From Planctomycetota bacterium (GTDB lineage Bacteria > Planctomycetota > Planctomycetia > Planctomycetales > Planctomycetaceae): DNA of 64,000 nt. This document shows, one piece after another, positions 1 through 64,000 of this stretch (the stretch's first letter is position 1; each line of letters begins with the position of its first letter). The DNA lies in assembly GCA_018242525.1 (NCBI GenBank), contig JAFEBS010000052.1:62001-126000 (forward strand), written 5' to 3'. The position numbers were made by a program, and so were the translations under genes. The notes beneath the pieces are model-generated. The model was not told where the DNA came from. It saw only the letters and a list, made by a program, of their open reading frames with translations, and made no database searches.

Positions 1-1727
1 GCCAGGACGAAGAACGGCGAGGCGAAGGCGGCTCCGAATGCCAGCATCCCGATAATCGGCCAGTAGAATTGGCCCTGGGCGGCCGCCACCAGCAATGTCC
101 CGGCGAACGCGAACGTACAGGTGAACGATGTCAGGGTGAATGTCAGCGCCATGAACATGGCACCCAGGTAGCCCCCCGCCTGTTCCTTATTCGCAGTGAA
201 CGTCAGCAGGCCGCTGGGGATGCGGATTTCAAACATTCCCAGCATGTTGAAGGCAAACACGACAAAGACGGTGCCGATCGCCAGGTTCAACCATGGATTG
301 TTGGCCAGTGCATTGAGTTGTGCGGCTCCAAAAATCGCGGCGATCCCCACCCCCAGGATCGTAAACGTGGCGACGATCGATCCGCAGAAGACGAATGCCA
401 CCGTGATCGGTCGATGGTGTTCGGATTCACTCTGCTTCAGAAAAAAGCTGACGGTGATCGGAACCATCGGGAAGACGCAGGGAGTCAACAAGGAAACGAA
501 GCCAAATCCGATCGCAGTCAACAGGAACCCGATCAGGCCTTGATCCTGCGGCTTTTTGCCGACCGGTGCGGCCGGCGTGTCATCCGGCTTGTCGACTGGT
601 GGCTGAGGCCCCTTGGGAGGAACAACATCGATGACGCCACGACTCGGCGGTGTCTCGACTTCAGCGGCGGAAACATCGCCCAGTCGAAAGGGTACTCGCT
701 TGGAGATACATGACTTTTCGCAGGTTTGGTACGAAAGCAATCCGCGGACACCGTATTTCCCAACGCCTGTGTCTGCCAGGACTTCAAATTGCCGAGTCCA
801 GGTAACCTGATCGTGGTATGTCTCCATACGATATTCACCGTCATTTTCGATGTCCGGTGCTCGATCCGGCTGGAAGCCATCACCCAACGGCTTCAGCCCC
901 TGCAATGCGTCCAGATCAACTTCTGTTGGCTTTCCTCCTTCACCTTGTGTCATCGAAAACGTATGCCACCCCTCGTCGAGTTGCATCGTGATCGAAAACG
1001 TCACCTTGTCACCAGGTTTGGCGTCTTGCGGAAACAGCTTGATTTTTAACAGTGCAGGATTCGTTTTTGGGCGCCCCGGTTCTGCTGGGCGCCCCGGACG
1101 TTCTTCGTGTTCAAAGGGGGCTGGCGGAGCAAGATTCGCCGGCTTGGCATCCGCCGCTGCGGTTGGCACAACCGTGAACTCATAAGACGGAATGATGGGA
1201 ATGCAGTTTCCCGGATTGTCGTCTGTCCCTTCGGAGCAGTACTGTCCATTCAATTCACCACTGACAGAGATCGTGCCCGGATCCGCACTCTTCGCGACCC
1301 GATAACGCTTTGTCCAGGTGACGTGATCATGGAATTTGGAGACTTCAACTTTAAATTCGGGCTCGAAGACGGTCTTGGGGTCGCGATCTGCGATGAACTC
1401 GGCATCGATCGGTTCCAGCCCGGTGGCCTTGGTTTCGATTTGCGTGCGACCATCGAATTGACCGGTCGTGCTGTAGATGTAGTAGCCCTTCGGGAGCTTG
1501 ACGTTGATGGACAGCGTCACTTCCTCACCCGGCTTCGCTCCGAGCGGGGACAGGGTCGACGTGAATTGCGCTTTCTCGGTGACCCGACCGGGTTTCAACC
1601 CCGTCAGATCTTGAAAGCCATCAAGCTGTGCGTTGGCCAGCGAGGTCCAGCAGACGAGCAGGGCGAGCGTACCCCAACGGAGGTTTCGAACCAGAAAACT
1701 GAAGCTTCGACCTGTCATTTCACGCAT
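1..1727 (-). CDS. DsbD-like thiol:disulfide interchange protein, 3' end outside window
   Basis: Reading the minus strand from an ATG at 1727 (in-frame ATG also at 1718) gives about 575 uninterrupted codons to the left edge, so the C-terminus is missing. An N-terminal signal peptide (to about residue 33, ending ...SLANAQ) is followed by two DsbD-alpha/DsbC-like beta domains (about 45-190 and 225-350), each with a 'DHVTWT' or 'DQVTWT' strand and cysteines (NGQYC; SYQTCEKSC). A Pro-rich linker leads into hydrophobic helices. The helix motif TPCVFPM and a later SFTCTF helix carry the paired membrane cysteines typical of DsbD/CcdA. Family role: passing electrons from cytoplasmic thioredoxin to periplasmic or extracytoplasmic thiols. 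The thioredoxin-like C-terminal domain usually found in DsbD would lie outside the window. Family call firm, exact partner unknown. Confidence 0.85.
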   Translation of the reverse strand, partial: MREMTGRSFSFLVRNLRWGTLALLVCWTSLANAQLDGFQDLTGLKPGRVTEKAQFTSTLSPLGAKPGEEVTLSINVKLPKGYYIYSTTGQFDGRTQIETKATGLEPIDAEFIADRDPKTVFEPEFKVEVSKFHDHVTWTKRYRVAKSADPGTISVSGELNGQYCSEGTDDNPGNCIPIIPSYEFTVVPTAAADAKPANLAPPAPFEHEERPGRPAEPGRPKTNPALLKIKLFPQDAKPGDKVTFSITMQLDEGWHTFSMTQGEGGKPTEVDLDALQGLKPLGDGFQPDRAPDIENDGEYRMETYHDQVTWTRQFEVLADTGVGKYGVRGLLSYQTCEKSCISKRVPFRLGDVSAAEVETPPSRGVIDVVPPKGPQPPVDKPDDTPAAPVGKKPQDQGLIGFLLTAIGFGFVSLLTPCVFPMVPITVSFFLKQSESEHHRPITVAFVFCGSIVATFTILGVGIAAIFGAAQLNALANNPWLNLAIGTVFVVFAFNMLGMFEIRIPSGLLTFTANKEQAGGYLGAMFMALTFTLTSFTCTFAFAGTLLVAAAQGQFYWPIIGMLAFGAAFASPFFVL

Positions 1728-2240
1728 CCTGCGAAAAGGAATTCGTCCCGCCCAACCGTGGCGAGGGAGGTGGCGACCCCAAAGCAGTCAGCGTGCCACA
1801 CTGTCGGATTCCGGGTCCGATCCCTGCCGTTTGACGGGCCAACCTGTTCGTATTGTCCGGTCACCGTCCTGATCTGTCTGTCCGGACCAGTGACAAACCC
1901 CAACCAGCTCATCCCGCACAACCATTGACGGCAAAACATCTTAACGAATGCGATCCCGTTCTCCCATGCCACCACGGGACTCACGAGAGCGGAATCCATA
2001 CGCTGCGACGTCGTTCCTCAGTTGGAAGAATCTTTCCAACCATCCGCCTCGAAGATAGTAGAAACTACAACCACCGGGTCAACCAACGAGCCAAATCTCC
2101 GCCATCCCGCATCTCTCGTCGACCAGTGCGCCGCCGTCATTGAGCGGCGTAAAATCCAACCATCCGCTTGCTGCTGACTTCCCCAAGCCTCCAATCTACG
2201 TGTCGTCGCCATTATAAGGAGATTGTGGTGGGCAATGGAT

Positions 2241-2274
2241 CGGAACCCGGCGCGCGCTGGCAGCGCCGGTTCCG
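2241..2274. repeat. Strong GC-rich inverted repeat (hairpin)
   Basis: The arms CGGAACC...GGCGC and GCGCC-GGTTCCG pair over about 11-12 bp around a short loop. It has no T tract on either strand, so it is more like a REP-type palindrome than a terminator. Role unknown. Confidence 0.5.
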
Positions 2275-2384
2275 TTAGCAAAGTCGTTCCGTCCGATGCG
2301 TCAGACTGGCAGAAATTTCGCAAGTGCGCCGGTTTTCCAGAAACCCAGGTGTTGCATGCAATCTGTGGCGGTAGCGTCTCCGGC

Positions 2385-2478
2385 GGCCCGAAGGGCCAGA
2401 AGTTCATCGAGCCCAAGCCACCGGCGCCACGGGCCAGGGGACCTCGACCCCCAAGAATGTCTTCAGCCCCAAAGGGGC
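2385..2478. repeat. GC-rich block bounded by two perfect small hairpins
   Basis: GGCCC-GAA-GGGCC at 2385-2397 and GCCCC-AAA-GGGGC at 2466-2478 bracket a GC-rich segment. The arrangement resembles dispersed multi-hairpin intergenic repeats that I associate with planctomycete genomes. That association is from memory and only one copy is visible here. Confidence 0.35.
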
Positions 2479-2827
2479 GGTCGTTCATCCCGACGAACAC
2501 GTCGCACGCGAACACCGGCAACCGGTCAATCCCAGAACGGACGGCCCTTCAGGCCTCAACCAGTTGCGGGGGAATTAAATGAGCGAACCTGCACTGCAAC
2601 TGATGTGTCCAGGTGATGGTCGTCCCGGTGATGTTTCATCGCCGCCACCTTTGGGCAGGAGTTCCATCATGGCCACGAATCTCCTCTTAACTGACTCGTG
2701 GAGCCTGAGTTCGTGCGTCGCCTGAGCGCGACCGATCCAGGCTCATACCTCCGCGCGGCCAACTCGCATTGGGCAATCTGAATCATTGGGCACATTCTGA
2801 ATCCACGCGCTCAAATGCTCGCAGCGG

Positions 2828-3021
2828 CTCTCCACCGACCCTGTGTCGGTGGAAGCAACGACTGACCCGCTAACCAATGACGTTGCCCTAGTGACGTTCC
2901 TGCTCTCCACCGACCCTGCGTCGGTGGAAGCAACGACTGGCTGGCTAACCAATGACGTTGCCCTAGTGACGTTCCTGCTCTCCATCGACCCCGTGTCGGT
3001 GGAAGCAACGACTGGTTGGCT
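2828..3021. repeat. Three tandem 75-bp repeats, each with an internal hairpin
   Basis: Units run 2828-2902, 2903-2977 and 2978 to about 3021 (third copy truncated). Copies one and two differ at only a few positions; the third diverges after GGAAGCAACGACTGG. Each unit opens with CCACCGAC-n5-GTCGGTGG (CCATCGAC in copy three), an 8-bp stem. In copy three a base in the left arm has changed. The units abut without unique spacers, so this is not a CRISPR array. No protein is convincingly encoded. Confidence 0.85.
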
Positions 3022-3350
3022 ATGGCAGGTGCAGCAATCGGAAAGTCGGTTTTGGACGGATTGAGGATTCTCTTCAGCCTGTCCTCAAAGTCGAAATCCA
3101 ACCCGACCACGCTCTTGTTTCGATGACCACCCACGACCCGGATACCGGCCAGTCGTTTGAAACAACTGGCCGTGAGAACCGGTCCGTACGTTGAAAGTTT
3201 CCCTGTTCATGATGCGAATGCCCTCGCGAAAATCGTCGGAAAGAACCCTGGAATCAATGTGCGGGCAGCCGGGCCCCGAAGATGGACTCGATCCGAAAAG
3301 GCTTCGTATGTGATCCGCCGCTGTCAGTGACTCCGCACGACGGCGATGGT

Positions 3351-3704
3351 TCAAAACGTCCAGATCGCCTCATTCAAGGAGGGGCGGATGTGCAGCAGGC
3401 GACCGATACCGGATTCCGTCATGGCACCCATGACGCTGCTGCTTAGACGACACAGGATGGCCGTCCCGCCCCGCTCTTCGATGGTATCGTGAAACGATTG
3501 AATCATCGCCAGTCCCAAGTCATCGATTTGGCGAATCGCAACCAGGTCAATGACGACCTGGCGAGGACGCCGGCCGTGCGCCATCGAATTGAGCTCTTCG
3601 GACACAGCCTCGAAGTTTTCTTCGTTCAAAACGTCAATGCAGAAACGGACCACCGTCACGTGCCTGATCTGTTCAACTTCAAAACTCGCAGTCGTCGTCG
3701 TCAT
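3351..3704 (-). CDS. STAS-domain protein (anti-sigma-factor-antagonist-like), first of a tandem pair
   Basis: A 117-aa protein made of a single STAS fold. I chose the ATG at 3704 (MTTTTASFEV) because the longer frame runs back into the neighbouring gene. The family's core strand-turn-helix appears as 'VIDLVAIRQIDDLGLAMI', followed by 'GGTAILCRL'. In SpoIIAA-type antagonists the residue after the Asp is a phosphorylatable Ser (DSSG); here the site reads IDDLG, so classical serine-kinase control looks lost. It lies 38 bp downstream of a paralogue on the same strand and probably shares its transcript. No anti-sigma factor or kinase gene is adjacent. STAS fold is secure, partner unknown. Confidence 0.8.
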   Translation of the reverse strand: MTTTTASFEVEQIRHVTVVRFCIDVLNEENFEAVSEELNSMAHGRRPRQVVIDLVAIRQIDDLGLAMIQSFHDTIEERGGTAILCRLSSSVMGAMTESGIGRLLHIRPSLNEAIWTF

Positions 3705-3742
3705 GGCAATGTCTCGTGAAAGATCGATTCGTTCAGAAGATT

Positions 3743-4102
3743 TCAGAAGGACCAGACCGCTTCTCCCCGAGTGCGTGAGAACGAGCATCGCAGGCTCGCA
3801 CGCCGGATGGAGGCCATGACCGCAGTGCGGACACGGCACAGGATCAATGTGCCACCGGCGTCGTCGATGCTGTCGGCGAAGGCCTGCAACATGGCCAACC
3901 CCATTTCGTCGATGGTTTCAATGGCGGACATTTCCGCCACGATCCGGATCGATCGTTCGGCGGTGACCAGCATGACGAACTCCAGCAGTTCATCGGAGAC
4001 AACGTCGAAGTTCTGTTCGGTCAACGATCGGACGGTGAAGCACAGTACGGTCACTTCGCCCACCTGATCGACATAAAAACTACTTGCGGCTGCCACTGTC
4101 AT
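3743..4102 (-). CDS. STAS-domain protein, second of a tandem pair
   Basis: A 119-aa STAS protein. The ATG at 4102 is preceded by GGGAG at good spacing. It aligns end to end with the downstream paralogue (FYVDQVGEVTVLCF versus FEVEQIRHVTVVRF; common ends EAVWSF and EAIWTF). The phospho-site region reads IDEMGLAML, again without the Ser of canonical antagonists. The pair looks like a recent tandem duplication transcribed leftward, away from the DUF1501 operon. Role in signalling is inferred from family only. Confidence 0.8.
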   Translation of the reverse strand: MTVAAASSFYVDQVGEVTVLCFTVRSLTEQNFDVVSDELLEFVMLVTAERSIRIVAEMSAIETIDEMGLAMLQAFADSIDDAGGTLILCRVRTAVMASIRRASLRCSFSRTRGEAVWSF

Positions 4103-4312
4103 GTTGTCTCCCTCGCGAGTCCCGGCAGGACGAAAATGGAGGAATGTCTGTTACCACGACGGCAGAAGCTAGCGGGTAAATATGAAGCCCTGCGGAAGTC
4201 TTCATGAAATTCAGGGGGGACTGGCGTTGTTCACGCTCCTGGTTCTCGCCACAATGAGAACCCGGCAAGTCCGGTTTTCCCGTCGCGTGACAAATACACA
4301 GGAGCGACTCTG

Positions 4313-5599
4313 GTGGCCAGCAATCCTCTTTGCAAACCCTGGGAGCACGCGATTTCGCGTCGACAGTGGCTGGGCGCATCTGCGGCAGCAACTGGTGCCC
4401 TCGTTGTCGGCGACCTGATCAGCCCCGCCATGGCCGCAAAACTCGCGGCCAATGACAAGCAGGTCCTGTTCATCTGGATCGACGGAGGGATGAGCCAGTA
4501 CGAAAGCTGGGATCCCAAGCCGGGAACTCAATTTGGCGGTCCCTATCGCCAGATCGCCACGTCGCTGCCGGGACTGAACATCAGCGAACTGATGCCCCGG
4601 ACGGCGCAGGTTGCAAAGCACCTGTCCGTGGTGCGCAGCATGTGTACCCAGGACAACTCGCATTCTGCCGGAGTGCCGCGCATCCAGCGTGGCGATCCCA
4701 AGAACCGTGGAGTGACCTATCCCTTCTTCGGGTCGGCGGTCGCCAAACTGCTGGGGCCCGGTCCGAGTGGACTGCCGCCGTATGTCTCGATCAAGCCGGG
4801 CAGCGGTGGATTCTTTTACCAGGACGCGGGATTCCTGGGCCCCAAGTACGGCGCCCTGGCATTCGGTGATGGCCAGCCGCCGGAGAATCTGCTGCGACCG
4901 GCTGCGATCAGTGAAGAGGACGATTTGGCGAGGAACTCGTTGCGGGCAACCTTGAACAAGCGTTACGCGGGAAAACACCGGCAGGACAATGCAGACGCGC
5001 ATGCCGCTGTCTTCGACATGGCGGCCGCCTTGATGAAACGACAGGATTTGTTCAACGCTGCCAGACTGTCGTCACAGGATGTCCTGCGCTACGGGTCCCA
5101 CGAATTTGGCCGTCACATGCTGCTGGCGAGGAACATGCTGGAAGCGGGCGTGCGATTTGTCAAAGTCACCAGTTACGGCTGGGATACCCACGGCGACAAT
5201 TTCCTGGGTCACCAGAGTCTGATGCCCCGCTTTGACCAGGCGTATGCCGCCATCATTGAGGATCTGCACCAGCGTGGCCTGCTGGATCGAGTGCTGGTCA
5301 TCGCCATGTCTGAATTTGGACGAACACCGCGAATCAACGGTCACGTCGGTCGCGATCACTGGCCCGAGGCATGGTCACTGGCGCTGGCAGGCTGCGGCAT
5401 TAAGCGTGGTGCGATCATTGGCAAGACCAATGACCTGGGGACGTTTGTCGATGGCGAACCACTCGACATCGGACACATGTTCCACACCTGGTTCGCCGCT
5501 CTCGGCATCGATTCCAAGTCGGTGGAATACGACAACCATGGCCAGCCATTGCCGATCGCGCACGACGGATGTCATGTTGTCACCGACCTTTTGGCATAA
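4313..5599 (+). CDS. DUF1501 protein, Tat-exported
   Basis: A 428-aa protein of the planctomycete-expanded DUF1501 family (sulfatase/alkaline-phosphatase-like fold). The start is GTG at 4313, with ACAGGAG ending nine bases upstream. The N-terminus has a twin-arginine signal (SRRQWLGASAAATGALVV) and probable cleavage after PAMA. Family landmarks: 'LFIWIDGGMSQYESWDPKP' early, 'RSMCTQDNSHSAGVPRIQRG' and 'SEFGRTPRINGHVGRDHWP' late, with the His/Asp residues expected to bind metal. It directly precedes a WD40 gene (23-bp gap), forming a probable operon. Substrate unknown; DUF1501 genes commonly sit beside DUF1549/1553 cytochromes or propeller proteins, as also seen at 54.8 kb. Confidence 0.9.
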   Translation: MASNPLCKPWEHAISRRQWLGASAAATGALVVGDLISPAMAAKLAANDKQVLFIWIDGGMSQYESWDPKPGTQFGGPYRQIATSLPGLNISELMPRTAQVAKHLSVVRSMCTQDNSHSAGVPRIQRGDPKNRGVTYPFFGSAVAKLLGPGPSGLPPYVSIKPGSGGFFYQDAGFLGPKYGALAFGDGQPPENLLRPAAISEEDDLARNSLRATLNKRYAGKHRQDNADAHAAVFDMAAALMKRQDLFNAARLSSQDVLRYGSHEFGRHMLLARNMLEAGVRFVKVTSYGWDTHGDNFLGHQSLMPRFDQAYAAIIEDLHQRGLLDRVLVIAMSEFGRTPRINGHVGRDHWPEAWSLALAGCGIKRGAIIGKTNDLGTFVDGEPLDIGHMFHTWFAALGIDSKSVEYDNHGQPLPIAHDGCHVVTDLLA

Positions 5600-5622
5600 A
5601 TCGCTTTCGTGAAAGGACCAGC

Positions 5623-6726
5623 ATGGCCGACGACCTGGCCGCATTGAAGACGCGGTTTGAACCCAAAGAGGGAAAGCTGTTGAAGCCGGATCGGCAATTG
5701 AACTCCATCCGGTTCACGGCCTGCGGCCGATTTCTGCTGGCGACAGGGCACGATGGAACCGTCCGTCGATTCGATGCCACCTTGGACGAGATGACAGAGC
5801 TGAAGCCGATCCTGGGCCACAATGGCTGGGTCCAGCGGGTCGCCCTGCCGCAGCCGCGCGAGGGTGGTGCCACGTCCGACGAGGTTATGTTCACTGTCGA
5901 TTCCTGGGGACAATTGCGTTGTGGATCATTCGTTGATGAAACGGCCGCGCCACGCTGGTCGCACGCCCAGGCCCATGACGGCTGGATTCAGGACATCGCG
6001 CTCAGCCCCAGCGGAAAGCTGGTGGCGACGTGTGGCATCGACCGTCACGTGCGTGTCTGGTCAACGGCCGACGGAACGAAGCTGAACGAGTTCACTCATC
6101 CCGAATGGGAAGCCCTGTGCGTGGTGTTTGCGCCCGACGAAGCCAGCGTGGTTTCGGGAGATCTGTCGGGAGTCATCCGGCAGTGGAATCTGGCCACTGG
6201 CCGGATGGCGCGCGAGTTGAAGGCGGCGGATCTGCACAAGTCGGACCGGCTGCAGGAAGTCGGCGGCGTCCGGCGGATGACGTTCAGTCCCGATGGACGG
6301 CAACTGTTGTGTGCCGGGACCAGGCCCAAGAACGGCGGCAACGTTCAGGGTGTGCCCGCAATCCTCGTGTTCAACTGGGAATCCGGTGAACTGGTCAAGT
6401 CGACTGAGCTTGGCAAAGACGGGGATGTTTACGTCACGGACCTGATGTTCCATCCGGAGGGGTTCCTGATGATCACGATCAGTGGCAATCCGGGAACGGG
6501 CAAGCTGGTCTTCCGGCGACTGGACGACGAAGCACCGTTTTTCGAGACGACGAAGATGCCCAATTGTCACTCGCTGGCGCTGCACCCCGACCACCTGCGT
6601 CTGGCGGTTGTCGCCACCAACGGCGGGAGCAACGGCAACGGAAGAAACCTGGACAAGGACGGGAAATACCCCGGCAATTACTCACCGATCCACCTGTGGA
6701 AGCTGCCGGAACCACTCGTGACTTAA
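5623..6726 (+). CDS. WD40-repeat protein
   Basis: A 367-aa protein. The chosen ATG at 5623 has GAAAGGA upstream; a longer frame would overlap the DUF1501 gene. It has no signal peptide (starts MADDLAALKTRFEP), so it is probably cytoplasmic. WD40 units are visible, for example 'LLATGHDGTVRRFDA', 'LVATCGIDRHVRVWSTADG' and 'VVSGDLSGVIRQWNL', giving roughly one seven-bladed propeller. It contains a Gly/Asn-rich stretch near residue 340 and ends 'PIHLWKLPEP'. It is co-directional with and likely co-transcribed with the DUF1501 gene. Ligand or partner unknown. Confidence 0.85.
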   Translation: MADDLAALKTRFEPKEGKLLKPDRQLNSIRFTACGRFLLATGHDGTVRRFDATLDEMTELKPILGHNGWVQRVALPQPREGGATSDEVMFTVDSWGQLRCGSFVDETAAPRWSHAQAHDGWIQDIALSPSGKLVATCGIDRHVRVWSTADGTKLNEFTHPEWEALCVVFAPDEASVVSGDLSGVIRQWNLATGRMARELKAADLHKSDRLQEVGGVRRMTFSPDGRQLLCAGTRPKNGGNVQGVPAILVFNWESGELVKSTELGKDGDVYVTDLMFHPEGFLMITISGNPGTGKLVFRRLDDEAPFFETTKMPNCHSLALHPDHLRLAVVATNGGSNGNGRNLDKDGKYPGNYSPIHLWKLPEPLVT

Positions 6727-6729
6727 GCT

Positions 6730-7299
6730 CTATCGCGGATGGATCTCGGCACCGGTCTGATTGCGCAGCAGATCCAGATTCTTCTCAAAATGCTCCTGGC
6801 TGTGACCCTGCCAGACGACGAATTCACGCCCCTTGGCGGTTTCCAGCCAGAGTTCGTAAGGGCCGCCAATGGCCGGAACCAGGTAGTCAAAGATCCAGCC
6901 ACTGATCCACTGGATCGGGCCAAACAGGATGAAGGTCCAGTATCCCGGCTCCGATCCGCCGTATTTGGTCCCGATGGACATCACTGCCCGCAGCTTGCAC
7001 CGCTGACGCCAGACCGGCACGAAGCCCAGGTACAGTCTGGAGTCCATCCACTCCCCGCGAATCCGTGAAATCCGGAAGGTACCGGTCAGCATCAACGGCA
7101 TCAGGCAGGCCAGAGTTCGCCAGAAGAGGGTCAGTCGCGGTGCCAGCGTGATCGGAATCAGCAGCACGATCAGGATCGGGATGCGAACTCGAAAGTCCAC
7201 CTGTGGCGACAATGTCTGACTGAGGACCGCCCCTTCCAGCGGACCTGTCGGACGATACGTCGAGCGTTTCTGCTGTTTGCCCGTCCGATGGATTTCCAC
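6730..7299 (-). CDS. Hypothetical membrane protein
   Basis: A 189-aa protein of unknown family. The start is GTG at 7299, with AGGAAG about seven bases upstream. Two hydrophobic segments near residues 42-80 (IPILIVLLIPITLA and LACLMPLMLTGTF) suggest membrane helices, followed by 'YWTFILFGPIQWISGWIFDYL' as another membrane or re-entrant segment. The C-terminal part ('PYELWLETAKGREFVVWQG') looks soluble and resembles short planctomycete proteins of unknown function. It is convergent with the WD40 gene, with three bases between the stop codons, and lies 45 bp downstream of pckA on the same strand, so it may be co-transcribed with it. Confidence 0.65.
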   Translation of the reverse strand: MEIHRTGKQQKRSTYRPTGPLEGAVLSQTLSPQVDFRVRIPILIVLLIPITLAPRLTLFWRTLACLMPLMLTGTFRISRIRGEWMDSRLYLGFVPVWRQRCKLRAVMSIGTKYGGSEPGYWTFILFGPIQWISGWIFDYLVPAIGGPYELWLETAKGREFVVWQGHSQEHFEKNLDLLRNQTGAEIHPR

Positions 7300-7344
7300 G
7301 GTGGATCTTCCTGGAAAGTTTCGTCGATGAATGGAATTTGCCTG

Positions 7345-8922
7345 CTAACCGTCCATGGTCCCTTTAAAGGTGCCCCCTTCCTGAAACTGTGCATAGTTCT
7401 CGGCAAACAATTGAGCGAGCTGACGCGCGGTTTCGTCGTAGGCGTCCGGATCGGGCCACGTCTGACGTGGATTCAGTACCGAGGCCGGGACGTTGGGACA
7501 AGCTGTGACAACGTTCAATCCGAAAATCGGATCAGTCTCGGTGGGGACATTATTCAACTGTCCCGCATGAATCGCGTCCACGATGGCACGGGTGTATGCC
7601 AGTTTCATCCGTGAGCCCACGCCGTAGGGCCCACCGCTCCACCCGGTATTGACCAGCCAGACATTGGCCTTGTGAGTTCGGATTTTTTCCGCCAGCAGTT
7701 CCGCGTACTTCCTGGGATGCCAGACCAGGAACGGTCCGCCGAAACAGGGAGAAAACGTGGCCTGAGGTTCCTTCACGCCGACTTCCGTGCCGGCGATCTT
7801 GGCGGTGTATCCATTGATGAAATGATACATCGTCTGTTCGGTCGTCAAGCGACTGACGGGTGGCAGGACTCCAAACGCATCGCAGGTCAGGAAGATGACG
7901 TCGGTGGGATGTCCCGCGACGCAGGGGATGCAGGCATTCGTGACGTATTCGATGGGATAAGCACCACGCGTGTTCTGAGTAATCGACGCGTTGTCGAAAT
8001 CGACATGATGTCGTGCGTCGTCGTAGACCACGTTTTCCAGCACGGCTCCGAAGCGCAGGGCCTGGAAGATCTCTGGCTCGGAATCGCGGGACAGGTAGAT
8101 CGCCTTGGCGTAGCAGCCCCCTTCGATGTTGAAGATCCCTTCATCGGACCAGCAATGTTCGTCGTCACCGATCAATGATCGCTTGGGATCGGCGGACAAA
8201 GTCGTCTTGCCTGTTCCCGACAGTCCGAACAGCACCGAAGACTGCCCGGTCTTCTGATCCACTGTGGCCGAACAGTGCATCGACAGCACGCCCCGCTTCG
8301 GCATCAGGTAGTTCATGATGGTGAAGATCCCCTTCTTCATCTCACCGGCATACTCCGTTCCCAGGATGACGACTTCGCCATTTTCAAAGCTGACGTCGAC
8401 GCTCGTCTTGGAGGTCATCCCTGTGGTGAAGCGATTGGCGGGGAATCGGCCGGCGTTGTAGACGACGAAATCCGGCTGACCGAAATCCGCCAATTGCTCG
8501 TCGGTGGGACGAATCAACATCTGGTGCATGAACAGGGCGTGATACGGTCGCGAGCAGATCACGCGGACCTTGATCTGATACTGGGGATCCCAACCCGCGT
8601 ACCCATCCACCACATACAGGCGGTCGCGGGTGTTCAGATAATCCTTGGCCCGTTCGCGATTGATGAAAAACGAGGCCTGATCCAGCGGGAAGTTCACCGG
8701 ACCCCACCAGATGTCCGACGCGGAGTCTTCGTGTTTCGCCAGACGTTTGTCCTGTGGCGAACGTCCGGTCTTTTCACCGGAATACGCAATCAGTGCTCCG
8801 GTGTCCGAAATCGTGGTTCCGGGCTCGAAGCGGATCGCCTCTTCGTACAGTTTCGAGGGCGCCACGTTGCGCAGAATGGTCTTCGCTGTGATGCCATGCA
8901 TCGACAGGTCAAATTGAGTCAT
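7345..8922 (-). CDS. pckA: Phosphoenolpyruvate carboxykinase (ATP)
   Basis: A 525-aa protein, the usual length for the ATP-dependent class, which interconverts oxaloacetate + ATP with phosphoenolpyruvate + CO2 + ADP in the cytoplasm at the start of gluconeogenesis. The ATG at 8922 has GGAG six bases upstream; a longer in-frame extension lacks family character. The P-loop GLSGTGKTT (residues 233-241, Lys239) and the following 'LIGDDEHCWSDEGIFNIEGG' metal/kinase motif are intact. 'NTGWSGGPYGVGSRMKL' near the C-terminus is also typical. It is divergent from the PQQ-propeller gene, with 127 bp between the starts holding both promoters. Confidence 0.97.
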   Translation of the reverse strand: MTQFDLSMHGITAKTILRNVAPSKLYEEAIRFEPGTTISDTGALIAYSGEKTGRSPQDKRLAKHEDSASDIWWGPVNFPLDQASFFINRERAKDYLNTRDRLYVVDGYAGWDPQYQIKVRVICSRPYHALFMHQMLIRPTDEQLADFGQPDFVVYNAGRFPANRFTTGMTSKTSVDVSFENGEVVILGTEYAGEMKKGIFTIMNYLMPKRGVLSMHCSATVDQKTGQSSVLFGLSGTGKTTLSADPKRSLIGDDEHCWSDEGIFNIEGGCYAKAIYLSRDSEPEIFQALRFGAVLENVVYDDARHHVDFDNASITQNTRGAYPIEYVTNACIPCVAGHPTDVIFLTCDAFGVLPPVSRLTTEQTMYHFINGYTAKIAGTEVGVKEPQATFSPCFGGPFLVWHPRKYAELLAEKIRTHKANVWLVNTGWSGGPYGVGSRMKLAYTRAIVDAIHAGQLNNVPTETDPIFGLNVVTACPNVPASVLNPRQTWPDPDAYDETARQLAQLFAENYAQFQEGGTFKGTMDG

Positions 8923-9049
8923 CAACATCTCCAGATTCGTCGTCAGTCCAGGACAGTGGGAAGCGCTTGTGTCACCGCGTAGGATGCCCGCGTTTGTTGG
9001 TGAACTCAAGATGTCCGGCCGGTCACCTGTCAATTTCGGGAGATGTTTG

Positions 9050-10372
9050 ATGCGAGTCTGGATGGCAGTCGCCTGTCTGGTTTCGATTGCGACAGGCTGT
9101 GGCGGGCGACCCCGGCCGCCGGGACCACCGGTTCCGAAGGCACAGGAGATCTCCGTCAAACCGGATGCGGTCGCGGCAGAATCCCGATTGATTCAGATCT
9201 CGCAGGACGATTGGCCGATGTGGCGAGGTCCGAACGCCGATGGGGTTGCCACCGGAAAACCGGTCCCCACGAAATGGACTGAGACCGAAAATGTCACCTG
9301 GAAGTCCAAGCTGCCCGGTCGCGGTCACTCGTCGCCCATCATCCTGGGTGAGCGGATTTTTCTGGAAACGGCGGACGAGCAGGGTCAAACCCAGTCTGTC
9401 ATTTGCCTGGACCGAAAAGACGGGAGTCTGGCCTGGGACAAGACGCTGTTCCAGGGAAAGCTGGAAACGCGCATGCATCACGAAAACAGTCAGGCCAGCA
9501 GCACGCTGGCCTGCGACGGTGAGCGCCTGTACGCGACGTTCCTGAACGACAACAAGATCTGGCTGACCGCACTGGAACTCGATGGCTCACAGTTGTGGCA
9601 AACCGAAGTCGGCAGTTTCGCATCGAAGTTCGGATATTCCGCTTCCCCGACTCTCTACAAGTCTCTCGTGCTGCTGGCGGCCGACCATGAGCAGGGCGGA
9701 TTCGTCGCCGCCGTGAACCGCGACGAAGGCAGCATCGTGTGGCGCAAGACGCGTCCGGACAAATCCAGTTATGCGTCCCCGCGCGTCGTCACGATCGACG
9801 GTCAGGATCAAATGGTCGTGTGCGGCTGTCGCCTGGTTTCCAGCTTCAATCCGTTGACCGGCGATCAACTGTGGTCGGTTGAAGGGACAGCCGACGCCGG
9901 CGTGGGATTACCGGTCACGACGTCCAACCTGGTGATCGCCAGCGGCGGCTATCCGCAGCAGGAGACGATCGCGCTCAAGGCCGACGGCACCGTCGCCTGG
10001 AGAAAAAACGTCAAATCCTATGTCCCGTCGCTGCTGATCGTGAACCAGTCGCTGTTTATTGTCAGTGATGATGGCATTGCCCACTGCCATGACACAAAGA
10101 CCGGCAATGAACTCTGGAAGCACAGGATTGGCGGCAGATTCCGAGTCTCCCCGGTCGCCTCCGGGGGAAACATCATCACGACGGACATGTCCGGCAAGAC
10201 AACCATCTTCCGGGCGACCCCGGAACAATTTGACCTGGTCGCCGAAAATCAACTGGGAACGGAAGGCTTCGCCAGTCCCGGAATCAGTAAGGGGCAACTG
10301 TTTTTGCGCGTGGCCGATTCCAGCCACGGACCTCGCCAGGAATGGCTGTACTGCATTGGAGAACAGGATTGA
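9050..10372 (+). CDS. Exported PQQ-type beta-propeller lipoprotein
   Basis: A 440-aa protein. I placed the start at the ATG at 9050, which has GGGAG eight bases upstream and opens directly into a signal peptide with a lipobox-like end (LVSIATGC), predicting a lipid-anchored protein. The body is a BamB/PQQ-like propeller: repeated 'VICLDRKDGSLAWDK', 'LTALELDGSQLWQ', 'TIALKADGTVAWRK', 'CHDTKTGNELWKH' blades and an opening 'DWPMWRGPNADGVATGKPVP' segment characteristic of planctomycete PQQ-propeller proteins. It lacks a dehydrogenase domain, so a scaffold or outer-membrane-assembly role is more likely than catalysis. Exact function unknown. Confidence 0.88.
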   Translation: MRVWMAVACLVSIATGCGGRPRPPGPPVPKAQEISVKPDAVAAESRLIQISQDDWPMWRGPNADGVATGKPVPTKWTETENVTWKSKLPGRGHSSPIILGERIFLETADEQGQTQSVICLDRKDGSLAWDKTLFQGKLETRMHHENSQASSTLACDGERLYATFLNDNKIWLTALELDGSQLWQTEVGSFASKFGYSASPTLYKSLVLLAADHEQGGFVAAVNRDEGSIVWRKTRPDKSSYASPRVVTIDGQDQMVVCGCRLVSSFNPLTGDQLWSVEGTADAGVGLPVTTSNLVIASGGYPQQETIALKADGTVAWRKNVKSYVPSLLIVNQSLFIVSDDGIAHCHDTKTGNELWKHRIGGRFRVSPVASGGNIITTDMSGKTTIFRATPEQFDLVAENQLGTEGFASPGISKGQLFLRVADSSHGPRQEWLYCIGEQD

Positions 10373-10468
10373 AAGCAGTAACCAATGCCAGTGTCCCCAA
10401 GGCGGGTCGATGTGGATAGAATCGACCGTGCAATTCTGAACTCGACCATTACCGAATTGACCCCGATC

Positions 10469-11146
10469 ATGAAACTCTGCTGGACCCTGTTCGCCTTCTT
10501 GACGGCATCGGCAGTGACCCAGGCCGCCGACAAGGCCGCGTTTGTCACCGCCCTCGAAGGGAACAAACCACAAACAATCGTCACCTACGGCACCAGCCTG
10601 ACCGCTGGGGGCGAGTGGCCAAAGCAACTGCAGCTGGCCCTCGGTGCTCGGTTCCCAAAACTGGCGACGGTGGTGAACAGCGGATCGGGTGGGCAATGGT
10701 CCACATGGGGTGTCAAGAACCTGGATGAGCGGGTGATTGCCAAACAGCCCGACGTCGTGCTCATCGAATTCTCGATCAACGACGCCTTCCTGCCGTATCA
10801 GACATCGGTCGACGACGCCCGAGCGAACCTGACACACATGATCGATCGCATCCATGCGGTGCGACCGCAGTGCGAAGTCATCTTGATGGTCATGAACCCG
10901 CCGATCGGCGAACACCTGGAACGACGACCGAAGATCGCCGATTATGAACAGATGTACCGCGATTTCGCCGCGAAGAAGAAGCTGCGGCTGATCGATCACG
11001 CTCCCGGTTGGCAAGCGGTCCTGAAAAAGGGCGAGGCCGAATATAGAAAGCTGGTGCCGGACGGAATCCATCCCAACGGAACCGGCTGTGCCGAAATCAT
11101 CACTCCCAATATCCTGCAGGAAATCGGTCTGAAAGTCGCCGACTGA
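10469..11146 (+). CDS. Exported SGNH/GDSL hydrolase
   Basis: A 225-aa esterase-fold protein. The start at 10469 opens directly into a signal peptide (MKLCWTLFAFLTASAVTQAA); a longer in-frame extension has none. SGNH blocks: I 'TYGTSLTAGGEW' (Ser retained, GDSL's Asp replaced by Thr as in the GTSL subgroup), II 'NSGSGGQWS', III 'IEFSINDAF' (Asn present) and V 'DGIHPNGTG' (catalytic Asp-His). It would act outside the cytoplasm on an ester, possibly acetylated glycans given the glycan-related neighbours; that is inference. A second, distinct SGNH gene follows 58 bp downstream. Confidence 0.88.
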   Translation: MKLCWTLFAFLTASAVTQAADKAAFVTALEGNKPQTIVTYGTSLTAGGEWPKQLQLALGARFPKLATVVNSGSGGQWSTWGVKNLDERVIAKQPDVVLIEFSINDAFLPYQTSVDDARANLTHMIDRIHAVRPQCEVILMVMNPPIGEHLERRPKIADYEQMYRDFAAKKKLRLIDHAPGWQAVLKKGEAEYRKLVPDGIHPNGTGCAEIITPNILQEIGLKVAD

Positions 11147-11204
11147 TGTCATCAACATGGCCCGTACCTGAGCACATTTCCGAAATCGAATCCGGAGTCT
11201 CCGC

Positions 11205-11951
11205 ATGATCCGCAGCCCGCTTCTGGTGGTCCTGTTCCTAGCCTGCGCAACCGACGGCGGGCATGTCCAGGCTGAACGATCCGTGGTTCCGCGGCCGCGA
11301 CCATTCGACCCCTACGCGCCCATCGAGGATCAACCGGGGTTGCCACGCGTGTTGTTGATCGGTGACTCCATCTCCGAAGGCTATACAGTGCCAGTCCGAA
11401 AACGGCTGCAGGGGAAGGCGAACGTCCATCGCATCGGGGAAAATGGCGGACCGACGAAAAACGGTGTTGCCAAAATCGACAAATGGCTCGGCACCGACAA
11501 GTGGGATGTCATCCACTTCAACTGGGGGTTGCACGATCTGATGTTCCATCCCGACAAGCAGCCGAATCCCGCGCAGTATGAACGGGATCAACTGGCCCAA
11601 TACGATCAGAATCTGCGAACACTCACTGCCCGGCTGAAGCGGACAGGTGCGAAGTTGATCTGGGCGTCATCGACACCGGTCCCGGAAGAAATGAATTCCC
11701 CGCGCAGTCCGTCTCACCGGTCGCACGTCGTGAAGATTTACAATGAGACCGCCCGGAAGATCATGACGGACAATGACATCTCGATAGACGACCTGTATGC
11801 GCATGTCGAACCGGTCCTGGAGAAAACGCAAAAGCCGCACGATGTTCATTTCACAGTGGACGGATCCGAGTTCCTGGGCAAAAAGGTCGCTGACGAGATC
11901 TCAAGAGTCCTCGTGACCGATCCGCCCTCTCGCCCTGCTGAATCTCGCTGA
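11205..11951 (+). CDS. Exported SGNH/GDSL hydrolase, variant block III
   Basis: A 248-aa protein with an N-terminal signal peptide (MIRSPLLVVLFLACATDGG...). Block I is canonical, 'VLLIGDSISEGYT'. Block III reads 'FNWGLHDL', with His where SGNH enzymes normally have the oxyanion-hole Asn. Block V 'DVHFTVDG' supplies Asp-His. It has little similarity to the upstream SGNH gene outside the motifs, so the pair is not a simple duplication. Probably co-transcribed with it. Substrate unknown. Confidence 0.85.
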   Translation: MIRSPLLVVLFLACATDGGHVQAERSVVPRPRPFDPYAPIEDQPGLPRVLLIGDSISEGYTVPVRKRLQGKANVHRIGENGGPTKNGVAKIDKWLGTDKWDVIHFNWGLHDLMFHPDKQPNPAQYERDQLAQYDQNLRTLTARLKRTGAKLIWASSTPVPEEMNSPRSPSHRSHVVKIYNETARKIMTDNDISIDDLYAHVEPVLEKTQKPHDVHFTVDGSEFLGKKVADEISRVLVTDPPSRPAESR

Positions 11952-12017
11952 GGATTGAGAACCCATGCGGCGCACAGGTCTGCCAGGCGATTGTTGCAGA
12001 AGGATTGAACCTTGCGG

Positions 12018-13124
12018 CTACGAACTCAGGACGGGTAGCCGGATATTGCGAATGTCTCCGCTGTCATTGTTGGAGTCCTCCGGCGGCTCATGGGGCGGAA
12101 CCGTTTCTCGCCCGGTACCCAGGACGGTCAGCTTCACCACTCGCGAGAAGGCTGGCAGGGAACCGAACGTTGCGGCAACAGCCGTGGCTTCGTACCCGCA
12201 GTGAACCATGCAGTCAGCACACTTGGGATTACCACTGGCACGGCCGTACTTTGACCAGTCGGTTGTATCGAGCAGTTCCTGAAACGTTTCGCAGTACCCT
12301 TCGTTCAGCAGGTAGCAGGGCTTCTGCCAGCCGAACAGGTTGTAGGCGGGCATGCCCCACGGGGTGCATTCCAGGTCCCACTTCCCTTTCAAGAATTCCA
12401 GGAACAGCGGCGACAGGTTGAAGCGCCAGGACTTCTTCGCGTTTCCCAGGATCCGCTGGAACAGGTTCACCGTCTGATTGCGCTGCAGGAACAATTCCTG
12501 GCTGGGTGCCTTTTCATATTGGTATCCCGGCGAAATCATCATTCCTTCGACGCCGTAACCCATCAGCGTGTCGAACATTTCCCGCATCGCATTCGGGTCG
12601 GCGTTGTTGTAAACGGTCGTGTTCGTGGTGACGCGGAAACCCTTCGCCACGGCCAGCTTGATTGCGCTGATGGCAACGTCGTACACCCCTTCGCGGCAAA
12701 CGGCAAAATCATGCTCTTCCCTGGGTCCGTCCAAGTGTACCGAGAAAGACAGGTACTTTGAGGGCTGGAATCGGTCGATATGTTTTTCCAGCAGGATTGC
12801 GTTCGTACAAAGGTAGACATACTTCTTACGGGCGACCAGGCCGGCAACGATTTCGTCGATCTGAGGATGCAACAGGGGTTCGCCGCCGGGGATCGACACG
12901 AGCGGAGCACCGCATTCGTCCACCGCCTTGAAGCACTGTTCGGGGGTCAGATTCTGCTTCAGGATGTCGGCCGGATATTGGATCTTGCCACAGCCGGCAC
13001 ACGCCAGATTGCAGCGGAAAAGGGGCTCCAGCATCAGTACCAGCGGATACCGTTTGATCCCACGCAACCGCTTGCCGAGTACATAACTGGCCACCGTCCA
13101 CATCTGGGAAATGGGCACACCCAT
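12018..13124 (-). CDS. hpnH: Adenosyl-hopene transferase, radical SAM
   Basis: A 368-aa radical SAM enzyme. The ATG at 13124 has GGGGAG seven bases upstream. The cluster motif is CNLACAGC (Cys38, Cys42, Cys45), the HpnH-type CX3CX2C spacing, after '[12 protein letters not shown]'. Other family marks: '[14 protein letters not shown]', '[13 protein letters not shown]', '[12 protein letters not shown]', and a C-terminal Cys set ('[12 protein letters not shown]'). HpnH adds the adenosyl group of SAM to a hopene to begin C35 hopanoid synthesis, so the cell is expected to make extended hopanoids. No squalene-hopene cyclase or other hpn gene lies in the window. Confidence 0.95.
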
Positions 13125-13310
13125 CAATCAACTCCCCTGTTTTCCGTCATCCAGACCGCCCAACCGGGGTGAAGGTGTACCAGTTTTCCACGGATCTGTC
13201 AGCATCGGCACACCCAAGTTCTTTGCCGACACACTTTTCTTTCGATGAGTTCTTGCTTATCCAATGCATTTTGCCGGGCGAAAATTGAGGATTCAGGATA
13301 CCCTTCTGCG

Positions 13311-14489
13311 ATGCGCGTCACGGAGATTACCGCTTATCACGTTCGGATCCCCCTCCGAAAACCAGTTCGACATGCCTCGCACGCCCGCATCGATACCGAA
13401 TCGCTGGTCGTGCGCTGCCGCCTGGAGAATGGAGTCATAGGCTGGGGCGAGGGGTTGCCGCGCGAATATGTCACGGGCGAGACAATTGACGACGCCTGGA
13501 AGTTGCTGCAGACGAGCGACCTGCCGCGGCAGCTTGGCGGGCGCTGGACGGGGATTCCAGACGCCATTGCCGCACTCGATCAATTCCAGGTGACCCGACC
13601 CGCTGCTGACGAGCGCGATTGCTTCGGGAACTCTGTCCGCTGTGCGATCGAACTGAGCGTGCTGGACGCAGTCTGCCGAACGCAGCAGCAGCCACTTTCG
13701 GTGGTCACGACGCTGATACCAGAAACCGTGGCGATTCGATCCAGCCAGGATTTCGTCAGATACAGTGCTGTCTTCACTGCGATGAGCATCTATGCCCAGG
13801 TCAGACGCGCCGTGATGTGTTGGTACTTCGGATTCAAGGCGGCCAAGGTCAAGACCGGCGTCGAAGGAGTCGACGACCGTCAGATGCTGCGGCGATTGCG
13901 TTTTCTGTTGGGGCGCACGTTTGATCTGCGGCTGGATGCCAACGAATCCTGGACGTGCGCGAATCTGGAAGCCAAGCTCGCCCCGCTGCTGCCGTTCGGT
14001 ATCTCGTCGGTCGAACAGCCCGTCCCGCACGAGCAGGTCGATGGCCTGGCAGGCCTGCGGGGCCGGATCGGTGTTCCGCTGATGCTGGACGAATCGCTGT
14101 GCAGCCTGGTCGACGGCCGACGTGCCGTGGAACAGGGAACGTGTGACCTGTTCAACATCCGGCTGTCCAAATGTGGCGGGTTTGTGAACTCATTGCGGCT
14201 GGCCGCGCTGGCTCAGCAGGCGGGACTCGGTTACCAGCTCGGCTGCCAGGTGGGTGAGACGGGCATCCTGTCCGCCGCCGGCCGACACTTTGCCACATCG
14301 GTGTCGAACATTCGCTTCCTGGAAGGAAGCTATGATCGGTTCCTGGTGCGCGAGTGGCTGACCCGCGAAGATATCACATTTGGCCGTGGCGGGATCGCCC
14401 CGGCCCTGACAGGAGCGGGCCTGGGAGTCACCGTGGACGAGTCGGCTGTCGCACGAGTCGCCCAGCGCGAATTGAGAATCGAAGTTTGA
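13311..14489 (+). CDS. Enolase-superfamily enzyme (mandelate racemase/muconate lactonizing-like)
   Basis: A 392-aa protein. I chose the ATG at 13311 (MRVTEITAYHVRIPL), which matches the usual family N-terminus; upstream codons look unrelated. The N-terminal capping domain includes 'WGEGLPREYVTGET'. The barrel carries the KxK base pair (Lys179 and Lys181 in AAKVKTG), Asp209 in 'LDANESWT', Glu in 'VEQPV', Asp-Glu in 'MLDES' and a second Lys in 'IRLSKCGG', so the active site appears complete. The layout is the MLE/dipeptide-epimerase type rather than mandelate racemase. Substrate cannot be predicted. It is divergent from hpnH. Confidence 0.85.
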   Translation: MRVTEITAYHVRIPLRKPVRHASHARIDTESLVVRCRLENGVIGWGEGLPREYVTGETIDDAWKLLQTSDLPRQLGGRWTGIPDAIAALDQFQVTRPAADERDCFGNSVRCAIELSVLDAVCRTQQQPLSVVTTLIPETVAIRSSQDFVRYSAVFTAMSIYAQVRRAVMCWYFGFKAAKVKTGVEGVDDRQMLRRLRFLLGRTFDLRLDANESWTCANLEAKLAPLLPFGISSVEQPVPHEQVDGLAGLRGRIGVPLMLDESLCSLVDGRRAVEQGTCDLFNIRLSKCGGFVNSLRLAALAQQAGLGYQLGCQVGETGILSAAGRHFATSVSNIRFLEGSYDRFLVREWLTREDITFGRGGIAPALTGAGLGVTVDESAVARVAQRELRIEV

Positions 14490-14634
14490 TCGTCTTCAAT
14501 CATTCGGGCCGTCATTTCGCAGTCGAAGATTGGGCGAAGATTTTGTTCAACACTCCGGCCAGCCGCACGCCTGCCTGACCCAAACGGAACTTGACCAGCG
14601 GACGCTGGTGACGGGCGGATCGACTTCAGATTGG

Positions 14635-15363
14635 TCACTCTGCCGCGTTCGGCGGATCCTGACCCTGGATCTGGCACCAGGCGTTTTCGGCAGCCCGCTG
14701 TTCCGCTTCCTTTTTGTTCGGTCCCCAGGTGGGGGCGAACGCTTCATCGCCGATGCGCACGGAAATCTTGAAGCATTTGGAGTGGTCAGGGCCTTTTTCG
14801 TCGAGCAGTACGTAAATCGGCATGCCGCGGCAGCTCTTTTGTGACAACTGTTGCAACAGACTCTTGTAATTCTTGCCGTGACTCGTCTCGACAGTTCGTT
14901 CGATCTCGGGAACCGTCACCCGGCGGACCAGTTGACTGACGGCCTCGAAGCCGCCATCCAGGTAAACGCCGGCGACGAGCGATTCAAAGACAGCCGCCAT
15001 GATCGAGGAGGGGATTGTTTCGTGATCCGCCAACCCCTTGCCAAGTTGCAGGCAGCGGTCCAGTTCCAGGTCGGCACTGATCTTGGCACACGATGTCCGG
15101 CTGACCACGACCGACTTGACTCGAGTCAGCTCCCCTTCGGTCTTCTCGGGGTACATGGTGAACAACTGGTCGCAAACGATGGCTCCCAAGATCGCATCAC
15201 CCAGGAACTCAAGGCGTTCATTGGAGTCCAGCCGTATGCGCGCGATGGACGCGTGGGTCAGACAGCGCAGCAGCAGATCGCGATCACGAAACTGGTACTG
15301 CAACGCCTGCTCGCAGAATGCCAGGGTGTCGGCAAGTTCGGTTGTCACGGTCTGTTCAGTCAT
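14635..15363 (-). CDS. rnc: Ribonuclease III
   Basis: A 242-aa double-strand-specific RNase. The RNase III signature 'NERLEFLGDAILG' (about residues 48-60) carries the acidic catalytic residues, and 'AAVFESLVAGVYLDGG' supplies the second metal-binding Glu/Asp set. A C-terminal dsRNA-binding domain follows ('NYKSLLQQLSQK ... GPNKKEAEQRAAENA'). Expected to process rRNA precursors and some mRNAs. It is convergent with the enolase-superfamily gene. Confidence 0.96.
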   Translation of the reverse strand: MTEQTVTTELADTLAFCEQALQYQFRDRDLLLRCLTHASIARIRLDSNERLEFLGDAILGAIVCDQLFTMYPEKTEGELTRVKSVVVSRTSCAKISADLELDRCLQLGKGLADHETIPSSIMAAVFESLVAGVYLDGGFEAVSQLVRRVTVPEIERTVETSHGKNYKSLLQQLSQKSCRGMPIYVLLDEKGPDHSKCFKISVRIGDEAFAPTWGPNKKEAEQRAAENAWCQIQGQDPPNAAE

Positions 15364-15937
15364 TCAGCATCTTTCTGAACTTCGCGCCGTGAACGGCCTG
15401 TCCTGAACGGGAGGAATGTGGAGAAATGTCTTAAAAAAACGAGATTTGCATACCCATCTATATTTCGTCGGACGCGAGGTGTCAATCCGCTGCAAGTTTT
15501 GATCTCGATTCAGGTTGAAGTTTCTCAATGGTTTCCAGTCGGCCGCCGGGTCGTCGCGGCGTTGCTGCCACCGACTTTTCCGGAACTCACGCTGCCATCA
15601 GGATCTACGAATTCCTTCGTCGGAATTCGAGGAACGACGGGCGGCTTCAACCGGCTTCAGCCCCCGGGATTCTGGCCTTCCAACGACTTCGCACAGAACT
15701 GCGTAGTTGAATTCACCGGCGTTTTTCAAGCCTTCGCTTCAAAAAGTGACTCCGTCAGGCTGCGAAGTGAACTCTTGCGGACGCTGGTGCGAGCTGTCGG
15801 GACGTTCGATCGCTGCGGTGTTCGCAGTCCAATCGTGAGCGCCCCTCCCTTGCCTCGCCAGATAGGATAGTACCGAATTTCGGCAGGCGCATAGAGCGCA
15901 GCTGCGGGAACCGTTCCACTGACAAGGAGACCGGAAC
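15364..15937. other. Divergent intergenic region between rnc and the Do-type protease
   Basis: About 570 bp with no credible coding frame. The open frames lack a ribosome site and family similarity. It should contain the promoters for rnc (leftward) and the protease gene (rightward), but I could not pick out a convincing -35/-10 pair. No repeat stands out. Confidence 0.5.
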
Positions 15938-17437
15938 ATGCCAAAATTAAGTTCTGTTCGTCAAAGCCTGTTGATGTTGATGGCGGGCGGAGCGCTCGTC
16001 ATGAGTGCCATGACATGGTCACAGCAGCACGAAGCTGTGGCTGTGCCGCCGATGGCCAAGGCGGATGACTTGTCCGCCGCGTTTCGTACGATCGCTGCCG
16101 AAGCCACCCCCAGTATCGTGTCGATCGAGACCCTGACCCGGGCCAAGCAGGTCCAGGGTCAAGCGCCACAATTGGACGAGGACGCGATTCCCGCGCCGTT
16201 CCGTCAGTTCTTCCAGAACGATCCACGCCTGGACGAAATGTTCCGCAACCGCGGACGTGGTCGGTCGATCCCTCAGCGACGGGGAATGGGGTCCGGCTTC
16301 ATCATTGATTCGAGCGGGATTATTCTGACGAACAACCACGTCGTGAATGGTGCCGATGAAGTCAAGGTCCGACTGTACGATGGCCGCGAGTTCATCGGTA
16401 CGGATATCAAGACCGATCCCCGCACCGACGTGGCGATCGTGCGGATCGACGCAACAGGCTTGAAGGCGCTGCACATGGGTGACAGCCACGCCACACAGGT
16501 GGGTGATTGGGTGCTCGCCATCGGTAGTCCATTCGGGCTGGACATGTCGGTGACAGCCGGGATCATCAGCGCCAAGGGACGCAACAACAATCGCATTACG
16601 GCTCGAGCGGATTTCCTGCAGACCGATGCTGCCATCAACCCGGGCAACAGCGGCGGTCCGCTGATCAATATGCGTGGCGAAGTGATTGGGATCAACACCG
16701 CGATCGCCACCGAAAGCGGAGGATACGACGGGATCGGCTTCGCCATTCCGACTCACATCGCCAGTTGGGTCAGCCAGAAGCTGATCGCCAAAGGGGAAGT
16801 GACTCGTGGTTACCTCGGCACCGAAATCAAGTCGGTCGATGCGGAAACAGCCCGTCAATTCAACCTGAAAATCCGCGAAGGAGCCTTGGTGCGGTCGGTC
16901 CTGCCGGGTTCGCCTGCCGACAAGGCCGGTCTGGAACCGGGCGATCTGGTTCTGAAATTGAACGATCAACCGATCAACGATGCCACGGCACTTCAGGGGA
17001 CCGTCGAGCAACTGACGATTGGCACATCGTACCCGATGGTGATTCTGCGGAACGGAAAGCAACAGACACTGAATGTCACCGTTGCCGAGATGCCGAAGGA
17101 TTTGACTGTTGCTTCGCGCGATGAAGCGGAATCATCGCCGAAGGGAACCAAATTCGACTCGCTTGGCCTGGAAGTTCGTCCTTTGACGAAGGATCTGGCC
17201 AAGCAACTGGGTGTTTCCGGTACCGGACTGGTCATCACCGGAGTCGAAGACGCAAGTCCCGCCCAGGCCGCCGGTCTGAAGAGTGGTGATGTGATCGAAA
17301 AGGCGGGCGGACAACCGGTCACTTCCGTCGCGGAATACGAAAAGCTTCGGGACCAATTCCAAAAGGGAGACGGCCTGGTCCTGAATATTCGCTCCAGCGA
17401 CGGCCGCCGGTACTTCGTCGTGCTGAAGGGCGAATGA
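15938..17437 (+). CDS. Do-type periplasmic serine protease (DegP/HtrA family) with two PDZ domains
   Basis: A 499-aa exported protease/chaperone. The ATG at 15938 has AAGGAG upstream. The signal segment is 'SLLMLMAGGALVMSAMTW'. The trypsin-like domain has the full triad: His134 (TNNHVVNG), Asp164 (RTDVAIV), Ser238 (NPGNSGGPL). A Gln/Arg-rich LA-loop-like stretch with 'RNRGRGRSIPQRR' precedes it. Two PDZ domains follow (around 'GALVRSVLPGSPADKAGLEPG' and 'ASPAQAAGLKSGDVIEKAGG'), the Do architecture. It is followed by a strong intrinsic terminator at 17447-17487, so it is probably the last or only gene of its transcript. Confidence 0.95.
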   Translation: MPKLSSVRQSLLMLMAGGALVMSAMTWSQQHEAVAVPPMAKADDLSAAFRTIAAEATPSIVSIETLTRAKQVQGQAPQLDEDAIPAPFRQFFQNDPRLDEMFRNRGRGRSIPQRRGMGSGFIIDSSGIILTNNHVVNGADEVKVRLYDGREFIGTDIKTDPRTDVAIVRIDATGLKALHMGDSHATQVGDWVLAIGSPFGLDMSVTAGIISAKGRNNNRITARADFLQTDAAINPGNSGGPLINMRGEVIGINTAIATESGGYDGIGFAIPTHIASWVSQKLIAKGEVTRGYLGTEIKSVDAETARQFNLKIREGALVRSVLPGSPADKAGLEPGDLVLKLNDQPINDATALQGTVEQLTIGTSYPMVILRNGKQQTLNVTVAEMPKDLTVASRDEAESSPKGTKFDSLGLEVRPLTKDLAKQLGVSGTGLVITGVEDASPAQAAGLKSGDVIEKAGGQPVTSVAEYEKLRDQFQKGDGLVLNIRSSDGRRYFVVLKGE

Positions 17438-17446
17438 TCGGTCTGT

Positions 17447-17487
17447 ACGTTCTCCGTGTGGAAGGCTGCACGGAGAACGTTGTTTTT
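17447..17487 (+). terminator. Intrinsic terminator after the Do-type protease
   Basis: A perfect 12-bp stem (ACGTTCTCCGTG with CACGGAGAACGT) around a 10-nt loop begins ten bases after the protease stop codon. It is followed on the plus strand by TGTTTTTG. Confidence 0.88.
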
Positions 17488-17559
17488 GTGACGTCCGCAT
17501 TTGCCGACGGCTATCGCCACGGGAAAAGCCGCCGGTTCAGCGGGGGAAGATTCAGAATG

Positions 17560-17588
17560 CACCCGCGGCTAGCGCCTTGCGGCTCACA
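17560..17588. repeat. Short GC-rich palindromic element between convergent genes
   Basis: The motif GCGGCTAGCGCCTTGCGGC forms an imperfect hairpin between the protease terminator and the end of the 1673-aa gene. It resembles small dispersed planctomycete palindromes, but only one copy is present here. Confidence 0.3.
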
Positions 17589-17626
17589 AAATCATGCCAT
17601 CGGTACCCTGTTGGACGGGATCGTGA

Positions 17627-20600
17627 TCAATGTTTCGGTGAAAGCGTGACCGACTTCACATCGGCCAGCGCGGGTAACGGTGGCGATGCCGGCTTCAGTG
17701 TCACACGGACTTGCCCGGCCGGCAATTCCAACTCTCCCAGTGTCTGCGTCCGGTAATCGTCCCAACTGGTTGTCTTCTCGACACGGTGCGACAACGATTT
17801 CCCGGCAGCGTCAACGATGAGTCGACTGCCAGCGGCAGAGGGATCACAGGCGTAGTGCCAGTTGACAGAGTACTTCCCGGGTTGCGGGACATTGATGGTC
17901 CAGACGACGACATCTTCGGCACTGCTCCACCAGCCCAGGTTCTGGTGGGCGTCTTCGATCACGATCGTTGGCCCATAGATTTCTCCAGTGAACGGCGTCA
18001 GCACAAACTTGCCGGACGCATCCGCAACCACAACTTTCGGTTCGTTTCCGGCGAAGGATTTCATCGCGGGCAGCGGGACATTCCGTCGGATATAGGCCAC
18101 CAGGGCGGCCGCATCGGCGGGTTTCAAGTCGCGTTCCAGGCCTTCCGGCATCAGCGACTTGCTGTTGCTTTGCAATTCGTCAATTTCGCTCCGCAGCAAG
18201 GTGATCTCCTTTCCCTCTGCCGCTCGCAGTGTCAGGCTGCCGGCGGTCTCCGCCGCCATCAGGCCCGTGTGAGTCACACCAGCCTTCGTGATCGCGGTGA
18301 ACGTCAGATATTTCGTTTCCACGGCCCGATTTGGATCGAGGACCGCGGTCAACATGGCATCGGGTGATTTGTCTGTCAGGGACGCCAGATCCGGTCCCAC
18401 CGCATGTCCAACCTCCCCCAGCTTGTGACACTGTGAGCACATCTTCTGGAAGAGCTGTCTTCCCAGTTGGGCGTCCCCGCCCTCACGTACGATAGGCAGG
18501 TAGTCGGCAACCAGCTTCGCCCGGTTGGAATTCAGATTGACTGACAGCACTCTGGCAGCGCGGTCGGCGACCGATTTTGTTTTGTGATCCAGCAACCGCT
18601 GGCGCGTCGCCGCGTCCAGGTCCGCGGGGGAGATCAGTTTCGATTCCAGAGCGCCGAGCAATTCATCCCGCCAGGCATCCCGACTGAGCAGAATGTCGCT
18701 CAGTTGAGTCCGCAGGCTGGGGGCCAGCGAACGAAAACTCGCGAGCAGCGGTTTGGCGACCTCTGGTGACCGCGACCGGGCCAGCGTGGCCAATGCCGCC
18801 GACTGCAGTTCTGGGGCCTGTTGCGGAGTAATCAGCGTCACCAGCAGCGGAACATCTTGTGTCGAATTCGTGGATCGTCCCAGGATTCGAAGCGCGGCAA
18901 TCCGGTCATCCGGGGATTTCGTTTCATCCGCTGTGATCGTTCGTGCCGCGTCAAACAATCCCTGCAACCGGTTCGCGACTGGCTTGGCTGGGGGACTGAG
19001 TTCGCCCAGCCATTTATCGAGCGACGTGAAGCGGCGTTCCAACGAGATCAGGAACTGTTCCACGGCCTGGAACTGCCAGCGCTCGAATTCCTGGTTCCTG
19101 GACGGCTCGGTCGCTCGATTCAACAGCGAGACAAGGGCGCCTTCATGATTGAACGCAGTCGCCTGGGCGAGCAGTTGCTGCAACAACTCTGTCTGGCTCG
19201 GTCCCTGCTTCATGACTTCGGCCAGCACCAGTTCCAGATTCGCGGCATTGAGCGAACTGATCACGGCAGTCGTGAACTGAGGGGCGAGCGAACTATTGGC
19301 GGCGGCGAGTCGACCCAGTACCGAGCCCGCCTGCGGATGCTGCAGTTGTCCCAGGGTGTAGGCCAGTTGCAAGCGGACTTGCGGATCGGGGTCGTCGACC
19401 AGCGCGACCAGTCCCTGCCACAGGGGCTCAGTCGGCTGCGGGAATCCATCGCACAAGCGAACGGCATGACGTCGTACGCCTGGATGCGGGTCCTTCAGGG
19501 CCACCGGCAATGCCTGAAGCAACGTCTCCTTCGCGGCCAGACCGTCGAGTGTACACAGCGAGTGCAATCGACCCAGAGCGAGTGATGTCGACTGCTCATC
19601 GGTTTCCGCCGGTCGGGCTGTCGCCTGTGCCAGCAACAGTGGAATCGCGGTCGGATCAGCCCGATCCAGCAACAGTTGCTGGGCCAGGTCCCGTTGCCAG
19701 CCGTTGGGATGAGACAGGGCGGCCACCAGTTCGGCGGTCGTCATCGAGTTCAGTCGAGGAACAGGTCGCAACGTGACGTTGGCCGGTGCCACTCGCCAGA
19801 TGCGACCCATCTCCTGACCGGCTCGCAGATCCAGCCTGCGCTGCCATTCGATCGGGATCCACTGGGGATGCTCAATCACCAGTCGATACATGTCCGCCAC
19901 ATACAGGGCACCGTCGGGACCGGTCTTGAGCTGTGTCGGCCGAAACCAGTTGTCGGTTGACGCCAGGAATTCAGACTGTTCTTCACTGGCAGCCCGCTGG
20001 CTGATGAAGGTCAACCCATCCGGCCGCATGACTTCGCGATGCACCAGGTTGTGAACTGGTTCGCTGATGAATACCTGCGATTCTCCAGCCATGGTCCGGA
20101 TCAATTCATCGCGATACACCATCGATGAGCAGGCGGACGTAAAGCGGTTCGCCGTGTGAAAGTCATTGAATCGAGTCAACGTCCGACTGGCGGGAAAGAC
20201 GGGTGCGGCACCGGGTGTGACCGAAATATCCTTCTGCAGATTCGGGACGATCAGGAATGAGTTGCGACGCAGGTAGTGATCGTCGAGCAGATAGTGCCAC
20301 ATCGGTCGGCTGTTATTGTTACCAAACCAGTTTCCCCAGTTATCGCGATTGCGTCCGAATTGAGACTGTCCCGCCACCGCTTCGATGTCACCGGTATCTG
20401 GCCGGATGCGAACATCCCGACTACGGATGTCGACGATCTTTCCTTCAGGAACGACTCCGGACAACGTCCCGACGACGCGGATCGCGCCACCGCTGTCACC
20501 GTTGGCCAGATACAGCCAGTTGTCCAGGCCCCGCGCAAAGCCGTTCGCGCGGTGTTGCTGGTTTCCTTCGGAGAATCCCGTGAACAGCACCTTCTTCAGA

Positions 20601-22648
20601 TCCGCCTTTCCATCGCCATCGGTGTCTTCGGCATAGAAGACATCCGGCGCGGCCGAGACCAGGACTCCCCGTTTCCACGACAGCACTCCATTGGGAAAGG
20701 GAACCGCATCCAGAAACAATGTGGACTTGTCATAGATCCCGTCGCCGTCGGTATCTTCCAGTTGGCGAATACGGCCTCCAGGCTGTCCTTTGTCATCGAT
20801 GCCGCGGGGATAGTCGGCCATTTCCGCGACCCACATTCGGCCATCCGGCCCCCAGTCCAGCGCGACCGGATCCATCGTCAAGGGTTCGTGTGCCACCAGA
20901 TCAACTCGGTATCCGGCCGCGACTCGCATCGATTGCCGAGCGGCTGCCGGAGTCTTGGATGTCGGAATCTGATCCTTGAGTAACGTGTCGAAGGCAATGC
21001 GCATCACGAAGTCGGTCAGGCCGTCAGTCCCTTCGTTGATCCAGCACAACTGCCGGTCCCTCACGAAGAATCCGTTGTCCGACCCGTCGTCGTTCAGAAT
21101 GGGCGGCAGTTCGACTGCCAGATCCTTCTGGCCGCGCCCGCCACGGATGAGTTCCACGTAGGTCTGTTTCGCGGGATCCTGCAGCCAGACGCCGAACATG
21201 GAACCGTTGGAAAACACCAGGTCGCTGTGGCCGTCTTCGTTTACATCGACATACCGCAAGGCATCCTTCTGCCCCGGCATGACAGACTCAATCGACGACG
21301 GCCGTTTCGGTCCCGAGTGAACGTCGGTGGCCGTTCCCGGCAACCCAGCCGCCAGCTTGATTTGAGTCGCATCTCCGGCTTTCCACTGGCGACTGCCGTG
21401 GTCCCAGATCCGTACTTGAACATCGTTCTTGTGCCGGGATACCACATCGACATATCCATCCGTGTTGACGTCAATGACATCGGTCTGAACGTCGTCCCCT
21501 GCGCGGTTGCGGAGCGGTTTGTTGTCGAGCAGATGTTGATTCAGTCGCTGCAGGCACTCGCGGAAGTTCAGGAACTTTACTTTCTGGCCGTGAGTGGTCA
21601 CGGCGTGATCGATCAATTCGATCACCTGCTCGGACTTGATCCAGCCATGCGGATGAAACACCAGGTTGAATACACCCTGCTTTTGAACCGTCAGATCCAG
21701 CGCAATCTTCAGATCACGAACCGTGTCCGGATTGTTTGGCTTTTGCAGATGGTTGGCCGACCAGTCACTGGGGACCACGCACGGGAATTCCCAGCATTGC
21801 CCGCGAATCACGTAGGGATACGGATAGTTCTCGATCAGATTGACGAACCCATCGTGAACCAGGTTTCCACGGGCCAGTTTGCGGGGAATGTACTTGCGGA
21901 ACTTTTCACGCCCATCAGGGTCGATCAGGGAGGTTTGCGGCAGGCTCGGATCGGCCGCGGTGAACAGCGTGAACACGGACGAATCGAGTTGCAGGAAGTT
22001 ACCACCGGGCGTCTGCTGATTGATGATTTCCGAAAACAGCCGGGGGCTCACCGTATTCAGTGAATCACAACACGGCGTGCGGAAGGCGACCGGATGATTG
22101 TTGGGGACGGAGTTCAGCAGGTCGACGCATTTGTCATATGTCCCCTTGGCCTTCTGAATGTCTCCCCCCGCCAGGATTGGGCACGGATGATCGAACGTGT
22201 GACATTCCAGGCTGAGTCCTTCCTGCAGCCACGACTGCAATTGGGGATCGTCCGGCTTGACGTTGCAGGTCATGATGCTGACGGGAGCCCGGCCATCAAT
22301 CTGCTTCAGGCGTTGTAGAATGGGCCGCAGGTACGCCTCGTATTTGGCCGGTTCGCGCATGTCATCGATGGCCAACGTCACCACGCACTCGACAGCCTCT
22401 TCACCGACCCACTGCGGGGTGATCAGTTTCGGCGAGTTCAAGTAAGGGTACCACACCTCAAGCCGACGCCCCTCGTCCGCGTTGGCGCAAGTTGCCACTA
22501 CGAGAAACAGGGCACCCAGCAACCCATGGCAAAAGGGGTCTGACCCTTTGGAGGGCAATAGATTCACCTTGAAAATCGCACGCCCGGAGAGGGTCAAACC
22601 CCTTTTACCATGGGTTGCTGGGTAGATCCGGCGTAGCAGTGACAGCAT
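17627..22648 (-). CDS. 1673-aa exported fusion: deacetylase-like, FG-GAP, PVC dehydrogenase-type propeller, HEAT repeats, cytochrome c
   Basis: The ATG at 22648 has GGAG seven bases upstream. Domains in order: signal peptide, interrupted by an inserted repeat (residues about 10-45); polysaccharide-deacetylase-like region (about 65-380; SIMTCNVKPDD, LECHTFDHPCP, AFRTPCCDS); two FG-GAP/VCBS-type Asp-rich loops (DVNTDGYVDVV, DVNEDGHSDLVF); PVC-type membrane-bound-dehydrogenase propeller (about 575-960; 'YRVDLVAHEPLTMDPVALDW', 'LEDTDGDGIYD'); HEAT-like helical repeats (about 975-1390); c-type cytochrome with CSQCH (near 1403) and a distal Met (LMPEG); C-terminal jelly-roll, probably carbohydrate binding. 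It likely acts outside the cytoplasm in an electron-transfer reaction on a glycan. Such propeller-HEAT-cytochrome proteins are common in planctomycetes, but the N-terminal deacetylase-like fusion is unusual. Confidence 0.85.
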   Translation of the reverse strand: MLSLLRRIYPATHGKRGLTLSGRAIFKVNLLPSKGSDPFCHGLLGALFLVVATCANADEGRRLEVWYPYLNSPKLITPQWVGEEAVECVVTLAIDDMREPAKYEAYLRPILQRLKQIDGRAPVSIMTCNVKPDDPQLQSWLQEGLSLECHTFDHPCPILAGGDIQKAKGTYDKCVDLLNSVPNNHPVAFRTPCCDSLNTVSPRLFSEIINQQTPGGNFLQLDSSVFTLFTAADPSLPQTSLIDPDGREKFRKYIPRKLARGNLVHDGFVNLIENYPYPYVIRGQCWEFPCVVPSDWSANHLQKPNNPDTVRDLKIALDLTVQKQGVFNLVFHPHGWIKSEQVIELIDHAVTTHGQKVKFLNFRECLQRLNQHLLDNKPLRNRAGDDVQTDVIDVNTDGYVDVVSRHKNDVQVRIWDHGSRQWKAGDATQIKLAAGLPGTATDVHSGPKRPSSIESVMPGQKDALRYVDVNEDGHSDLVFSNGSMFGVWLQDPAKQTYVELIRGGRGQKDLAVELPPILNDDGSDNGFFVRDRQLCWINEGTDGLTDFVMRIAFDTLLKDQIPTSKTPAAARQSMRVAAGYRVDLVAHEPLTMDPVALDWGPDGRMWVAEMADYPRGIDDKGQPGGRIRQLEDTDGDGIYDKSTLFLDAVPFPNGVLSWKRGVLVSAAPDVFYAEDTDGDGKADLKKVLFTGFSEGNQQHRANGFARGLDNWLYLANGDSGGAIRVVGTLSGVVPEGKIVDIRSRDVRIRPDTGDIEAVAGQSQFGRNRDNWGNWFGNNNSRPMWHYLLDDHYLRRNSFLIVPNLQKDISVTPGAAPVFPASRTLTRFNDFHTANRFTSACSSMVYRDELIRTMAGESQVFISEPVHNLVHREVMRPDGLTFISQRAASEEQSEFLASTDNWFRPTQLKTGPDGALYVADMYRLVIEHPQWIPIEWQRRLDLRAGQEMGRIWRVAPANVTLRPVPRLNSMTTAELVAALSHPNGWQRDLAQQLLLDRADPTAIPLLLAQATARPAETDEQSTSLALGRLHSLCTLDGLAAKETLLQALPVALKDPHPGVRRHAVRLCDGFPQPTEPLWQGLVALVDDPDPQVRLQLAYTLGQLQHPQAGSVLGRLAAANSSLAPQFTTAVISSLNAANLELVLAEVMKQGPSQTELLQQLLAQATAFNHEGALVSLLNRATEPSRNQEFERWQFQAVEQFLISLERRFTSLDKWLGELSPPAKPVANRLQGLFDAARTITADETKSPDDRIAALRILGRSTNSTQDVPLLVTLITPQQAPELQSAALATLARSRSPEVAKPLLASFRSLAPSLRTQLSDILLSRDAWRDELLGALESKLISPADLDAATRQRLLDHKTKSVADRAARVLSVNLNSNRAKLVADYLPIVREGGDAQLGRQLFQKMCSQCHKLGEVGHAVGPDLASLTDKSPDAMLTAVLDPNRAVETKYLTFTAITKAGVTHTGLMAAETAGSLTLRAAEGKEITLLRSEIDELQSNSKSLMPEGLERDLKPADAAALVAYIRRNVPLPAMKSFAGNEPKVVVADASGKFVLTPFTGEIYGPTIVIEDAHQNLGWWSSAEDVVVWTINVPQPGKYSVNWHYACDPSAAGSRLIVDAAGKSLSHRVEKTTSWDDYRTQTLGELELPAGQVRVTLKPASPPLPALADVKSVTLSPKH
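22515..22622. repeat. 108-bp GGGTCA-type inverted-repeat element inside a signal-peptide coding region
   Basis: Two 33-nt arms (22515-22547 and 22590-22622) are complementary with only two mismatches; each arm holds AACCCATGG and a GGGGTCNGACCC or GGGGTTTGACCC core. The element lies in codons about 10-45 of the minus-strand 1673-aa gene. It is exactly 36 codons long and adds no stop codon. Confidence 0.85.
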
Positions 22649-22766
22649 GAAATGACTCCTGAATCCGGCAATGTCGCGTTGTGTCCTGTCTGGGACGACG
22701 TCATCATGCCGAGCCGTTGGGGTCGCATCAATGACGCCAGCCCGACGCGCGAGCGAGAACGGCATG

Positions 22767-22862
22767 GGGTCAGGTGGTTCAATGTTCAATTGTCGCGAAT
22801 TAGGGGTTCTCGACTCAGAAAGCCGGCTTCCGCGAAATCTGAACTTTGAACCACCTGACTCC
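22767..22862. repeat. Inverted repeat with TCAGGTGGTTCAA arms
   Basis: The left arm at 22767-22797 and the right arm at 22831-22862 pair over about 31 nt with a few mismatches. The shared core is GTCAGGTGGTTCAA. It sits between the divergent starts at 22648 and 22895. The spacer contains a smaller palindrome, AAGCCGGCTT. Confidence 0.8.
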
Positions 22863-22894
22863 TGTTCTGCAGAAAGAATCTTTGAGCCGGTGAC

Positions 22895-23920
22895 ATGACA
22901 ATTCTGGGTTTGGATATTGGCGGGGCGAACATCAAGGCGGCGGATGCGGCTGGGCGGACACTCAGCCGGCCCTTTGCCATCTGGAAGCATCCGGAGCAAC
23001 TCGCCCCGCAGATTGAATCGATCTGCGGGGAGTTTCCGAACTGCTCGCAATTGGCGGTCACCATGACGGCAGAACTGGCCGACTGCTTCACGACAAAAGC
23101 CGAAGGAGTGCGCAAGATTCTGGATCAAGTGGATGCCTGCCAGATCGGTGATCCCTGTGCCGTCTGGACCACCGATGGACGGTTTGTCACTAGCGCTGAG
23201 GCCCGCGCGAACCCACTCCTGGTCGCGGCAGCCAATTGGCATGCCCTGGCAACGTGGGTCGGCCGGCAGCAACTGTCTGCTTCATCGGTTCCTGTCGGGA
23301 CGGCGCTCCTGGTCGATATTGGAACCACGACGACCGACATCATCCCCTTGATCGACGGGATTCCGGCAACGTTGGGCCGGACTGATGTCAGTCGCTTGCA
23401 ATCTGGAGAACTGTGTTACAGCGGCGTCAAGCGGACGCCATTGTGCGCGATCGCGTACAGCGTTCCATTCCGGGACGGCTATTGCGCGGTGGCCGCGGAA
23501 CTGTTTGCCACGACACTGGATGTCTATCTGCTGCTGGGTGACATTCCCGAGGACGAACACGATCTGGAGACGGCCAACGGAAAACCGGCAACACGCACGG
23601 CGGCGCATGACCGCATCGCCCGGCTGTTGTGCGGCGACCGGGAAGACGTGTCAGAAGCGGAAGCGGTCCAGGTGGCTCGCTTCCTGGCCGATGTGCAGCG
23701 TCAACGACTGGCAGGCGCACTGGAGCGGATTCTGCAGCGTCTGACGTCCCCGTGCGAAACGGTTATTGTCTCGGGGTCGGGATCGTTTCTGGCACGGCGT
23801 CTTGTCGCCCAGAACCGGCGGTTGGCGAGTGCGAACGTCATTTCTCTGGACGAAATCCTGTCGCCAGGAATTGCCGAGGCCGCCTGTGCCTACGCGGTGG
23901 CGCGGCTGTGTTCGATGTAA
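22895..23920 (+). CDS. H4MPT-linked C1 transfer pathway protein (hydantoinase/oxoprolinase-like ATPase fold)
   Basis: A 341-aa protein of the acetate/sugar-kinase-like superfamily. The N-terminus 'TILGLDIGGANIKAADAAG' and the internal 'ALLVDIGTTTTDIIPLIDG' are the two phosphate-binding loops; 'VIVSGSGSFLARR' is the C-terminal adenosine-site loop. The pattern matches the uncharacterised family found with tetrahydromethanopterin-dependent C1 genes in methylotrophs, planctomycetes and archaea (MfnF-like; related to methanofuran/H4MPT cofactor synthesis). No other C1 gene is in the window. It is flanked on both sides by GGGTCA-type inverted repeats and stands alone as a transcription unit. Confidence 0.85.
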   Translation: MTILGLDIGGANIKAADAAGRTLSRPFAIWKHPEQLAPQIESICGEFPNCSQLAVTMTAELADCFTTKAEGVRKILDQVDACQIGDPCAVWTTDGRFVTSAEARANPLLVAAANWHALATWVGRQQLSASSVPVGTALLVDIGTTTTDIIPLIDGIPATLGRTDVSRLQSGELCYSGVKRTPLCAIAYSVPFRDGYCAVAAELFATTLDVYLLLGDIPEDEHDLETANGKPATRTAAHDRIARLLCGDREDVSEAEAVQVARFLADVQRQRLAGALERILQRLTSPCETVIVSGSGSFLARRLVAQNRRLASANVISLDEILSPGIAEAACAYAVARLCSM

Positions 23921-23936
23921 TCCTCGCGCCGGGGGC

Positions 23937-24030
23937 TTTGCCCAACAAAATGGGGTCAGCCCCCTACCACAGGGATCCGATATGAGCGGAAACCACAGTG
24001 AGTGGGGTCAGACCCCATTTGTCGGGCAAA
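23937..24030. repeat. GGGGTCAGACCCC-type inverted repeat
   Basis: Arms of about 27 nt (TTTGCCCAACAAAATGGGGT... and its near complement ending GGGCAAA) enclose a short spacer. The right arm contains the perfect palindrome GGGGTCAGACCCC. It begins 16 bp after the stop of the C1 gene. Confidence 0.82.
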
Positions 24031-24038
24031 GTCGCTGG

Positions 24039-24086
24039 CAGGTCAGGTGGTTCAACGCTGAAGGATCCCGAACCATTTGACCCTTG
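24039..24086. repeat. Short imperfect copy of the TCAGGTGGTTCAA element
   Basis: GGTCAGGTGGTTCA is followed after a short spacer by GAACCATTTGACCC, its imperfect complement. It repeats the core of the element at 22767-22862 and adjoins the element at 23937-24030. Confidence 0.65.
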
Positions 24087-24114
24087 ACTTGTACACAAAA
24101 AGGCGAGGAATGGT

Positions 24115-25134
24115 TCACAGGCCAACCGATGCCGCTTCTTCGTCCAGTTCCTGGACATTCTCGGCAATCCGTTCCTGGGCATAGTCGTCCAGGTACAAAT
24201 CCCGCACAATGGTCCAGGAATGACCATCTTCCGATCGTAGCGGCAGTCCGAAGATCAGACCACGCCGGACGTCGTAAGTTCCATCGGACATCACACCGGC
24301 ACCGAACCTGCGGTGCAGCGGTGTTCGTGTCGTCAGCGAGCGCATCGACCCGAGAATCGCCTGCACCGTCGTGGCGGCGGGTGTCGAATTGCGCAGCTCA
24401 AAAATCTCGCGATTGCGACGCTGGACGGTCGGTTCGAGGACGGTCCGCACCCAGTTCATGTCCGTGATCACTTCTCGGGCGGGACGTTCCTCGATGTAGC
24501 TGTTGTGAAAATCGACATAGATCTTCTCGCTACGGTTCCCCCAAACCATGACTCGGTTGACCTTGGAAACCGGCACTCCCGCTTTGGCCGCAATCATCGA
24601 GGTGGCCCGCATGCGATCGACCCGATTCAACGAATGCCAGTGCGAGGCGGGAACGTTGGGAGCGTGTCGCATTGCCATCAGGCAGTTGGTGTTGCATGGT
24701 TCAGCCACGACCAGAACGCGGGCATGCTGAGCCACTTCGTTGATCGCCGCGCCATGATCGGCATAAACCGGCGCATTCGTTTGCAGCAACCGGTGCCGGT
24801 CCACATTCGCCGTCATGACCGGTTCGCCCGCCAGCATGATGATCCAGTCGGCCTTCTCGAAGGCTTCTTTCGGCTGATCCGTCAGCGTGATCTTGTGTAA
24901 CAGCGGGAACGCGCAGTCCTGCAGTTCCAGGCCGACACCACGCAGACAATTCAACTGGCTGCTGGCTTCCAGAAGTCTGAGATCGATGGGTTGATCCGGC
25001 CCGAACATCGCACCGGCGGCGACCCGGTAAAGCAGGCTGTATCCGATTCGTCCCGCGGCTCCCGTGATCGCCACGTGAATGGGAGGTATCTCCTCGGCGG
25101 GCCATCTCTCTCTGGTGATTGGATCGTGCTGCAT
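24115..25134 (-). CDS. Malate-dehydrogenase-like protein with altered active site
   Basis: A 339-aa protein of the type-2 (cytosolic-like) malate/lactate dehydrogenase family. The ATG at 25134 has CAGGAG seven bases upstream. The NAD-binding loop 'VAITGAAGRIGYSLLYR' is intact, as are 'VAEPCNTNCLMAM' and 'VDRMRATSMIAAKAGVP' (substrate-binding Arg and catalytic Asp). Two signature elements differ: the mobile loop, normally PRxPGMxR, reads 'AGEPVMTANVDRHRL', and the catalytic His of the usual WGNHS motif is Arg201 (VWGNRSEK). Standard malate oxidation is therefore doubtful. It may bind NAD and act on another substrate, or be non-catalytic. Downstream GGGTCA repeats separate it from the C1 gene. 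Confidence 0.85.
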   Translation of the reverse strand: MQHDPITRERWPAEEIPPIHVAITGAAGRIGYSLLYRVAAGAMFGPDQPIDLRLLEASSQLNCLRGVGLELQDCAFPLLHKITLTDQPKEAFEKADWIIMLAGEPVMTANVDRHRLLQTNAPVYADHGAAINEVAQHARVLVVAEPCNTNCLMAMRHAPNVPASHWHSLNRVDRMRATSMIAAKAGVPVSKVNRVMVWGNRSEKIYVDFHNSYIEERPAREVITDMNWVRTVLEPTVQRRNREIFELRNSTPAATTVQAILGSMRSLTTRTPLHRRFGAGVMSDGTYDVRRGLIFGLPLRSEDGHSWTIVRDLYLDDYAQERIAENVQELDEEAASVGL

Positions 25135-25208
25135 TCAAGATCTCCTGACGCTGGGCCGCCGTCACGCGGCCATTGGATCTGTTGTCACTGAACCCTGTCC
25201 GCTTTCCC

Positions 25209-28200
25209 TCACACCGGAACGGGTTCCGGGGCGGTTTCCAGGAATCCTTCAGGCGACTCCGGCTTGACCCGATCATCGCTCACCAGCAGGCTGTAAAGCG
25301 CCGGAACGACGAACAGAGTCGTTACCAGACCCGCCAGCAGTCCGCCGATCACGGCCCGGCCCAGTGGCGCGTTGGCCTCGCTGCCACGTTCGATGGAGAG
25401 TGCCATGGGAACCAGCGCGAAGAATGCGGCCACGGCAGTCATCACCACCGGGCGCACGCGAATGCCAGCCGCCTTCTGAATCGCTTCCGTCGGCGACAGC
25501 CCTTCGCTTTCTCGCAAATTGGTGGCAAAGTCCACCAGCAACACGGTGTTCGACACGACGATCCCCACCATGAAGATGACACCCAGCAACGACTGGACAT
25601 TGATGGCCGTGTTGGTGAAGTAAAGCATCAGGATCACGCCGACCAACCCGAGCGGCACGGCGGCCATGATCACCACCGGTGTCACATACGACTTGAACAG
25701 CGCCGCCATCAGGAAGTAAATCAGCAACGATGCCAGGATCAGCCCGATCCCCAAGCTGGAGAACGTTTCCTGCATTCGGGCGTATTCGCCGCTCAGTTCC
25801 AGCTTGCTCCCGGACAACAGCTTGTGCTGCGACAGGTCCGCTGGATCATAGGGGCGCCACAGACCAGGGCCTTCAACTTCCCCAAACGTGTTCAAGACCG
25901 CGGTGACATCGTCGGCCACATGGCCCAGGTCGCGAACAGCGACCCCCATGGTCAGGTCGACCGTGGGCTGAATGTTGGCATGGGTCACTTCCGTCGGCAC
26001 GCTGGCGCGACGCAGCGTTGCCACGTTCCGCAGTGGAATCGGGCTTCGCTGACGGGAACTGGTCAGCGGAATATCCAACAATGTTTCTGTGGAATCGATG
26101 GCATCCTCGGAATATTGTACACCGACGAAATACTGGTTGCCGCTGACAGGGTCGATCCAAAAGTTGTGCTTGTTGAACTGGATGCTCGAATTGAAAGCGG
26201 CCACGACGTTTCGCATGATGTCGCTCTGGGTCAGTCCCAGGTCGGCCGCCTTCGATCGGTCGACGTCGATCACATATTGCGGATAGTCCATGCGCTGGAT
26301 GATTCGTGCATCGACGATCCCGTCAATCTCGGTCACCTTGCGGTGGATTGCTTCCGCGAGTTCGCGGCCCTTTTGCAGATTCTTGGTTCTCAGCCGGATG
26401 TTGATCGGCGTCGACTTGCCTTCATTCATGGCACCGCGAATCATCCCCCCGGCATCGAAGGCGAATTCCAGGTCCGCCAGTTGCGGTGCCTTCTTGAATT
26501 CCTCACGCAGCATCGCCACGTATTCTTGCGCCGAGTGCGTTCGATGTTCGTGCAATTGGACCTTGATTACGGCATCCATCGGACCCGAGTTTGGCGTATA
26601 CGCCGCGGACCAGTCGGGGACCAGGCCAATTTCGCTGACCAGCAGTTGCAGGTCATGCTCGATCTTTTCCCGGATCGCGTTCTCCACGGCTTCAACGCTC
26701 TTTTCGGTGATTTCGATCCGCGTCCCCGACGGGGCTCGCACATAGACTTCAAATGCACCGGCATCCACTTCCGGGAAGAATTCGCGACGCATGATGGGAA
26801 CCAGCGACACCACAACCCCGACCAGGATCACCACCGACACAAACACAGTGATCAGTCGACGCTTCATCACCCAATCCAGCCGACGACAGTACCAGCGAAT
26901 GCAGGCTTCGATCAGGGCTTCCCAGGCGCCAAACATTCGCTGAAGCGCGGAACGACTGTGATCAGCATGATGGCCGGTGTGGTGACTTCTGAGCCACAAC
27001 GCGCAGCGGACGGGAACGAACGTTCGGGACAACAGGTAAGCCGAGATCATGGCGAAGGCGACGGCCATGGCCATCGGGCGAAACAGGAATGCCCCCAATC
27101 CCGGCATGAATGCCAGCGGTGCCAGCACCAGCAGCGTACAGCAACTGGCGACGAGTTCCGGCAGGGCGACTTCACTGGCCCCCAGGAAGGCGGCCTCGCG
27201 CGGCTCCGTTCCCATCCCCAGGTGTCGGTGCGTATTTTCCAGACAAATAATGGCACTGTCGACCAGCGGTCCGATGGCCAGCGACAGTCCTGCCAGCGTC
27301 ATCACGTTCAGCGTGTTGCCAGTGAAATACAGTCCGATGCCAGCCGACATGACGGCCAGTGGAATGGTCATCACTGCGATGAGGGTCATTTTCCATTCCC
27401 CCAGGAACAGCAGGATGACCAGCGAGCACAGGACCGCCCCCAGGATCCCTTCCTGCATCAGGGCGTAGATCGAATTTCGCACGTAGACGGATTGATCCAT
27501 CACCACCTTCAGGTCGATTCCGTCGCGCGTCAGACGGGCTTGCATGTCGGGCAGGTCACGTTTGAGCTGATCGACGACGCTCAGGGTGCTGGCTCCGATC
27601 TGGCGATACACTGGGACGTACACCTGGCGCAGTCCATCCACGCGGACAATGTTGGTCTGGATCATGCTCGCGTCTTTGGTCTTGGCCACGTCGCGCAGGT
27701 AGATCGCATTGCCGTGTTCGGTCTTCAAGGGAATGTCACCCATCATCTCCACGAAGTCGTACATCGAGTTGGAATCAAGGGCATAGTCGACCGTGCCGAA
27801 TTTGGCATCTCCTGTGGGCAGGAACAGGTTGTAGTCGTCCAGGGCGTTCATGACGTCGATGGGTGACAGGTTTCGAGCCTGCATCTTGTCGCGATCGATG
27901 TAGGCCATGACGGCGCGCAACTTCCCGCCGTACACCACGGGAGCAACGGCACCCTGGATCCCCATGACCATGTTGCGAACTTCGTAACGGCCGACGTCAT
28001 ACAGCGTCGATTCCTTCTGTGTCTTGCTGTCAAGTGCGACCAGGCAGGCCGGGACGCTGCTGGTCGGATCAAACGGCAGCACGACCGGTGGCAAAGTTCC
28101 CGGCGGCAACGCAGGGATCGCCGCTGTGGCCAGCGAATTCACCTGGGTCAACGCCCCTGCCTGATCTGTCCCTTCATGGTAGTAATTGCGAACGATGCTG

Positions 28201-28466
28201 GCACCGACGATGGAGCGTGATTCCTGGCGCTTCGTCCCGGCCGCCTGGCCGGTCCAGCGTTCCATGCGGTTGGTGATATCCTTTTCCACGGAAATCGCCG
28301 GCATCCCGCCGTAAAACGTCAGCACTTGGACGGCAGGGCTGTTGAAAACCGGCAGAATGTCGATCGGGATGGCCCGAAAAGACAGCCCGCCCAGGATCAT
28401 CAGCGTCAACATCGTAACGGTGATCGCAATCGGATTGCGAAGCGAGAACCGAATGACACCATTCAT
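25209..28466 (-). CDS. RND-family efflux permease (AcrB/HAE1-like)
   Basis: A 1085-aa inner-membrane antiporter subunit of typical RND length. It begins with a membrane helix ('NPIAITVTMLTLMILGGLSF'), then the first porter domain ('YGGMPAISVEKDITNRMERW'). The helix clusters include 'LAGLSLAIGPLVDSAIICLEN', which holds an acidic residue in the proton-relay helix, and 'GLVTTLFVVPALYSLL' near the C-terminus. Expected to form a tripartite pump with the adaptor encoded 91 bp upstream on the same strand and an outer-membrane factor not present here. Substrate not predictable; sequence flavour is HAE1/multidrug rather than clear heavy-metal type. Confidence 0.95.
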   Translation of the reverse strand: MNGVIRFSLRNPIAITVTMLTLMILGGLSFRAIPIDILPVFNSPAVQVLTFYGGMPAISVEKDITNRMERWTGQAAGTKRQESRSIVGASIVRNYYHEGTDQAGALTQVNSLATAAIPALPPGTLPPVVLPFDPTSSVPACLVALDSKTQKESTLYDVGRYEVRNMVMGIQGAVAPVVYGGKLRAVMAYIDRDKMQARNLSPIDVMNALDDYNLFLPTGDAKFGTVDYALDSNSMYDFVEMMGDIPLKTEHGNAIYLRDVAKTKDASMIQTNIVRVDGLRQVYVPVYRQIGASTLSVVDQLKRDLPDMQARLTRDGIDLKVVMDQSVYVRNSIYALMQEGILGAVLCSLVILLFLGEWKMTLIAVMTIPLAVMSAGIGLYFTGNTLNVMTLAGLSLAIGPLVDSAIICLENTHRHLGMGTEPREAAFLGASEVALPELVASCCTLLVLAPLAFMPGLGAFLFRPMAMAVAFAMISAYLLSRTFVPVRCALWLRSHHTGHHADHSRSALQRMFGAWEALIEACIRWYCRRLDWVMKRRLITVFVSVVILVGVVVSLVPIMRREFFPEVDAGAFEVYVRAPSGTRIEITEKSVEAVENAIREKIEHDLQLLVSEIGLVPDWSAAYTPNSGPMDAVIKVQLHEHRTHSAQEYVAMLREEFKKAPQLADLEFAFDAGGMIRGAMNEGKSTPINIRLRTKNLQKGRELAEAIHRKVTEIDGIVDARIIQRMDYPQYVIDVDRSKAADLGLTQSDIMRNVVAAFNSSIQFNKHNFWIDPVSGNQYFVGVQYSEDAIDSTETLLDIPLTSSRQRSPIPLRNVATLRRASVPTEVTHANIQPTVDLTMGVAVRDLGHVADDVTAVLNTFGEVEGPGLWRPYDPADLSQHKLLSGSKLELSGEYARMQETFSSLGIGLILASLLIYFLMAALFKSYVTPVVIMAAVPLGLVGVILMLYFTNTAINVQSLLGVIFMVGIVVSNTVLLVDFATNLRESEGLSPTEAIQKAAGIRVRPVVMTAVAAFFALVPMALSIERGSEANAPLGRAVIGGLLAGLVTTLFVVPALYSLLVSDDRVKPESPEGFLETAPEPVPV

Positions 28467-28557
28467 CGGACGACTACTCCAGCTTGGTTGGGATACGCTG
28501 TCAGTGCGCAGACTCGTCGTGGCGCGGGTGTGCTACGTACAGGACAATGAACGATGG

Positions 28558-29922
28558 TCAGCGGGTTTTGGCGGGAATCACATGGACTGAAACCTTGTCG
28601 CCGATGGAACCGTTGTAGCGCGTCACCACCTGGGAATCGGAAGTCAGTCCGGACAGGATCTCCACTTCACTTCCATTATCGGACCCGACAGCGACTTGCA
28701 GCCGATAGGATTTCCCGTCCTTGACGACATAGATCTCGCCCTTGCCGTTTTCCACCTTTCCGACGATGGCGGTCGACGGAACGGTCCAGCCTTCGCCCGG
28801 ATTTTCCAGGATGATGTTCACCCGACCATACATGCCGTTGCGCAACACACCTTCCGTGTTGACCACATCGATTTCTGTTCGCATCGTGCGCGTCGCCTGA
28901 TCTTCCGAGTCGGCATATCGGGACACTTTCGCCTTGAAGACCTGCTTCGGCAGGGCATCGATGTGAACTTCAGCAATATCGCCGACATCGGTAAACGGGA
29001 CTTCGCGGTCTGGAACCTGGACGACAACTCGCATCACGTCGGTTCGTTCCACGCGCAACAGCGGCTGGGCACCGCCATGTTGAGCATCGCGGATGAAATC
29101 CCCCACGTGGAAATTGCGGACCGTGATCACCCCGTTGTAAGGCGAAATGATTTCGCCAAATTTGCGACGGACTTCGGCGGTCGCCAGAGCCGACTCGGCG
29201 ACCCGCTTGGCGGCCTTCGCCGCTTCGACATCCGCGTTGGCCTGACCAAGTCGTGCCGCAGCGGCTTTCACATCCATCTGTGCGGACACCACCGCCGCCT
29301 TGGCGGCGTCCAGAGCGGCTTGCGACGCCAGAAACTGATCTTCCTTTTCATCCACAAGTCGTTCGTCAATGGATTTCAGTGCCAGCAGGCTTTGGACCCG
29401 CTTGAACTGCTTTTCATGAAATGAAAGCCGGGCCTCGTCCCGCTTCTGGGCGGCCAGTTGACGATCGACCGCGGCCTGCGCCGCCTCCTGATCGGCCACG
29501 GCCACGGCCACTTTCGCCTTCATCTGCAGAATATTGGATTCCGCCTGATCGACCGCTGCCTGACACTCCACGACCGCCTCTTCAAATTCCGGAACGGCAA
29601 TCTGAGCCAGCAAGTCCCCCTTCTTGACCTTGGAACCGATATCTACTTTCAGTTCTTTCAGGTACCCGTAAGCCTGCGAATACAAGTCGGCTTCTTCAAA
29701 CGCATGCACCGACCCCGGCTGAATCGTGGTCCGCGATAACCCCCCTTTCCTTGGGTTCACGACTTCAACCTTGACAGCATCGTCCGAACCGGTTTCCCGG
29801 ACGGGTGCGGCCTGAAGTTCAGCCGCGGACTGACCGCCCGGTGACAAACACCAACCAGAAATGGCGATGAAGCTGGCCGCTATTGCACAAGCGATGGAAA
29901 TGGGGCGGGAACTTGTCGACAT
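28558..29922 (-). CDS. Periplasmic adaptor (HlyD/MFP) of the RND pump
   Basis: A 454-aa membrane-fusion protein. The signal segment (ACAIAASFIAISGWCLSPG) precedes a barrel-sandwich half-motif ('KELKVDIGSKVKKGDLLAQI'), a long Ala/Gln/Glu-rich coiled-coil hairpin (about residues 130-250), the second lipoyl half ('ISPYNGVITVRNFHVGDFI') and beta-barrel/MP domains. It is transcribed just ahead of the permease gene with 91 bp between, the standard adaptor-permease operon order. Confidence 0.93.
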   Translation of the reverse strand: MSTSSRPISIACAIAASFIAISGWCLSPGGQSAAELQAAPVRETGSDDAVKVEVVNPRKGGLSRTTIQPGSVHAFEEADLYSQAYGYLKELKVDIGSKVKKGDLLAQIAVPEFEEAVVECQAAVDQAESNILQMKAKVAVAVADQEAAQAAVDRQLAAQKRDEARLSFHEKQFKRVQSLLALKSIDERLVDEKEDQFLASQAALDAAKAAVVSAQMDVKAAAARLGQANADVEAAKAAKRVAESALATAEVRRKFGEIISPYNGVITVRNFHVGDFIRDAQHGGAQPLLRVERTDVMRVVVQVPDREVPFTDVGDIAEVHIDALPKQVFKAKVSRYADSEDQATRTMRTEIDVVNTEGVLRNGMYGRVNIILENPGEGWTVPSTAIVGKVENGKGEIYVVKDGKSYRLQVAVGSDNGSEVEILSGLTSDSQVVTRYNGSIGDKVSVHVIPAKTR

Positions 29923-30038
29923 TTTGTCTCCTGACCAATCAATAGCTATTCACTGATGACCAAATGGCCTCGGCTCAGGAGTATAAGCATCTCCGATGCC
30001 AAAATTTCGCCTGGCAGGCCGAAGGGTCGAAGTTCCCC

Positions 30039-30206
30039 TCAAAGCACTTGGATCATTACGATCTTTTCACCAGACGTGGCCGCGACGATGGGACAGAAAC
30101 TAACCACTGTGGCAATTTTCAGGCTATCTACCGAGACAACTTTGCGGTTGCGGAGAATTACAATCTCGTCAGTGCCCGGATCCAACGAGATGGACTTAAC
30201 GGTCAT
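30039..30206 (-). CDS. Possible 55-aa small protein, translationally coupled
   Basis: The ATG at 30206 overlaps the stop of the upstream flavoprotein gene in a TGATG arrangement typical of coupled genes. The 55-aa product (MTVKSISLDPGTDE...) is beta-rich and ends in a hydrophobic stretch ('KIVMIQVL'). No family recognised. The overlap is the main support; codon bias is weak, so it could be chance. Confidence 0.35.
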   Translation of the reverse strand: MTVKSISLDPGTDEIVILRNRKVVSVDSLKIATVVSFCPIVAATSGEKIVMIQVL

Positions 30207-31339
30207 CAAGCCCGTTTGGAACGGTGCAGGAACCATTGATCGAGCAGAACATGGCGCGTGAACCAGCGGGAACAGAGTAGTCGACGGGCTGCGAACTGAC
30301 GCAGCGAGGCAGGGATCCAGTTGGAAAGCGCAGAGGATTCAGTCCCCTGTTGAAAGTGCGCTTCCAGCTTGGTCTGAAACTGTGCTGCAACCTGATCGGG
30401 GGCGAATTCCGTGATGCTCTCTGCACACAACAATCCGGATTCGATGGCGGGACGGATTCCCTCACCGCTTTGGCGGTCGGCAAGTCCCACGGCGTCGCCG
30501 ATCAAGATGATACCAGAGGTACTGTGGGAACGGGGCAAGTGCGTTCTCAGTCGATACGCGTGGCCCTGAAATTTGCCCGGTAGATCAAACTCGATCTTGT
30601 GACGCTGCCGTAGAAACGCCACAAACTCGGTGACATGCCCGGACAGATGCTCTTCACCTTCTCGGCCAAGTCCGACATTCAGAAAGTTCCCTTTACGGAA
30701 GACCCAGCCATATCCCTTGAGGTCGGGGCAGAAGAACAATTCGGGGCGGTCGGGAAGGACTGAACACGAATCTTGCTCGGCGGCGGTCATCTCGAATTCC
30801 ACTTCCTGTGCCAGGACGACGGGCAGATCGGGCGGTACTTCGGCGGCTGATTCGCTGTGCGCCGCGAATTCTTTCATCACGTGACGAGCGACAGGGCAGA
30901 AGTGGCCGCCGGCACCGATCACAATCGGCGCCCGGAAGTGATCGTTCACGACCCAGTCAGAACCATCACGATGCAGGGAATGGACGGACTCGCCCAGCTT
31001 CAGACGGGCCTGGGACCGCATCAGCAGATAGTCGTCAAATTCACAGCGGCGGATGCCATAACTGACAGTTGTGCCATATTCGGTGACGATTTCCGGACCG
31101 CCGATCAATCCCGTCAGAAAACGGGTGATGGGTTGCATGATCAAGCGTGACTGGTAGTCAGCCACGTCGAGTTTCAAGTCGTCGAGAATCTGCGGAGTGA
31201 TCCAGCCAGCGCAGACCTTGTGACGTGGGAATCGGGCCTTGTCCAGAACCAGCACGTCAATGCCGGATTGCTGCAGCTTCCAGGCGCAGGACGACCCGGC
31301 GGGGCCACCCCCTACAATCAGGACATCCACTCGTTCCAT
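30206..31339 (-). CDS. FAD-dependent oxidoreductase, geranylgeranyl-reductase-like
   Basis: A 377-aa flavoprotein. The N-terminal dinucleotide motif is 'VDVLIVGGGPAGSSCAWKL', followed by the family's 'FPRHKVCAGWITPQ' segment, 'ADYQSRL...' and the distal FAD motif 'IILIGDAVGLADRQSGEG'. These mark the geranylgeranyl-reductase/digeranylgeranylglycerophospholipid-reductase group, which reduces isoprenoid double bonds or acts on other lipids. It lies 15 bp downstream of a cyclopropane-fatty-acid-synthase-like gene, so the two are probably one lipid-modification operon. Exact substrate uncertain. Confidence 0.85.
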   Translation of the reverse strand: MERVDVLIVGGGPAGSSCAWKLQQSGIDVLVLDKARFPRHKVCAGWITPQILDDLKLDVADYQSRLIMQPITRFLTGLIGGPEIVTEYGTTVSYGIRRCEFDDYLLMRSQARLKLGESVHSLHRDGSDWVVNDHFRAPIVIGAGGHFCPVARHVMKEFAAHSESAAEVPPDLPVVLAQEVEFEMTAAEQDSCSVLPDRPELFFCPDLKGYGWVFRKGNFLNVGLGREGEEHLSGHVTEFVAFLRQRHKIEFDLPGKFQGHAYRLRTHLPRSHSTSGIILIGDAVGLADRQSGEGIRPAIESGLLCAESITEFAPDQVAAQFQTKLEAHFQQGTESSALSNWIPASLRQFAARRLLCSRWFTRHVLLDQWFLHRSKRA

Positions 31340-31354
31340 CGTTCACTCCGCTTA

Positions 31355-32698
31355 TCAAGCCGACGGACAGGCGGCAGAATTGGCATACCAGTCGACTCGA
31401 GTCCACGGCATCGTGTTGTTGCTGTCGCGGGCGAACACCACCTGGAACAGTTGCAGATCACCCGTTTCAAATGTCGCAGAGGAAGCGGCCAGATACAGGC
31501 GCCACATGCGGACAAATCGTTCGTCAAACATCTCCCTGATCTGGTGGGCGACAAGTTCGAAACGAGCGAGCCAGTCGGCGCACGTCCGGGCATAGTGCAT
31601 TCGCAGATTCTCGACGTCGAGGACCGAAAAGCCGGATCCCTCGAACAAGTCCATCATTTCCCGCAGGCTGGGAGGGTGGGCTCCGGGAAAGATGTATTTG
31701 TCGGTCCATGGATCCAGCGGCCTGGTAGCATTGCGGCCGATGGAATGGATCAGTCCACGGCCGGTCGGCGTCAGCACGCGGGACATCAGCCGCCCCAAGT
31801 CTCGATAGTTTTCCGGGCCGACGTGTTCCAGCATGCCGACGGAGACGAAGGCGTCGAACTGGCCCGACATGTGACGGTAGTCGTCCTCCACAAACTGAAT
31901 TCGATCAGTCAGCCCTTCCGTTTCCGCCCATTGTCGGGCGTGCTGGATCTGTTCGGTCGACAGATTACAGGCCTGCACCTGGACTCCATAATTCTTCGCC
32001 ATGTGGATGGCGAGCGCCCCCCAGCCGCATCCCGCCTCGACAACTCGTTCACCCGGCTGCAATCGCAGCTTGCGGCAGACATAGTCCAGCTTGGCCACCT
32101 GTGCTTCATTCAAGTTGGCATCCGGCCGCGGGTAGTAGGCACAGGTGTAAACCATCCGTTCATCCAGCCACAGCCGGTAAAAGTCATTCCCCAGATCATA
32201 ATGGTGATGAACACTGGACTTGGATTTTGTCAACGAGTGTGAACTGCGGGTGAACCGGGTCGTCCGCGGCTGATGGACCTCGGCGGCGCGGGCCCGCGCC
32301 AATCCGCGATTCACTTCAACCAGGACCGTTCGCAGATCTCCGTCGACAAGCAGCGTCCCGTCGGTATAGCATTCGCCGAACGCCAGGCTGGGATTCCAGC
32401 AAAGTCGTCGCAAAGTGCCAGGCTGTTGCAGGATGATTTTGCCAACTCCAGACGGGTCTCCGACACCGGTACCGTCCCATAACTGGATCATCAACCGCGG
32501 AGTTCCAGCGCGCTGATGGATCCAGTGAATCAGAGTGCGTTCCAGCGACCACGCCGGGCGTGTCGGCGCGCCCCTGCTGTAAGAGGACTGTCTCTGGCGA
32601 GTTGCCTTGTAGGATTCTTGACCGGCCGGGGAATTGCAGTCCACAGACTCTGCAAGCCCGGCCGTGAGCTCGGTACTGGATTCCATTTCTTGCTGCAT
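31355..32698 (-). CDS. Cyclopropane-fatty-acid-synthase-family methyltransferase
   Basis: A 447-aa SAM-dependent enzyme. I chose the ATG at 32698 because GAGGTGA precedes it and the longer frame adds unrelated Cys-rich residues. The N-terminal part (about 90-170) matches the family's lipid-binding region ('FGECYTDGTLLVDGDLRTVL'). The methyltransferase domain shows 'YDLGNDFYRLWLDERMVYTC', 'VVEAGCGWGALAIHMA' (SAM loop), 'DDYRHMSG', 'SVGMLEHVGPENYRDL' (catalytic region) and 'DKYIFPGAHPPSLREMMDLF'. Family reaction: methylene or methyl transfer to an unsaturated acyl chain of a phospholipid. It would act on membrane lipids, consistent with the neighbouring flavoprotein and the Pfa-type synthase. 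Confidence 0.92.
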   Translation of the reverse strand: MQQEMESSTELTAGLAESVDCNSPAGQESYKATRQRQSSYSRGAPTRPAWSLERTLIHWIHQRAGTPRLMIQLWDGTGVGDPSGVGKIILQQPGTLRRLCWNPSLAFGECYTDGTLLVDGDLRTVLVEVNRGLARARAAEVHQPRTTRFTRSSHSLTKSKSSVHHHYDLGNDFYRLWLDERMVYTCAYYPRPDANLNEAQVAKLDYVCRKLRLQPGERVVEAGCGWGALAIHMAKNYGVQVQACNLSTEQIQHARQWAETEGLTDRIQFVEDDYRHMSGQFDAFVSVGMLEHVGPENYRDLGRLMSRVLTPTGRGLIHSIGRNATRPLDPWTDKYIFPGAHPPSLREMMDLFEGSGFSVLDVENLRMHYARTCADWLARFELVAHQIREMFDERFVRMWRLYLAASSATFETGDLQLFQVVFARDSNNTMPWTRVDWYANSAACPSA

Positions 32699-33000
32699 GG
32701 CGTCACCTCGGAAGACACATAAGGGACTGCAACAGGACAGGACACTCGTTCGTGATCGGAGCGTGTGACAGGGTAAGTGCAACCAGCAAAACAACCCCGA
32801 ATTGGCGTTCGCGTCTGCAGAGCGAGCCGGTTTTCGGAGCGGGTTCGAAGCAGTCTACTCTGGCGGAATCTCGCGTCAATCAAGGAACTGTGTGTAAAAC
32901 ACCAGATTCCCCACGAAATCCCGCCTTCGACCAAATTCCCGCAATGACTGGCAGGTCGCCGTCGAACCTGCCCCGGCGTCAACAAAAAACCTGCAATTGG
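32699..33000. other. Intergenic region upstream of the methyltransferase gene
   Basis: About 300 bp between the STN-like gene and the methyltransferase gene, both leftward. It probably holds the methyltransferase promoter. No convincing ORF, repeat or promoter match was identified by eye. Confidence 0.4.
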
Positions 33001-33729
33001 TTACTTCGCCGATTTTGCCACTTCGGCGGTTCCCGCGGCCGCGTTGGCACGAGTGGCACGCAGATCCTGCAGCAACTGCAGCAGTTCGTTGTGAACCCGG
33101 TGCGATTGTCGGGCGATGATGACCCCGCGCGGGGCGGACACGATCAGGGACCGCTGGTGGTCGGTGTTTTGGGACAGGCCCAGTCCGCAAGTCAACGCCC
33201 CGGTTAATTCGATCGCATCCTCGGCAGAGGCGAACAGGTCGTCCGCAGGATAGGTGCGCGTAATCAACTTGGTTTCCGCAGATTCCCGGGTCGTCACTTT
33301 CAGGACATCATCTTCCACGAAGTAGCTCAATCCGTGGGGTTCCAGCAGCAGGTTCAAGCAGGAACGGAGCGAGATGCTCGAGGATTCGAGAGTTACGGAG
33401 ATTTCCTGACCCTTGAGTTGCACGGTGTCGACCCAGATTTCGATCCCGTGAGTTTCCTTCAGGTGATTCATGGCGTCAGGCAGATCAATGTCACGCAGAA
33501 CAACTTCGACCTGCTTGTGAAGCGCCTCCAGGATTGCTTGTTCGTTTTCGGACGGACGCGGAAGGTATTCGGGCCTGGTCGCAGGATCGACGGGCTTTAC
33601 GGGGCTGACGTGAAATGTTCCGATCAAATCCTCGTCCTGGGCTCGCATGTCTGCAGTCGGTCCGAGAGCGATCAGGCTGACACACGTCAGACGAAGCCAC
33701 ATCAAACGAGGATTGCTGCTCAAGTTCAT
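33001..33729 (-). CDS. Exported STN-like protein, first of a tandem pair
   Basis: A 242-aa protein. The ATG at 33729 opens directly into a signal peptide (LMWLRLTCVSLIALGPTADMRAQ). The body has the secretin/TonB short N-terminal (STN)-type fold pattern: 'VVLRDIDLPDAMNHLKETHG', 'SSSISLRSCLNLLLEPHGLSY', 'VTTRESAETKLITRTYPADD'. Similar segments occur in secretin N-domains, but there is no pore domain, so this is a small exported stand-alone protein. It is tandem with a paralogue 29 bp upstream. Role unknown. Confidence 0.72.
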   Translation of the reverse strand: MNLSSNPRLMWLRLTCVSLIALGPTADMRAQDEDLIGTFHVSPVKPVDPATRPEYLPRPSENEQAILEALHKQVEVVLRDIDLPDAMNHLKETHGIEIWVDTVQLKGQEISVTLESSSISLRSCLNLLLEPHGLSYFVEDDVLKVTTRESAETKLITRTYPADDLFASAEDAIELTGALTCGLGLSQNTDHQRSLIVSAPRGVIIARQSHRVHNELLQLLQDLRATRANAAAGTAEVAKSAK

Positions 33730-33758
33730 GATGATTCCTGGACGCAGTGAATGTTGGA

Positions 33759-34475
33759 TCAGATTTTCTTCGGAGCGAACGAATCCGCATCGTTCGACCT
33801 TGGCAAGGATTCGGGCGTTGGGGTCAAGCCTGGTGATCTGGTGGACTGCGCATCGCGCAGCCCCTTCAACAGGATTTGCACCTGATGTTGGGTCACATAG
33901 GAATCGCGGACGGTCAGCGTCTTCAACCGGGATGAAATCACCATGTGGCAAACGCCGTCGCGTTCGTGGGGTTGTCCCAATCCGCATTCCAGTGTTTCCA
34001 TCAACTCCTTCGCTTCATCAGGAGTCGCACACAGATCCCCCACCGGATAAATCCGGGTGATCGTCCGCTGGCCCATCTTTTCTGGCGTGGTGATCTTTAT
34101 GACTTCGTCCTCGACAACTGGAACCAATCCCATTGGTTCCAGGATCAGTTTCAGGCAGCTTCTGAGGGAGATCTCTTTCGTGTCCAGCGAGATCGGTTGA
34201 TCGGAATTCATCCCCGCGTCTGCGAGCGCCGCCTTGTCGATCCAGATTTCGATTTGATGGTGGTCTTCCAACTCTTCGAACGCAGCTTCCAGACTCTTTT
34301 CATTCCATTGAACGGTGGTGGGGGCACCCAGGGACCGTTCAATCCTGGTCTCATTGGCACTGGGCAATGGGAACGAGGGAACAGGATCGCCAATTTGAGC
34401 GACAGCAGTCCCGACGGATAGCATGCAGACACAGCTTAGCGAACCGGCGACTGCAATGAGATGGCGGTGTTGCAT
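33759..34475 (-). CDS. Exported STN-like protein, second of a tandem pair
   Basis: A 238-aa paralogue of the preceding gene. The ATG at 34475 has AAGGAAT upstream; signal peptide 'LIAVAGSLSCVCMLSVGTAVAQ'. Shared landmarks include 'HHQIEIWIDKAALADAG', 'ISLRSCLKLILEPMGLVPV', 'KITTPEKMGQRTITRIYPVGD' and a 'LECGLGQP' turn equivalent to 'LTCGLGLS' in the partner. The pair is probably a duplication and one transcript. It is divergent from pfaD, so a shared regulatory region is possible. Function unknown. Confidence 0.72.
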   Translation of the reverse strand: MQHRHLIAVAGSLSCVCMLSVGTAVAQIGDPVPSFPLPSANETRIERSLGAPTTVQWNEKSLEAAFEELEDHHQIEIWIDKAALADAGMNSDQPISLDTKEISLRSCLKLILEPMGLVPVVEDEVIKITTPEKMGQRTITRIYPVGDLCATPDEAKELMETLECGLGQPHERDGVCHMVISSRLKTLTVRDSYVTQHQVQILLKGLRDAQSTRSPGLTPTPESLPRSNDADSFAPKKI

Positions 34476-34874
34476 GGAGATTCCTTTACGAAATTGATGG
34501 GCTCGCATCGCTGCTCACCAGGCAAAACCAAGACTTGAATCGGACCGCAGCAAAAAGTATTGCCTGAGACGACCGCGCGAACGCGGGTACGTCCGGTGTG
34601 GATCCAGTCGTTTTTGTGGACCATTAAAGACAACATGTCAGACTACGGAGGCGTTTTCAGCCTGTCAACATGTTTCCGAAAGGCAACAGGCCGGAAGAAC
34701 CCATCCAAGATTGTCGTGATATCAGGACCGAACAAGAAGTTCTGGACACTCGCGGCGTGCATCCAGTCGGGACGACTTTTATACTGTCCCCCCTTCGCCA
34801 CAATTGACGGGACTCCGCTGGAGAGGTCCGTTCGTCGGGGCGGGCACCCTCAATCAACGGTAACTCGGACCCCC
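34476..34874. other. Intergenic region between the STN-like pair and pfaD
   Basis: About 400 bp between divergent genes with no convincing ORF. An AT-rich TATACT at 34780-34785 could be a -10 element for pfaD, but no matching -35 was clear. It should contain regulation for the synthase genes. Confidence 0.4.
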
Positions 34875-36542
34875 ATGACTTCTTCCGCTCCCATCCTCGG
34901 CGAATGGTCAGCCACCAGTGGCACTCTGGCCCTGGACGCTGATTCCATGGCGGCCGCCGTTCAGGCGATTGGCGAACCGCTGGTGATGGTCGAAACGACC
35001 CGCGGGCGGGCGCTGGGACGAGGTGGATCGGCGGTCATCGGCCGGCGCACTTCGGACACAACTGCTTACCCTGTCATTGGATTTGTGCCGCCCGCGGCCG
35101 TCGGACAACTGGGGGATGCCGCATTTCGACGGGATCATGGACTGCGTTATTCGTACGTTTCCGGAGCCATGGCCGCCGGGATCGGGTCGGCCGAGATCGT
35201 GATCGAAATGGCTCGCCACGGGATGCTGGGAATCTTCGGTGCGGCGGGACTGTCACCCAGTCGCGTGGAGCAGGCCATCGATCGGCTGTCCAGCGAATTG
35301 AAAGTCCCTGATTCACAGTCTGCGGGGGGGCACCTGCCGTCTGGTTTCAACCTGATCCACAGTCCGAACGACCAGGCACTGGAAAAAGCAATCGTTGATC
35401 TGTATTTGCGACGAAACGTTCGACTGGTCGAAGCGTCCGCGTTCCTGGATCTGACACCACACGTGGTACGATACCGATTGCATGGGATTCATCGTGACGC
35501 GGGTGGTCAAATTGTCACACGGAACAAGGTCATTGCCAAGGTCAGCCGCATCGAGGTCGGGTCCAAGTTCTTTGCCCCGGCACCGGCGAAGATTCTCTCG
35601 CAACTGCTCGAAGAGGGGGCGATTACTGCCGACCAGGCAAAGCTCGCCGAACAGGTTCCGGTGGCCCAGGACATCACCGCCGAAGCCGATTCCGGCGGTC
35701 ATACGGACAATCGACCGGCATTGACACTGTTGCCCACGATCCTGGCACTGCGGGATCGCGCGATGGCTCAGTATCGGTTTGCCCAGCCATTGCGAGTTGG
35801 CCTGGGTGGAGGAATCTCCACCCCCGCCTCGGCGGCCGCCGCGTTTGCGATGGGGGCGGCGTATATTCTGGTCGGTTCAGTCCAGCAGGCCTGTGTCGAA
35901 TCGGGGACCTGCGATGCCGTCCGTCAGATGCTGGCCGAATCCGAGCAGGCGGACACAACGATGTGTCCCTGTGCCGACATGTTTGAAATGGGAGTCAAGG
36001 TACAGGTTCTGAAGCGGGGGACGATGTTTCCCATGCGGGCAGCCAAGCTTTACGAAACGTATCGGACATGGAAGGGAATCGACGACATCCCCGCCGCGGA
36101 TCGTGACTGGCTGGAGAAGAACCTGTTTCGTGTCTCGCTGGACGATGTCTGGCAGCAAACCTGCGACTACTTTTCGACCCGGGATCCAGCGCAGATTGAA
36201 AAAGGCAACCGGGATCCCAAGCACAAAATGGCACTCGTTTTTCGGTGGTACCTGGGTCAGTCGTCGCGGTGGGCCAACAGCGGCGAACCATCCCGTCGGC
36301 TGGATTACCAGATCTGGTGCGGACCGGCGATGGGAGCTTTCAACGAATGGACGCGTGGCACATTTCTGGCGCAGCCCGCCCATCGCCGCGTCGCGACGGT
36401 TGCCTACAATCTGCTGTTCGGGGCGGCGGTGATGCAGCGGATCAACGTTTTGCGGAGCCAGGGATTTGTCCTGCCCGCCGGTGCGGACCACGTGGTACCG
36501 CGTGAATTGAACCAGCTACGGTCGGTCCTGGAATCGAACTGA
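34875..36542 (+). CDS. pfaD: PfaD-type enoyl reductase of polyunsaturated fatty acid/polyketide synthesis
   Basis: A 555-aa FMN-dependent enzyme of the PfaD/nitropropane-dioxygenase-like family, which in Pfa systems supplies the trans-acting enoyl reductase. The ATG at 34875 fits the family N-terminus, though no strong Shine-Dalgarno precedes it; upstream in-frame codons look unrelated. Recognisable segments: 'SEIVIEMARHGMLGIFGAAG'-like opening, 'ITAEADSGGHTDNRPALTLL', 'RVGLGGGISTPASAAAAFAM' (FMN-binding barrel) and 'SVQQACVESG'. It lies 14 bp upstream of the Pfa-like synthase gene and is certainly co-transcribed, so its partner is that synthase. Confidence 0.92.
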   Translation: MTSSAPILGEWSATSGTLALDADSMAAAVQAIGEPLVMVETTRGRALGRGGSAVIGRRTSDTTAYPVIGFVPPAAVGQLGDAAFRRDHGLRYSYVSGAMAAGIGSAEIVIEMARHGMLGIFGAAGLSPSRVEQAIDRLSSELKVPDSQSAGGHLPSGFNLIHSPNDQALEKAIVDLYLRRNVRLVEASAFLDLTPHVVRYRLHGIHRDAGGQIVTRNKVIAKVSRIEVGSKFFAPAPAKILSQLLEEGAITADQAKLAEQVPVAQDITAEADSGGHTDNRPALTLLPTILALRDRAMAQYRFAQPLRVGLGGGISTPASAAAAFAMGAAYILVGSVQQACVESGTCDAVRQMLAESEQADTTMCPCADMFEMGVKVQVLKRGTMFPMRAAKLYETYRTWKGIDDIPAADRDWLEKNLFRVSLDDVWQQTCDYFSTRDPAQIEKGNRDPKHKMALVFRWYLGQSSRWANSGEPSRRLDYQIWCGPAMGAFNEWTRGTFLAQPAHRRVATVAYNLLFGAAVMQRINVLRSQGFVLPAGADHVVPRELNQLRSVLESN

Positions 36543-36555
36543 GTCCATTCAGAAG

Positions 36556-39500
36556 ATGATGCGAATGTCCCAAAATCAAATTGCGACTCAACCACCACTG
36601 GCAATTGTCGGCCTGAGCGCCCTGTTCCCCAAGGCCGAGAATCTCGACCAGTTCTGGTCGAACATTCGCCGAGGGGTCGATGCGATCATCGAGGTTCCCG
36701 ACACCCACTGGAACCCCGACGACTATTTCGACTCGAACCAGAAGTCGCCCGACATGACCTATGCGCGGCGTGGCGGGTTCCTGTCGCCCATGTCGTTCGA
36801 TCCGCTCGAATACGGCATCTCGCCCAATAACCTGGAAGCGATCGACACTTCGCAGTTGTTGGGCATGGTGGGCGCCAAGCGCGCCCTGGAACATGCGGGA
36901 TATGGGGCCGGACGGCAGTTTGACCGGTCCCGCGTGGGATGCATCCTGGGTGTGACCGGAACGCTGGAAATGGTGATCCCACTGGGGGCTCGACTGGGAC
37001 ACCCCCTTTGGCGCAAGGCCCTGAAGGATGCCGGTGTTCCCGAAGATGTCGCCAACGATGTCGTGCAGCGCATCTCGGAAAGTTATGTTCCCTGGCAGGA
37101 GAATTCATTCCCCGGTTTGCTGGGAAATGTGGTCGCGGGTCGAATTGCCAATCGCCTGGATCTGCACGGAACCAACTGCGTGGTGGATGCGGCCTGCGCC
37201 AGTTCGCTGTCGGCCATTCACCTGGCGGCCCTGGAACTGTGGACCGGTCGCAGTGACATGGTCGTGACGGGTGGAATCGACACCTTCAACGACATTTTCA
37301 TGTTCATGTGCTTCAGCAAGACGCCGGCGTTGTCACCGTCCGGCGACTCGAAGCCGTTCTCAGATTCGGCCGATGGAACGATTCTGGGTGAAGGAGTGGG
37401 CATTGTCGTCCTGAAGCGTCTGGCCGACGCCGAGCGCGACGGAGACCGCATTTTCGCTGTGCTGAAGGGAATTGGTACGTCCAGCGACGGAGCCGGCAAC
37501 GCTGTCTACGCGCCCAAGGCTGAAGGTCAGATCCGTTGCCTGCAGGACGCCTACCGCGTGGCGGGTGTCACACCTGACACGATCGAACTGGTGGAAGCTC
37601 ACGGCACCGGAACCAAGGTCGGGGACGCCACCGAAGTCACCGGTCTGATGCACGTGTTCAAGGCGACCGGTCGTCCCGGTCCCTGGTGCGCGGTCGGGTC
37701 GATCAAGTCTCAGATCGGGCATACCAAGGCGGCGGCGGGAGCGGCAGGGATCATCAAGGCCATCCTGGCGTTGCAGCATCGCGTGCTGCCGCCCACGATC
37801 AAGGTCAATCAGCCCCCGGCACCGTTGCTGACCGACGATTCACCGTTCTATGTGAATACGGAAGCACGACCGTGGCTGAAGCCGAATGGCTATCCGCGCC
37901 GGGCCGCGGTCAGCGCGTTTGGATTCGGCGGCAGCAATTTCCATTGCGTGCTGGAAGAATCGCCGCAGCGCTTTGATGATCCCGATTGGGATGGCGACCT
38001 GCAGATCGTCGCGATCTCGGCCACCGATCTGCCCCAACTGTCCAGCGTGCTGCAAACGTGGGCCGAGCCAAGTGAATGGCCGTCGATTCGCAGTCGCGCG
38101 ATCGCCAGTCGGGCCCTGTTCCGGCGAGACCACGCGCATCGCCTGCTGTTTGTCATCGAACGGCACACGACGGATACTGCAAAACTGGTCACCAGCGCAT
38201 TCACCATGCTGGACAAGTACGCCGAACGGTCCAGTTGGTCAACTCCCGATGGAGTCTACTACGGCCGCGGCCCCGCACCCGGTCGTCTGGGGATCCTGTT
38301 CCCGGGCCAGGGTTCGCAATATCTGGGAATGCTGCGAGAACTCGCCTGCCGCTTCCCGGTGATGAATGATGTCCTGACAGAAGCCAACGACGTGTTCAGT
38401 GCACGCGTGGACAGTGGACATCGCTCGAATTCGAAGAAGTTGAGTGATTTCGTCTATCCGCCCCCCTCCTGGTCACAAGCCGTCCGCGACGAACGAGACA
38501 GCCAATTGCGAGCAACTCAGATTGCCCAACCGGCGCTCGGCGCAATCAGCTTGGGAGCCCTGGCTGTTCTGGAACAGTTTGGTGTGCATCCCGAAGCGGC
38601 AGCCGGTCACAGCTATGGTGAATTGACAGCGCTGTGTGCCTCGCGCCGGTTCGCTCCCAAAACGCTGTACCGGCTGTCGATGCTGCGCGGCCAACTGATG
38701 GCCGAAGCCCAGGAAGTGGACGGCGGCATGCTGGCCGTGGGGGCTCCGTTGACCCAGGTCGAAGCGGCCATCCGCGAGATGGCCGTCGATCTGGTCGTGG
38801 CCAATTACAACAGCCCGAACCAGGTCGTGCTGTCGGGGCGCATTCCGGAAATTGACCGCGCGACCGAGTTGTTCTCGCGGCAGAATCTGCGCGGCAAGAA
38901 GCTGCAGGTGGCGGCGGCATTTCACAGCCCGCTGGTCGCCACAGCCAGCCGGGCGTTCCGTCCGGAACTGGAGGACGTGGAATTCGCTCCGTCGCAAATG
39001 CCGGTCTACGCCAACAGCACGGCCAGAGAATACCCGGCCGATCCGGGTGCCGCCCGGGATCTGCTGGCGTCTCAACTGGCACGCCCGGTGAACTTCGTCA
39101 ATGAAATTGAGCAGATGTACGCCGATGGCGTGCGGACGTTCCTGGAAGTCGGCCCCGGCGGCGTCCTGACGGGCCTGGTGAACTCGATCCTCAGTGGTCG
39201 CGAATTCCGCGCGATCGCGCTGGATTCCTCAAATGGACGGCGTGGCGGACTCTTTGATCTTGCTCACGCCCTGGCGCAGTTGTCAGCATCGGGGCATTCG
39301 GTCCGGCTGGACGCATGGGATCCGTCGTCCCGCACGAACGCCGAATCCACACCTTCCAACCGGCTGCGCATTCCGATTAGTGGAGCCAACTACGTGAAAC
39401 CACGGACACCACGGCCGCCGCGCCCACCGATGAATGGTTCGACAGTCCGGGACGATCAGCATTCGCAGCCACCCGTCATGGCGCGACAGGATCTGATCAG

Positions 39501-42500
39501 CGGCGATTCGCCAGCCGCATTGGTCGAGTCACCCCGAATTCCGCCTGCCCCGTCCCCGCTCCCCGATCTACGAGCCGTCGATTCAGTTCCGGCACCGCTG
39601 GCCGCGATTCCGTCCGCACCTGCTCAGGCTTCGATCCCCATGGACTCGTTCAGCGCAACCGGCAGTTTTTCCGAGGAATGGCCTTCGGTCGACGACCTGG
39701 AAATGGTTCAAAATCATCTTCAGACGCTGCAACAGATGCAGGAAAAGACCGCCCGGTTGCATCAACTGTTCCTGGAATCGCAGGAAGCGGCCTTGCGGAC
39801 GTTTGAAGAACTGGCGCGGCGCCAGATCGAACTGAGCGCACGACGATTAGCACCAGTGCCGGCCGCGCCCACAATTTCCGTTCCCGCTCCAGTTTCTGTC
39901 CCGATCCCTGTCCGTCCTGAACCGTTTCGAACCTCGGTATCGGATGCGATAAACGGGGCGGCAATTCCTCCCGTTGTTCAGGTCCCAACACCAACAGTGT
40001 CAGTGGCACCGTCTCTCCCCGCCGCCCCCGTATCACCGGCACCCGCCCCGGTCCCAGTTGTTTCATCGGCACTCTCGGCCACAGTCCTGGCGGTGGTCTC
40101 GGAAAAGACGGGCTATCCCACAGAGATGTTGATCCTGGGGATGAGTCTGGATCACGACCTGGGAATCGATTCCATCAAGCGTGTGGAGATTCTGTCGGCA
40201 CTGCAGGAACGAGTTCCCAACCTGCCTGCGTTCAAGCCCGACGAACTGGGTTCGCTGCACACTCTGCTGGATGTCGTGACCCTGGCCGAAGCGCGGAATG
40301 CCGAGCAGAATCTGAACGGCATGACTGCAGTCGTGCCCGCCGCGCCGCCGACCGCGTCTCCAACGCCCGTACAAACGATCGCTCCGACGGTCACCACGGC
40401 GACGTCCGCGCTCACCAACACGGTGCTGGCGGTGGTCTCGGAAAAGACCGGCTATCCCACAGAGATGTTGAACCTGGGGATGAGCCTGGATCATGACCTG
40501 GGAATCGATTCCATCAAGCGCGTCGAAATCCTGTCGGCACTGCAGGAACGAGTTCCCGATCTTCCCGCGTTCAAGCCCGACGAACTGGGATCGCTGCACA
40601 CGTTAACTGATGTCATCACGCTTGCAGAATCCCGGCACTCCCAGAATGCGGTCAGTCCCGTCAGCGTTCCTCCGGTCGCGTCGATACCGGCACCAGCGCC
40701 TGTATCAGCCCCGGTCCAGCCAACTCCAGCGGCCCCCGCAGCCACATCCAGTCTGGCCAGTACGGTACTCATTGTCGTCTCGGAAAAGACAGGGTATCCC
40801 ACCGAGATGTTGAATCTGGGTATGAGCCTGGATCACGACCTGGGGATCGATTCCATCAAGCGCGTCGAGATTCTGTCGGCTCTGCAGGAACGAGTGCCCG
40901 ATCTGCCGGCGTTCCAGCCCGAAGAACTGGGTGCCCTGCATACGTTGAACGATGTCGTCACTCTGGCCGAAGCTCGCCATGCCAAACAGGGTGCGAATCG
41001 AGCATCCGCGATTCCGCCGGCTTCCGTTGCCGTGGCTGCGCCCGCAGCGACTGCGACCCTGACGCCAGTTCAGCAACCGGTCGCCATCCCGGCGGCGACG
41101 TCCAGCTTGACCAGCACCGTCCTGGCGGTCGTTTCGGAAAAGACCGGCTACCCCACGGAGATGCTGAACCTGGAAATGAGTCTGGATCACGACCTGGGGA
41201 TTGATTCGATCAAACGCGTCGAAATCCTGTCGGCTCTGCAGGAACGAGTTCCCAATCTGCCCGCGTTCAAACCGGAAGAGTTGGGCTCGCTGCACACTCT
41301 CAGTGATGTCGTGACTCTTGCTGAGTCACGACATTCTGCCGGACCTCCGAACAGTTCCGCTGTGCCAGTTCCACTGTCGACCACGGTGAATTCGCCGCCG
41401 CCATCAGAAGCGGTCCAGCCGCGACAGATTCAGAATAGTCCGTATTGCACGCAGCCCGCGACTTTGGTGCGAAGTGTCGTTCGAACGGAACAACTGCCAC
41501 CTGCATCGGCGTCACCGGAACTGCCCATCGTTCGCGGAGCTGAAATCTGGATCACCGAAGATGGGTTGGAGCTGTCGCTCCGAATTGCCACCGAGTTGTC
41601 ACTGCGTGGTTTCAAGCCCCGCGTGGTCAACCTGGATGAACCATTTGTGTCAGCATTGCCGGAGCGACTGGCCGGGTTAATCGTCGTTGCGTCCGCGGAA
41701 GGAACAAATGATCGTCAGCTCTGGCGTGCCATCGAATGGCTGCAAAAGGCCGGGCCAGTCCTGAAACGGACGGCGGCCCTGGGAACCAGTGTGTTTGCCA
41801 CTGTCTCGCGGCTGGATGGTCATTTTGGATTTGCCGCTGGTCAGTCCCTGGCCGATCCGTTGTCCGGTGGATTCGCCGGGCTGACAAAATCCGCCGCCCG
41901 TGAATGGCCCGAACTGACCTGCAAGGCATTCGATCTTTCCAACGATTGGCCTTCGGCCAGCGAAACCGCCGTCCGGCTTGTCGATGAACTGTTCCGCCAG
42001 GGACCGGTCGAAATCGGTCTTTCCCCGGCCGGTCGTTGTACTCCGACAGTTGTTGAAGAATCACTCAATTCCTTCCCGGCGACCGCAGCACCGATTCACC
42101 AAGGCGACCTGGTGATCGTCAGCGGTGGTGCCCGGGGTGTCACCGCCGCAGCGGCCGTGGCCGTCGCTCAGGCGTGGCAGGCACGTCTGGTCATCCTGGG
42201 CCGTAGTCCCGTTCCGTCGGACGAACCCGCCTGGCTGCAACGCCTGACCACCGAACGGGAAATCAAACAGGGATTGATCGAGAACCTGCCCAGGGGAACA
42301 TTGCCGAAGGCGATCGAATCGCAATACCGGCAGATCCTGGCGGGACGTGAAGTGACGACCAACTTGTCTCGAATGCGCGCGGCAGGTGTCTCCGTCAGCT
42401 ACCACGCCGTGGATATCCGAGACCTGGCAACCGTGCGCACGCTGTTGCTGCAATTGCAGAAGGAATATGGACCTGTCCGCGGGATGATTCACGGAGCCGG

Positions 42501-44133
42501 CGTGCTGGCCGACCAGCGGATTGAAGACAAGACGCACGAGCAGTTTGACCGGGTCTATCAGACCAAGGTCGGTGGGTTGAGAAACCTGCTGGGAGCGATT
42601 GACCCCGCGCAATTGCGGGTGCTTTGTTTGTTCTCGTCGTACACGGCCCGCTACGGACGGATCGGTCAATGCGACTACGCCATCGCCAACGAAGTGCTGA
42701 ACAAACTGGGCCGCAAGTTTTCGCTGGAGCATCGACAGACACAGGTGGTCTCCTTCAACTGGGGGCCCTGGGACGGTGGCATGGTCACCGGAGGTCTCAA
42801 GACGCTGTTCGCTTCCGAACAAGTTGGTTTGATCCCGATGTCGGACGGAGCCAGCCTGCTGGTCCAGGAATTCTCACAGACCGGCAGCCAGTCGGTCGAA
42901 GTCCTGGTCCTGGGGAGATACGGGGATTCAGCCGCGAGCACCAACACCCCGACCTCTAAGGCACCTCAGCCTGCCCCGGTGGATTCCGTCCCGAATCTGC
43001 CCGCGCCAGTGCCACTCACCGTAGCGGATCGACGAGAATCGTCCAACATTCTGGTTGCCGGTAGTCCTGGAAATCAGGGCTCATCAAACGTCTTATTTGC
43101 GGCGAACTCCGCTGAGTCGGCACGATCTGCGGTCCCGTCAGTTCCTCTTCCTCAACAAGGATCGTCGAACGTCCTGTTGTCGGGATCCATTCCCGCAGCA
43201 CCGCTGGAGACACCGCCGCCGGCACCGGGTCCAAGTGGTTCGTGGGTCTTCGCCGAGATTGGACAAACGAGCGGCAGCGCTGCCGATTTGAAAGTGGCAT
43301 TCGAACGAACGATCGATGTTTCCCAGTATCCGTTCCTGGAATCCCACGTGATTGGTGGCAAGGCCGTGCTCCCTGTGGCCATCATCATGGAATGGCTGGC
43401 ACACGGGGCCATCCATCACAACCCGGGCCTGGAACTCGAGGGCTTCGACGATTTCCGCGTGTTCCACGGTGTCCGCATGGATCGCCAGGAAGAATTGAAT
43501 TTGAAGGTACTGGTCGGCCGACCGGTTCGAACCGGTGGTCGCTTTGTGGTGCGAACTCAATTGGTGGGGTCCGCGGCCGGACGCGAACTCATTCACGCCG
43601 GCGGAAACGCGATCTTGAGCTCACAATATCCGACCTGTCCGGACGCACAATTGCAGGTGGCAAAGCAGGGGTATTCGCTGGACATGGCCACCGCCTATGC
43701 GACGAAGCTGTTTCATGGATCGCATCTGCAGGGAATCGCTGCCGTGGAGGCCTGTTCGCGTGACGGAATCGTGGTCGATTCGCGAACGTCGCCCGCTCCG
43801 TGGGCCTGGATGCGTGAGCCACTGCGTCATGTCTGGATCGCGGATCCGCTCTCCATCGACGCCGCGTTGCAGGCGGTGATCCTGTGGACTCAAGAGATCC
43901 AGGGAATGCCCTGCCTGCCCTGTTCGATCAGCAGTTACCGTCAGTTCCGCAAGGTGTTCCCGCACACAGGGGTCAAGATCGTTGTCAGGGTCACCCAGGC
44001 CACCGAACACACGATCCGCGCCGACATCGAATTTCTCGATCTGCAGGGTACAGTGGTGGCCCTGATGACCGGGTGCGAAAGCATTGCCGACGCGTCACTG
44101 GTGGGTGCGTTCAAACGCAACCGACTGGCCTGA
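36556..44133 (+). CDS. pfaA: PfaA-like type I polyketide/fatty-acid synthase, KS-AT-4xACP-KR-DH
   Basis: A 2525-aa multidomain synthase. Domains in order: ketosynthase (about 12-430; Cys214 in DAACASS, His349, His389); malonyl/acyl transferase (about 575-900; Ser686 in GHSYGE, His790); Pro/Ala-rich linkers; four acyl-carrier domains with pantetheine serines at 1206, 1319, 1433 and 1551 (DSIKRVEIL); ketoreductase (NADPH loop GGARGVT at 1857, Tyr2041 with DYAIAN); and a C-terminal dehydratase-type hot-dog domain with HVIGGKAVLP (His2264) and DAALQ (Asp2435). All catalytic residues inspected are present. Together with PfaD it provides every step of an iterative reducing cycle. A second ketosynthase/CLF protein (PfaC), PfaB and a phosphopantetheinyl transferase are absent from the window. 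The product is probably a long or unsaturated/hydroxylated acyl chain; identity unknown. Confidence 0.95.
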   Translation: MMRMSQNQIATQPPLAIVGLSALFPKAENLDQFWSNIRRGVDAIIEVPDTHWNPDDYFDSNQKSPDMTYARRGGFLSPMSFDPLEYGISPNNLEAIDTSQLLGMVGAKRALEHAGYGAGRQFDRSRVGCILGVTGTLEMVIPLGARLGHPLWRKALKDAGVPEDVANDVVQRISESYVPWQENSFPGLLGNVVAGRIANRLDLHGTNCVVDAACASSLSAIHLAALELWTGRSDMVVTGGIDTFNDIFMFMCFSKTPALSPSGDSKPFSDSADGTILGEGVGIVVLKRLADAERDGDRIFAVLKGIGTSSDGAGNAVYAPKAEGQIRCLQDAYRVAGVTPDTIELVEAHGTGTKVGDATEVTGLMHVFKATGRPGPWCAVGSIKSQIGHTKAAAGAAGIIKAILALQHRVLPPTIKVNQPPAPLLTDDSPFYVNTEARPWLKPNGYPRRAAVSAFGFGGSNFHCVLEESPQRFDDPDWDGDLQIVAISATDLPQLSSVLQTWAEPSEWPSIRSRAIASRALFRRDHAHRLLFVIERHTTDTAKLVTSAFTMLDKYAERSSWSTPDGVYYGRGPAPGRLGILFPGQGSQYLGMLRELACRFPVMNDVLTEANDVFSARVDSGHRSNSKKLSDFVYPPPSWSQAVRDERDSQLRATQIAQPALGAISLGALAVLEQFGVHPEAAAGHSYGELTALCASRRFAPKTLYRLSMLRGQLMAEAQEVDGGMLAVGAPLTQVEAAIREMAVDLVVANYNSPNQVVLSGRIPEIDRATELFSRQNLRGKKLQVAAAFHSPLVATASRAFRPELEDVEFAPSQMPVYANSTAREYPADPGAARDLLASQLARPVNFVNEIEQMYADGVRTFLEVGPGGVLTGLVNSILSGREFRAIALDSSNGRRGGLFDLAHALAQLSASGHSVRLDAWDPSSRTNAESTPSNRLRIPISGANYVKPRTPRPPRPPMNGSTVRDDQHSQPPVMARQDLISGDSPAALVESPRIPPAPSPLPDLRAVDSVPAPLAAIPSAPAQASIPMDSFSATGSFSEEWPSVDDLEMVQNHLQTLQQMQEKTARLHQLFLESQEAALRTFEELARRQIELSARRLAPVPAAPTISVPAPVSVPIPVRPEPFRTSVSDAINGAAIPPVVQVPTPTVSVAPSLPAAPVSPAPAPVPVVSSALSATVLAVVSEKTGYPTEMLILGMSLDHDLGIDSIKRVEILSALQERVPNLPAFKPDELGSLHTLLDVVTLAEARNAEQNLNGMTAVVPAAPPTASPTPVQTIAPTVTTATSALTNTVLAVVSEKTGYPTEMLNLGMSLDHDLGIDSIKRVEILSALQERVPDLPAFKPDELGSLHTLTDVITLAESRHSQNAVSPVSVPPVASIPAPAPVSAPVQPTPAAPAATSSLASTVLIVVSEKTGYPTEMLNLGMSLDHDLGIDSIKRVEILSALQERVPDLPAFQPEELGALHTLNDVVTLAEARHAKQGANRASAIPPASVAVAAPAATATLTPVQQPVAIPAATSSLTSTVLAVVSEKTGYPTEMLNLEMSLDHDLGIDSIKRVEILSALQERVPNLPAFKPEELGSLHTLSDVVTLAESRHSAGPPNSSAVPVPLSTTVNSPPPSEAVQPRQIQNSPYCTQPATLVRSVVRTEQLPPASASPELPIVRGAEIWITEDGLELSLRIATELSLRGFKPRVVNLDEPFVSALPERLAGLIVVASAEGTNDRQLWRAIEWLQKAGPVLKRTAALGTSVFATVSRLDGHFGFAAGQSLADPLSGGFAGLTKSAAREWPELTCKAFDLSNDWPSASETAVRLVDELFRQGPVEIGLSPAGRCTPTVVEESLNSFPATAAPIHQGDLVIVSGGARGVTAAAAVAVAQAWQARLVILGRSPVPSDEPAWLQRLTTEREIKQGLIENLPRGTLPKAIESQYRQILAGREVTTNLSRMRAAGVSVSYHAVDIRDLATVRTLLLQLQKEYGPVRGMIHGAGVLADQRIEDKTHEQFDRVYQTKVGGLRNLLGAIDPAQLRVLCLFSSYTARYGRIGQCDYAIANEVLNKLGRKFSLEHRQTQVVSFNWGPWDGGMVTGGLKTLFASEQVGLIPMSDGASLLVQEFSQTGSQSVEVLVLGRYGDSAASTNTPTSKAPQPAPVDSVPNLPAPVPLTVADRRESSNILVAGSPGNQGSSNVLFAANSAESARSAVPSVPLPQQGSSNVLLSGSIPAAPLETPPPAPGPSGSWVFAEIGQTSGSAADLKVAFERTIDVSQYPFLESHVIGGKAVLPVAIIMEWLAHGAIHHNPGLELEGFDDFRVFHGVRMDRQEELNLKVLVGRPVRTGGRFVVRTQLVGSAAGRELIHAGGNAILSSQYPTCPDAQLQVAKQGYSLDMATAYATKLFHGSHLQGIAAVEACSRDGIVVDSRTSPAPWAWMREPLRHVWIADPLSIDAALQAVILWTQEIQGMPCLPCSISSYRQFRKVFPHTGVKIVVRVTQATEHTIRADIEFLDLQGTVVALMTGCESIADASLVGAFKRNRLA
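40081..41320 (+). repeat. Four near-identical acyl-carrier-domain units, period about 113-118 codons
   Basis: Within the synthase gene the segment coding for 'VVSEKTGYPTEML' through 'SIKRVEILSALQERV' recurs four times with serines at nucleotides 40171, 40510, 40852 and 41206. The coding segments are nearly identical in DNA and are separated by less conserved Pro/Ala linkers, suggesting duplication or gene conversion. Confidence 0.95.
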
Positions 44134-44213
44134 GTTCCCGCATCATCCGTTTCCAACACGTCGTGACACCGACAAGATTTGCCAGGATTCCCAACGAAAG
44201 GATCGTGCCTCCG

Positions 44214-45329
44214 ATGCGTTTCGTCCCCGTCTGTGCCATCGCAGTCTGTCTGGTCGGTTCCTGGTTTGGCCGGGACGCGTTCTCGCAGGATTTGAAGAAG
44301 GGTGTCACCGACCTGGCGCATGTCGACGCCGATTTTCACCTGCAGGGTGAATACACGGGCTGCGTGTTGTTCTCGGACGGATACCAGCGCACGGTCGGTC
44401 TGCAGGTCGCTGCACTGGGGGACGGCAACTTCGACGCTCTGTGGTATCAGGGGGGATTACCCGGCAACGGTTACGACGGATCAACTCGTCGAAAACTAAG
44501 CGGCAAACGGAGCGATGCCAGAGCCGAACTGACGGCTGACGGCCTGGCCATTGAACTCCAGCCAGATTCTGCCGCCATCGTGAAGAATTCGGCGGGGGGC
44601 GTGCTGGGTTATCTGCAACCGCAGCGTCGATACAGCCTGACTGAAGGAGCGGCCCCGCCAGCGGGTGCCATCGTGTTGTTCGATGGCAAGAACATCGACC
44701 GCCTGAAGAATGCGAAGATCACTGCCGATGGACTGCTGGAAATCGGTGCTGAAACCAAAGAGCCCGTCCAGAACTTCACCCTGCATGCCGAATTTCGAAC
44801 ACCGTATATGCCGTATGCCAGGGGACAGGCGCGCGGCAACAGCGGATTCTATTTGCAGAAGCGGTACGAAGTGCAGGTCCTGGATTCCTTTGGCCTGGAA
44901 CTGCAATTCAACGACTGTGCCTCGCTCTATCGCTTCAAGGCTCCCGATCTGAACATGAGTTTTCCACCGCTCAGTTGGCAGACGTACGACATCGATTTCA
45001 CTGCCCCCCGCTTCAACGCGGCGGGCGAACGGATCACCAAGGGACGGATTACCGTTCGGCATAACGGCGTCATCGTGCATAACAATTTGGAATTGGAAAA
45101 CAAAACCGGCGGCGGCAGCCCCGAAGGTCCAAACCCCCTCCCGATCTTGCTGCAGAATCACGGTAATCCTGTCAACTTCCGAAATCTCTGGCTGGTCAAC
45201 CACGATGCTGCACCGTCCACCTGCCCGCCCTGCACGAGCGTCGCAACAGCAAACTGTGCCCGGGGCGGTCTCGTGAGCGACGCGACTCAGCCTCCCTGTT
45301 GCCGCAAGCGACTGCGCCGATGCCGCTGA
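44214..45329 (+). CDS. Exported DUF1080 protein (3-keto-disaccharide-hydrolase-like)
   Basis: A 371-aa protein. The ATG at 44214 opens into a signal peptide (MRFVPVCAIAVCLVGSWF...AFSQ). It has an N-terminal beta domain ('LQGEYTGCVLFSDGYQRTVG') and a C-terminal DUF1080/LamG-type jelly-roll ('LLEIGAETKEPVQNFTLHAE', 'SGFYLQKRYEVQVLDSFG', 'WQTYDIDFTAPRF', 'GRITVRHNGVIVHNNLELEN'). DUF1080 proteins are abundant in planctomycetes and act on glycans or disaccharides. A Cys/Arg-rich tail ('PPCTSVATANCARGG...') follows the jelly-roll and may be non-functional. It is 80 bp after the synthase but probably not functionally linked. Confidence 0.82.
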   Translation: MRFVPVCAIAVCLVGSWFGRDAFSQDLKKGVTDLAHVDADFHLQGEYTGCVLFSDGYQRTVGLQVAALGDGNFDALWYQGGLPGNGYDGSTRRKLSGKRSDARAELTADGLAIELQPDSAAIVKNSAGGVLGYLQPQRRYSLTEGAAPPAGAIVLFDGKNIDRLKNAKITADGLLEIGAETKEPVQNFTLHAEFRTPYMPYARGQARGNSGFYLQKRYEVQVLDSFGLELQFNDCASLYRFKAPDLNMSFPPLSWQTYDIDFTAPRFNAAGERITKGRITVRHNGVIVHNNLELENKTGGGSPEGPNPLPILLQNHGNPVNFRNLWLVNHDAAPSTCPPCTSVATANCARGGLVSDATQPPCCRKRLRRCR

Positions 45330-45461
45330 TCGTCTCAGTTTGACCTGCACCTTGCGGCGACTCGCGCCGAACGGACCTGCCCGGTTGAGATCGACATTGG
45401 ATTGTGCCAGACTACCCACATTGCCAATGTCGGTCGCCTGAATTCCATGTGAGGTCCACCC

Positions 45462-48191
45462 ATGCTGAACCGTTTCGGCCCGTTGCTGCTGATTGTCTGC
45501 TGTGCCACCTCCAATCTGTACGCGGTCGAACCCAGGATTTTGACGGGGCATGCCGATCCCGCCTATGCCGCGGTGTATACGCCGGACGGGACAAAACTGG
45601 TCACGGGCAGCTTCGACAAGACCCTGCGATTGTGGGACCTGAATTCCGGGACGACGCTGCGTTCGATGACGGGGCATACCGGGCTGGTACTGTGCGTCGC
45701 AATCTCGAAGGATGGCAGCCGGTTGGTCAGCGGATCTCTGGACAACTCCATCCGCCTGTGGGACGTTCCGGTCGCCAAGCCTTCGATCATGCATCAGGCC
45801 AATCAGGGAACCACCAGCCTGGCCTTAAATGCCGATGCCACACAATGGCTGACGGGAGGGGCTGACAAGGTACTGCGCATTTGGAATGCCGCCGATCGCC
45901 AGTTGGTCAAGGAAATCGGGCCGTTGCCGCATCCAATCGCGCGCGTCGCGTTTCGAGCCGACAAGGCACAGATCGCCGCGGCGGATGCGGCCGGATTCGT
46001 TCGTTTGTTCAACCCCGCCGACGGTGCTTCCCAGGGCGTCTTCGGTGCTCACGCGGCCGAGATTTCCGGCCTGGCCTATCCCGTCAACAATGCCTGGGTC
46101 CTGACATCGGCCGCCGACGGCCTGGTGAAGCGGTGGCCGAATCAGGCTCCTGCAGTCAAGGTGGCGGCCGGTCACGAGCAACCGATCCTGGCGATCCGGG
46201 TCAGTCCGAACAACTCGATGGTGGCGACCGGGTCCGCCGACAAGACCTGTCGGTTGTGGAACTATGGGAATCAACAACCTCTTCGCAATCTGGATGGTCA
46301 TGGAGGCCCGGTGCTCTCCCTGTGCTTCCAGTTCGATGGCGGTCGGATCGTGACCGGGTCGGAAGACAAGATCGCGCGCCTGTTCGATGTGAACAACGGA
46401 ATGTTGATCAAGGCTTACCCCGAGCAGGCGGGGGTCATTACGGCGGTTGCCATTCATCCGAACAATCAGGAAGTCGCCGTGGCGGATGCCAGCGGTGCCA
46501 TCAAGATCTGGAAGGCGAACGAAGGGACCGAGGTGCGGACTCTGGCCGGTCATGCCGGCGGGACATTCGCCCTGGCCTATGCCACCAACCAACAGCACCT
46601 GATCTCTGGCGGTGCCGACAAAAAAGTGCGCGTCTGGAATGCTGGTGACGGAAACCAGATCCGCGAACACGATGCCGTGGAAGTTGTCCGGGCAGTCGCG
46701 GTCTCGTGGGACAACCAGCGGATCGCCGCCGGCTGTGACGACAAGAACATTCGAGTCTGGAACCTGGGGGACGGCAATCTGTTCGCGACTTACGGGGGAC
46801 ACACGGACAAGATCTCAGCCCTGGACTACAGCCGCGACAACCAGAAGCTGCTGTCGTCCAGTCACGACGGCACCGTTCGTGCCTGGAATCTGCAGCACGG
46901 ACGTCAATCCCAGCACTACGTCGCGGCGGGTGGTGGAGCCGTCAACGGCGTCAGCTTTTCGACGGACAACCAGAACTTCGTCTTCGCCGGTGCCGACAAG
47001 TCGGTCTATTGGGATGTGGTGAACATTCAAATGCTGCACATCGCCGACGAAAAGCGAGTCAACGCGTTGGCTGTGCATCCCAACGCGTCACAGCATTTCA
47101 CCGCGGGCGAAGACGGCGTCATCAAGTACTGGGACGTCAACAACGGCAACCTGTTGCGGGAATTCAAGGGACATCAGGGTCCGACCCGCTCTGTGGCCAT
47201 CAATCCGAATCAGCAGCAGATCGCCACCGGCGGCAGCGACAAGAAGTTGAAGATCTGGAACATCAATGACCCCGCCAAGCCCCAATACGATATTATCACC
47301 CCTGCAGAAGTCGTGCAGATTGCCTACAGCCCGGATCAGAAGAAACTGATCGCAGCGGGCAGCGACCACCTGATTCGTGGCTACGATCCGACTCCGCCCA
47401 ATCCGGTGCCGCCCATGCCACCGTCCCAGGATCCGGCCCAGGTGACGGATGGACATCCGGCAAGCATCACCAGTCTGGCGTTCGCTCCTGACAACCGAAC
47501 CGCCGTCAGTGCTGCCGCCGACGGATCCGTTCGAGCCTGGTCGATCGCCTCGGCCGGTGCCACACTGGTGCTCAACGGTCACCAGTCCCAAGTCTATGGA
47601 GTAGCGTTTCATCCGACCCTGCCACTGATTGCGTCCGCCTCCAACGACAAAACGGTCAAGATCTGGGACTACGAAAAGAACCAGAACCTGCGTACGTTTG
47701 CTCCGCAAGGGGGTGCGATCTATGCGCTGTCATTCACTCCGGACGGCAACTTCGTCGTCACGGCCGGCGGTGACAAGATGGTTCGAGTCTACAAGCAGGA
47801 TGACGGAGCCCAGGTTCGGCAATACAACGGGCCGACCGATTCGGTCTATACCGTGGCCCTCAATCCCAACGGTCAGCAACTGGCGGCCGCGGGACTGGAT
47901 CGCAAGATCTTTCTATACAGCTTCGAGAACCCCGACCCCACAAAAACGCTCAGCGGTCACAAGGACGACATCTACAAGGTCGAATTCAACCCGGCCGGAA
48001 ACCGGCTGCTGTCGATCGGCTATGCCGGTAACGTGAACGTCTGGGATCCGAACCAGGAAAAGCCGCTGTTCAGCCAGAAGCTGCCGAGCGTGGTGTACTC
48101 AGCCACCTACTCTCCGAGCGGAAAACAGGTGGCGGTCCTGGCCAACGACGGCAAGGTCTATTTGCTGGATCTGCCGCCGGAAGCCCAATAA
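45462..48191 (+). CDS. 909-aa exported WD40-repeat protein
   Basis: It begins with a signal peptide (MLNRFGPLLLIVCCATSNLYA). The rest is WD40 blades, about fourteen or more by eye, for example 'LVTGSFDKTLRLWDL', 'MVATGSADKTCRLWN', 'LISGGADKKVRVWNA', 'IATGGSDKKLKIWNI' and 'LIASASNDKTVKIWD'. That is probably two seven-bladed propellers split by a Pro-rich spacer ('PNPVPPMPPSQDP'). An exported WD40 protein of this length fits planctomycetes, where such propellers are scaffolds. Binding partner unknown. Confidence 0.88.
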   Translation: MLNRFGPLLLIVCCATSNLYAVEPRILTGHADPAYAAVYTPDGTKLVTGSFDKTLRLWDLNSGTTLRSMTGHTGLVLCVAISKDGSRLVSGSLDNSIRLWDVPVAKPSIMHQANQGTTSLALNADATQWLTGGADKVLRIWNAADRQLVKEIGPLPHPIARVAFRADKAQIAAADAAGFVRLFNPADGASQGVFGAHAAEISGLAYPVNNAWVLTSAADGLVKRWPNQAPAVKVAAGHEQPILAIRVSPNNSMVATGSADKTCRLWNYGNQQPLRNLDGHGGPVLSLCFQFDGGRIVTGSEDKIARLFDVNNGMLIKAYPEQAGVITAVAIHPNNQEVAVADASGAIKIWKANEGTEVRTLAGHAGGTFALAYATNQQHLISGGADKKVRVWNAGDGNQIREHDAVEVVRAVAVSWDNQRIAAGCDDKNIRVWNLGDGNLFATYGGHTDKISALDYSRDNQKLLSSSHDGTVRAWNLQHGRQSQHYVAAGGGAVNGVSFSTDNQNFVFAGADKSVYWDVVNIQMLHIADEKRVNALAVHPNASQHFTAGEDGVIKYWDVNNGNLLREFKGHQGPTRSVAINPNQQQIATGGSDKKLKIWNINDPAKPQYDIITPAEVVQIAYSPDQKKLIAAGSDHLIRGYDPTPPNPVPPMPPSQDPAQVTDGHPASITSLAFAPDNRTAVSAAADGSVRAWSIASAGATLVLNGHQSQVYGVAFHPTLPLIASASNDKTVKIWDYEKNQNLRTFAPQGGAIYALSFTPDGNFVVTAGGDKMVRVYKQDDGAQVRQYNGPTDSVYTVALNPNGQQLAAAGLDRKIFLYSFENPDPTKTLSGHKDDIYKVEFNPAGNRLLSIGYAGNVNVWDPNQEKPLFSQKLPSVVYSATYSPSGKQVAVLANDGKVYLLDLPPEAQ

Positions 48192-48219
48192 GTCTTGCTG
48201 CTTTGCAGGGAGTGAAAAG

Positions 48220-48699
48220 ATGTCCCTGACGATCCGTTCCTACCAGCCAGAAGACCTGCCGAGACTGAAGCAGATCACGGTTGCCGCGTTTGACGGAGTC
48301 TCAATTGATCAGGGGATGGAACAGAGGTTCGGCGTCATCCACGGACACGACTGGCAATGGCGCAAGGCCCGGCACTTGGACGTCGATGTGACACGCGATC
48401 CGGCCGGCGTATTCGTGGCAGAACTGGATGGTCAGATCGTCGGCTGCATCACGACCTGGCAGGATCGCGACGGGGGAATCGGCCATATTCCGAACATCGC
48501 AGTCGAAGCCAGTTTCCGAGGCCAGGGTGTCGGACGCCAGTTGATTGAACACGCCAAGCAACATTTTCGGTCCTGCGGACTGACCCACGCCAAGATCGAA
48601 ACGCTGGAACAGAATGCGACGGGTCAGCACCTCTATACTTCACTGGGCTTTCGCGAAGTTGCCCGACAGATTCACCTCGTGGCCGAACTGGGGCGTTGA
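48220..48699 (+). CDS. GNAT-family N-acetyltransferase
   Basis: A 159-aa acetyltransferase. The ATG at 48220 has GGGAG upstream. The acetyl-CoA loop 'VEASFRGQGVGRQLIEHAK' and the C-terminal 'TGQHLYTSLGFREVAR' strand-helix are canonical GNAT motifs. Substrate unknown. It lies 28 bp after the WD40 gene and just ahead of the sialidase, all co-directional. Confidence 0.9.
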   Translation: MSLTIRSYQPEDLPRLKQITVAAFDGVSIDQGMEQRFGVIHGHDWQWRKARHLDVDVTRDPAGVFVAELDGQIVGCITTWQDRDGGIGHIPNIAVEASFRGQGVGRQLIEHAKQHFRSCGLTHAKIETLEQNATGQHLYTSLGFREVARQIHLVAELGR

Positions 48700-48706
48700 C
48701 CAAATC

Positions 48707-51058
48707 ATGATGCGGATCTTGCTGCTACTTACAGTACTTGGTTCGCAAGTCATTGCTCAGGACCAGGCCGCTCACAACAAGGCAATGCTGGATCTCTCGC
48801 TTGAGCCACCTGCGATCAACACGCAGCCTGGCGTCGAATACGCTGACTCGGTACGGCCGGGGAACATGGTTATCGGCATCGACCGCACTCCCCGAGGACG
48901 ACTGTGGGCCGCTTGGATTGGTAATGGAGATTCGCCGAACGGTTTCCTGATGCTCGCCAGCAGCGACGACGGCGGCAAGACGTGGTCCAAACCCCGCGTT
49001 GTCGTCGACCCTGTCGATCTTCCTGGCAAGCCGAACCGTCGAACGCTCGTTGGAACATTGTGGACCGATCCGCTCGGGCGGTTGTGGTGTTTCTTTGACC
49101 AGAGCCTGGGCTATTTCGACGGCCGCTCCGGCGATTGGTATATCCGTTGCGATGATCCCGATGCGGCGGAACCGGTCTGGTCCGAGCCCGTGCGATTCGC
49201 CGACGGTTGCACGCTCAACAAACCGACCGTACTGAGCAACGGAGACTGGTTGATCCCCGTTTCCCTGTGGACGCGCGATCGCATTCACCCCTGGGGCGGT
49301 GCCAAAGATTTCCCTGGCATCGAGACGTTCGGCGATTCGCACAAGGAACTCGACGCAATCCGCATGGCCAACGTCTTCGCCTCGTCCGACCAGGGCAAGA
49401 CCTGGGCTCGTCGCGGGGGAGTGACGTTTCCCAATACAGACTTCGACGAACATATGATCGTCGAGCGCCGAGATGGCTCACTGTGGATGCTCGCCCGCAC
49501 GACCAGGGGGATCAGTGAAAGCATCTCAACCGACAAGGGTGCAACGTGGAGTGCGCCCGTCGAATCCGCGATCAACAACGTCAGTGCCCGATTCTTCATC
49601 CGTCGACTCGCGTCCGGCGATCTGCTGTTGGTGAAGAATGGCCCCATAGACGTTCGCCTGCCGCGCCGTTCCAGCCTTACAGCGTTCCTCTCGAAGAATG
49701 ATGGCAGGACTTGGGGGCCGGGGCTGTTGCTAGATGACCGCTCGGAGGTTTCTTACCCGGACGGCTTTCAGGCTCTCGATGGCACCATTCATATTCTCTA
49801 TGACTGGAACCGCCACACCGATGCCGAAATCCTGCTCACGAAGTTCACTGAGGCTGACTTCGAATCCGGCAATCGCCCGTCGCGCACTCTTGTCAACAAG
49901 GCTCTCAAACCTCATCTTCCCTGGGCCATCACGCCCGATCCGAAATGGACGGCTCAAGCGACTGAGGACGCCAAACAGGACTTTCAGAGCATCCCTTACG
50001 ATGGCGTGTCGCCGAACAAGATGGTCTGCGACACGACACTTCGCGAGATGCCGGACGGATCGTGGTTGCTCTCGTTGCTGGCTGGGGATGACTTCGAGCC
50101 TTCACCAAAGAACTACATCGGCATCACACGCAGTTCTGACCGGGGAAAAACCTGGACACCGCTGGAAGCGGTCAACACGACCTTTCCGCGGGAAGGTCTC
50201 ACGAGCGGACAGGGAGCGACCGAGATCATGACCATCGGCCGCCGCACGACCATGTTTTTCAGCACTCACTCACAAACCTGGGGACGCGACTGGCAGTCGT
50301 GGATGATGCACAGCACGGACATGTGTCGGACGTGGACCAGGCCGGAACCGATGCCGGGCCGACTCGGCAAATTCACCTTTATCCGTGGCCACATCGTCAC
50401 GCACAATGGACGCATTTTGATTCCGTTCCAGCACTACCAGGGTCCGCCCGCCGGGACTCCGCCGCCTGCCGCCGAGGAGAAGCCGTGGCACAAGGCTCTG
50501 ACCCACTACGTCAGCAATCCGCGCAATGGAGTCCTCATCAGCTCCGATGACGGCAAGACATTCACCGAGCACGGCAACATCCGCCTGACGCCCGACGAAC
50601 GCTATCACGGCTGGGTGGAAAACAGTCTTGTGGAACTCAGCGATGGCCGCATCATCATGATCCTCCGCGCCGATCGCCTCGGGGGCATGCTCTACAAAGT
50701 GGAAAGCCGGGACGGCGGCAGGACCTGGCCCGAATTTGCCAGCATCACGCCGATCCCGAATCCCGGCAGCAAAGCCACACTTTACAATCTCGGCGGTGAC
50801 GCGGTCGCCATCCTTCACAATCCCAACAGCAAACACCGCAGCCCAATGGCTCTCTGGATCAGCTTCGACGGCATGAAGACATGGCCCTACCAGCGCGTCC
50901 TCCAACAAGAGTCGGTGGATGGCCCGAAAGGACGCCTGAATTACCCGGATGGCTTCGTCAGTGCCGACAAACAATGGCTGCACTTCGCGTTCGACGACAA
51001 CCGCCACCGCGCGGTGCATTACAGTGCAAAGTTGCCGCCGTTGAGCCGCTCGAAGTGA
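48707..51058 (+). CDS. Exported sialidase/neuraminidase-like BNR-repeat protein
   Basis: A 783-aa protein with a signal peptide ([18 protein letters not shown]). I used the ATG at 48707 because the longer frame overlaps the GNAT gene and lacks a signal sequence. At least six Asp-boxes are visible ([49 protein letters not shown]), the hallmark of six-bladed BNR sialidase folds. The sialidase arginine triad was not verified, so exo-sialidase is the family name, not a proven activity. Codon and GC feel are slightly different from the genes to the left. It starts a block of four co-directional exported genes. Confidence 0.85.
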
Positions 51059-51144
51059 TGCGTCAGAGATCGGCTGTACCTGGAAGCCGAGGCCCATCGA
51101 CGGCATCGATTGTATGGCGACCTTGGAAGGACGATACTGCGGCC

Positions 51145-52422
51145 ATGATCAACAGACGTCTGTTTCTTCAGAGTGTGTGTTTCGCGTTGGCGTCGTCTCG
51201 CGCCGTCCTGTCGCGAGGCAACAACGATCAGCGGCCGCGGCGACTGTTGCTGCGGTCGTCCTGGCAGACGGTCAATATCGGCGATATTGCGCACACACCT
51301 GGCGTGCTGGCGATTCTCGAGCGGCATCTGCCCGATGTCGAAGTGTGGCTCTGGCCGAGCAAAGTGGATCGCGGTGTTGAACAGTTGTTGCTCGCGCGGT
51401 TTCCCAAGCTCCACATCGTAAAAGGGGCGGAATCACTCAAGGCGGCGTTCGCGGAGTGTGACTTCCTGTTGCATGGATCTGGGGCGTCGCTCGTCGCGGA
51501 GAAGGACATCGTCCGCTGGAGCGAAGTGACCGGCAAGCCCTACGGTGTGTACGGCATCACCCTGCCGCTGCAAGGTTCGACGGCCACGTCACCTGTGCCG
51601 GACAAACTCATCGAACAAACCGTCGCAGTGTTGAGCGGCGCGAATTTCGTCTACTTCCGTGATTCGGCCTCGCTTGATTTGGCGAAGACGCGCGGCTGCA
51701 CATGCCCCGTGATGGAATTCGGCCCGGACGGCGCGTTCGGTACGGACCTGCGTGACGACGCGACCGCGACGGCATTCCTGAAAGCCAACGGTCTGGAAGA
51801 GGGACAATTCCTCTGCTGCATCCCTCGTCTGCGGTTCACGCCGTACTGGTCGATCCCCGGCAAGAACGCTCCGTTCGATGAGAAGAAGCACGCTCGCAAT
51901 GAAGCGATGAAGCAGCACGATCACGTGCCGCATCGGCAGGCGATCATCGAAGTACTGCGGCAGACGAACCTCAAAGTGCTTATCTGTCCCGAAGATCAGA
52001 CACAGATGGCGGTCGGCAAGGAATTGCTCTACGACCCGCTTCCGGCCGACGTGAAGCCGCGAGCTGTTTGGCGTTCCGACTACTGGCTCACCGGCGAAGC
52101 GCTTTCGACCTACGTTCGCAGCGCAGGACTCTTTGGCAATGAAATGCACTCGCCCATCATGTGCATCGGCAACGGCATCCCGGCCATCGTCTGCCGCTGG
52201 TCTGAGCAAACGACGAAGGGACTCATGTGGCGAGACATCGGCCTCGGAGACTGGCTGTTCGACTTCGACAAGGACGAGGACTGCCGACGCCTTCCCGAAG
52301 CGGTGCTGGCTCTCGCGAACGACCTCGGCGCGGCTCGCGCGAAAGCTGCCAGGGCGCGAACCTTCGTCGAACAACGGCAACGCGAAACAATGAACGTCGT
52401 GAAGGGGTCGCTCCATGAATGA
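51145..52422 (+). CDS. Polysaccharide-pyruvyl-transferase-like protein, exported
   Basis: A 425-aa protein. The ATG at 51145 begins a Tat-like signal ([23 protein letters not shown]). The body fits the polysaccharide pyruvyl transferase fold: '[20 protein letters not shown]', '[17 protein letters not shown]', 'VYGITLPLQ', '[13 protein letters not shown]' and '[20 protein letters not shown]'. The family normally works in the cytoplasm with PEP as donor; an exported version is unusual and suggests a different donor or a non-catalytic carbohydrate-binding role. It sits 86 bp after the sialidase, and its stop overlaps the start of the DUF1549 gene. Confidence 0.72.
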
Positions 52423-54685
52423 CGCGGCTGGTAGTCAGATAATTTCCTTCGACAAAATCGCCGTTCGCTCCGCGACAGAGCGAACGGCGACAGTCCCCAG
52501 GCACGTGCGACACCAATTAGTCGATGCGCGAGGAAAGTTGTTCAGACTCACTGTTGTTCTGCTGGCGTGTCTGTGGATGCCGTTCGCCAACGCCACGGAG
52601 GACACATTTGAGAAGACCGTGGCTCCCATTTTGAAGCGGCATTGCGTTTCGTGTCATGACGCGCGGAAGGAAGAGGGGGAACTGCGGCTCGACACACTCG
52701 GCCGCGATTTCTCGAATGGGCAGCTTGCCGGACGGTGGCGGGACGTGGCGGATCGAATTCGGTTGGGCGAGATGCCGCCGGAAGACCAGCCGAAGTTGTC
52801 GGCGGTTGAGGCAAAGGCCGTCACCGACTGGATCGCAAAACAGCTCGAATCGGGACTGTCGTCACGGGCTCACTGGGCGTTTCAGCCGGTGAAGAAAGAA
52901 TTCGTTCCGCCGCTGGTGCCGGGCGATGACGACTGGGTCCGAAACGATGTCGATCGATTTGTGCTGGCGAAGTTGCGAGAGGCCGGACTGACTCCCTCTG
53001 CGGAAGCCGATCCAGTGACGCTGATTCGGCGTGTCACCTTCGATCTGATCGGTTTGCCGCCGACTCCAGACGAAGTGGCGGCGTTTGTATGCGATGACTC
53101 ACCACTGGCGTGGGAACGTGTCATCGACCGACTGCTGTCGAGTCCACATTATGGGGAACGCTGGGGTCGGCACTGGCTGGATCTGGCGCAGTATGCGGAC
53201 AGCAGCGGCTTTCATAACGACCTCGATCGACCTCATGCCTGGAAGTATCGCGACTATGTCATTCGCAGCTTCAACACGGATAAACCCTACGCGCGGTTCG
53301 TGGCCGAGCAGTTGGCCGGTGACGAAGTGGATGGTGCGGACGACGAATCGTTCATCGCCACGGGATTCTGTCGCAACGGGCCGAGCAACGACGACAACAT
53401 GGGTAAGACTCCCGAGGCGATTGCTCAATACCGCGCCGATCAGCTCGACAATGTGATTACAACGACCAGCACGGTGTTCCTCGGACTGACGATCGGTTGT
53501 GCGCGCTGCCACAACCATAAGATGGATCCGCTGACGTCGCGTGACTATTATTCGCTGCTCGCGATCTTTAACGGGACACAGAAACACGGGCTTGTGCCGG
53601 GAACGGAAGACACGAACGGGAAGAAGGTCGAGGTTGATCCCGCAGTCCAGATTCAGGCACTGGTGGAGCGCAGCTCGAAAGTGCCGCCCACGTTTGTCAT
53701 GCGACGGGGGATCGCGGCGAACAAGGGTGAGGAAGTCGACCCCGCCGTGCCTGCGGTGCTCGTTACTGAGCCGTTGAAATTCCCGCAGCCGGACGCCGAT
53801 GACAAATCGTCGCTGCGGCGGCGCACGCTGGCCGACTGGATCACATCGCCAGAAAACCCGCTGGCGTGGCGAGTCCTCGCGAATCGCGTGTGGCAACATC
53901 ATTTCGGAAAGGGCATCGTCGACACGCCCAGTAACTTTGGCGTGAGCGGTTCCGCTCCGACGCATCCTGAACTGCTCGACTGGCTCGCACGCCAACTCAT
54001 CGCCAACGGCGGACGGCTCAAGCCGCTGCACAAGGTGCTGCTCATGTCGGCGACTTACCGGCAGTCGTCTCAACACCGGGACGCTGCCGCGAAGATCGAT
54101 CCGTCGAACCAACTGCTGTGGCGGATGAACCTGAGACGCCTCGAAGCCGAAGTTCTGCGCGACAGCATCCTCGCGACCAGCGGCAAGTTGAACCTGAAGG
54201 GAGGCGGTCCCGGCATCAAACCGCGCATTCGAGCCGAACTGCTCACGGCCAGCCAACGCAACAAGTGGCCGATCGTCGAGACGGAGAACGAGCAACATTG
54301 GCGGCGTAGCGTCTATATCTACTCGAAGCGGCAGTTGCTCATGCCAATGATGGAACTCTTCGACGCACCGACGACAACCGATAGTTGCTCCGTGCGACTG
54401 GTGAGCATTGTGCCAACACAGGCACTGCTCCTGATGAATGATGAATTCGTGGAAGATCAAGCCGGATTCCTCGCCGCGCGAGCCATCTCGGAAGCAGATG
54501 ACAATCTGCAATGCATTGTCGCACGGATGTTTGAGCTGACCGTTTCACGAGTCCCGCAGCCGGACCGTCTTCGCGAAGCCATTGAATTCGTCAAGTCGAG
54601 ACAGACGCAGAGCAATCGAGCGGCGGCGCTGACCGACCTCGCCCATGTCCTCTTCAACAGCAGTGAGTTCCTCTATGTCAAGTAA
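52415..54685 (+). CDS. DUF1549/DUF1553 cytochrome-type protein (PSCyt1/PSD1)
   Basis: A 756-aa exported protein with a Planctomycete cytochrome C domain ('[20 protein letters not shown]', CVSCH heme motif), DUF1549 ('[20 protein letters not shown]', '[19 protein letters not shown]') and DUF1553 ('[20 protein letters not shown]', '[20 protein letters not shown]'). Such proteins pair with DUF1501 partners in glycan-related electron transfer. The listed ATG at 52415 overlaps the previous stop and has GAAGGGG upstream. A strong hairpin at 52459-52489 lies within the first 25 codons, so translation may really start later, at a GTG or TTG near 52505-52540 just before the signal peptide '[18 protein letters not shown]'. 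Confidence 0.88.
52459..52489. repeat. Perfect 12-bp inverted repeat at the start of the DUF1549/1553 gene
   Basis: The arms CGCCGTTCGCTC and GAGCGAACGGCG enclose a 7-nt loop. It resembles short planctomycete palindromes and would sequester or separate the annotated start of the DUF1549/1553 gene. Confidence 0.85.
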
Positions 54686-54829
54686 CATTTCAAAGTAGCC
54701 ATTCCACGCGATGAGCCCTTTTTCGAGTGACGTCCAATTGAAATGTGACCGCATCAAACTTCCGATCCTCAGCGACGTCAGGCTCGACGCGCGGAGCGAT
54801 GACAGCGACTTCGGTCCGGAGATGAGCCC

Positions 54830-56242
54830 ATGTTGACTCGCAGACATATCCTTCAGCGTGCCGGAGCCGGGTTCGGGGCCTTGGCTCTGCGATCGCTTTT
54901 GGCCAGTGACGGACTGCTCGCAGAAGATGCGGCGGGCAGTCCGCTGCTGGCCCGACCGCCTCACTTCGCTCCCAGGGCCCGCGCGGCGATTTTTCTGTTC
55001 ATGTACGGCGGTCCGAGTCATGTAGACCTGTTCGATGAAAAGCCGGCGCTCGCCCAATGGCACGGCAAGGCCATTCCCGTCTGGAAAGATTCCGACGCCT
55101 TCATGGGCAGCAAGACGAAGAATGTCGCGATGGCCAGCCCGTATCGCTTCGCGCGGCATGGTGAGTCGGGAATCTCGATTTCGGAGACGTATCCGAAACT
55201 GGCCCGGCAAGTGGACAAGCTCTGCGTCATCCGGTCGATGCACGCCGAAAGCAACAATCATGGCCCCGCGCTGTTTCAGATGAACTCCGGTTCGATCCTG
55301 GCGGGCCGGCCCTGCATGGGTTCGTGGGTGAACTACGGGCTGGGCTCCGAGAGCGACGACCTGCCCGGCTTCGTCGTGTTGCTCGATCACCAGGGAGCAC
55401 CGGTCAACGGCGCGATGAACTGGTCGAACGGCTTCATGCCCGCCGCGTTTCAAGGAGTGCCGTTCCGCAGCAGTGGCGAGCCGATCGCATATCTCACGCC
55501 GCCGAAGTCGGTCACAACCGCGCGTCAGCGATCACGACTCGACCTGCTGAAAGATTGGAACACTCGATACGCCGCAGAACATCCGGCGGAAAGCGATCTC
55601 GCCGCGCGGATCGAATCTTACGAACTGGCCTTTCGCATGCAGATGAGTGCCAGCGAATGCACGGACCTCAGCCGCGAGCCGGATCACGTTCAGCGACTGT
55701 ACGGTCTCGACGACAAAGTGACCGCGCACTTCGGCAAGAACTGTCTTCTGGCGCGGCGAATGGTCGAACGTGGTGTGCGGTTCGTGCAAGTCTACAGCGG
55801 CGGCAACGAAGGCCCGAAAGCCTGGGATGCTCACGACGATCTCAAGAAGAATCACGATTTGCACTGTGCCGAAACCGACGGACCGATCGCGGCCTTGCTG
55901 GAAGATCTCGACGCCCGTGGATTACTCGATACGACGCTCGTGATCTGGGGCGGTGAATTCGGTCGCTCACCGGTCGCAGAGAACGGCAAGGGCCGCGACC
56001 ATCATCCCAAAGGTTTTTCGATGTGGATGGCCGGCGGCGGAATCCAAGGAGGCGTCACTCACGGAGCGACCGACGAGTTCGGCTACGACGCCATCGAAGC
56101 TCGCGTTTCCGTCCCCGACCTGCACGCGACGATTCTGCATCAACTCGGCCTGGATCACAAACGACTCACCTACCGATTCAGCAACCGCGACTACCGCCTC
56201 ACCGACGTCAGCGGCAACGTCTTGCACGAACTGCTGACGTAA
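54830..56242 (+). CDS. DUF1501 protein, Tat-exported
   Basis: A 470-aa DUF1501 family protein. Twin-arginine signal 'TRRHILQRAGAGFGALALRS'. Family marks: 'AIFLFMYGGPSHVDLFDEKP', 'CVIRSMHAESNNHGPALFQM', 'FVQVYSGGNEGPKAWDAHDD' and 'WGGEFGRSPVAENGKGRDHH'. It follows the DUF1549/1553 gene with 144 bp between, the standard DUF1549-1553/DUF1501 pairing, and probably works with it at the cell surface. It is the last chromosomal-type gene before the island. Confidence 0.92.
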   Translation: MLTRRHILQRAGAGFGALALRSLLASDGLLAEDAAGSPLLARPPHFAPRARAAIFLFMYGGPSHVDLFDEKPALAQWHGKAIPVWKDSDAFMGSKTKNVAMASPYRFARHGESGISISETYPKLARQVDKLCVIRSMHAESNNHGPALFQMNSGSILAGRPCMGSWVNYGLGSESDDLPGFVVLLDHQGAPVNGAMNWSNGFMPAAFQGVPFRSSGEPIAYLTPPKSVTTARQRSRLDLLKDWNTRYAAEHPAESDLAARIESYELAFRMQMSASECTDLSREPDHVQRLYGLDDKVTAHFGKNCLLARRMVERGVRFVQVYSGGNEGPKAWDAHDDLKKNHDLHCAETDGPIAALLEDLDARGLLDTTLVIWGGEFGRSPVAENGKGRDHHPKGFSMWMAGGGIQGGVTHGATDEFGYDAIEARVSVPDLHATILHQLGLDHKRLTYRFSNRDYRLTDVSGNVLHELLT

Positions 56243-56347
56243 AGCGGCGAAAGCATTGGACTCGCCCAACACGCTTCCAATAAAACGACGTTCGCCGAAG
56301 ACATTGCCGACGAGGAAGTACTGCGCGCCTGATTGGTAAGAACGACA

Positions 56348-56372
56348 CAACCCTCTGTTTTGCAGAGGGTTG
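56348..56372. repeat. 10-bp hairpin beside the tRNA fragment
   Basis: CAACCCTCTG pairs with CAGAGGGTTG around a 5-nt loop, immediately past the tRNA 3' end. It could be the original tRNA terminator, although it lacks a clear T tract on the minus strand. Confidence 0.5.
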
Positions 56373-56376
56373 CAAG

Positions 56377-56418
56377 TACGCCCGCCAGGATTCGAACCTG
56401 GGACCGACGGATTAGAAA
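56377..56418 (-). pseudogene. 3' half of a tRNA-Arg(TCT), probable attachment-site remnant
   Basis: On the minus strand this runs from the anticodon loop TTTCTAA (anticodon TCT) through TCCGT, the T-arm CCAGG-TTCGAAT-CCTGG, and the acceptor strand CGGGCGT with discriminator A. CCA is not encoded. The 5' neighbour of the loop (GGGCA) cannot pair with TCCGT, and no D-arm or 5' acceptor strand follows. The gene is thus a 3' half cut at the anticodon loop, a standard crossover point for tyrosine integrases. Confidence 0.72.
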
Positions 56419-56436
56419 TGCCCCGTTACCTTTCGG

Positions 56437-56456
56437 GAGGGTATCGGATACCCCTC
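56437..56456. repeat. 20-bp palindrome next to the tRNA fragment
   Basis: GGGTATC and GATACCC form perfect arms around one base, 20 bp from the tRNA break. Possible recombinase arm site or chance. Confidence 0.4.
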
Positions 56457-56522
56457 AGACCCAACAAAACAAGGCGTTTCCGGATGACCAGTTTTCCCGT
56501 GAACCCAGCCTTTTGACAAAAA

Positions 56523-56551
56523 GTGGGTACAGTTTTCAAAAGTGTACCCAC
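56523..56551. repeat. 9-bp inverted repeat GTGGGTACA ... TGTACCCAC
   Basis: Perfect 9-bp arms are separated by 11 nt (GTTTTCAAAAG, itself nearly symmetrical). The TGGGTACAGTTTT-like look resembles insertion-sequence ends, but no transposase is nearby. Confidence 0.45.
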
Positions 56552-57087
56552 CTTATGCTCATCACCGTCTGCTGACCGCTGTCGAACGGAATCGTATGGA
56601 CTTCAGCCACGGTTCCGGTCATAGCATTCATCTCCGACAAACACAACCTGCCAGGTGCACAAGGCGACCCGATCAAGTCGGAGATCCGACTCGACCAACG
56701 AACATCTTTTGCATCGTGTCGTCAGCCTCTTTGATCGGATGGATGCCCTCTATTCACGAAACTCGCCGATTTGGCAATCGCGAGTTCTGAAACCCGTTGA
56801 CGATGTCGATCTGAATTGCGATACTGCGAACGCGTAAGGACGCCGAGGTGACTCCTGTACCTCATTGCACACTTGCATTGGGAGGCCGCCAAAAGGAGGC
56901 GGTTCGCAGTAGAGTTATCATTGAGCAGGATCGCTCACCCTCGCTTGACATGCTGGACCCCGACAGCATTCCGCGAGATTTCCGGTCAAACCGATCGGCA
57001 GTCTTGCGGTGTGCGCTGTCCTGAATGGTAAGGCATCGTACCAGAAAGACTGCCTCAACACCCACTCATGTGTTTGGAGGTAGTTTC

Positions 57088-57393
57088 GTGACGAATCGCA
57101 CGTCATCCATCAGTTGCTCCGTGGAAAGCCTGATTCCACTTGCCATCCCCGTTGAAGCATTGCGGCCGTTAATTGCCGCAGCGCTCGAATCAACAGGCAT
57201 CCTTCCAGGTTGGCCCCTGGGTAGAGTCGCACTTCAGGAAGGTGAAGCAGCCGAGTGCATTGGCGTAAAGCCGCATGTACTTCGCGATGCACGTATACGC
57301 CTGCGTCTGCCGCATTCTCTCATCGGCCGGACGGTGACCTACAACGCAGAGCAGCTCCGAGTCGCGCTGAACCGGATGGCGATCAATTCGTGA
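57088..57393 (+). CDS. Small HTH/excisionase-like protein
   Basis: A 101-aa protein. The GTG at 57088 has GGAGG seven bases upstream. The C-terminal half ('AAECIGVKPHVLRDARIRLR ...' then 'TVTYNAEQLRVALNRMA') resembles a winged or MerR/excisionase-like DNA-binding helix set; the N-terminal half ('LIPLAIPVEALRPLIAAALE') is helical. First gene of the island after the tRNA fragment, a usual place for excision or regulatory genes. Family assignment tentative. Confidence 0.55.
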   Translation: MTNRTSSISCSVESLIPLAIPVEALRPLIAAALESTGILPGWPLGRVALQEGEAAECIGVKPHVLRDARIRLRLPHSLIGRTVTYNAEQLRVALNRMAINS

Positions 57394-57484
57394 GACATTT
57401 TGTTGCCTCAAAGTCTTGCACACTCAAATCCCACGATAACCCTACCGTCTGCACATGGTACGGGGAGAACTTCAGGAAACGGTT

Positions 57485-58381
57485 ATGCCCAAAAAACAAA
57501 ATCAGAAAAACACACAGAGCGACGTCACTCCAAAGGAAATTCGTTCAGACAGGTGGCTTCGCAACCAACACGGAACCTACTTAATCACGTATCCAAAACC
57601 TGGAACGTATGAATTGAAGCCGATCGCCAATCACGGAGTTCACATCAGAACAATTCTATTTTTACTGCATACGCATGGCTGCGAAGTCCAGTATGTTTTG
57701 CAGTTTTTCACTCCACACGGTCATGTGGAATTGCGAGTTCGTCATGAAGACTTGGCCGACGAGAGGGCTTTTCTCAATGTCGCTCCTCCTGGATTTGCGC
57801 TGACATACGTGGCTCACGCCTTCACACTCCTCAGGGAATGCCTGATGGGTGACTTGGTCCATGCAACACGAGAGGCCACTCTCACAGTTCTGGGCTGGTA
57901 CATTTGGCAGAAGAAGCCTGTTTTCGCGCACGCTGGCGGAGTGATTCGTTCCGAAGTGGATTCGTCTGGAATCAAACTGGAAACGGGTTTCGGAACAGTA
58001 AAAAACAGTTCTTTGGTTGACATCGATCAATTGTGTTCCGATGTTCCGATTCTGGCCGGTCAACACAGGCCCATCGAGAAATTGCACGTACAGGTTCCTG
58101 AGCAATTCCGCAAATATCGCTTACACACCCCGACTTCCGAAGCTGAATCCAGAGAGGCAATGCGAGCAGTGTTCGACCTCTTATCGCTCGGCAAGCCTGA
58201 TGTCACGTATATCTGTGTGTCCGCCATATTTGTGACAGTAATTCGTGATCCACGATTCGCGCTCTTCCTTTACGGGGAGACCTGCAACTGCTGGCCAAGG
58301 TTGTCGATCTCGCCCATACCTGGATTTACCAGCAGGCGAATTGAGCGCTGTCCGAACAACGGAATCGATGACTGCCGGTGA
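57485..58381 (+). pseudogene. DUF927-like ATPase gene, broken before Walker A
   Basis: 298 codons from the ATG at 57485 (AGGAA upstream). The middle and C-terminal parts follow DUF927-type primase/helicase-associated ATPases: 'GWYIWQKKPVFAHAGGVI', 'LHVQVPEQFRKYRLHTPTSE', 'AVFDLLSLGKPDVTY' and 'FALFLYGE', just where 'GPTGAGKS' should follow. Instead the frame reads TCNCWPRLS and soon ends. In another frame the DNA continues 'DLQLLAKVVDLAHTWIYQQA' to a stop, a plausible coding tail. This suggests a deletion or frameshift that removed the ATPase core. The family link is by pattern only. Confidence 0.55.
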
Positions 58382-58452
58382 CCCGCCCCTGACATTCCTT
58401 GATGTGATACTGGTCGTCACAAATCGTCTGTTTGAAATCGGGGGACGCGGCA

Positions 58453-59523
58453 ATGGAATCAGCATTCCAAACGCTCGTTGAACGGGGCCGAAAGGATCTC
58501 CGGACAAAGTACTTGCGTGGAGGCCAAGTCCAGGCGGAGCCGCTGTTCGACGCGGAAGTAAAGTTGATTCAAAGCCTGAACCTGGACGAGTCCCTGGTCC
58601 GGTTGTCCGAATACAGCGATCAGCTGCAACAGCGGGACGTGTACTTTCACGCGATCGGTTCCGGGTGTTCATCCGTCGTCCTGTTTGTGCTCGGAATATC
58701 CCGTGTCAATCCGATCGAACATGACACGTATTTCCAGCATTTCTGGCAAACGTCCAGCGGTGAGTCACCAATTCTTCAATTGGTTGTGGACTCCATCGGA
58801 AAACCTGGTTTCGGTAACGTTCCCCAGCCTTTCTGCGTGTCCGCCCACTCCATGACTGCCTTGGAAGCGATCCCCAATCGGGTGGAATCACTTATCGGGC
58901 CGATCAAGACAACCAAGCTGGATCAGGCCACGCTCGCATCGCTTCAGGCTGGCGATACAAACGATGTCTTCCAGTTCCACAGCGAGCGGGCCAAATGGCT
59001 GCTCAGCCAGATTCGACCGACGAACATCGAGGAACTGGCTGTTGTCACCGCCTTGGAACAACTCAGTCACAACCACCCGGACGTTGTGTTCAGTTACCTG
59101 GAACAATACCAAGAGATTCTCACAACCCGTTACGTGACGGGTCGCCGTGCTTCTTCGGAAGCGAAACATCGGCTCCCCATCCTATTTCAAGAAATGCTGA
59201 TGAGCCTGTTGCGGCATCTGGCAAAGTTGCCCTGGGACGTGACCTATCCATTCATTCGGGATGCAGCGAAAGGTCGGGTAGACGATCAACACGAACACTG
59301 GCGGACTGCCTTGGGGCTGACGAATGACCGTTCTTCCGAGGATGCCAAAAGGCTGTTACGAACAATCGCCGAGTCCAGCCGCTGGGCCGTCTGTCGGGCA
59401 CATCACATTGCGAATGCCCTGACGAGTTTCAAGGCCGCCTATTATCGGACTCATCACCGGGTGGAATTCGAGAACGTTCGAACACAAATCATCGAGTCCA
59501 CAAGCCACGGAACAACATCGTGA
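58453..59523 (+). CDS. Miniature DnaE-like (C-family DNA polymerase alpha-subunit) protein lacking catalytic aspartates
   Basis: A 356-aa protein. I chose the ATG at 58453 (GGGGGA upstream). It follows DnaE's palm-fingers in order: 'GSGCSSVVLFVLGISRVNP' (residues 69-87; DnaE GRGSAAGSLVAYxLGITxVxP), 'DVFQFHSERAKWLLSQIRP' (171-189; DnaE GxFQxxSxGM), 'FQEMLMSLLRHLAKLP' (245-260; DnaE YQEQVMxIxxxLAG) and 'CRAHHIANALTSFKAAYYRT' (314-333; DnaE NKSHAAAYxxxxYQTAYLKA). Where DnaE has MPDIDIDF and FDFLGL with its three aspartates, this protein has 'SPILQLVVDSIG' and 'FCVSAHSM'. There is no PHP, beta-binding or OB domain. Likely non-catalytic. The stop overlaps the next start (GTGA). Confidence 0.62.
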   Translation: MESAFQTLVERGRKDLRTKYLRGGQVQAEPLFDAEVKLIQSLNLDESLVRLSEYSDQLQQRDVYFHAIGSGCSSVVLFVLGISRVNPIEHDTYFQHFWQTSSGESPILQLVVDSIGKPGFGNVPQPFCVSAHSMTALEAIPNRVESLIGPIKTTKLDQATLASLQAGDTNDVFQFHSERAKWLLSQIRPTNIEELAVVTALEQLSHNHPDVVFSYLEQYQEILTTRYVTGRRASSEAKHRLPILFQEMLMSLLRHLAKLPWDVTYPFIRDAAKGRVDDQHEHWRTALGLTNDRSSEDAKRLLRTIAESSRWAVCRAHHIANALTSFKAAYYRTHHRVEFENVRTQIIESTSHGTTS

Positions 59524-60092
59524 CTGACGCAACTTCAGAACCACGCAAGACGAAGCCGCGCAAGAAGGCCGCACGGACTTTATCCAAGTCGAGTGGTCCA
59601 AAACCAGAAAAAAAGGATCATCCAGATCGCGACCGTCGAGTACGGCAGGCGGATCGTCTGGCGCGAGTTTTGCGCGTACTCGAACTGATTCAAAGCCGTG
59701 GACGTTGGACAACGAAAGCCATCGCCGAAGAAATCGAGTGTTCGGAACGAACCGTTTATCGTGACCTGGATGTGCTCCGGTTCCTGCAATCAATCGCCGA
59801 GATCAAGACGGTGGGACATCTGATCGACTCAGATCTCTCCCACGATGTGTCTTGGGATACGGCCCGTCAGGAACTCCGCTGCCAGGCAGAGGCTGAGTAC
59901 TTCGACATCCCGCGTGGCCGCATCGTGTGGGACACCGTGCATCGAGCCGGGATTCTGTATCACGGCAACGAAACGCCTGTAGAAGCATTCGAAGAACTGG
60001 CCAGACTGTTCCGTCTGCCAAGGTGGGAGGCCCGGCTGGATGAACACTACCTGACCGGAGAGGCCCTGGAAGAGTTCTATCGGTTGGACTGA
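59520..60092 (+). CDS. HTH (DeoR/WYL-type N-domain) protein coupled to the DnaE-like gene
   Basis: A 190-aa protein. Its GTG start at 59520 overlaps the previous TGA, so the two are translationally coupled. It has a Lys/Arg-rich N-terminus (about 1-45), then HTH_11-type 'VLRVLELIQSRGRWTTKAIA' and 'IECSERTVYRDLDVL' (about 50-95). The C-terminal region ('LIDSDLSHDV ... FRLPRWEARLDEHYL') matches no ligand domain I recognise. It shares the HTH pattern with the gene at 62749. Likely DNA-binding regulator or DNA-targeting partner of the DnaE-like protein. Confidence 0.68.
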   Translation: MTDATSEPRKTKPRKKAARTLSKSSGPKPEKKDHPDRDRRVRQADRLARVLRVLELIQSRGRWTTKAIAEEIECSERTVYRDLDVLRFLQSIAEIKTVGHLIDSDLSHDVSWDTARQELRCQAEAEYFDIPRGRIVWDTVHRAGILYHGNETPVEAFEELARLFRLPRWEARLDEHYLTGEALEEFYRLD

Positions 60093-60148
60093 AAGTCCAT
60101 TGAACAACGCCCCTGCGCAAAACCCCATCCCTGCCAAGGAATTCCACA

Positions 60149-60343
60149 ATGAGCTTTCACCGCGAACTTTACACGTTCACTCATGTCCTGTTCATGACAG
60201 GCGCCATTGCACTGACCATGACCGGGATGTACGCCGCACGACACCAGCATGGGTCGATTCGCGAACTGTCCCGAATGGACGCCAAGTCGGCCTGCCTCAC
60301 TCTTAACAAACGAATCGCGACAAATCTCGCGCAGATGGCGTGA
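60149..60343 (+). CDS. Small membrane protein
   Basis: A 64-aa protein. The ATG at 60149 has AAGGAA eight bases upstream. One hydrophobic segment 'FTHVLFMTGAIALTMTGMY' with basic residues after it suggests a single membrane helix. No family recognised. It lies between the HTH gene and the metallo-hydrolase gene on the same strand. Confidence 0.55.
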   Translation: MSFHRELYTFTHVLFMTGAIALTMTGMYAARHQHGSIRELSRMDAKSACLTLNKRIATNLAQMA

Positions 60344-60388
60344 TCACCTTTTCACTCGCCGAGAGCACCAGAAAGGCCGGACAACACC

Positions 60389-61693
60389 ATGCAAATCACA
60401 ATCCACCGAGGAACTCACGAGGTCGGTGGAAGCTGTATCGAGATCGCAACAGATCAAAGCCGGGTGATCCTCGACGTGGGAATGCCCCTGTTCAACGAAG
60501 ATCGCGAGCCCTACGACTCCGCAGCATTGAGACGACAATCGCGTGAGGAACTCAGGACCTCGGGCGTGCTCCCCAAAGTCCCCGGACTGTTTGACGAGAC
60601 TGGTCCGAGTCCCGACGCCATCCTGCTCTCACACGCCCATGAAGATCACACAGGGTTGCTGCGGCATTCTCCGAATGATGTTCCGATCTATGCCAGTGTG
60701 GGGACCAGCAAGATGATGCTGGTTGGCTCAAAGTTTGCCGGGCAGCCTTCGCTTCCCAGTGATCGACATCATGAACTCCCGTCCGGAAACACGGTACAGA
60801 TCGGGGATTTCAAAGTAACCGCGTTTTCGGTCGATCATTCCATCTATGGCGCCCAGGCTTTCCTGATCGATGCGGATGGCAAGTCGATCCTGTACTCTGG
60901 CGACCTGCGCATGCACGGCCGTAAACCAGGGATGCACAGGGCACTCATCGAGGCGGTTCAGCACCGTTCCATCGACGTGTTCCTGATGGAGGGAACCCAC
61001 ATCAATCATCGGGATCATCGAAATCAGAACGAATACCAACTCGAACGGGAGATCGTCAGGCACGTTCAATCGGCAACAGGATTGGTGCTGGCCTCCTTCT
61101 CTCCTCAACACGTGGACCGGCTGGTCGGCTTCTACAGGGCCACGGTCAAAGCTGGTCGAATCTTTGTGGTCGACGCCTACACAGCCTTTGTGATGTATTT
61201 GATCGCCTCAGAGATCCCTGTTCCCCGGCCGGAATCTTCGCCCGAAGTGAAAGTCTTTTTCCCAAAATACTTCGAGGAGAATTACCGGAAGAAACAACTC
61301 GAAAAGCATTTTCTCTTGATGTCCCCGGCCAGGATTGGAATGGACGAAATCCGCTCAAATCCATCTCGATATGTGATGCTCTTCCGACCCAGCATGCTGG
61401 ACAGCGATTTCGGCGGAGACATTCCAGATCACTCCCGCTGTCTCTATTCCCGCTGGGAAGGCTATCTCGACCGACCTGACTGGCGACTGGTCAATGCGGC
61501 TTTGGAAAACGTCCACGGTGACCTGATTGAAGTCCATACGAGCGGTCACATCGTCTACGACGATATTATCGAATTGGTGGGACTGATTCAGGCGAAGACG
61601 GTAATTCCGGTTCACACTTTTGAACCAGAGATGTTCATGGAGTTCTCATCCAGAGTAAGAGTCTTGGCGGATGGCGAACGAATGGTGGTGTAA
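60389..61693 (+). CDS. Metallo-beta-lactamase-fold hydrolase, RNase J/beta-CASP-like
   Basis: A 434-aa protein with the metal-binding motifs of the MBL fold: SHAHEDH (His82, His84, Asp86, His87), a His in 'VDHSIYGA' and Asp in 'LYSGDLRMHG'. The C-terminal 'HTSGHIVYDD' and 'VIPVHTFEPEMF' match beta-CASP motifs used by RNase J/CPSF-type nucleases. The beta-CASP insert lies about residues 190-360. Expected to cut or trim RNA (or DNA); shorter than RNase J. Last of the rightward island run, convergent with the PD-(D/E)XK gene. Confidence 0.8.
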   Translation: MQITIHRGTHEVGGSCIEIATDQSRVILDVGMPLFNEDREPYDSAALRRQSREELRTSGVLPKVPGLFDETGPSPDAILLSHAHEDHTGLLRHSPNDVPIYASVGTSKMMLVGSKFAGQPSLPSDRHHELPSGNTVQIGDFKVTAFSVDHSIYGAQAFLIDADGKSILYSGDLRMHGRKPGMHRALIEAVQHRSIDVFLMEGTHINHRDHRNQNEYQLEREIVRHVQSATGLVLASFSPQHVDRLVGFYRATVKAGRIFVVDAYTAFVMYLIASEIPVPRPESSPEVKVFFPKYFEENYRKKQLEKHFLLMSPARIGMDEIRSNPSRYVMLFRPSMLDSDFGGDIPDHSRCLYSRWEGYLDRPDWRLVNAALENVHGDLIEVHTSGHIVYDDIIELVGLIQAKTVIPVHTFEPEMFMEFSSRVRVLADGERMVV

Positions 61694-61729
61694 TCAGTTT
61701 GGCTGTTGAATCGCGAAATCGACCGACTG

Positions 61730-62566
61730 TCACCAGACCGAATGGTCACCGTGACCGAAGGCAATCGTGAATTCGCTCAGGCTGGTTGAAGACATCGGAT
61801 TCTGTACCGCGACAATCCGGCGAACGACATTCGAAACTGGACAGTCTTGCGCCATCAGGAACGAAGACATCGAACTGGTGAGAGCCAAAAACTCTTGGCT
61901 GATCTGATCCGTCGGGTATCTAAGCAGGATTAGGCAGATGTCGACCCCTGGCCCCAGTTGACTTTCTGCAAATCGGCCGGGAAAAGCCTTCTGTAGACGA
62001 GTCAGTTGTGATGGTGTCGAAAGTTCGATGGCATACATCAGGCTCTGAATCAAGCCGAAGAATGGATTCACATCCGTGTCGGCCTTGATCTCACCCACAA
62101 TGGGCGTCCGATCCTGGAAGTTGCTGAGCAGTAGATCCATTCCACCAGCCCCTGAGGATTGACCGGATTCCCCGTTTTCGAGCTCGGATTTTGTCGTTCG
62201 GAGTGGGTTAATCTGGTAGTCAACGTACTGAAAATCAAGATGTGGCGCTGCTTCAACCGTACCAACTTTGCGGTCGCTTCCAACGAGTTGTTGGACGAGC
62301 ACATTCGCCAAATGCCTGTTGTCAAGCATCCGGTCGGACAGCCTGCCTTCAACTCCGCGATTGTGGAAGCCCTCGTTGCGGTTGTCGTAAAGTGAACAGT
62401 GCTCTCGACTCTCAATGGCCAACTTCGCCAACTGCTCTGGCCGTCGACAAAGTTCCCGGGCGACCGCCAAATGAAAGTCCTCACTGGGGAAGTCACGGAG
62501 CAGTCGGTACAAATGGCGAAGTGCCGTGATTGGAATCAGGCGTTGTAGCGATGATTGGCGTCTCAT
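61730..62566 (-). CDS. PD-(D/E)XK nuclease-like protein
   Basis: A 278-aa protein. I chose the ATG at 62566; a TTG-initiated extension is possible. The motif 'GGMDLLLSN...PIVGEIKAD' has Asp144 followed 15 residues later by Glu159-Ile-Lys161, the PD-(D/E)XK nuclease signature, and 'NPFFGLIQSLMYAIELSTPS' resembles the following helix in such folds. No family name recognised; the N-terminal 100 residues ('LIPITALRHLYRLLRDFPSE') are unassigned. It is divergent from an HTH gene whose operator candidate lies in between. Confidence 0.6.
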   Translation of the reverse strand: MRRQSSLQRLIPITALRHLYRLLRDFPSEDFHLAVARELCRRPEQLAKLAIESREHCSLYDNRNEGFHNRGVEGRLSDRMLDNRHLANVLVQQLVGSDRKVGTVEAAPHLDFQYVDYQINPLRTTKSELENGESGQSSGAGGMDLLLSNFQDRTPIVGEIKADTDVNPFFGLIQSLMYAIELSTPSQLTRLQKAFPGRFAESQLGPGVDICLILLRYPTDQISQEFLALTSSMSSFLMAQDCPVSNVVRRIVAVQNPMSSTSLSEFTIAFGHGDHSVW

Positions 62567-62646
62567 CCTTCCATCATGACTATGCGCTGTGCCAACAGTG
62601 GGGCACCGCAAGTCTGCGCGAAAATCCGCGTTCCAGCCAGTGGCAA

Positions 62647-62681
62647 CTGTGGGTCACATCACAGGCCACAGTGACCCAGAG
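62647..62681. promoter_or_regulatory. Palindromic operator candidate between divergent island genes
   Basis: CTGTGGGTCAC at 62647-62657 and GTGACCCAGAG at 62671-62681 are inverted copies with one mismatch and 13 nt between. It lies between the nuclease gene (leftward) and an HTH gene (rightward), where that regulator could bind. Confidence 0.5.
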
Positions 62682-62748
62682 ATGGCAGCGGAATGACCTA
62701 TCGTCTCAGTCCTGAACTTCTCCGAGAAGCGGACTGTGTGGACGAGGC

Positions 62749-63150
62749 ATGGACAAGAAGCAACGAACTGATTCCGAGCGCCGTCTGCGCCAATGCGAAC
62801 GGCTGAGCCATTTGCTCAAAACACTCCATCTCATCATGGGCAAGGGACGGTGGGATGCCGACGGGTTGGCGGAGGAACTCGAATGCTCCCGCCGCACGGT
62901 ATATCGTCTGCTGCAAACGCTCTCGATGGCTGGTGTCCCGTGGTACTTTGACAAATCTTGCCGAGCCTACCGCGTCCGACCTGGCTTCAAATTCCCGGTC
63001 ATCGAATTAACCACTTCCACAGATGTGGGTGTCGCGCACACCTCGAGCGAACTGAAGCCGCTTGTCGAAAAGCTGATCGCTGACGGCGAGGCGGTTATCG
63101 CGACGCTAAATCGGTTCCTGAAGACTCTTCGCGAAGTCCAAGAGGGCTGA
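62749..63150 (+). CDS. Second HTH protein, paralogue of the gene at 59520
   Basis: A 133-aa protein. 'LKTLHLIMGKGRWDADGLA' and 'LECSRRTVYRLLQTL' form the same HTH_11 pattern as the gene at 59520 (R-x-RQ-x2-RL..., GRW, ECSxRTVYR). The tail 'YRVRPGFKF' is a typical post-HTH strand seen in WYL-group regulators, but the WYL domain itself is missing. Likely autoregulates through the palindrome upstream. Confidence 0.7.
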   Translation: MDKKQRTDSERRLRQCERLSHLLKTLHLIMGKGRWDADGLAEELECSRRTVYRLLQTLSMAGVPWYFDKSCRAYRVRPGFKFPVIELTTSTDVGVAHTSSELKPLVEKLIADGEAVIATLNRFLKTLREVQEG

Positions 63151-63378
63151 CGACGGGTACCATGCGTTACGATTTGGAAACGCTGTCAAGCCACTCGCAA
63201 AGAATTCCATTTTCCCTGCAATCGCGATCGGCTGGGAATACAGCGATTCTCGGTTCCTTGCCGCACCAGTGAAAACACACGGTTTCCGAAAGTGCCCTTA
63301 CAATCAGTCGTCACGTTTTGCTGCAATAGGCTGCAGCAAAGACTGCGATCGTTGCGAAAAGGGGAAGGGGTACGATTT

Positions 63379-64000
63379 ATGGTGACGGCTGTTAAGGGAA
63401 TTGTCGAAAAATCTGAGATTGTTTTATTCAGCGATTTCTGGGAATGGGCCAGCAGATGTATAGCAGATATTCGACAAAACGGGCTTCGTGGAGCAATACC
63501 TCCGGACTGCGTGGGCGACGATTGGGACGATGACTTCGCAAATTCGTATGAAAACATTCACCCCATCCTGAAAGAGTTCTTCAACGCGAAGTTCTACGAG
63601 GTTCCGCCTGGCATCCCAAATTGTTCTGCGCCGTTCGTGGCCGAAACCGGACACCAGGCTCTCATGTTTTTCCTCAATCCGACCAACGCGCTGTATGGCG
63701 CGGCCCCGTTTTTTGAGACGAAGGAGTTTCAGAACATTCTGGATTCAGCAATTTCTGAACTCAAGAAGAAACAGGAAAACTGGGTGCATTCGGGCGACGT
63801 TCAAACCAAGCCCTCGGTTCGAAACCGTCGGAAAAATCGTAATGGCCAATTGAGCGAGGATGGCTTGTTATTGCATGCGTACCTCTGTGCCGGACACAAA
63901 TGCAATTCGGAAGAGCCTGACCTTCAGCCGCTCGGTAATCAGACGTTCATGGCCGAACAACTTTCTCACCGAGGACGGGCCTGGGACGGTACGAGAGTCA
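63379..64000 (+). CDS. Unknown gene, 3' end outside window
   Basis: An open frame from the ATG at 63379 (GAAGGGG about ten bases upstream; GTG at 63382 also possible) runs over 207 codons without a stop to the window's edge. It has a mildly acidic N-terminal region ('DDWDDDFANSYENIHPIL'), 'KKKQENW', a basic patch ('RNRRKNRNG') and then 'LSEDGLLLHAYLCAGHKCNS ... FMAEQLSHRGRAWDG', which could be a winged-helix-like segment. No family recognised. Confidence 0.6.
   Translation, partial: MVTAVKGIVEKSEIVLFSDFWEWASRCIADIRQNGLRGAIPPDCVGDDWDDDFANSYENIHPILKEFFNAKFYEVPPGIPNCSAPFVAETGHQALMFFLNPTNALYGAAPFFETKEFQNILDSAISELKKKQENWVHSGDVQTKPSVRNRRKNRNGQLSEDGLLLHAYLCAGHKCNSEEPDLQPLGNQTFMAEQLSHRGRAWDGTRV

Follow-up and report, generated by a model that had tools for sequence, protein, structure and literature searches.

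Identification of a partial tRNA-Arg(TCT) gene

The DNA analysed, hereafter the window, is a stretch of 64,000 nucleotides (C47:62001-126000) from a 99-contig draft genome of 8.45 Mb. Direct reading of the minus strand between 56419 and 56377 revealed the 3′ half of tRNA-Arg(TCT), which we have designated F1. F1 is 43 bp long (ATTTCTAATCCGTCGGTCCCAGGTTCGAATCCTGGCGGGCGTA) and extends from the anticodon loop to the discriminator base; its T arm is intact, with full pairing retained in the T stem. The matching 5′ acceptor strand, the D arm and the 5′ anticodon strand are all absent. ARAGORN returned zero tRNAs across the whole 64-kb window, and the Rfam tRNA model gave F1 19.5 bits, which is below the gathering score of 29. 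The initial annotation, in which the tRNA was present only from the anticodon loop to the discriminator base, was therefore correct on this point; it had carried the feature on to 56456, and 56420-56456 is element DNA rather than tRNA.

Directly 3′ of F1, on the same strand, is a hairpin of 11 base pairs (56347-56373; -18.7 kcal/mol, z -5.7), which on its folding energy is likely to be the native tRNA terminator, kept on the chromosome side. The nearest gene to the left (54830-56242, plus strand), taken from the ORF list, encodes 470 amino acids; it is chromosomal, lies outside the element described below and was assigned by search to a large planctomycete family, which we take to be DUF1501. 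Approximately 63 bp between this gene and F1 (56275-56338) recurred with 81-85% identity in several genomes of the family, and these matches did not include the left-flank gene. The GC content was 59.2% to the left of F1 compared to 53.6% in the element to its right.

Further copies of the tRNA 3′ half

Two more copies of the F1 segment were found in the genome, one at the right end of C47 (F2; 91% identity, E 6e-11) and one at the right end of a second contig, C74 (F3; 88% identity, E 2e-8). An exact 15-mer from F1 occurred at five sites only, which were the window, the end of C47, both ends of C74 and the start of a third contig, C11. As the 15-mer is confined to the array that these contigs make up, and the genome holds two further copies of the segment, F1 is not a chance match. 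Each of the three copies lies at an element end and their orientation is identical. They are not identical in sequence because their T stems differ: CCAGG/CCTGG in F1, GGAGG/CCTCC in F2 and GGGGG/CCTCC in F3. A second genomic copy had been anticipated at the outset, as an identical segment of 42 bp; two were found, and the homologous segment is 43 bp with T stems that vary between copies.

Element E1

The integrated element between F1 and the second truncated copy, F2, was designated E1 (plus strand). As delimited by the F1 and F2 copies and by GC content, it occupies 56418-64000 of the window and continues to C47:128026, at the end of C47 and approximately 2 kb beyond the window edge. Its size of 9,649 bp, like that of approximately 48,548 bp for the second element, E2, was obtained by position arithmetic from the copy coordinates. 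A tyrosine integrase had been predicted beyond the right edge of the window, and one (integrase 1) is encoded within 2 kb of that edge, at C47:126659-127951. Integrase 1 matched PF00589 (E 3e-14) and the PHROG integrases (E 1.5e-27), and its stop codon is 74 bp from F2. The fall in GC content, integrase 1 and the copy at the end of C47 bear out the proposal that the half tRNA marks an integration boundary.

The two ends of E1 have in common a 14-bp inverted repeat, AAAAGTGGGTACAG, located at 56519-56532 (plus strand) with its inverted copy near the other end of the element, and a further 9-bp copy of the core, TGTACCCAC, at 56543-56551 (plus strand), in which the same core motif is inverted. 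These were found by a shared-word search in which 0.04 shared words of at least 11 bp were expected in shuffles. The repeats at the ends of E1, and those at the ends of C74, fit integrase arm-type sites, and both E1 sequences are candidates for such sites.

The cargo of E1 was analysed from the ORF list and family scans. Three ORFs had no family match: 57025-57393 (plus strand, 122 aa, scanned as a 102 aa in-frame version), 57485-58381 (plus strand, 298 aa) and 61730-62611 (minus strand, 293 aa). The ORF at 58432-59523 (plus strand) encodes a short DNA polymerase III alpha-like protein of 363 aa. Its alignment skips the stretch holding the catalytic aspartates, and because this region is absent the product is probably not a working polymerase. 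An HTH_11 / WYL-type N-terminal regulator is encoded at 59520-60092 (plus strand; PADLOC and Pfam-type scans), followed by a metallo-beta-lactamase-fold protein resembling RNase J / CPSF at 60389-61693 (plus strand). A second HTH_11 / WYL-type regulator, at 62749-63150 (plus strand), is 61% identical to one in an element of G059, a genome of another genus. The presence of a defence system in E1 was considered and rejected, as PADLOC returned generic WYL/CARF-type regulator matches only.

A homologous element in another genus

The G059 element, on contig C77, consists of a tRNA fragment, an element of approximately 10 kb and an intact tRNA-Arg(CCT), all on one contig, with the second copy of the tRNA 3′ half 9.96 kb away. 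It is the only case in which tDNA and fragment were continuous on a single contig. Its integrase is 69.5% identical to integrase 1, and the two elements also have in common a small ORF upstream of the integrase, a regulator, another ORF and part of the metallo-beta-lactamase protein. The left end of E1 (56418-56437, plus strand; ATGCCCCGTTACCTTTCGGG) is similar to that of the G059 element (ATGCCCTGTCGCGTTTCGGA), and directly after the tRNA part the G059 element reads ATGCCCTGTCGCGTTTCGG and E1 reads ATGCCCCGTTACCTTTCGG. The identity between F1, F2 and F3 meets the identity between the element left ends (those of this genome and G059:C77) at 56413-56419 within the anticodon loop (minus strand; TAGAAAT on the plus strand), and these identity boundaries define the crossover zone.

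The missing 5′ half and the Rfam score under the cut-off might suggest that F1 is a pseudogene left by decay of a tRNA gene, or that part of a tRNA gene was duplicated by chance, with no integration involved. We regard this as extremely improbable, as the break in the anticodon loop coincides in position with that of the homologous element from another genus, both composition and gene content shift there, a second copy and an integrase are found in the expected orientation at a distance of 9.6 kb, and the T stem is fully paired.

Contig overlaps and element E2

Exact overlaps of 24 bp were found between the end of C47 and the start of C74, and between the end of C74 and the start of C11. An intact tRNA-Arg(TCT) is formed at the C74-C11 join, beside a second integrase (integrase 2) and approximately 58 kb to the right of F1, and the C47-C74 join contains the truncated F2 and no intact tRNA. 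From these joins we infer the order chromosome - F1 - E1 - F2 - E2 - F3, in which F3 is part of the intact tRNA. The two parts of the intact tRNA lie on different contigs of the 99-contig draft, and the order C47-C74-C11 accordingly depends on short overlaps. In this order all of the 3′-half copies are on the minus strand, share the orientation of the tDNA and lie downstream of it, and a separate fragment and integrase can be assigned to each array member (F1 with integrase 1, F2 with integrase 2). An intact minus-strand tRNA-Arg(TCT) had been predicted beyond the right edge next to the integrase; it is present at the C74-C11 join, but the copy beside integrase 1 is truncated. The expected integration is likewise borne out, but the locus appears as a tandem array of two elements rather than one island. 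At the start of C11, on the 5′ side of the intact tRNA, there is an integrase-like gene (L143:133-1491) which matched PF00589 with 23.8 bits compared to a cut-off of 27.1.

C74 appears to constitute one 48.5 kb element, E2, encoding RepA, ParA, a MobF relaxase, ArdC and its own integrase. Its ends have in common an 18-bp direct repeat, which suggests that C74 is one whole element. Integrase 2 (C74:47200-48375, minus strand) matched PF00589 (E 4e-9) and the PHROG integrases (E 5.5e-37), and starts approximately 150 bp from F3; plausible catalytic arginine, histidine and tyrosine motifs were identified by eye in both integrases. The congener G012 (C25, L109) encodes a product with 88% identity to integrase 2 over 332 aa, a short distance from the 5′ side of its tRNA-Arg(TCT). 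A scan of selected C74 proteins showed the relaxase to be a TrwC protein with a helicase domain (MobF; E 3e-70) and further revealed a weak ParB match, a serine resolvase, an FAD monooxygenase and a large protein with weak RHS matches. A match to the coupling-protein domain TrwB_AAD_bind scored 20.1 bits, just under the Pfam cut-off of 20.5. With RepA, ParA, the MobF relaxase, ArdC and the serine resolvase among its products, E2 looks like an integrated mobilizable plasmid. It resembles MobF integrative mobilizable/conjugative elements in its TrwC relaxase with helicase, RepA, ParA, ArdC, tyrosine integrase and tRNA-gene site; the coupling-protein match under the Pfam cut-off, among the selected proteins scanned, sets it apart from them.

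The end of C47 and the start of C11 also have 19 bp in common, and the plasmid-type genes on C74 (RepA, ParA, MobF relaxase) would suit a separate circular plasmid or an element located elsewhere. C47 would then join C11, and a single element would separate F1 from an intact tRNA located where C47 ends. We consider this arrangement improbable, as the ends of C74 do not overlap each other, yet each overlaps C47 or C11 by exactly 24 bp, and one overlap includes F2-specific T-stem bases, the other CGTTG from the tRNA 5′ half.

The assembly of a complete tRNA-Arg(TCT) from C74 and C11 also bears on whether F1 could be expressed as a split-tRNA half, or as a small RNA with a function of its own. 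The strong hairpin after F1 and the intact T arm would agree with such expression, but the genome has a complete tRNA, and the DNA upstream of F1 is that of an element resembling the left end of the homologous element, so that a functional half gene is hardly to be expected here.

The ancestral tRNA and the order of insertion

A predicted ancestral tRNA, consisting of the 5′ half on C11 joined to the 3′ half in F1, was used as the query against relatives. A congener, G013, encodes an intact tRNA identical to it at 75/75 positions, with flanks that differ from those of the window. As a result, F1, matching a 3′ half present in a complete tRNA of the genus, appears to be a native-type 3′ half. 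Insertion into a tRNA gene pushes the older 3′ half outward, so E1 would have inserted first and E2 second.

No unoccupied site with matching flanks was found in the congeners, which were compared by their flanks and are not syntenic with the window, and when the left flank was used as the query, most matches were to paralogues of the gene at 54830-56242, which is an abundant one. Of the empty-site comparison that had been proposed, no syntenic relative could be obtained, but the predicted ancestral tRNA is present base for base in G013. When 14 congeners and one other family member were screened by motif for integrases near tRNA-Arg(TCT), downstream candidates were obtained in G003 only, at a distance of 9-10 kb; the search pattern was crude and several contigs end early, so this result carries little weight.

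Relatives of integrase 1 and variation in the tRNA T arm

A scan of genome contigs with integrase 1 identified two relatives (70% and 69% identity) that adjoin tRNA-Arg(CCT) and tRNA-Arg(ACG), respectively, with the same geometry; the first of them is the integrase of G059:C77 described above. Among 248 genomes of the class, relatives at E <= 1e-80 were present in 12 genomes including the window's own. With the window's own locus excluded, a tRNA-Arg 3′ half was located within approximately 210 bp of the integrase match at 9/12 loci; L192, counted among the 12, is cut off by a contig end, and no tRNA T-loop motif was found within 330 bp at L189 or L191. The anticodons beside these relatives were CCT, ACG and TCG according to ARAGORN, and TCT, read by eye, at the contig end of L195.

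One of the two named relatives is from a MAG titled uncultured Schlesneria sp.; Schlesneria is placed in the Planctomycetaceae. The integrase 1 match in this MAG agrees in contig number and coordinates with the match in G002, a genome listed in the genus to which the window's genome belongs. In this MAG a 6.4 kb contig (G060:C250, L140) has a tRNA-Arg(ACG) 3′ half near each end, and another tRNA-Arg(ACG) 3′-half copy adjoins the integrase 1 relative on contig C254. These halves are perhaps a second stacked array. Elsewhere in the window's genome, a 48-bp tRNA-Arg(CCG) 3′ fragment (G000:C5:140555-140602, L180:1501-1548) is 100% identical to the intact gene on C58, and probably represents another island boundary.

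At the tRNA-Arg(TCT) loci of congeners (L058-L082) the 5′ half was near-constant and the T stem occurred in eight forms among 15 genomes. The mean pairwise difference for tRNA-Arg(TCT) was 0.178 in the T arm compared to 0.005 in the 5′ part. The corresponding values were 0.109 and 0.010 for Arg-CCG, 0.182 and 0.075 for Arg-CCT (four sequences left out), and 0.065 and 0.009 for Lys-TTT, which was the single non-arginine control. As other tRNAs also vary more in the T arm, this variability was rejected as proof of overwriting. The contrast, strongest for TCT and set against one non-arginine control, is compatible with repeated overwriting and suggestive only.

Discussion

The fragment in the window is, very probably, the displaced native 3′ half of tRNA-Arg(TCT), with two tDNA elements stacked at one site and F1, on the evidence of its sequence, its further copies and the intact version in a congener, as the outer boundary of the array. 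The tyrosine integrase of E1 would recombine the attP of E1, which contains the element's own 3′-half copy, with the anticodon-loop region of the tRNA-Arg(TCT) gene. This insertion would rebuild a working tRNA at one end and move the native 3′ half, together with the hairpin, 9.6 kb away. E2, which is 48.5 kb, plasmid-like and encodes a different integrase, would later have entered the rebuilt tRNA likewise, displacing the copy brought by E1. The fragments, the two integrases, the lower GC content, the contig-end overlaps, the intact tRNA, the congener tRNA and the homologous element were observed directly; the contig order, the sequence of the two insertions, the action of the integrases and any present mobility of the elements are deductions from them.

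The array is of a known kind, tandem tDNA islands, and its signature was already described by Islander, which reported anticodon-centred crossovers and tandem arrays, with 125 tandems of two or more among 3,919 islands (PMC4383910). The features in common with those tandem islands are a regenerated tDNA, a displaced 3′ fragment in the same orientation, a tyrosine integrase, a length within 2-200 kb, an anticodon-centred crossover (their site A), and a fragment and integrase for each array member (PMC4383910). Unlike the Islander islands, the array spans draft contigs, so that its continuity is inferred, and its three 3′ halves are different T-stem versions, which makes the insertion layers distinguishable. 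This is what allows the insertion order to be read, as it could not be from identical repeats. The tRNA fragments left behind by such insertions have also been described (PMC9897764). PYG1 of Pyrococcus yayanosii similarly has a 44-bp repeat with half a tRNA on one side and the complete tRNA on the other, but it is archaeal, uses tRNA-Gln and is a single 21.4 kb element rather than two stacked elements (PMC9897764).

The mechanism is otherwise textbook. Two points are less ordinary: a single locus holds three 3′ halves that can be told apart, and integrases of one clade are associated with several arginine tRNA genes. The analysis defines the ends of two mobile elements, in a planctomycete whose genus also includes a MAG named Schlesneria, and indicates an integrase clade beside arginine tRNA genes with four different anticodons. 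A more tentative and rather doubtful extension is that, in this genus, mobile elements repeatedly overwrite the 3′ half of tRNA-Arg(TCT); the T arm would then change faster than the 5′ half, the displaced halves would be a record of earlier versions of the gene, and related integrases may have spread across the whole arginine tRNA gene set.

What the first reader, a model, noticed from the sequence alone, without database searches (positions are those of the whole stretch)
58453..61693. Candidate new system: mini-DnaE, coupled HTH, small membrane protein and beta-CASP nuclease
A 356-aa protein keeps DnaE palm-fingers motifs in order but lacks the three catalytic aspartates, PHP and clamp-binding regions. 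Its stop overlaps the start of a basic HTH protein, and a small membrane protein and an RNase J-like nuclease follow on the same strand. A dead polymerase fold could bind primer-template or clamp-loader partners and steer the nuclease. I know no described defence or replication system with this set.
Basis: partly seen in the sequence, partly recalled or inferred. Interest (0 to 1): 0.78.

Follow-up and report, generated by a model that had tools for sequence, protein, structure and literature searches.

The report
Dead mini-polymerase in a mobile nuclease cluster
A short, catalytically dead relative of the bacterial replication polymerase sits beside a nuclease gene in a small mobile DNA element of a planctomycete; the pairing recurs in related bacteria, suggesting a real but functionally untested gene module.

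Summary
The 356-aa protein is a conserved palm–fingers remnant of DnaE, under purifying selection, without catalytic aspartates, thumb, PHP or clamp-binding parts. It was found in 9 of 397 class genomes (10 copies, one broken); all 8 copies with enough downstream DNA have the beta-CASP gene 0.9–6.7 kb downstream, with an HTH/WYL regulator between. Corrections: in this genome the "HTH" and "small membrane" ORFs are deletion chimeras (the WYL domain is lost), and the cluster is cargo of a ~9.65 kb integrase-bearing element flanked by two tRNA 3' ends. The beta-CASP gene is the wider core: in many phyla its neighbour is a PD-(D/E)XK-like protein, in the window the overlooked minus-strand ORF 61730–62611. 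Six planctomycete loci have the nuclease without mini-DnaE, so mini-DnaE is an accessory. A Butyrivibrio plasmid also combines WYL, PD-(D/E)XK-like protein, beta-CASP and two DnaE-like proteins. No searched library names this set, and my paper searches listed none. Defence is my preferred reading; the test for known defence genes nearby was inconclusive, and a replication or maintenance role is a serious rival.

The parts
56374..56419 (-). Left end of the element: 3' part of a tRNA-Arg(TCT)-like gene (probable att site); matching right end at window-equivalent 66026-66069
   Evidence: identical blocks of 18, 13 and 10 bp with L017:10026-10069; the right end is an Rfam tRNA hit, 31.8 bits, cut by the contig end, while the left piece did not reach Rfam's threshold; G+C falls from ~0.60 to ~0.54 from here on
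57025..57393 (+). 122-aa ORF of unknown function inside the element
   Evidence: no Pfam match
57455..58381 (+). 308-aa ORF of unknown function; its downstream part overlaps, in another frame, a remnant of the conserved ~110-aa gene
   Evidence: no Pfam or PHROG family
58273..58338 (+). Remnant (22 codons) of the conserved ~110-aa protein that precedes mini-DnaE in relatives
   Evidence: 82-90% identity over 21-23 aa
58453..59523 (+). Mini-DnaE: inactive DnaE palm-fingers protein, 356 aa
59520..60092 (+). HTH chimera: N-terminal HTH of the WYL regulator (to about residue 88) fused to the C-terminal 106 aa of the conserved ~150-aa protein; WYL domain lost
   Evidence: 85-88% identity to WYL regulators at residues 22-88, 75-77% to the ~150-aa protein at 85-190
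60149..60343 (+). 64-aa chimera: first 34 aa of a 132-163-aa membrane protein plus the C-terminus of a 270-aa protein
   Evidence: 88% over 34 aa to L023; C-terminal match to the 270-aa proteins of L019 and L040
60389..61693 (+). Beta-CASP metallo-beta-lactamase nuclease, 434 aa, motifs intact
   Evidence: Pfam; alignment A1; nearest solved 2az4 and RNase J
61730..62611 (-). PD-(D/E)XK-like protein, 293 aa, conserved partner next to the nuclease
   Evidence: 64% identical copy in the same place in L022, both with MDLLLSN...VGEIK; motif and place only, no significant profile match
62749..63150 (+). Short HTH_11 protein, recurrent between the nuclease and the integrase in these elements
   Evidence: Pfam; present in L021, L022, L024, L043, L079
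63292..64000 (+). Start of a 305-aa ORF (runs past the window); outside the window follow a 77-aa ORF (window-equivalent 64387-64620, no family, excisionase-like by size and place only) and a tyrosine integrase (~64659-65951)
   Evidence: integrase Pfam 3e-14, PHROG 2.8e-27

Best explanation
The cluster is cargo of tRNA-targeted integrative elements of Planctomycetes (shown by integrase and tRNA ends). Its core is a beta-CASP nuclease with a PD-(D/E)XK-like partner, together with a WYL-type regulator in planctomycete relatives (shown by gene order and domains). In one lineage a catalytically dead DnaE palm-fingers protein was added directly before the WYL regulator, with overlapping stop and start (shown). 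Inferred: the module is element-borne immunity or inter-element conflict. Mini-DnaE has kept a DNA-engaging fold but not synthesis, and would recognise primer-template or replication-fork DNA of an invader, or occupy the invader's or host's replisome. It would act with the co-made WYL protein to release expression, and the two nucleases would then degrade nucleic acid. In the window copy mini-DnaE and both nucleases are full length but the WYL domain is deleted, so this copy is probably mis-regulated or on its way out.
For: Linkage: all 8 mini-DnaE copies with enough flank have WYL/HTH and then beta-CASP on the same strand; an independent MAG, L082, has the same order up to its contig edge. 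Coupling: stop and start overlap by 1 or 4 nt in the window, L019, L020, L022, L024, L026 (starts as called mechanically). Mobility: in 7 of 14 distinct loci scanned for tRNAs a Pfam phage integrase lies 0-0.9 kb from a tRNA gene. Partner: 33 of 80 immediate beta-CASP neighbours against 13 of 340 genes at least 3 away carry D-x(7-16)-ExK; the model of the largest partner family aligns mainly with PD-(D/E)XK nucleases, several from defence systems (EndoMS Z 8.3, SduA 7.4, HamA 5.4). Regulator: WYL/WCX domains; BrxR-family WYL regulators co-localise with defence systems (PMC9122601, passages read). Selection: dN/dS of mini-DnaE 0.19-0.34 in three pairs. Independent case: Butyrivibrio plasmid pCY186 with WYL, PD-(D/E)XK-like protein, beta-CASP and two DnaE-like proteins.
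Against: No function was tested. The defence-gene test was inconclusive: 74 neighbours hit 80 PADLOC models and 74 control genes hit 9, but one reverse transcriptase alone accounts for 19, the lists are capped, and the number of proteins hit cannot be read from the answers. Six planctomycete loci (L043, L046, L121-L124) and five more distant ones of the phylum (L125-L129, flanks of varied length) have the nuclease without mini-DnaE, so mini-DnaE is not needed for the module. One of the ten mini-DnaE copies (G326) is broken. A residue on the triphosphate side is eroded (E. coli R709 position I/V, numbering recalled), so dNTP binding is doubtful. In Butyrivibrio the DnaE-like proteins sit with dnaX, DnaA and PolC, which fits replication as well.
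Confidence: 0.42

Rival explanations
1. Element housekeeping: the dead DnaE proteins are replisome-docking or replication-control factors of the mobile element, and the nucleases process its DNA or RNA; no immunity is involved.
For: In Butyrivibrio pCY186 the two DnaE-like proteins lie among dnaX, DnaA/Hda and PolC genes. Several planctomycete elements also carry DUF932 and a Cas4/RecB-like exonuclease (PHROG exonuclease 1.2e-15) upstream, as in recombination modules.
Against: The beta-CASP/PD-(D/E)XK pair occurs in many loci where the mini-DnaE profile finds no DnaE-like gene nearby. None of the window-element proteins scanned was recognised as a replication initiator.
Confidence: 0.3
2. Hitch-hiking: mini-DnaE and the nuclease module are functionally unrelated cargo that share the same element lineage.
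For: Nuclease without mini-DnaE in L043, L046 and L121-L124. Mini-DnaE evolves faster than its neighbours (dN/dS 0.34 against 0.11 for WYL and 0.23 for the nuclease in the same pair).
Against: 8 of 8 testable mini-DnaE copies are linked to the nuclease, at 25-45% mini-DnaE identity and at different tRNA sites. The Butyrivibrio plasmid shows the combination outside this element family.
Confidence: 0.23
3. Mini-DnaE is merely a fragment of a degraded full-length dnaE.
For: It lacks PHP, thumb and C-terminal domains and the catalytic Asp; other ORFs of this copy are truncated; the G326 copy is broken.
Against: Ten full copies (nine of the survey's, plus L082) form one clade (100/98) apart from the planctomycete, phage and other DnaE rows (long-branch warnings); purifying selection; the genome has a separate DnaE frame of 1195 aa and a second of 1070 aa.
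Confidence: 0.03

Closest known systems
DnaE / Pol III alpha (C-family DNA polymerase)
   Same: palm N-part and fingers fold and motifs; the 16 listed entries with Z of 22 or more are all C-family polymerases
   Different: no catalytic Asp, no thumb, PHP, clamp-binding, OB or C-terminal domains; 356 aa instead of 1000 or more
ImuB and other inactivated polymerases
   Same: catalytically dead polymerase fold kept under selection as an accessory
   Different: ImuB is Y-family and works with ImuA/DnaE2 (PMC12926913, passages). In the passages and the one section of that survey that I read no inactivated short C-family group is described
RNase J / beta-CASP nucleases, incl. EF2904 (2az4)
   Same: MBL plus beta-CASP motifs; 2az4 E 9e-30, RNase J from 1.7e-13
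   Different: 434 aa, far below the NCBIfam RNase J family cut-off (61.7 against 400 bits); mobile, often paired with a PD-(D/E)XK-like protein
Type VII CRISPR Cas14 (beta-CASP effector)
   Same: beta-CASP nuclease in immunity; weak profile hit 2.8e-11
   Different: score 42.5 against a cut-off of 800; no CRISPR effector gene recognised among the window proteins scanned
BrxR/CapW WYL regulators of defence systems
   Same: HTH + WYL + WCX regulator in a nuclease operon
   Different: follows mini-DnaE within the operon; WYL domain deleted in the window copy

Membership tests
C-family DNA polymerase (functional) | palm-fingers fold | tested here: met
   Pfam, VIA Z 30.2 over 344 residues
C-family DNA polymerase (functional) | three catalytic Asp | tested here: not met
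   profile alignment to 2hnh; alignment of 9 members
C-family DNA polymerase (functional) | thumb, PHP and C-terminal clamp/OB domains | tested here: not met
   no matched counterpart of E. coli 1-282, 406-527 and beyond 795
RNase J | curated family score (TIGR00649) | tested here: not met
   61.7 bits against cut-off 400
Beta-CASP MBL superfamily | HxHxDH, later His/Asp and C-terminal His motifs | tested here: met
   H82 H84 D86 H87 H150 D172 H387 H409 invariant in 8; RMMBL domain just under its cut-off (20.5 against 21.6)
Known anti-phage systems (PADLOC-DB 2.0.0) | profile match of mini-DnaE, nuclease or partner | tested here: not met
   no match for the window's mini-DnaE, nuclease or 293-aa partner; the HTH ORF hits generic WYL/CARF/HTH models and mad1 (0.012) through its HTH; two partners of other loci hit PDC-S11 weakly, 1.3e-4 and 0.031
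PD-(D/E)XK nuclease superfamily (partner family c1) | D...ExK active site in an alpha-beta core | tested here: met
   D157 invariant, D170, E185, K187 nearly so in 13; model pLDDT 66, best Z 8.3 EndoMS
PD-(D/E)XK nuclease superfamily (window ORF 61730-62611) | D...ExK active site in an alpha-beta core | tested here: inconclusive
   motif present and conserved in L022; profile comparison P 0.82; no fold predicted
BrxR-type WYL regulator | HTH + WYL + WCX | tested here: met
   relative L026; not met in the window copy, whose WYL part is deleted
tRNA-targeted integrative element | integrase and duplicated tRNA 3' end | tested here: met
   intact tRNA not seen because the contig ends there
Anti-phage defence system | protection against phage | not testable with these tools
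   no experiment

The most novel reading that the evidence does not exclude
An undescribed, widely spread, mobile immune or inter-element conflict system built on a beta-CASP nuclease plus a PD-(D/E)XK protein, in which dead C-family polymerases were recruited at least twice (Planctomycetes elements and a Butyrivibrio plasmid) as sensors or blockers of the replication fork, coupled to a WYL regulator.
Probability: 0.25. Interest if true: 0.85.

Novelty: new variant of a known kind. Interest (0 to 1): 0.62.

Why it matters
Dead polymerases kept as accessories are known mainly from the Y family (ImuB). A conserved dead form of the replicase itself, carried by mobile elements and co-made with a WYL regulator beside two nucleases, would be a new way for elements to sense or interfere with replication. 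The wider beta-CASP plus PD-(D/E)XK pairing, found in many phyla and on plasmids and named in none of the libraries searched, can be tested directly in laboratory strains.

Tried and rejected
Single-sequence pattern scans with mini-DnaE found no relative in genome contigs or viral contigs; the alignment scan of viral contigs gave one weak locus, and the Butyrivibrio 480-aa protein found 13 loci there whose DnaE frames are 521-1320 aa. Mini-DnaE in phage records: the best hits lie in the 765-aa half of a split phage polymerase. Using a relative (L045) as query over 392 phylum genomes gave hits in 251, the listed ones being full-length or long DnaE frames, so it could not count mini-DnaE. The 9-of-397 count comes from the window sequence as query, so more diverged copies may be missed. 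PADLOC scan of neighbours against a control set was inconclusive. Foldseek of the PD-(D/E)XK model found nothing at E<=0.001; only the VIA second look was informative, and a best Z of about 8 is also reached by models without a clear match (note). Profile comparison of the window's 293-aa ORF with the c1 partner family was not significant (P 0.82); c1 against c16 and c7 gave P 0.0044 and 0.0004. The Butyrivibrio 480-aa protein does not group with the planctomycete clade, but both are long branches, so common or separate origin is open. In the motif count five of 56 loci without a greedy beta-CASP call were dropped (L061, L064, L071, L072, L082); the motif was chosen after looking; one counted hit (L017, in the HTH chimera) is spurious, while the partners in L017 and L022 are missed by the pattern. 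Of six plasmid partners looked at with the same pattern, two matched clearly (Rhizobium, one Sphingomonas), two matched doubtfully, one more matched by eye outside the pattern (Butyrivibrio), one looked spurious (Cereibacter). The p150 profile (10 of 56 loci, 0 of 36 controls) was trained on four of those ten. L047 has only 1.5 kb before the nuclease, so it says nothing about mini-DnaE there. Paper searches listed no description of the set; only listings and abstract starts were seen except PMC9122601 (passages) and PMC12926913 (passages and section 14).
Full report
1. What is there. The window lies in a planctomycete-like genome (G000, contig C47, 62001-126000 of 128069; the named close relatives are Planctomycetes). 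From about 56.37 kb the G+C content falls from ~0.60 to ~0.54. The left boundary at 56374-56419 and the last bases of the contig (L017:10026-10069, window-equivalent 66026-66069) are both 3' ends of a tRNA-Arg(TCT)-like gene, sharing identical blocks of 18, 13 and 10 bp; the right one is an Rfam tRNA match truncated by the contig end, the left one did not reach Rfam's threshold. Just inside the right end lie a 77-aa ORF without a family and a tyrosine integrase (Pfam 3e-14). The finding is therefore cargo of a ~9.65 kb integrative element. Of 14 distinct loci scanned for tRNAs, seven (L021, L022, L023, L026, L041, L043, L046) have a Pfam phage integrase overlapping or within 0.9 kb of a tRNA gene, of four anticodons.

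2. Mini-DnaE. The 356-aa protein scores above Pfam's gathering cut-offs for the DnaE finger and alpha domains. The profile of nine family members matches E. coli Pol III alpha at 316-405 and 528-785 (E 1.3e-33), so the thumb and the rest of the palm between these stretches are missing and the catalytic Asp positions hold other residues (E. coli numbering recalled). The AlphaFold2 model (mean pLDDT 82, pTM 0.84) aligns over 344 of 356 residues with 2hnh, Z 30.2 at 3.0 A; all 16 listed entries with Z of 22 or more are C-family polymerases, and the next row is 3.9. Within the family G69, S74, C314, H317 and H318 (window numbering) are among 17 invariant residues. The fingers position matching R709 is I or V, so dNTP binding is doubtful. 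It is not a recent dnaE fragment: ten full copies form one clade (100/98) apart from planctomycete, phage and other DnaE (with long-branch warnings), and dN/dS is 0.20, 0.34 and 0.19 in three pairs, against 0.07-0.11 for the WYL gene. The genome also has a DnaE frame of 1195 aa and a second of 1070 aa.

3. Conservation of the neighbourhood. In 397 genomes of the class (own included), 12 had a hit at E<=1e-12; three of these are only full-length DnaE, leaving 9 genomes and 10 copies of mini-DnaE. The G326 copy, on a 3.8-kb contig, is broken: its parts lie in two frames and run into the WYL frame. All ten copies are followed by an HTH or WYL gene; two (G258, G326) are cut by contig ends, and all 8 others have the beta-CASP gene on the same strand, 0.9 to 6.7 kb downstream (the longest gap contains a transposase-like ORF). 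L082, a further MAG, agrees up to its contig edge. Fuller relatives add, upstream, DUF932, a 188-aa protein, a Cas4/RecB-like PD-(D/E)XK exonuclease, a highly conserved 258-aa protein and a ~110-aa protein, and, downstream, a lipoprotein-like and a membrane protein.

4. The window copy is reduced. The "HTH" ORF joins the first ~88 residues of the WYL regulator to the C-terminal 106 residues of a separate ~150-aa protein; the 64-aa ORF joins the first 34 residues of the membrane protein to the end of a 270-aa protein; a 22-codon remnant of the ~110-aa gene lies at 58273-58338. Mini-DnaE, the beta-CASP gene and the 293-aa partner are full length against their relatives.

5. The nuclease and its partner. 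The beta-CASP protein keeps its metal-binding motifs in 8 relatives; nearest solved structures are 2az4 (EF2904, deposited as hypothetical) and RNase J. A pattern scan of genome contigs (84,980 species) gave 142 relatives, of which 80 loci were kept; 13 plasmid records and three phage records also carry relatives. Its neighbours belong to several families that share D-x(n)-ExK: 33 of 80 immediate neighbours against 13 of 340 genes three or more away (Fisher 5e-17; 51 of 56 loci used, motif chosen post hoc). The largest family has D157 invariant and D170, E185, K187 nearly so in 13 members. Its model (pLDDT 66) has a beta-beta-beta-alpha-beta core and aligns best with EndoMS, Upx, SduA, Can2 and similar nucleases. 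In the window the partner is the convergent 293-aa ORF (64% identical in L022, same motif); its profile comparison with the main family is not significant. None of the partners scanned reaches a Pfam cut-off; PADLOC gave only weak PDC-S11 hits to two of them.

6. Without mini-DnaE, and with it elsewhere. Planctomycete loci L121-L124 have WYL, nuclease and (all but L123) a partner of family c1 but no mini-DnaE; L043 and L046 have the nuclease with other cargo and no mini-DnaE. Five further loci of the phylum (L125-L129) have none either, with flanks of varied length; L047 has too little upstream DNA to tell. L043 and an Ochrobactrum plasmid both place an AddAB-like pair (my naming; 26-29% identical to each other) near the nuclease. 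The Butyrivibrio proteoclasticus plasmid pCY186 has WYL, a 277-aa protein with the ExK motif, the nuclease, dnaX, a 480-aa DnaE-like protein with a degenerate catalytic motif that ends at the same boundary as mini-DnaE, and a 332-aa protein with DnaE-like palm motifs (read by eye). A Myxococcales MAG (L075) has an 811-aa DnaE with intact PDFDID that stops at the same boundary, followed by a 487-aa protein with an ExK-like motif (by eye) and the nuclease, with overlapping ORFs; this polymerase looks active, so it is a parallel, not a member.

7. Reading. Shown: a conserved inactive DnaE derivative, overlapping a WYL regulator gene and linked to a beta-CASP nuclease with a PD-(D/E)XK-like partner on integrative elements. 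Inferred: an immunity or conflict role with mini-DnaE as sensor or replisome blocker. The Butyrivibrio context keeps a replication-maintenance role open. The PADLOC neighbour scan could not decide. BrxR homologues co-localise with known defence systems in 48% of cases (PMC9122601, abstract passage), which supports defence only indirectly.

8. Novelty. In PADLOC-DB 2.0.0, Pfam, NCBIfam and PHROGs the proteins hit only generic parents (DNA polymerase, MBL or RNase J family, HTH/WYL, exonuclease, DUF932, integrase) or nothing; no model names the set. Eight paper searches listed no paper on it. The library holds only open-licence papers, so prior description elsewhere is possible.

Noticed in passing
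L161 (NC_014390.1) 3773-13345: Butyrivibrio plasmid pCY186 carries two DnaE-like proteins (480 and 332 aa) among dnaX, DnaA and PolC genes, next to WYL, a PD-(D/E)XK-like protein and the beta-CASP nuclease.
   Followed up: partly
L075 6109-11266: Myxococcales operon of an 811-aa DnaE (PDFDID intact, ends after the fingers), a 487-aa protein with an ExK-like motif and the beta-CASP nuclease, with overlapping ORFs.
   Followed up: partly
L043 3116-8937; L179 9159-13221: An AddAB-like nuclease-helicase pair sits near the beta-CASP gene in a Schlesneria MAG and an Ochrobactrum plasmid.
   Followed up: partly
L021 7160-7648, L059 11137-11754, L162 5516-5992, L179 5558-5953: A ~130-160-aa protein with a PRGR(I/V) motif recurs near the beta-CASP gene in planctomycetes and proteobacteria (10 of 56 loci, 0 of 36 controls; four of the ten were training rows); its C-terminus is fused to the HTH in the window.
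   Followed up: partly
L047 1509-6729: A beta-CASP relative (52% identity) lies directly before a full-length dnaE in a Planctomyces MAG.
   Followed up: no
G100: L021 and L022: One genome carries two copies of the element type, at tRNA-Arg and tRNA-Phe, with mini-DnaE copies 80% identical.
   Followed up: partly
L019 11742-12518 and homologues: A 258-aa protein of no known family is extremely conserved upstream of mini-DnaE (96.9% identical between L019 and L020, dN/dS 0.07).
   Followed up: no
L180 5024-9215: On a Cereibacter plasmid the beta-CASP gene sits among TniB/TniQ and Tn3 transposon genes, as if transposon cargo.
   Followed up: no
L027 (G326) 1076-2392: A broken mini-DnaE copy, split over two frames and running into the WYL frame, on a 3.8-kb contig.
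   Followed up: no
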